Positions 1-14,657 of a stretch of DNA of 14,657 bases are shown here, one piece after another. The notes beneath the pieces were generated by a model. That model ran no database searches, was not told where the DNA came from, and saw only the letters and a list, made by a program, of their open reading frames with translations. Both the position numbers and the translations under genes were made by a program. The stretch comes from Paracoccaceae bacterium. GTDB lineage: Bacteria; Pseudomonadota; Alphaproteobacteria; Rhodobacterales; Rhodobacteraceae. Where the stretch lies: the NCBI GenBank assembly GCA_007119835.1, contig SKOX01000334.1, positions 1-14,657 on the forward strand, in the 5' to 3' direction. Numbering within the stretch: the stretch's first letter is position 1; each line of letters starts with the position of its first letter.

Positions 1-260
1 AGGTCGGCCGGCGCTGCTTCGCGGTGCGTGACGTAGGTGCCGCTGCCGCGTCTGGTTTTCACGATACCCTCGCGCTCCAGCCGGGCGAGCGCCTCGCGGA
101 CCGTCCCGCGCGAGACCGCGTAATGTTCGGCGAGGCGCCGCTCGCTCGGCAGCGCGTCCTGGTGGCTCAGGCCGCCGCCCATAATCTCGCGGCGCAGGAG
201 CGAGGCGATGTCAGCGGAGCCGAGGCGGCCGGACGCCGCCGAGGGAAGATTTCGGTGCAT
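1..260 (-). CDS. GntR-family transcriptional regulator, N-terminal part (cut by window edge)
   Basis: Reading leftward from an ATG at 260-258 gives 86 open codons running off the window start. The visible residues form the GntR winged-helix domain at about residues 17-78: an initial helix (ASLLRREI), then DALPSERRLAEHYAVSR with the recognition helix GTVREALARLEREG, then the wing TRRGSGTYVTH. This is the standard GntR fingerprint. The effector domain that would tell FadR, HutC or MocR subfamilies apart lies outside the window. The gene is divergent from the amine operon with a gap of about 144 bp, the usual position for a local regulator. It has no clear Shine-Dalgarno sequence, and a promoter candidate sits so close to the ATG that the message may be leaderless. 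Family assignment is sure; the target genes are inferred. Confidence 0.9.
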   Translation of the reverse strand, partial: MHRNLPSAASGRLGSADIASLLRREIMGGGLSHQDALPSERRLAEHYAVSRGTVREALARLEREGIVKTRRGSGTYVTHREAAPAD

Positions 261-266
261 GAACCG

Positions 267-295
267 AATATGGACCAAAGAAGGCGACAAGGCAA
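267..295 (-). promoter_or_regulatory. Candidate sigma70-type promoter for the gntR gene, possibly leaderless
   Basis: On the minus strand TTGCCT (295-290) and CATATT (272-267) are separated by exactly 17 nt. The expected transcription start, about 7 nt past the -10, falls on the A of the ATG at 260, which would give a leaderless mRNA. One TTGGNCCAA-like site (270-278) overlaps the -10, as expected for autorepression. The match to consensus is partial, so this is a prediction. Confidence 0.4.
270..278. promoter_or_regulatory. Candidate operator site 1 (ATGGACCAA)
   Basis: Near-perfect palindrome that differs from TTGGNCCAA at one position. It overlaps the predicted -10 of the gntR promoter. 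The extended sequence TGGACCAAAGAAGG (271-284) recurs as TGGACCGAAAAAGG at 311-324, exactly 40 bp (about four helical turns) away. Related sites lie at the tmm promoter. Confidence 0.4.
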
Positions 296-309
296 TGGAT
301 GGCACGACA

Positions 310-318
310 TTGGACCGA
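310..318. promoter_or_regulatory. Candidate operator site 2 (TTGGACCGA)
   Basis: Second TTGGNCCAA-like site with one mismatch, 40 bp from site 1 and on the same helical face. It lies about 90 bp upstream of the first operon gene. I found no convincing sigma70 -35/-10 pair for the plus-strand operon in 261-404, so whether this site represses or activates the operon cannot be told. Confidence 0.4.
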
Positions 319-404
319 AAAAGGTTGCAACGAATCGCCGCAACGGTGAGACTTCGCAGTGGTGCACGGCCGCGAGGGCCGAAGGCGCAGCAAGGGAGAT
401 GCTC

Positions 405-1748
405 GTGACGTTTCCTGCCCAAGCGGAATTCCTGGTGATCGGCGCCGGCATCCACGGGCTCTCGGCGGCATGGCGGCTGGCAGAACGCCTGCACGAGCGG
501 GGCGAGCCGGTCGAGGGCCGGGTCGTGGTCGTGGACAAGGACGGCATCGCGGCGGGCGCCTCGGGCATCGCCTGCGGCGTGGTGCGCAACAACTACTTCC
601 AGCCGGCGATGCGGCGGCTGATGGCGCATTCGGTCGGGGTGTGGGAGAGCGACCCCGAGACCTTCGCCTACCATCCGGTAGGCTACATGCAGATCTCGCC
701 CGAGGCGATGCACGCGGACGTGGCCCAGATCTACCGCGAGCAGCGCGAGATCGGCTACGACAGCGTCTTCATCGAGGGCGGGCAGGACTGCACCCGCTAC
801 ATGCGCCGGATGTTCTCGGACTGGCAGGCGCAGGGCATCACGTCGGTCCTGCACGAGAAGCGCGGCGGCTACGCCAACAACACCAAGTCGATCTACGGGC
901 TGGCGAAGAAGGCCGAGGATCTCGGCGTCAGGATCCTCACCGGCGCGAGGGTCACCGGCTTCGTGCGGGAGCATGGCTCGCCGGCGGTGCGCGCCGTGGA
1001 GACGGATCGCGGCACGATCCGCTGCGACCATGTGATCGTCGGCGCCGGGCCTTGGGTGCGCGACTTCTGGACCATGCTGGATCTGCCGAAGGCGGTCGAC
1101 ATCAAGGTGGGCGAGAACGAGTTTCACCGCGACGTGCCGATGTGGCGCTTCTGGCAGCTCGAGGAGGGCGTCCTTCAGGTGCCGCCCGAGACGCTGCTGA
1201 CCGATGACGGCGAGATGCCGCCGGTGCTGCACGTCGACTCGGACGCGCCGCTCATCTCCGACGTCGACGGCTCGCTGATCACCGAGGAAATGTGGGGCAT
1301 CTACTACAAGCCCGACTGGCACTTCAACGGCGTGCAGGGCGGCGCCTCGCCCTACAAGGTCGAGAAGGACGCGGACGCGGTCGAGATCGACCCCTACGGG
1401 CCCGCGAGCCCCGAGTTCGTCTCGAGCGACAAGTTCGCGCACATGTGGGTCTCGGCGCTCGCCCACTGCCACAAGCGGTTCGAGGGCACGATGCCGAAGT
1501 ACCACCGCGAGCCGTCGGGCGGGATCGGCTGCTTCACGCCGGACAGCTTCCCGGTGTTCGACCGCTTCCACGAGAACGTATGGGTGATCGCCGACAGCAA
1601 CCACGGCTACAAGATGCTGGGCGTCGGGCGCCTCGTCGCCGACGAGGTGATGAGCGAGCCCCAGGAGCTGCTCGAGCCCTTCCGGTTCGACCGCTACGCC
1701 AGGGGTGAACTGCACCCGACCTCGCACAGCCCCTTCCCGTGGAGCTGA
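405..1748 (+). CDS. DAO-family FAD-dependent oxidoreductase (SoxB-like amine oxidase/dehydrogenase)
   Basis: A protein of 447 aa with an N-terminal Rossmann dinucleotide motif (FLVIGAGIHGLSAAW, GxGxxG at residues 13-18), the GASGIACGVVRNNYF segment typical of sarcosine-oxidase-beta-like enzymes, and a DAO C-terminal FAD segment (TPDSFPVFDRF ... SNHGYKMLGVGRL). The family oxidises secondary or tertiary amines and N-methyl amino acids; the substrate here is unknown. The reading frame stays open back to position 24, but that part overlaps the divergent gntR gene and is not family sequence. I prefer GTG at 405 because GGGAG (394-398) lies 6 nt upstream; ATG at 399 touches the Shine-Dalgarno directly. 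It is the first gene of the operon, 40 nt before the ligase gene. Being next to the ligase and GlxBCD genes suggests it oxidises a methylated or gamma-glutamylated amine. It could stand in for N-methylglutamate dehydrogenase, but that is inference. Confidence 0.88.
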   Translation: MTFPAQAEFLVIGAGIHGLSAAWRLAERLHERGEPVEGRVVVVDKDGIAAGASGIACGVVRNNYFQPAMRRLMAHSVGVWESDPETFAYHPVGYMQISPEAMHADVAQIYREQREIGYDSVFIEGGQDCTRYMRRMFSDWQAQGITSVLHEKRGGYANNTKSIYGLAKKAEDLGVRILTGARVTGFVREHGSPAVRAVETDRGTIRCDHVIVGAGPWVRDFWTMLDLPKAVDIKVGENEFHRDVPMWRFWQLEEGVLQVPPETLLTDDGEMPPVLHVDSDAPLISDVDGSLITEEMWGIYYKPDWHFNGVQGGASPYKVEKDADAVEIDPYGPASPEFVSSDKFAHMWVSALAHCHKRFEGTMPKYHREPSGGIGCFTPDSFPVFDRFHENVWVIADSNHGYKMLGVGRLVADEVMSEPQELLEPFRFDRYARGELHPTSHSPFPWS

Positions 1749-1788
1749 AGCGCAGGCGCATAACAAGACAGAAGGGAGGACAACGCGA

Positions 1789-3270
1789 ATGCATGGCACG
1801 CTGAGCACGGACCTCGAGCGGTTTGTGAATGCCGACGGGCGGGCGGATCTGGTCCACGAGATCCGCCACAAGATCGACACGCTGGGGGTGGAGTACCTCT
1901 ATCTGCAGTTCGTGTCGGTGACGGGGCGCATTTGCGGCAAGGGCATCCCGGCCGACCACTGGGAGTCAATGGCCGAGCGCGGGTTCCAGCTGGTCTACGG
2001 CGCGGCCGTGAACCTCTTCCTCAACCGCCACGGCCAGTACATGGGCTACGGACCGGAGGCGGCCGAGCTCGTCGGCATTCCCGAGCCGGAGACCTTCTGC
2101 GTCCTGCCCTGGGACAAGCGCGTGGCGCGGGTGTGGTGCACCCTCTTCCGCAACCGCGAGGAGCGTGAGAACCCCGGCGGGTTCCTGACGTCGGACAGCC
2201 GCGGCAACCTGCGCCGGATCCACGACGAGTTCCAGAAGAAGCACGGCCTGCATCTGCGGTGCGGCACCGAGCCCGAGATGATGTGGCTGAAGAAGGACGA
2301 CCTCGGCAATCCCGCCGGCGGATTCTCCAACCCCTACTGCTACCATATCGACCAGTTCGAGAGCCTGCGGCCGGTCTACATGAAGGTGGTCGAGTATTCC
2401 CGCGCGATGGGCCTCGACATCATCCAGGGCGACCACGAGGACGCGCCGGGCCAGCTCGAGATCAACTTCACCTACGACGACTGCCTCAGGAACGCCGACC
2501 GGCTGACCACCTACCGCCAGATCTGCGCCCAGGTCGCGCGCGAGTTCAACCTGATCGCCTGCTTCATGACCAAGCCGTTCATGGGCGTCTCGGCGAGCGG
2601 CTGCCACCACAACCTCTCGCTCTGGCGCGGCGGCGAGGATCACCAGAAGAAGCTCGGGCAGGAGACCCGGCGGGCGATGGACGAGGTGTTCACCTACCGC
2701 AAGGGCGGCGAGAACACCTTCATGCCCGACGGCGACGACCCGCAGATGCCTGGCGAGATCGGCCGCTACGCGATCGGCGGCATCGTGAAGAACCTCGACG
2801 CGCTGACCGCGATCGGCTGCTCGACGGTGAACTCGTACCGGCGGCTGTGGGACACCGGCTTCTGGGCGCCGGTGTTCAAGGACTGGGGCTTCCAGAACCG
2901 CACCACCGGGCTCAGGGTCTCGGCGCCCGGTCGCTTCGAGTTCCGCTCGGTCGACTCGATGGTCAACGCCTACCTGATGGCCTCGGGGCTTCTGAAGGCG
3001 ATGGACGACGGCATCACCAACAAGATCGACTGTGGCAAGCCCGAGGAGCGCAACATCTACGCCGCCATGGACGCCGGCAAGCAGGTCGAGAAGCTGCCGA
3101 TGTCGCTCGGCGACGCGCTGAAGGCGCTCGAGGCCAACGAGGTGATCCGCGCGGCGATGCCTGGCGAGATGTACCGCCTCTACCACGAGTACAAGACCGA
3201 CGAATGGGAGCGGTTCATGCACACCACCACCGACTGGGACGTGAAGACCTACCTCGACTACCTGCCCTGA
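1789..3270 (+). CDS. glnT: Glutamine-synthetase-family ligase (GlnT/GMAS-like gamma-glutamyl amide synthetase)
   Basis: A protein of 493 aa that keeps the glutamine synthetase catalytic motifs in order: metal-binding GTEPE (residues 159-163), HEDAPGQLE (216-224), SGCHHN (270-275, the nucleotide/glutamate-binding His region), NSYRRL (348-353) and the C-terminal RFEFRSVDS arginine motif (382-390). It should therefore be an active ATP-dependent ligase. It lacks the Tyr-adenylylation region of GSI and, as I remember the family, is longer than the ~440-aa GMAS of methylotrophs. The start ATG is preceded by GAAGGGAGGA (1771-1780) at 8 nt, the strongest Shine-Dalgarno in the window. With GlxBCD directly downstream and TMA genes nearby, the likely reaction is glutamate plus an amine (methylamine or ammonia) plus ATP to a gamma-glutamyl amide. 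Assignment to the family is firm; GMAS versus plain GS type III is open. Confidence 0.9.
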   Translation: MHGTLSTDLERFVNADGRADLVHEIRHKIDTLGVEYLYLQFVSVTGRICGKGIPADHWESMAERGFQLVYGAAVNLFLNRHGQYMGYGPEAAELVGIPEPETFCVLPWDKRVARVWCTLFRNREERENPGGFLTSDSRGNLRRIHDEFQKKHGLHLRCGTEPEMMWLKKDDLGNPAGGFSNPYCYHIDQFESLRPVYMKVVEYSRAMGLDIIQGDHEDAPGQLEINFTYDDCLRNADRLTTYRQICAQVAREFNLIACFMTKPFMGVSASGCHHNLSLWRGGEDHQKKLGQETRRAMDEVFTYRKGGENTFMPDGDDPQMPGEIGRYAIGGIVKNLDALTAIGCSTVNSYRRLWDTGFWAPVFKDWGFQNRTTGLRVSAPGRFEFRSVDSMVNAYLMASGLLKAMDDGITNKIDCGKPEERNIYAAMDAGKQVEKLPMSLGDALKALEANEVIRAAMPGEMYRLYHEYKTDEWERFMHTTTDWDVKTYLDYLP

Positions 3271-3293
3271 GCCGCGAGGAGAGAGTAAAGAGC

Positions 3294-4229
3294 ATGTGCG
3301 GGATTGCAGGCATCATCCACCGCGGCAAGATGTCGAACGTGGGCGGCGAGATGACCAGAATGCTGCGGGCGCTGAAGCACCGGGGGCCGGACTCGACCGG
3401 CCTCGCGGTCTACGGCCCGCCGCATCCGGGCGACTACGTGATGCGGCTCAAGGTGGCCGAGCACGAGGACATCGACCGTGGCCGCGGCATCAAGGAGCGC
3501 ATAAAGGAGCGCGTCGAACGCGTCGAGCGGATCCTCGAGGAGCACGGCGTGCAGATCCACTCGAAGGAGTTCGCAACGCCCTATGCGCTGCGCTACGTCC
3601 TCCGGCACGAGGGCGACAAGGAAGCGATCGCCAGGGCGATCGAGGAGGTCGACGGGGTGGAGATCCTGTCGCTCGGCAACAATCTCGAGCTCATCAAGGA
3701 TCTCGGCGACGCGATCGTGGTGGCGGACGCCTACAAGCTCCACGAGTTCGAGGGGACGCATGCGATCGGCCACACGAGGATGGCGACGGAGTCCGACGTC
3801 GACATCCGCTCGGCGCATCCCTACTGGGCGTTTCCCTACAACGACGTCTCGGTCGTCCATAACGGGCAGATCACCAACTACTGGCTCATGCGCCGGGAGA
3901 TGGAGCGGAAGGGGCACCGCTTCATGTCGAACTGCGACAGCGAGCTGCTCGCGGTCTACACCGCGCACAACCTCGCGGGTGGCATGACGCTCGAGGAGAG
4001 CCTGCGCCAGTCGATCGGCGAGATCGACGGCGTGTTCACCTACCTCGTGGCGACCCGCGACCAGCTCGGCATGGCCAAGGACACGATGGCCGCGAAGCCG
4101 CTCGTCCTCTACGAGAGCGACGACCTGATCGCGCTCGCATCCGAAGAGGTCGCGATCCGAGCCATCCTGCCCCAGGAGATCGACACCTACGACCCCTACG
4201 ATGAGGAGATCCGTGTATGGCAAGTGTGA
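3294..4229 (+). CDS. glxB: Class II glutamine amidotransferase subunit, GlxB/MgsA-like
   Basis: A protein of 311 aa starting MCGIAG, so that Cys2 becomes the N-terminal nucleophile after Met removal. The Ntn-hydrolase signatures follow: KHRGPDSTG (about 28-36), GHTRMATES (159-167), HNGQITNY (189-196) and a DSELLAVY segment. The first two motifs are far apart because a charged helical insert of about 80 residues (roughly 58-140) lies between them. Such proteins release the gamma-amide nitrogen of glutamine, or the methylamine of gamma-glutamylmethylamide in N-methylglutamate synthase, for use by the FMN subunit. GAGGAGAG (3276-3283) precedes the ATG, 23 nt after the ligase stop. The 3' end overlaps the next gene by 13 nt, which suggests translational coupling and a complex with GlxC and GlxD. 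Confidence 0.9.
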   Translation: MCGIAGIIHRGKMSNVGGEMTRMLRALKHRGPDSTGLAVYGPPHPGDYVMRLKVAEHEDIDRGRGIKERIKERVERVERILEEHGVQIHSKEFATPYALRYVLRHEGDKEAIARAIEEVDGVEILSLGNNLELIKDLGDAIVVADAYKLHEFEGTHAIGHTRMATESDVDIRSAHPYWAFPYNDVSVVHNGQITNYWLMRREMERKGHRFMSNCDSELLAVYTAHNLAGGMTLEESLRQSIGEIDGVFTYLVATRDQLGMAKDTMAAKPLVLYESDDLIALASEEVAIRAILPQEIDTYDPYDEEIRVWQV

Positions 4230-5086
4230 GTGACGCCCGCCTGCGGGAGATGGCGCAGGAGGAGCGCGCCCACGCGCTCGGCATGACCACCGAGCAGCTC
4301 ACCGGCCGCTCGATGTTCATCGAGTTCGACCCGGAGGCCGAGGAACGGTTCACCTATCCCTGGGCGCCCGAGGTCGACTTCAACAAGCGCACCGAGTTCG
4401 ACTCCTCCGAGATGTCCTCGACCGAGGTCAACCAGGAGATCCGCCGGCTGATGGCAGAGGGCTTCGGGACGATCGTGATCCAGAACCCGCGCGGCAAGCA
4501 TTCGGTCGGGGTCGGCATCCTGAGCCGGCTCAACCTGATCGTCGAGGGCAGCCTCGGCTACTTCGCCACCGGCCTGATCGACGGACCGAACGTGCGGATC
4601 AACGGCCGCGTCGGCTGGTCCTGCGGCGAGAACATGATGTCGGGCACCATCGTCGTGGCGAAGAACGCCGGTTCCACCTTTGGCGCGGCGCTGCGCGGCG
4701 GCGACCTCGTCTGCATGGGCTCGGTCGGGTCGCGCACGGGCATCGACATGAAGGGCGGCACGATCATCGTCGGCGGCGACACCGGCGCCTTCTCCGGCTT
4801 CATGATGCAGCGCGGCCGGATGATCGTCTGCGGCAACGCCGGCAAGAACCTCGGCGACTCGATGTACGACGGCACGATCTACGTCGGCGGCGAGATCCGT
4901 GAGCTGGGTGTCGACGCGGTGCCGGCGGAGCTGAACGATCTCGATCGGGCGTGGCTGAGGCGCAAGCTCATCCAGTACGGCCTCCTGCCCGAGCGGGGCG
5001 TCGACCATTTCACCAAGATCGTCGCGGGCAAGCAGCTCTGGAACTACGACAACCTGGAGCCCAGCGAGAAGAAGCTCATCCTCTGA
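4217..5086 (+). CDS. glxC: GXGXG-domain glutamate-synthase-like subunit, GlxC/MgsB-like
   Basis: A protein of 289 aa. Residues ~100-235 form the right-handed beta-helix of the glutamate synthase alpha C-terminal (GXGXG) domain, with regularly spaced glycine repeats such as SGTIVVAKNAGSTFGAALRG, KGGTIIVGGDTGAFSGFMM and DGTIYVGGEIRELG. The first ~65 residues are an acidic, helical extension outside that domain. In glutamate synthase the domain is structural and organises the ammonia path between the amidotransferase and FMN sites; a free-standing copy is characteristic of Glx/Mgs systems. The ATG at 4217 has GAGGAG (4203-4208) 8 nt upstream, inside the end of glxB. The next gene starts 10 nt after the stop. 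Confidence 0.9.
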   Translation: MASVSDARLREMAQEERAHALGMTTEQLTGRSMFIEFDPEAEERFTYPWAPEVDFNKRTEFDSSEMSSTEVNQEIRRLMAEGFGTIVIQNPRGKHSVGVGILSRLNLIVEGSLGYFATGLIDGPNVRINGRVGWSCGENMMSGTIVVAKNAGSTFGAALRGGDLVCMGSVGSRTGIDMKGGTIIVGGDTGAFSGFMMQRGRMIVCGNAGKNLGDSMYDGTIYVGGEIRELGVDAVPAELNDLDRAWLRRKLIQYGLLPERGVDHFTKIVAGKQLWNYDNLEPSEKKLIL

Positions 5087-5096
5087 AGGAACCACC

Positions 5097-6470
5097 ATGC
5101 CTGATGGAGACATCAAGACGAAGAAGCCGCTCGCCCGCGACCCGTACCGGCTCGGTAACTCCTTCGTCTTCCCGCCGCACGTCATCGACGACATCCACAT
5201 CAAGGCGGAGCTCGGCCGCTACCGCATGCGGGGCATGTCGCTGTTCAAGAAGATCCCACACTGGGACGACCTGACGTTCCTGCCCGGCACGTTGACCCGC
5301 TTCGTCATCGAGGGCTACCGTGAGAAGTGCGAGACTAGGACCGTCATCGGCCCGCGTGCGAAGCGGCCGATCGAGCTCGACATCCCGGTCTATATCACCG
5401 GCATGAGCTTCGGCGCGCTCTCGTACGAGGCGAAGACCGCGCTCGCCCGCGGCGCAACCATGGCCGGCACCGCCACCTGTTCCGGCGAGGGTGGCATGAT
5501 CCCGGACGAGCGGCGCTACTCGTCGAAGTGGTTCTACCAGTGCATCCAGTCGCGCTACGGCTTCAACCCGCACCATCTGGTGCTGGCCGACGGCTGCGAG
5601 TTCTTCATCGGCCAAGGCTGCAAGGTGGGCTTGGGCGGGCACCTGATGGGCCAGAAGGTCACCGACCAGGTCGCCGAGATGCGGAGCCTGCCCGCCGGCA
5701 TCGACCAGCGCTCGCCGGCGCGGCACCCGGACTGGCTCGGCCCCGACGACCTCGCGCTCAAGATCAACGAGATCCGCGAGGCGACCGACTGGCAGATCCC
5801 GATCCAGCTGAAGCTCGGCGCCGCCCGGGTCTACGACGACGTGCGGATGGCGGTGAAGTGCGACCCGGACTCGATCTACATTGACGGCATGGAAGGCTCG
5901 ACCGGCGCCGGCCCGCACCTCGCGACGGAGGACACCGGCGTGCCGGGCATCGCCGCGATCCGGCAGGCGCGGCGGGCGATCGACGACCTCGGCAAGCGGG
6001 GCGAGATCACGCTGATCTACGCCGGCGGCATCCGCAATGGCGCGGACGTGGCGAAGGCGATGGCGCTCGGCGCCGACGCGATCGCGATCGGCCATTCCGC
6101 GATGATGGCCTTGAACTGCAACAAGGACATCCCGGAGTCGAACTACCCCGAGGAGATCGGCGTCGAACCGGGCCACTGCTATCACTGCCACACCGGGCGC
6201 TGCCCGGTCGGCGTCGCGACGCAGGACCCGAAGCTCCGGGCGCGGCTCGATCCCGACGCGGCGGCGGAGCGGGTCTACAACTTCCTGCACACGCTGACGA
6301 TCGAGGCGCAGCTCTTCGCTCGGGCCTGCGGCAAGACCAACATCCACAGCCTGGAACCGGAAGACCTCGCGGCGCTGACGATGGAGGCTTCCGCCATGGC
6401 CGCCGTGCCGCTCGCGGGCACCGACTACACCGTGGGCGTTCCCGACTACCATCACCTTGGAGACGACTGA
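5097..6470 (+). CDS. glxD: FMN-binding glutamate-synthase-like subunit, GlxD/MgsC-like
   Basis: A protein of 457 aa with the FMN-binding TIM barrel of glutamate synthase: ITGMSFGALSYEAKTALARG near residue 100, the SIYIDGMEGSTGAGP loop, and the phosphate-binding IYAGGIRNGADVAKAMALGA segment. A cysteine cluster CYHCHTGRCPVGVATQ at 361-376 (Cys361, 364, 369) resembles the [3Fe-4S]-associated region of GltB. It is the synthase core; with GlxB and GlxC it would join nitrogen or methylamine to 2-oxoglutarate. Known relatives include MgsC of N-methylglutamate synthase and rhizobial GlxD, and sequence alone cannot separate the two roles. The Shine-Dalgarno AAGGA lies 6 nt before the ATG. Confidence 0.9.
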   Translation: MPDGDIKTKKPLARDPYRLGNSFVFPPHVIDDIHIKAELGRYRMRGMSLFKKIPHWDDLTFLPGTLTRFVIEGYREKCETRTVIGPRAKRPIELDIPVYITGMSFGALSYEAKTALARGATMAGTATCSGEGGMIPDERRYSSKWFYQCIQSRYGFNPHHLVLADGCEFFIGQGCKVGLGGHLMGQKVTDQVAEMRSLPAGIDQRSPARHPDWLGPDDLALKINEIREATDWQIPIQLKLGAARVYDDVRMAVKCDPDSIYIDGMEGSTGAGPHLATEDTGVPGIAAIRQARRAIDDLGKRGEITLIYAGGIRNGADVAKAMALGADAIAIGHSAMMALNCNKDIPESNYPEEIGVEPGHCYHCHTGRCPVGVATQDPKLRARLDPDAAAERVYNFLHTLTIEAQLFARACGKTNIHSLEPEDLAALTMEASAMAAVPLAGTDYTVGVPDYHHLGDD

Positions 6471-6471
6471 C

Positions 6472-6885
6472 ATGGCCGGCACCCAGTACCGCGGCTCCGA
6501 GATCAAGGACGTCGATCAGTTCATCAAGGACGCGCAGGGTCTCGAATCCGAGCGCGAGCGCGAGATCGGCCAGCACATCGGCTACCGCTACGACGTCAAC
6601 CTGGTGCCGGACTACGCGCGCCTGACGCCGTTCCTGCGGAAGTACATGGAGGTGATGGGCTGGGACGACCTCAACTGGCTCGAGGACGTCCACATGGGCT
6701 ACGAAGAGGGCCACGCCGCCGTCTTCGACCGCAACGCCAACGGCTGGATCCGGGTGCCGGACTCGATCGCGCTGCCCGACAACCAGCAGGACCGCGACAT
6801 GATCGCCCGCGAGCTCCTGATAAAGTTCCAGATGTCGGACCGGCACCCGCTGGTTTCGCTCCGCAAGGCATACATGAAGTTCTGA
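6472..6885 (+). CDS. Conserved-looking 137-aa protein of unknown function, coupled to glxD
   Basis: I do not recognise this protein. It is a soluble, charged, cysteine-free chain with no signal peptide or membrane segment. It has an N-terminal helical stretch rich in Glu/Arg (QGLESEREREIGQ), an aromatic middle (MGWDDLNWLEDVHMGYEEGH) and a basic end (LVSLRKAYMKF). ATG at 6472 is preferred: GGAG (6459-6462) is 9 nt upstream and glxD stops one base before. A TTG at 6457 in the same frame would add five residues that overlap glxD. The next gene begins one base after its stop, so translation is probably coupled on both sides. The position suggests an extra subunit or regulator of the Glx complex, which is inference from context. 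Confidence 0.8.
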   Translation: MAGTQYRGSEIKDVDQFIKDAQGLESEREREIGQHIGYRYDVNLVPDYARLTPFLRKYMEVMGWDDLNWLEDVHMGYEEGHAAVFDRNANGWIRVPDSIALPDNQQDRDMIARELLIKFQMSDRHPLVSLRKAYMKF

Positions 6886-6886
6886 C

Positions 6887-7729
6887 ATGACCAGCGCCGT
6901 CGCCTGCCTGCAGACGCCCGTCCGAGCCGACATGGCCTCGGCGCTCTCCGTGGCGCTCGACCAGGCGCGGGAGGCGGTGGCGCGGGGGGCGCGTCTCCTC
7001 GCGCTGCCGGAGTACTGCGGCGGCCTCGTCTCGGAGGGCGGCATGGTCGCGCCGCCCGCCGCGCCCGAGGCCGAACATCCGGTTCTGGAGGGCTTGCGCG
7101 ACTTCGCGGCGGGGGCGGGCGTCTGGCTCGCGATCGGCTCAGTCGCGGTCAGCGACGGTGCGGGCAAGACGCTGAACCGCGGCTACGTGATCGACGCCGG
7201 CGGCGGCATCGTCAGCAGCTACGACAAGATCCATCTCTTCGACATCCAGCTCTCGCTCACGGAGGTCTACCGCGAGAGCGGCCGGATCACCGGCGGCGCG
7301 GAGGCTGTGGTGGTCGACACGCCCTTCGGCCGCCTCGGCCAGACGATCTGCTACGACCTGCGCTTCCCGCAGCTCCACCGGGCGCTGGCGCAGGCCGGCG
7401 CCGAGATCATCGTTAGCGCTGCGGCCTTCCTGAGGAAGACCGGCGAGGCGCACTGGCACGTGCTGAACCGCGCCCGCGCCATCGAGAACGGCGCCTTCGT
7501 GCTCGCCCCCTGCGCCATCGGGCCGGTGCCGGGCGGCGGTGAGAGCTACGGCCATTCGCTGATCGTCGATCCCTGGGGCCGAGTGCTCGCCGACGGCGGC
7601 GCGGCGCCGGGCATTGTGACGGTCCGGATCGACCGGGCAGCCGTCGCGGAGGCCCGCGCGCGGATCCCGAGCCTCGGCCACGACCGGCCGTTCGACGTGC
7701 GGGTCGTGCCGGCCGCGGTGCCGGCATGA
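6887..7729 (+). CDS. Carbon-nitrogen hydrolase (nitrilase superfamily, Nit/omega-amidase-like)
   Basis: A protein of 280 aa with the full Glu-Lys-Cys triad of the nitrilase superfamily: Glu42 in LALPEYCGG, Lys114 in SYDKIHLFD, and Cys155 in QTICYDLRFP. Length and motifs fit the Nit1/Nit2 branch (amidases acting on keto-acid or gamma-amides such as 2-oxoglutaramate or deaminated glutathione) rather than true nitrilases. It is cytosolic with no signal peptide. Sitting in an operon with a gamma-glutamyl ligase and two amine oxidases, it may hydrolyse an amide intermediate, playing the role PuuD has in putrescine breakdown. That is inference. Its stop overlaps the next start as ATGA (7726-7729). 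Confidence 0.9.
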   Translation: MTSAVACLQTPVRADMASALSVALDQAREAVARGARLLALPEYCGGLVSEGGMVAPPAAPEAEHPVLEGLRDFAAGAGVWLAIGSVAVSDGAGKTLNRGYVIDAGGGIVSSYDKIHLFDIQLSLTEVYRESGRITGGAEAVVVDTPFGRLGQTICYDLRFPQLHRALAQAGAEIIVSAAAFLRKTGEAHWHVLNRARAIENGAFVLAPCAIGPVPGGGESYGHSLIVDPWGRVLADGGAAPGIVTVRIDRAAVAEARARIPSLGHDRPFDVRVVPAAVPA

Positions 7730-8295
7730 GCGCGGTGCAGCACGAGCGGGCCGCGCACCCGCTGCGCGACCGCTTCCTGCGCTGGCAGTGCCGCGTCCGC
7801 CAGATTGCCATGCGCGAGAAGGGCGGCCGGCCCGACGAGGCCGTGACGCCTGCCCTGACGCTGCCGGGCGAGGGCGCGCCGATGGGCCACGTCATCACCG
7901 TCCTGAACAAGAGCTGGGCCTACTCGCGGACGCCGGAGATCCAGCACATCGTGCGCGCCACCAACGATCCGGCGCAGCGACGGGAAAAGGGCCTGCGGCT
8001 GCTGTCGGAAATGTACTACCAGCGGCACGACGAGTTTTCCGAGACGCTGACAGCCACCTTTCCGCCCGGTTCGCCCGGGGCGAACCGGATCGCCGCAGCG
8101 GGCCGCTGCCGGCTTGCCTTCGAGGCCTATTCGCAGCGCTTCGACCTCGACTGCGCCGTGCGGCGGCTCGAGCCGAAGCACCCGCTCTACCAGGCGACCT
8201 GGTGGCACAATCTGCTCTTCAACCCGGACCTTGCCGCCGGTACCGTGGTCCTCGGCTTCACCCCGGACTGGCCCGCCAGCAGCGCAGACCCATGA
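7726..8295 (+). CDS. Unrecognised 189-aa protein overlapping tdm
   Basis: I do not recognise a domain. The protein is soluble and rich in Arg, Tyr and Trp, with only two cysteines. It has a Leu/Pro segment (ALTLPGEGAPMGHVITVLNK), a charged helical middle, and an aromatic C-terminal stretch (YQATWWHNLLFNPDL). It begins in an ATGA overlap with the hydrolase and ends in an ATGA overlap (8292-8295) with the tdm-like gene. Both its start and the next gene's start are therefore likely reached by ribosome re-initiation. The 4-nt coupling to Tdm suggests a partner or accessory factor made in fixed ratio with it. Reading frame and GC-rich codon pattern look like those of the neighbours. Confidence 0.82.
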   Translation: MSAVQHERAAHPLRDRFLRWQCRVRQIAMREKGGRPDEAVTPALTLPGEGAPMGHVITVLNKSWAYSRTPEIQHIVRATNDPAQRREKGLRLLSEMYYQRHDEFSETLTATFPPGSPGANRIAAAGRCRLAFEAYSQRFDLDCAVRRLEPKHPLYQATWWHNLLFNPDLAAGTVVLGFTPDWPASSADP

Positions 8296-10661
8296 CCGTC
8301 CACCCCGTCTTCGAAACCCCCTACGAGCGCCGCGGCGTCCTCGTCCCCGGCCTGCCGATCCTGCCCCACGGCATCGAGCGCCACCCGATCCCCGGCGGCG
8401 GCTCGCGCGCGGTGAGGATCGAGGCGGGCGACGAGATCACGCTGCTCGACCGCGAGGGGCTGCAGCCGGTCGAGCTCGTCTTCTTCGCGCCCGACGGCAG
8501 CTCGGACGCCGGGATGATCGGACTGAGGGGTCGGCAGGACTTCGCCGGGCTGAAGGCCGCGCTGACCTCCGATGCGTCCGGGCGCGCGGTCATGAAGGCA
8601 CTCGACGCGGCGGGATTCAACCTTGCCCGCGCCGACGCCGCCCGCGTCTTCGCCGACGGCTCGCGCGCCGGCGACATGGTGACGACTCATGCCGCGCGGG
8701 ATGGTCTGCTGATCGCCTGCGCGGCGGGCGGGCCAATGGCGCCCGACGCGCAGGACGCGCCGACCGAGGTCGTCCTCTACATCCGACGCGCCAATCCCGG
8801 CCCGGAGAAGGGCGGGCACCCCCCCCCGCCGCCCCTCGCTGAGCCTCTTGCCGACATCAACATCCTGCCCGGCGAGGCGAAGTCCTACGAGGTCCGCCGC
8901 GGCCAATTCATCCAGATCCTCGACGTCCAGGGCCGCGAGTGCTCCGACTTCCAGGCGTTCTCGCTGCGCGCACTCGACGCCGGGCTCGAGCGGGAAATCG
9001 ACCCGACCACGACCCGCTCGCTAATGGGCTCCCTCTACCCCGCACCTGGGATCTACTCGAAGTACTTCTCGGTCGATCACGAGCCGCTCGTGGAGATCGT
9101 CCAGGACACCTGCGGCCGGCACGACACCTTCGGGCTCGCCTGCACGGCGCGCTACTACGAGGATCTCGGCTACCCGGGCCACGTAAACTGCTCGGACAAC
9201 ATCAATGCCGACCTCGCGCGCTACCGGGTGCGGCCGCGCGGTGGGTGGCCGGCGATCAACTTCTTCTTCAACACGATGCTGGATGCGCAGAACGCCATCG
9301 GCATGGACGACCCGTGGTCGCGGCCGGGCGACTACGTGCTCCTGCGCGCGCTCACCGACCTCGTCGCCGTGTCGACCGCCTGCCCCTGCGACGTCGACCC
9401 GGCAAACGGCTGGAACCCGACCGACATCCAGGTCCGCACCTACGGCGCGGCCGAGACATTCCCCCGCTCCATCGGCTGGCGCAGGACCCCGGAGGGTGAC
9501 GTGCAGCACACCAGGCAGACCGGCTTCCACGACCGCTTCGCGCGGCTCACCCGCGACTTCACCGAGTATAACGGCTACTGGCTGCCGAAGCAGTTCACCG
9601 GCCTCGGACCGATCGCGGAATACTGGGCCTGCCGCGAGAAGGCCGCGATCATGGACCTCTCGCCGCTCCGCAAGGTCGAGGTGACCGGCCCGGACGCCGA
9701 GGCGCTGATGCAGCTCTGCGTCACGCGCGACATGAAGAAGCTTTCGACCGGTCAGGTGGTCTATACCGCCATGTGCTACGAGCACGGCGGCATGATCGAC
9801 GACGGGACGGTGTTCCGCCTCGGCGAGAACAACTTCCGCTGGATCGGCGGCACCGATGCCTCCGGCGCCTGGCTGCGCGAGCAGGCGTCGAGCCACGGGC
9901 TGAACGCCTGGGTCCGCGCCTCGACCGACCAGCTCTGCAACGTCGCGGTCCAGGGCCCGCGCTCGCGCGAGATCCTCGCCGCGGTGGTCTGGACGCCCGA
10001 CACCCAGCCCACCATCGCCGAACTCGGCTGGTTCCACTTCGCGATCGGCCGGATCGGCGGCTTCCACGGGCCGGCGGTCGTCGTCAGCCGGACCGGCTAT
10101 TCGGGCGAGCTCGGCTACGAAGTCTTCTGCCATCCCAAGGACGCGGGCGAGGTCTTCGACGCGATCTGGGCCGCGGGTGCGCCCAACGGGCTCGCGCCCC
10201 TCGGCCTCTCCGCCCTCGACATGCTGCGGATCGAGGCGGGGCTGATCTTCGCGGGCTACGAGTTCTCCGACCGCACCGACCCGTTCGAGGCCGGCATCGG
10301 CTTTGCGGTGCCGCTCAAGTCCAAGAACGATGACTTCATCGGCCGTGCCGCCCTCGAGGAGCGAAAGGCGCATCCGCAGCGCCGGCTCGTAGGTCTGGAC
10401 ATCGAGGGCGGCGTCGTGCCGGTGACCGGCGACTGCATCCGCATCGGACGTGCGCAGGTCGGTGAGGTCACCTCCGCCGTCAAGTCGCCCATCCTCGGGC
10501 GCGTCATCGCACTCGCCCGCCTCGACGTGCCCCATGCCGAGCCGGGCACGGCGGTGGAGGTCGGCCAGCTCGACGGCCTGCAGAAGCGGCTCAAGGCGAC
10601 CGTCACGACCTTCCCCCACTTCGACCCGAAGAAGGAGCGGGTGAAGGGCAACTACGCGTGA
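8292..10661 (+). CDS. tdm: DUF1989-GcvT fusion, probable trimethylamine N-oxide demethylase (Tdm)
   Basis: A protein of 789 aa with three parts. Residues 1-175 are a divergent DUF1989-like half. A proline linker (P177-P181) follows. Residues ~185-375 are DUF1989 proper, with GRECSDF (Cys217, Asp219), CGRHDTFGLAC (Cys274, His277, Cys284) and ACPCDVDP (Cys364, Cys366). From ~424 to the end is a GcvT/aminomethyltransferase domain with the conserved GGMIDDGT motif (Asp503, Asp504) and a C-terminal barrel. Known Tdm enzymes pair a metal-binding DUF1989 catalytic domain, with a three-cysteine zinc site, with a folate-binding GcvT domain. They convert TMAO to dimethylamine plus a C1 unit passed to THF. 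Domain order, length and the tmm gene in the same locus support this. A run of nine C (8819-8827) encodes part of the linker. A related DUF1989-GcvT demethylase with another substrate is the main alternative. Confidence 0.85.
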   Translation: MTVHPVFETPYERRGVLVPGLPILPHGIERHPIPGGGSRAVRIEAGDEITLLDREGLQPVELVFFAPDGSSDAGMIGLRGRQDFAGLKAALTSDASGRAVMKALDAAGFNLARADAARVFADGSRAGDMVTTHAARDGLLIACAAGGPMAPDAQDAPTEVVLYIRRANPGPEKGGHPPPPPLAEPLADINILPGEAKSYEVRRGQFIQILDVQGRECSDFQAFSLRALDAGLEREIDPTTTRSLMGSLYPAPGIYSKYFSVDHEPLVEIVQDTCGRHDTFGLACTARYYEDLGYPGHVNCSDNINADLARYRVRPRGGWPAINFFFNTMLDAQNAIGMDDPWSRPGDYVLLRALTDLVAVSTACPCDVDPANGWNPTDIQVRTYGAAETFPRSIGWRRTPEGDVQHTRQTGFHDRFARLTRDFTEYNGYWLPKQFTGLGPIAEYWACREKAAIMDLSPLRKVEVTGPDAEALMQLCVTRDMKKLSTGQVVYTAMCYEHGGMIDDGTVFRLGENNFRWIGGTDASGAWLREQASSHGLNAWVRASTDQLCNVAVQGPRSREILAAVVWTPDTQPTIAELGWFHFAIGRIGGFHGPAVVVSRTGYSGELGYEVFCHPKDAGEVFDAIWAAGAPNGLAPLGLSALDMLRIEAGLIFAGYEFSDRTDPFEAGIGFAVPLKSKNDDFIGRAALEERKAHPQRRLVGLDIEGGVVPVTGDCIRIGRAQVGEVTSAVKSPILGRVIALARLDVPHAEPGTAVEVGQLDGLQKRLKATVTTFPHFDPKKERVKGNYA

Positions 10662-11995
10662 GCCTCTTCGTCGCCGGGGCGGCGCCCGGTCGCCCCTACT
10701 GGTGGGACGCCGCTCGGCCCGAGCAGGCGCTCCCCGAGTCGCTCCCCGAGCGCGCCGACCTGCTCGTGATCGGCGCGGGCTATACCGGCCTCTCGGCGGC
10801 GCTGACCGCCGCCGACGCCGGCGCCTCGGTGGTCGTCGTCGACGCCGGACGCCCCGGCGCCGGGGCCTCGAGCCGCAACGGCGGCATGTTTGGCGCCCAT
10901 CCCCGCCTGCCGTTCGAGACCGTCGCCGACCGCTTCGGCCGTGGCGTCGCCGCGGGCATCTACGCCGAGGCGTCAGAAGCCTTCGCCTTCACCCGCGGAC
11001 TTATCGAGCGTGAGGGGATCGACTGCGACTTCCGGGTGACCGGCCGCATCCAGCTCGCCTGGACCCGCGACCATTTCGAGGCTCAGAAGCGCCTCGTCGC
11101 CGCCGTCACCGCCATCGCCCCCATCACGATGGAGATCGTCGAGCGGGCCGATCTTGGCGCCGAGATCGCGACGGACCGCTATTTCGGCGCAATCCGCTTC
11201 CCGGACCACGCCGCGCTCGACCCGGGCAGGTTCCACGACGGCCTGCTCCGCGCCGTCCTCCGCCGCGGCGTGCCGGTGGTCGGCGACAGTCCGGTCACCG
11301 CGCTGGAGCGGCGCACCAGCGGCTACGTCGCCACTGCCGGCCGACATCGGATAATGGCCGAGAGCGTGATCCTCGCGACGAACGGCTACACGCAGGGGCC
11401 GTTCGGCTGGGCGCGCCGCCGCGTATTCCCGCTGCCGTCCTACGTCATCGCGACCGAGCCGCTCGATCCTGACCGCCTGCGCGCGCTTGCCCCCGGCGGC
11501 CGGATGATGGTCGAGACCCGTGCCCGCCACTCCTATTACCGGCTCTCGCCCGACGGCCGCCGCATCCTGTTCGGCGGACGTGCCGCGATGGTGCCGATCG
11601 CGGCCGAGGCCGCCGCCCGGCGGCTGCACGCCACGATGACCGAGGTCTGGCCGAGCCTTGCGGACGTGCGCCTCAGCCACAGCTGGTCGGGCTTCACCGG
11701 CTACAGCTTCGGCCATCTGCCCCACGTGGGCGCGCACGAGGGCATCCACTACGCGCTCGGCTATTCCGGCTCGGGCACGGCGCTCGCGCCCTATCTCGGC
11801 ATGAAGGCGGCCTGGCAGGCGCTCGGCGACGCCCGCGGCCGCACCGCCTATGCGCGCACCACCCTCGCCACGCGGGCCTTCCACCCGACCGGCCGGCCCT
11901 GGTTCCTGAGCCTTGCCGATCGCTGGTATCGCCACGCCGTCGATCCGCGAGAGAACGCCGCGGCCGAACGCGATCGCCGCGCCGCCGCCGGCTGA
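10658..11995 (+). CDS. PuuB/OrdL-like FAD-dependent oxidoreductase
   Basis: A protein of 445 aa starting at GTG inside a GTGA overlap with tdm. It begins with the RPYWWDAARP-type leader common to PuuB/OrdL enzymes, then the Rossmann motif DLLVIGAGYTGLSAA (G39, G41, G44) and GASSRNGGMFGAHP. The second FAD-contact segment is SVILATNGYTQ and the C-terminal part is WSGFTGYSFGHLPHVG. The family includes gamma-glutamylputrescine oxidase and other amine oxidases, so a gamma-glutamylated or N-alkyl amine is a reasonable substrate guess. It belongs to the same DAO superfamily as the first operon gene but a different branch. It is the last gene of the run and ends 14 bp from the convergent tmm gene. 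Confidence 0.88.
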   Translation: MSLFVAGAAPGRPYWWDAARPEQALPESLPERADLLVIGAGYTGLSAALTAADAGASVVVVDAGRPGAGASSRNGGMFGAHPRLPFETVADRFGRGVAAGIYAEASEAFAFTRGLIEREGIDCDFRVTGRIQLAWTRDHFEAQKRLVAAVTAIAPITMEIVERADLGAEIATDRYFGAIRFPDHAALDPGRFHDGLLRAVLRRGVPVVGDSPVTALERRTSGYVATAGRHRIMAESVILATNGYTQGPFGWARRRVFPLPSYVIATEPLDPDRLRALAPGGRMMVETRARHSYYRLSPDGRRILFGGRAAMVPIAAEAAARRLHATMTEVWPSLADVRLSHSWSGFTGYSFGHLPHVGAHEGIHYALGYSGSGTALAPYLGMKAAWQALGDARGRTAYARTTLATRAFHPTGRPWFLSLADRWYRHAVDPRENAAAERDRRAAAG

Positions 11996-12000
11996 GGCCG

Positions 12001-12026
12001 CCTGCGCCGCTATTCCGCAGCGCAGG
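12001..12026. terminator. Stem-loop between convergent operon and tmm, possible bidirectional terminator
   Basis: Arms 12001-12010 and 12017-12026 pair at 9 of 10 positions around a 6-nt loop (TATTCC), and the stem includes the tmm stop codon. There is no T-tract on either side, so it does not meet the strict definition of an intrinsic terminator. Its place in the 14-bp convergent gap makes a role in ending or protecting both transcripts plausible. Confidence 0.4.
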
Positions 12027-13368
12027 GTGGGGTCTGCAGGTAGCTCTCGAGCGAGTCGTCCATCGCCTCGACCCACGGCGTGTGGTGCTTGGGCGCCAGC
12101 GTGCCGGTCATCGGGGAAACGTAAGCGTTATCGCGGAAGCCCATGATGCTCGCCTTCTTGTGCTTCTTCCACTGGAAGAAGGCCTCGTTCGCAGCATCGA
12201 CGTCGAAGCTCGGATAGTCGGTCTCGGCGATGAGCTCGCGCACGTAGTCGCCCTGGTAGCGGATCGGGGCATAATCGTCCTCGAGTGCGTCCTCCCGCGC
12301 AACCCGCTCGGCGACGTCGGCATCCATGGCCGCACGGTCGGGCAGCGCGATCCGGTCCATGATGATGTCGCGGACGTACCACGCCTGTGCGTCAAACATG
12401 TTGAAGGTGTACCACTGGTCCTGCATGCCGAGGTAGAAGAGCCGCGGGTTCTTCACCCACACGACGCCCTTGTAGAGGTCGGCGGTTGCCAGCCGGTTCG
12501 CGGTGCGCAGCCGCAGGGAGTCCTCCATGAACGGGAAGTGGTGGAGATAACCACAGCAGAGAATGATCGCGTCGACCTTGGCCGTCGAGCCGTCCTTGAA
12601 GATCGCGAGGTTGCCCTCGACCTTCTGGAGCAGCGGCACCTCGCGCCAGTTGTCGGGCCAGGCGAAGCCCATCGGCTGAGTGCGGTGGCTGACGGTCACC
12701 GATCGGCAGCCGTACTTCCAGCACTGCGAGCCGATATCCTCGGCCGAGTAGCTCGTGCCGATGATCAGGATGTCCATGTCCTTGAACTCGAGCGCGTCGC
12801 GAAAATCGTGCGCATGCAGGATCCGTCCCGGGAAGTCCTGAAAACCGGGAAACTCCGGCACCCGCGGCGTCGAGAAATGCCCCGATGCGCAGATGACGTG
12901 GTCGTAGAGTTCCTCGCTGTCGCGGTCGGCCTTGAGGTCGGTCGCGACGACCCTGAACTTCTCCTGGTCGGCCAGATATTCCACCCGCCGGACGGGCGTG
13001 CGAAAGCGGATCAGGTCGCGGATGCCGGCCTTCTTGACCCGCCCCTCGATGTAGTCGAACAGCACGGCGCGCGGCGGGTATGATGCGATCTGCCGGCCGA
13101 AATGCTCCTCGAAGGTGTAATCGGCGAACTCCAGACCCTCCTTCGGCCCGTTCGACCAGAGGTAGCGGTACATCGAGTTGTGCACTGGCTCGCCGTACTC
13201 GTCCGTCCCGGTCCGCCATGTATAGTTCCACAGGCCGCCCCAGTTCTCCTGCTTCTCGTAGCAGATGATCTCCGGGATCTCCTCGCCCTTCTGCGCCGCC
13301 GACTGGAAGGCCCGAAGCTGCGCGAGCCCCGATGGCCCGGCACCGATGATGGCGATCCTTTTGGACAT
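12010..13368 (-). CDS. tmm: Trimethylamine monooxygenase (bacterial FMO)
   Basis: A protein of 452 aa that closely matches the bacterial FMO family oxidising trimethylamine to TMAO with FAD, NADPH and O2. It shows the FAD Rossmann motif [15 protein letters not shown] (G9, G11, G14), [12 protein letters not shown] (41-52), the FMO signature [11 protein letters not shown] (179-189, FxGxxxHxxxF) and the NADPH site [12 protein letters not shown] (202-213). Tyr207 in that site matches, by position and setting, the active-site Tyr of the Methylophaga enzyme as I remember it. The length is what the family usually shows. ATG at 13368 has GGAGG 7 nt upstream. It is transcribed against the operon from its own promoter region and feeds TMAO to the tdm product. 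Other amines and sulfides can also be substrates of this family. Confidence 0.93.
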
Positions 13369-13390
13369 GATTCTTCCTCCCTGCAGCAGG

Positions 13391-13399
13391 TCGGCCCAA
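13391..13399. promoter_or_regulatory. Candidate operator site 3 (minus strand TTGGGCCGA)
   Basis: Differs from TTGGNCCAA at one position. It lies in the tmm leader, 21 bp (two helical turns) downstream of site 4. The same core occurs twice in the gntR/operon divergent region. Confidence 0.4.
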
Positions 13400-13411
13400 C
13401 CTAAACCGACT

Positions 13412-13420
13412 CTGGCCCAA
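13412..13420. promoter_or_regulatory. Candidate operator site 4 (minus strand TTGGGCCAG)
   Basis: Differs from TTGGNCCAA at one position. It abuts the predicted tmm -10 hexamer and covers the expected transcription start, a classic place for a repressor. A further TTGGCC core, with different half-site spacing, occurs at 13451-13456. Confidence 0.4.
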
Positions 13421-13448
13421 AATCTACCGCGCTGCCTCGGACATACAA
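13421..13448 (-). promoter_or_regulatory. Candidate sigma70-type promoter of tmm
   Basis: On the minus strand TTGTAT (13448-13443) and TAGATT (13426-13421) are separated by 16 nt. They lie in the only clearly AT-rich patch nearby (13441-13470). The start would fall near 13414, giving a leader of about 45 nt that contains GGAGG before the tmm ATG. Each hexamer matches consensus at only four positions, so confidence is moderate. Confidence 0.45.
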
Positions 13449-13496
13449 AATTGGCCTATACCATTATCCTCCCGCGGCTCCGATCATGAACAGGTG

Positions 13497-13544
13497 CCCG
13501 CCGCGGCGCCGTCGCTCTGCCCGCCCCCGCGGCGCTCCGGCGGG
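13497..13544 (-). terminator. GC-rich inverted repeat after folD, weak terminator candidate
   Basis: Arms 13497-13510 and 13531-13544 pair at 12 of 14 positions around a 20-nt loop, about 40 nt past the folD stop on the minus strand. No T-tract follows. It could end the fhs-folD transcript or shield it from the tmm unit, but GC-rich DNA makes such repeats common. Confidence 0.3.
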
Positions 13545-13583
13545 CGCGGACTCCGCCAAGGTACTCGCCCGACCGGCAGCCCC

Positions 13584-14470
13584 TCAGGCCGTCAGCCCCT
13601 CGGGCTCGGGCAGGCCGTTGGCGCGGCAGCAGGCGGTCAGAGTATTGGCGAGAAGACAGGCGATCGTCATCGGCCCCACGCCGCCCGGTACCGGCGTGAT
13701 CGCGCCGGCGACTGCGGCCGCGCTTGCGAACTGCACGTCGCCGACGAGGCGCGTCTTTCCCTCTGGCTCGACCCTGTTGATGCCGACGTCGATCACGACC
13801 GCGCCCGGCTTGACGTAGTCCCCCGTTACCATCTCCGGGCGACCCACCGCAGCCACCAGAACGTCGGCGCGGCGGCAGAGTGCGGGCAGATCCCGCGTGC
13901 GCGAGTGGGCGACCGTGACCGTCGCGCTGTCGCGCAGGAGCAGCTGGGCGATCGGCTTGCCGACGATGTTCGAGCGCCCGATCACAACCGCATCCGCCCA
14001 GCGAGCGAGCCGAGGCGGTTGCGCAGGAGCATCAGGCAGCCGAGCGGCGTGCAGGGCACCATCGCCTTCTGCCCGGTCGCCAACCGCCCGACGTTCGAAA
14101 CGTGAAAGCCGTCGACGTCCTTGGCGGGATCGAGCGCGTTGATGACAAGATCGTCGTCGAGATGCCTCGGCAGCGGAAGCTGCACCAGGATCCCGTGCAC
14201 CTTCTGATCCGCGTTCAGCCGCTCGATGAGCCCCAGCAGCTCGGCCTCCGAGACAGTGGCCGCGAGCCGGTGCTCCTGCGAATGCATCCCCGCCTCGGCG
14301 GTCTGACGCCCCTTGTTGCGGACGTAGACCTGGCTCGCCGGGTCCTCGCCGACCAGCACAACCGCAAGGCCGGGTGTGAGCCCGTTCGTGTCCTTCAGCC
14401 GCGCCACGCGCGCGCCGACCTCGCCGCGGATGCGGGCGGCGCAGGCCTTGCCGTCGATAATGTCGGCCAT
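13584..14470 (-). pseudogene. folD: folD, methylene-THF dehydrogenase/cyclohydrolase, with a one-base frameshift
   Basis: FolD oxidises 5,10-methylene-THF to methenyl-THF with NADP+ and hydrolyses it to 10-formyl-THF, and would take the C1 unit released by Tdm. From ATG 14470 the first frame gives a normal N-terminal domain ([15 protein letters not shown] with catalytic Lys53, [28 protein letters not shown]), then hits a stop at 13982-13984 after [10 protein letters not shown]. The next frame resumes exactly where expected with (D)[13 protein letters not shown], through [18 protein letters not shown] to a stop at 13584. Restoring one base near 13994-13999 gives 296 codons including stop, the usual FolD length. 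All other motifs are intact, so the lesion is recent or a sequencing error. The start overlaps the fhs stop (TGATG). Confidence 0.9.
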
Positions 14471-14541
14471 CAGAACAGCCCCTCGATCATCCCATCTTCG
14501 TCAAGGCGGATCGACTCCGCGGATGGCACCTTCGGCAGCCC
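14470..14541 (-). pseudogene. fhs: fhs (formate-THF ligase), C-terminal 23 codons only
   Basis: Minus-strand codons 14541-14470 read GLPKVPSAES ... [10 protein letters not shown] then stop, which is the recognisable C-terminus of formate-tetrahydrofolate ligase (normally ending ..MPGLPKVP.. to ..GLF). The residues upstream in this frame (..PLSWR) are not Fhs, and a transposase remnant in another frame occupies that DNA. The gene is therefore broken at about 14540, or the contig is joined wrongly there. The stop TGA shares a base with the folD ATG, showing an ancestral fhs-folD operon. Confidence 0.75.
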
Positions 14542-14657
14542 TCGCCATGAAAGGGGCTGTCTTCGAGCACCTGCCGGATCGCCTCGACCAGGGCCGCGTC
14601 GGACATCGGCCCTTGCGGTCCCGGCCGGCGCCGCGGGACGGGCGGCGGTGACGCCAT
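14538..14657 (-). mobile_element. IS3-type transposase (OrfB/integrase) fragment
   Basis: From an ATG at 14657 the minus strand reads about 40 codons that resemble the HTH_21 region at the start of IS3-family OrfB: RRRPGPQGPMSD, then ALVEAIRQVLEDSPFHGEG. In the family this is normally followed by YRKVWARLR; here the match stops at 14538-14540, exactly where the fhs tail begins. In the transposase frame a stop follows within 20 codons. The fragment continues off the window. The family call comes from remembered motif similarity. No inverted repeat or target duplication can be seen, so the true element end is unknown. Confidence 0.65.

Follow-up and report, generated by a model that had tools for sequence, protein, structure and literature searches.

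How would a bacterium dispose of the dimethylamine (DMA) expected from trimethylamine N-oxide (TMAO) where no dimethylamine monooxygenase gene accompanies the TMAO genes? The question is raised by contig SKOX01000334.1 of the Paracoccaceae assembly GCA_007119835.1, whose whole stretch of 14,657 nucleotides was analysed and is here called the window. According to Lidbury et al. 2017 (PMC5520151), SAR11 and further bacteria that use TMAO lack dmmDABC; the authors term this a bottleneck and relate the dmm gap to DMA in marine aerosol. Neither dmm nor mgd genes were found among the scanned proteins of the window, which has the following features.

3..260, - strand: GntR-family regulator, N-terminal part, cut by the contig edge (GntR-type models, best E 2e-17)
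399..1748, + strand: DAO1, single-chain FAD oxidase, cassette core (start 399 or 405)
1789..3270, + strand: GS2, putative GmaS-like gamma-glutamyl alkylamine ligase distinct from GmaS, cassette core
3294..4229, + strand: GlxB, class II glutamine amidotransferase subunit with N-terminal Cys, cassette core
4217..5086, + strand: GlxC, GXGXG subunit, cassette core (start 4217 ATG or 4226 GTG)
5097..6470, + strand: GlxD, FMN glutamate-synthase-like subunit with CxxCx4C, cassette core
6472..6885, + strand: sF, small conserved protein, cassette core (unannotated ORF)
6887..7729, + strand: nitrilase-type amidohydrolase (CN_hydrolase), accessory (Glu-Lys-Cys triad motifs by eye)
7726..8295, + strand: hH, conserved protein, accessory (unannotated ORF)
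8292..10661, + strand: Tdm, trimethylamine N-oxide demethylase, DUF1989 + GcvT (NF053776, Pfam, PDB 9q59)
10658..11995, + strand: DAO2, second DAO-superfamily oxidase, accessory
12010..13368, - strand: Tmm, trimethylamine monooxygenase (NF058570; PDB 5ipy, 2xve)
13584..14470, - strand: FolD, methylene-THF dehydrogenase/cyclohydrolase (seen as two overlapping frames)

Ten + strand genes form an operon in the order DAO1–GS2–GlxB–GlxC–GlxD–sF–nitrilase–hH–Tdm–DAO2, neighbouring genes being -13 to +40 bp apart; the GntR-family regulator gene is divergent from it. Tmm scored 824 bits against NF058570 (cut-off 675) and Tdm 1223 bits against NF053776 (cut-off 1100). Tdm has the DUF1989 + GcvT architecture, and its closest solved chains in the PDB sequence comparison bear the name TMAO demethylase. 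All enzymes listed in the earlier note (Tmm, Tdm, a GS-family ligase, GlxB/C/D homologues, two DAO-superfamily oxidases and the CN_hydrolase) are thus present at the locus. The ORFs of sF and hH were absent from that list, and sF belongs to the conserved core. An Rfam scan of the window gave no match.

In our reading the operon is probably a TMA/TMAO pathway in which a cassette of DAO1, GS2, GlxBCD and sF takes the place of dimethylamine monooxygenase. The DAO1–GS2–GlxBCD–sF cassette is conserved in alpha- and gammaproteobacteria, with carriers in SAR11 (Pelagibacteraceae), SAR116, Rhodobacteraceae and among marine gammaproteobacteria. We collected its loci in two samples, the first drawn by DAO1 and the other by GS2, which share at least two genomes (L079 is G224 and G402, L107 is G238 and G400, at identical coordinates). 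sF was found in 37/38 DAO1-drawn and 32/35 GS2-drawn cassette loci, all four misses being contig ends, with 76% mean column identity over 24 sequences; hH occurred in 32/38 and 19/35. DAO1 was present in 26 of the 35 stretches of the GS2-drawn sample, and is therefore the least tightly placed member of the cassette. A survey at the order level recovered DAO1 in at least three of 196 genomes at E<=1e-60, with limited sensitivity since only the best eight or fewer candidates per genome were scored. Neither sF nor hH matched a family in Pfam/NCBIfam (Pfam was tried to E<=10 for sF), and the best value for sF against PDB sequences was only 0.015. The AlphaFold model of sF has low confidence (pLDDT 66.7). 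The sF family is very common and unannotated, with at least 7996 matches at E<=1e-10 among the best 8000 candidates scored.

The distribution of the cassette is complementary to that of Dmm among genomes with Tdm. Across 385 genomes of the window's class (best four or fewer GS2 and two or fewer Tdm candidates per genome scored), Tdm exceeded its cut-off in 29: 24 had the cassette only, four Dmm only, none both, and one neither, its contig ending at Tdm (G495). The exclusion within Tdm-bearing genomes has a Fisher p of 2e-4 over genomes that are not independent; when every Tdm match was included and the test was made at family level, again among related genomes, p was only 0.017. Of the genomes with any Tdm match, four had neither system: besides G495 these are G001, G570 and G581, where the Tdm match falls short of the cut-off. 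Tdm exceeded the cut-off in 24/36 cassette genomes of the class versus 5/349 others; two of the remaining 12 (G410 and G444) fell just below it. G430, where the contig ends, was left out of the cassette count, as were G502 and G608, which carry GS2-like proteins at 62-63% identity without GlxBCD. Among the 44 DAO1-drawn cassette genomes, 39 had Tdm (35 over the cut-off) and five had no Tdm match; DmmC was found in one, that of Methylohalomonas lacus, which has both cassette and dmm but no Tdm. Two cassette-bearing Ruegeria (L040, L049) gave no DmmC match. The cassette genomes without Tdm (12/36 and 5/44) suggest that the cassette is also of use without it.

Genetic linkage follows the same lines. 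Tdm and GS2 lie 20 kb or less apart in 15 of the 26 genomes with both, and Tmm or Tdm was found in the examined stretch around 24/38 cassette loci. A Pelagibacteraceae locus (L082) has the order ABC transporter / Tdm-DAO1-GS2-GlxBCD-sF-ammonium transporter-GmaS; GmaS also adjoins the cassette in L030, L034, L084, L087 and L088; these loci and L082 all belong to genomes where no canonical MgsC was found. Dmm adjoins tmm, tdm or gmaS in three genomes. GmaS exceeded its cut-off in 29/39 genomes with GS2 and in 9/9 with Dmm. Since GmaS co-occurs with the cassette as it does with Dmm, the cassette looks like a replacement of Dmm and not of the step that handles monomethylamine (MMA).

GS2, the proposed dimethylamine ligase, is far from the GmaS cut-off: it scored 286.7 bits, in two stretches, against the type III/GmaS model TIGR03105 (cut-off 469.6). 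All seven amine-pocket residues of RhGmaS, as listed in PMC7948447, are kept in 14/14 aligned GS2, and the position of the ammonia-binding Asp50' is Val in 14/14, versus Asp in GlnA, as in a GmaS-type pocket. The GS2 motif is kept in 38/38 cassettes. RhGmaS is poor on DMA (Km 16.07 mM, versus 26.94 uM for MMA). Unlike GmaS, GS2 is longer (493 versus about 440 aa) and has the pocket changes N176 to G and N182 to P. We also considered GS2 as a glutamine synthetase and rejected this, given the Val at Asp50' and the fact that GlnA differs at 5/7 pocket residues.

GlxB has an N-terminal MCG in 38/38 cassettes; from this, and by analogy with class II amidotransferases, it is likelier than the nitrilase to be the amide-cleaving subunit. 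The CxxCx4C of GlxD is kept in 38/38 DAO1-drawn and 34/35 GS2-drawn loci, and these cysteines are lost in three canonical MgsC. Cassette GlxD is 48-52% identical to the MgsC on contig C297 of the source genome, versus 71-80% identity to it for canonical MgsC, and so stands outside that group. Canonical MgsC was found in 23/44 cassette genomes and not in 20/44, where the cassette Glx proteins may serve MMA. Seven genomes titled Pelagibacteraceae comprised four with cassette GlxD only, two with no GlxD, and one that also had canonical MgsC.

DAO1 belongs by sequence to the FAD-binding DAO family, and is highly conserved. It scored 72.8 bits against the SoxB/Mgd model TIGR01373 (cut-off 529), and no SoxD, SoxA or SoxG was found among the proteins of the window. 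The aligned Arg and Lys of SoxB (Arg63/Lys405) are kept in 81/81 DAO1; in sarcosine oxidases these residues bind the amino-acid carboxylate. DAO1 lies 10 bp or less upstream of mgdA in 13/80 DAO1 loci, as would be expected if its product were N-methylglutamate (NMG). We propose from these signatures that DAO1 oxidizes an N-methyl amino acid, putatively N,N-dimethylglutamate.

The source genome, which is 85% complete in 506 contigs, contains genes of the NMG pathway. On contig C272 lies a SoxB-family gene whose product shares 77-78% identity with the MgdA encoded beside glnT on two Paracoccus plasmids; after it begins a frame resembling a Pfam-confirmed SoxD, which is cut off as the contig ends. 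Another SoxB (contig C501), with SoxA- and SoxG-type genes, was rejected as Mgd at about 50% identity to the same Paracoccus MgdA. Contig C297 holds a canonical gmaS–mgsABC: gmaS scored 611 bits in the TIGR03105 model, mgsC is 78-80% identical to its counterparts in Ruegeria conchae and Paracoccus sp. MA, and frames resembling mgsB and GlxB accompany them. DmmC gave no match at E<=1e-10, which at 85% completeness is no proof of absence. The sole DUF3445 gene (contig C109) stands alone next to parE (read by eye) and was rejected as Dmm, with no dmmAB adjoining; in the class sample, 25/34 genomes with a match have none above 94 bits. The earlier note's claim that the locus lacks dmm and mgd therefore holds for the window but, in the case of mgd, not for the genome. 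A bypass of MgdABCD looks unlikely in view of the C272 gene, of the SoxB/Mgd family being over its cut-off in 39/44 cassette genomes, and of the mgdA genes directly after DAO1.

These genes can be placed in one GS/GOGAT-like route. Tmm would yield TMAO, and Tdm would convert it into DMA and a C1 unit. GS2, with ATP, would join DMA to the gamma-carboxyl of glutamate, giving γ-glutamyl-dimethylamide, which GlxB would cleave. GlxD (FMN, with a putative Fe-S cluster and a presumed electron donor) would then form N,N-dimethylglutamate by adding DMA reductively to 2-oxoglutarate, with glutamate as the other product. DAO1 would take one methyl off N,N-dimethylglutamate to leave NMG, and MgdABCD, encoded elsewhere, would remove the last methyl to give glutamate; sF would presumably have a role of its own. 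In this order the DMA nitrogen would enter glutamate directly. Tentatively, then, we suggest an unrecognised "dimethylglutamate pathway" (GS2, Fe-S GlxBCD, DAO1, Mgd) that may carry DMA nitrogen into glutamate without free MMA, and could, in TMAO users that possess it, close the published DMA gap. The earlier note had proposed that a methylated amine is carried on glutamate in an alternative route; this is supported in outline, with a single-chain FAD oxidase in place of Dmm and with Dmm and the cassette partitioning the Tdm-bearing genomes, whereas its Mgd bypass, amidase and Puu logic find no support.

The proposed route has likenesses among known systems. The NMG pathway has been modelled as a cascade like GS/GOGAT (PMC6237917). 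Like GmaS-MgsABC-MgdABCD, the cassette combines a GS-family ligase, a GlxBCD-type synthase and a SoxB-superfamily demethylase; unlike it, it adds a single-chain oxidase and sF, keeps the GlxD cysteines, and co-occurs with GmaS instead of replacing it. With DmmDABC (HODM type) it shares co-occurrence with GmaS, and no examined Tdm-bearing genome had both systems; however, it has no homologous subunit, and its product would be a glutamate adduct, not free MMA. DAO1 shares its FAD-binding DAO family, Arg and Lys with the SoxB / dimethylglycine oxidase superfamily, but lacks a GcvT domain and accompanying SoxDAG genes. Among openly licensed PMC papers (preprints lay outside the scope) we found no printed description of the cassette as a DMA route, and a literature search on homarine gave no match. 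For its carriers, the cassette is a concrete, widespread candidate for the missing DMA enzyme; the dmm-lacking HTCC1062 was not among the carriers found. If the proposal is true, DMA use extends to bacteria now scored as incapable of it, surveys based on dmm undercount DMA sinks, and the sF family gains a context.

Other readings of the cassette have to be weighed against this one. It might be a second, divergent NMG pathway for MMA, with GS2 and GlxBCD as isoenzymes of GmaS and MgsABC, DAO1 as a single-chain NMG oxidase, and DMA handled by another enzyme. The GmaS amine pocket kept in GS2 agrees with this, as do the 20/44 cassette genomes without canonical MgsC (though some have GmaS beside the cassette) and the four of seven Pelagibacteraceae-titled genomes with cassette GlxD only. 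However, with GmaS in 29/39, canonical MgsC in 23/44 and SoxB/Mgd in 39/44, and all three in the source genome, a further set for MMA would in many cases be redundant, and the exclusion of Dmm within Tdm-bearing genomes is not predicted, so that we regard this reading as unlikely. That the cassette assimilates some other amine, secondary or N-methylated, or amines over a broad range, with tmm and tdm as neighbours only because they and the cassette alike are nitrogen-scavenging genes, appears quite improbable given the Tdm association (24/36 versus 5/349), the physical linkage and the complementarity to Dmm. It would account for the 12/36 class genomes without Tdm over the cut-off, and for the sister GS proteins (52-53% identity), which lie in plasmid loci with a P450, an aldehyde dehydrogenase and a glutamine amidotransferase-type hydrolase, without annotated GlxBCD nearby.

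The Puu logic favoured in the earlier note, in which methylamine would be oxidised in its glutamylated, amide form and then set free by the nitrilase-type amidase, has very little probability left. One operon does hold a ligase, an FAD oxidase and a nitrilase, and amine glutamylation (here itself a proposal) beside an FAD oxidase is a likeness to Puu. Yet the reading fails because the nitrilase is not core: it occurs in 19/38 DAO1-drawn and 7/35 GS2-drawn loci, whereas sF is lost only at contig ends. GS2 scored far under the cut-off of the PuuA model NF045547 (gamma-glutamylputrescine synthetase; 209.8 versus 650 bits), and in DAO1 the SoxB Arg and Lys are retained. Unlike in Puu, GlxBCD is present, and the scanned proteins yielded no hydrolase family of the PuuD type. 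As for the second oxidase of the operon, the nearest models to DAO2 were those of pipecolate and aminophosphonate oxidases, at scores far under their cut-offs.

Ten genes on the plus strand of the window follow one another at intergenic distances of -13 to +40 bp: a DAO-superfamily oxidase (DAO1), a GmaS-like ligase (GS2), GlxB, GlxC, GlxD, the unannotated ORF sF, a nitrilase, the unannotated ORF hH, Tdm, and a second DAO-superfamily oxidase (DAO2). We refer to the first six as the cassette, and propose that it serves a dimethylamine (DMA) route replacing Dmm. Other features were:

1-260, divergent from the operon, at the left contig edge: GntR-type regulator
minus strand, facing the ten-gene run, with folD next: tmm
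13584-14470, minus strand: folD, in two overlapping frames (13584-13985 and 13982-14470)

The regulator may respond to some pathway metabolite, and the split folD reflects a frameshift, either in the gene itself or from assembly. Tmm and Tdm scored over the curated model cut-offs, and matched solved flavin monooxygenase/Tmm chains and solved TMAO demethylase chains, respectively. GS2 belongs to the glutamine synthetase (GS) family; against the GlnA, type III/GmaS and gamma-glutamylputrescine models alike, its score fell far under the cut-off. Neither sF nor hH matched any Pfam or NCBIfam model.

Scanning species-representative genomes with an alignment of DAO1 sequences gave at least 595 confirmed stretches, from which we analyzed the best 80. 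GS2 was found within the examined stretch at 44 of these 80 loci (not counting L091, where it is partial), and 38 had GS2 above 700 bits together with GlxD above 800 bits. Cassette record titles include Rhodobacteraceae, Ruegeria, SAR116, Pelagibacteraceae, Dongia and gammaproteobacteria. Among the 38 loci, sF was present in 37, hH in 32, the nitrilase in 19, and Tmm or Tdm in 24 (inside the examined stretch); among 35 cassette loci from a second sample, drawn with GS2, sF was present in 32, DAO1 in 26, hH in 19 and the nitrilase in 7. All four loci without sF, over both samples, were cut by a contig end. The sF family (6472-6885 in the window) is a very common unannotated one: 7996 of 8000 scored candidates matched at E<=1e-10, and nearly all of the 120 matches listed were unnamed. 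Its alignment has invariant stretches (e.g., GYRYDVN and LNWLED), and sF may be a putative subunit or helper of GlxBCD. In a Pelagibacteraceae locus (L082), an OpuAC-type ABC transporter diverges from a run of Tdm, DAO1, GS2, GlxB, GlxC, GlxD, sF, a gene of the ammonium-transporter family and GmaS, Tdm being nearest to the transporter. A SoxG-type gene and a frame with a GcvT domain are oriented towards this run.

We next surveyed 385 genomes of the window's class, taken to be Alphaproteobacteria because one of them shares coordinates with a Dongia mobilis record. Of these, 39 had GS2, 35 had Tdm (passing the curated cut-off in 29), nine had a DmmC orthologue scoring 502-644 bits, and 69 exceeded the TIGR03105 cut-off; GS2 and DmmC were never found together (0/385). 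We inspected the GS2 neighbourhoods of all 38 GS2-containing genomes other than the window's own: GlxBCD accompanied GS2 in 35, and one more ended at a contig edge. G502 and G608, whose GS proteins (62–63% identical) had no GlxBCD, were rejected as cassettes. Where Tdm passed its cut-off (29 genomes), we found the cassette in 24, Dmm in four, both in none, and neither in one (G495), in which the contig stops at Tdm. Fisher's p was 2e-4 for cassette versus Dmm within these 29 and 1e-24 for the cassette-Tdm association in the class sample, neither being a true probability as the genomes are related. Considering all 35 Tdm matches, Dmm occurred in 0/26 genomes with GS2 versus 5/9 without (p 0.017 by 19 families). 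Tdm and GS2 lay less than 20 kb apart in 15 of the 26 genomes bearing both. In three genomes (G003, G519, G546) the dmm operon had tmm, tdm or gmaS close by, a setting that the cassette shows elsewhere; in G396 dmm stood alone within the examined stretch.

The DAO1-drawn sample, which shares at least two genomes with the class sample, was searched for DmmC in the 44 cassette genomes among its 80 loci. Tdm was present in 39 of the 44 (35 over cut-off), and DmmC in one, the gammaproteobacterium Methylohalomonas lacus. This genome had no Tdm match; its dmm genes shared a contig with mgs, gmaS and a member of the SoxB family, and the cassette was on a different one.

The genome of the window (3.12 Mb, 506 contigs, 85% complete) carries canonical genes as well. 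We found gmaS (TIGR03105, 611 bits) on contig C297, along with mgsB- and GlxB-like frames and an mgsC sharing 78–80% identity with the glnT-adjacent mgsC of Ruegeria conchae and of Paracoccus sp. MA; the window GlxD is 52–54% identical to the latter two. On C272, a SoxB-family gene has 77–78% identity with the MgdA that is linked to glnT on two Paracoccus plasmids; it is followed by the start of a SoxD-like frame and then the contig end. We take this pair as putative mgdAB, the remaining mgd genes having been lost in assembly; thus the absence of mgd proposed in an earlier note does not extend to the whole genome. C501 holds a further SoxB paralogue, at about 50% identity and accompanied by SoxA- and SoxG-type frames. 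The absence of dmm, also proposed there, holds to the extent that an 85% complete assembly can show: DmmC was not found (E<=1e-10), and the sole DUF3445 gene is solitary.

The cassette proteins carry distinctive residues. GlxD has a CxxCx4C motif ahead of G(V/I)(A/T)TQ in 38/38 DAO1-drawn loci, and the CxxCx4C in 34/35 GS2-drawn ones, the exception running to a contig end; in contrast, it is absent from canonical MgsC in the three cases compared (the window's genome, R. conchae, Paracoccus sp. MA). We take these cysteines as putative Fe-S ligands, presumably like the Fe-S cysteines of glutamate synthase. DAO1 has Arg63 and Lys405, aligned with SoxB, in 81/81 frames; in sarcosine oxidases, residues at these positions hold the carboxylate group of the substrate. 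The redox cofactor of N-methylglutamate synthase (NMGS) is reported as unknown in PMC6237917.

In RhGmaS, PMC7948447 describes an amine pocket formed by Tyr147, Gln175, Asp177, Glu179, Glu186, Asn188 and Lys30', the loss of the ammonia-binding Asp50' (Ala48'), and a Km of 26.94 uM for monomethylamine (MMA) and 16.07 mM for DMA. We transferred these positions to GS2 via Ruegeria GmaS. All seven residues were kept in 14/14 aligned GS2, and GlnA of the window's genome departs at five of them. The Asp50' position is Val in 14/14, and GS2 differs from RhGmaS at Asn176 (Gly) and Asn182 (Pro); the motif QGDHED(A/S)PGQxExN was present in 38/38 cassettes. By sequence, this marks GS2 as a predicted alkylamine ligase with a changed pocket, which would prefer DMA.

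The simplest reading would be the GMAS/NMGS cascade, which resembles GS-GOGAT in the published model (PMC6237917), run on DMA, followed by two demethylations, by DAO1 first and Mgd second. A glutamate carrying two methyl groups would require one more FAD demethylase, as is found immediately ahead of mgdA. Of the 80 DAO1 loci, 35 had an MgdA with at least 60% identity to the Paracoccus sp. MA protein, and in 13 it lay within 10 bp of DAO1 (open-frame distances, two overlapping). C1 units would be handled by the Tdm folate domain and FolD. In SAR11 strain HTCC1062, Sun et al. 2011 (PMC3160333) list SAR11_1313-1316 as glxBCD-glnT and SAR11_1304, which adjoins an aminomethyltransferase (SAR11_1303), as a "monomeric sarcosine oxidase"; their pathway-figure legend uses "?" for unidentified enzymes.

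As a less likely alternative, the cassette could be a second MMA pathway, GS2 and GlxBCD being isoenzymes of GmaS and MgsABC. Against this reading, GmaS over cut-off was found in 29/39 GS2-containing and 9/9 Dmm-containing class genomes, and since it co-occurs with both, neither the cassette nor Dmm replaces it. The SoxB/Mgd family was over cut-off in 39/44 cassette genomes. Canonical MgsC (71–80% identity) was present in 23 of the 44, plus one partial, and 20 were without. Among seven Pelagibacteraceae-titled cassette genomes, four had the cassette GlxD only, one also a canonical MgsC, and two no GlxD (E<=1e-40). In genomes without MgsC, the Glx subunits of the cassette may act on both amines, and this is the best argument for an MMA role.

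We also observed related genes in other settings. Two plasmid GS proteins (loci L017 and L018), 52–53% identical to GS2 and with no annotated GlxBCD close by, are by similarity apparent GS2 relatives in other amine-type loci; the GS locus of a Ruegeria SCSIO 43209 plasmid includes a P450, a second GS and a 2Fe-2S protein, and that of a Paracoccus TOH plasmid an aldehyde dehydrogenase and a member of the gamma-glutamyl hydrolase family. On the Gordonia KTR9 plasmid pGKT2 (L020), an unannotated GS stretch (38% identity to GS2) runs into an FAD-dependent oxidoreductase gene, between two P450 genes. Two Thioglobus-type loci (L067, L068), where GS2 was not found within the examined stretches, have a Tdm-like gene, ABC transporter and FolD frames (by eye), and DAO1 immediately ahead of an mgdA-like gene, followed in L067 by SoxD- and SoxA-type genes, with a Rieske oxygenase gene nearby. 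Finally, three class genomes without GS2 and DmmC (G001, G570 and G581; loci L180, L182 and L183) have a Tdm-like protein of about 1020–1030 bits, just under the NF053776 cut-off. Second copies in other genomes score similarly, and this group could represent a paralogue that acts on a different substrate.
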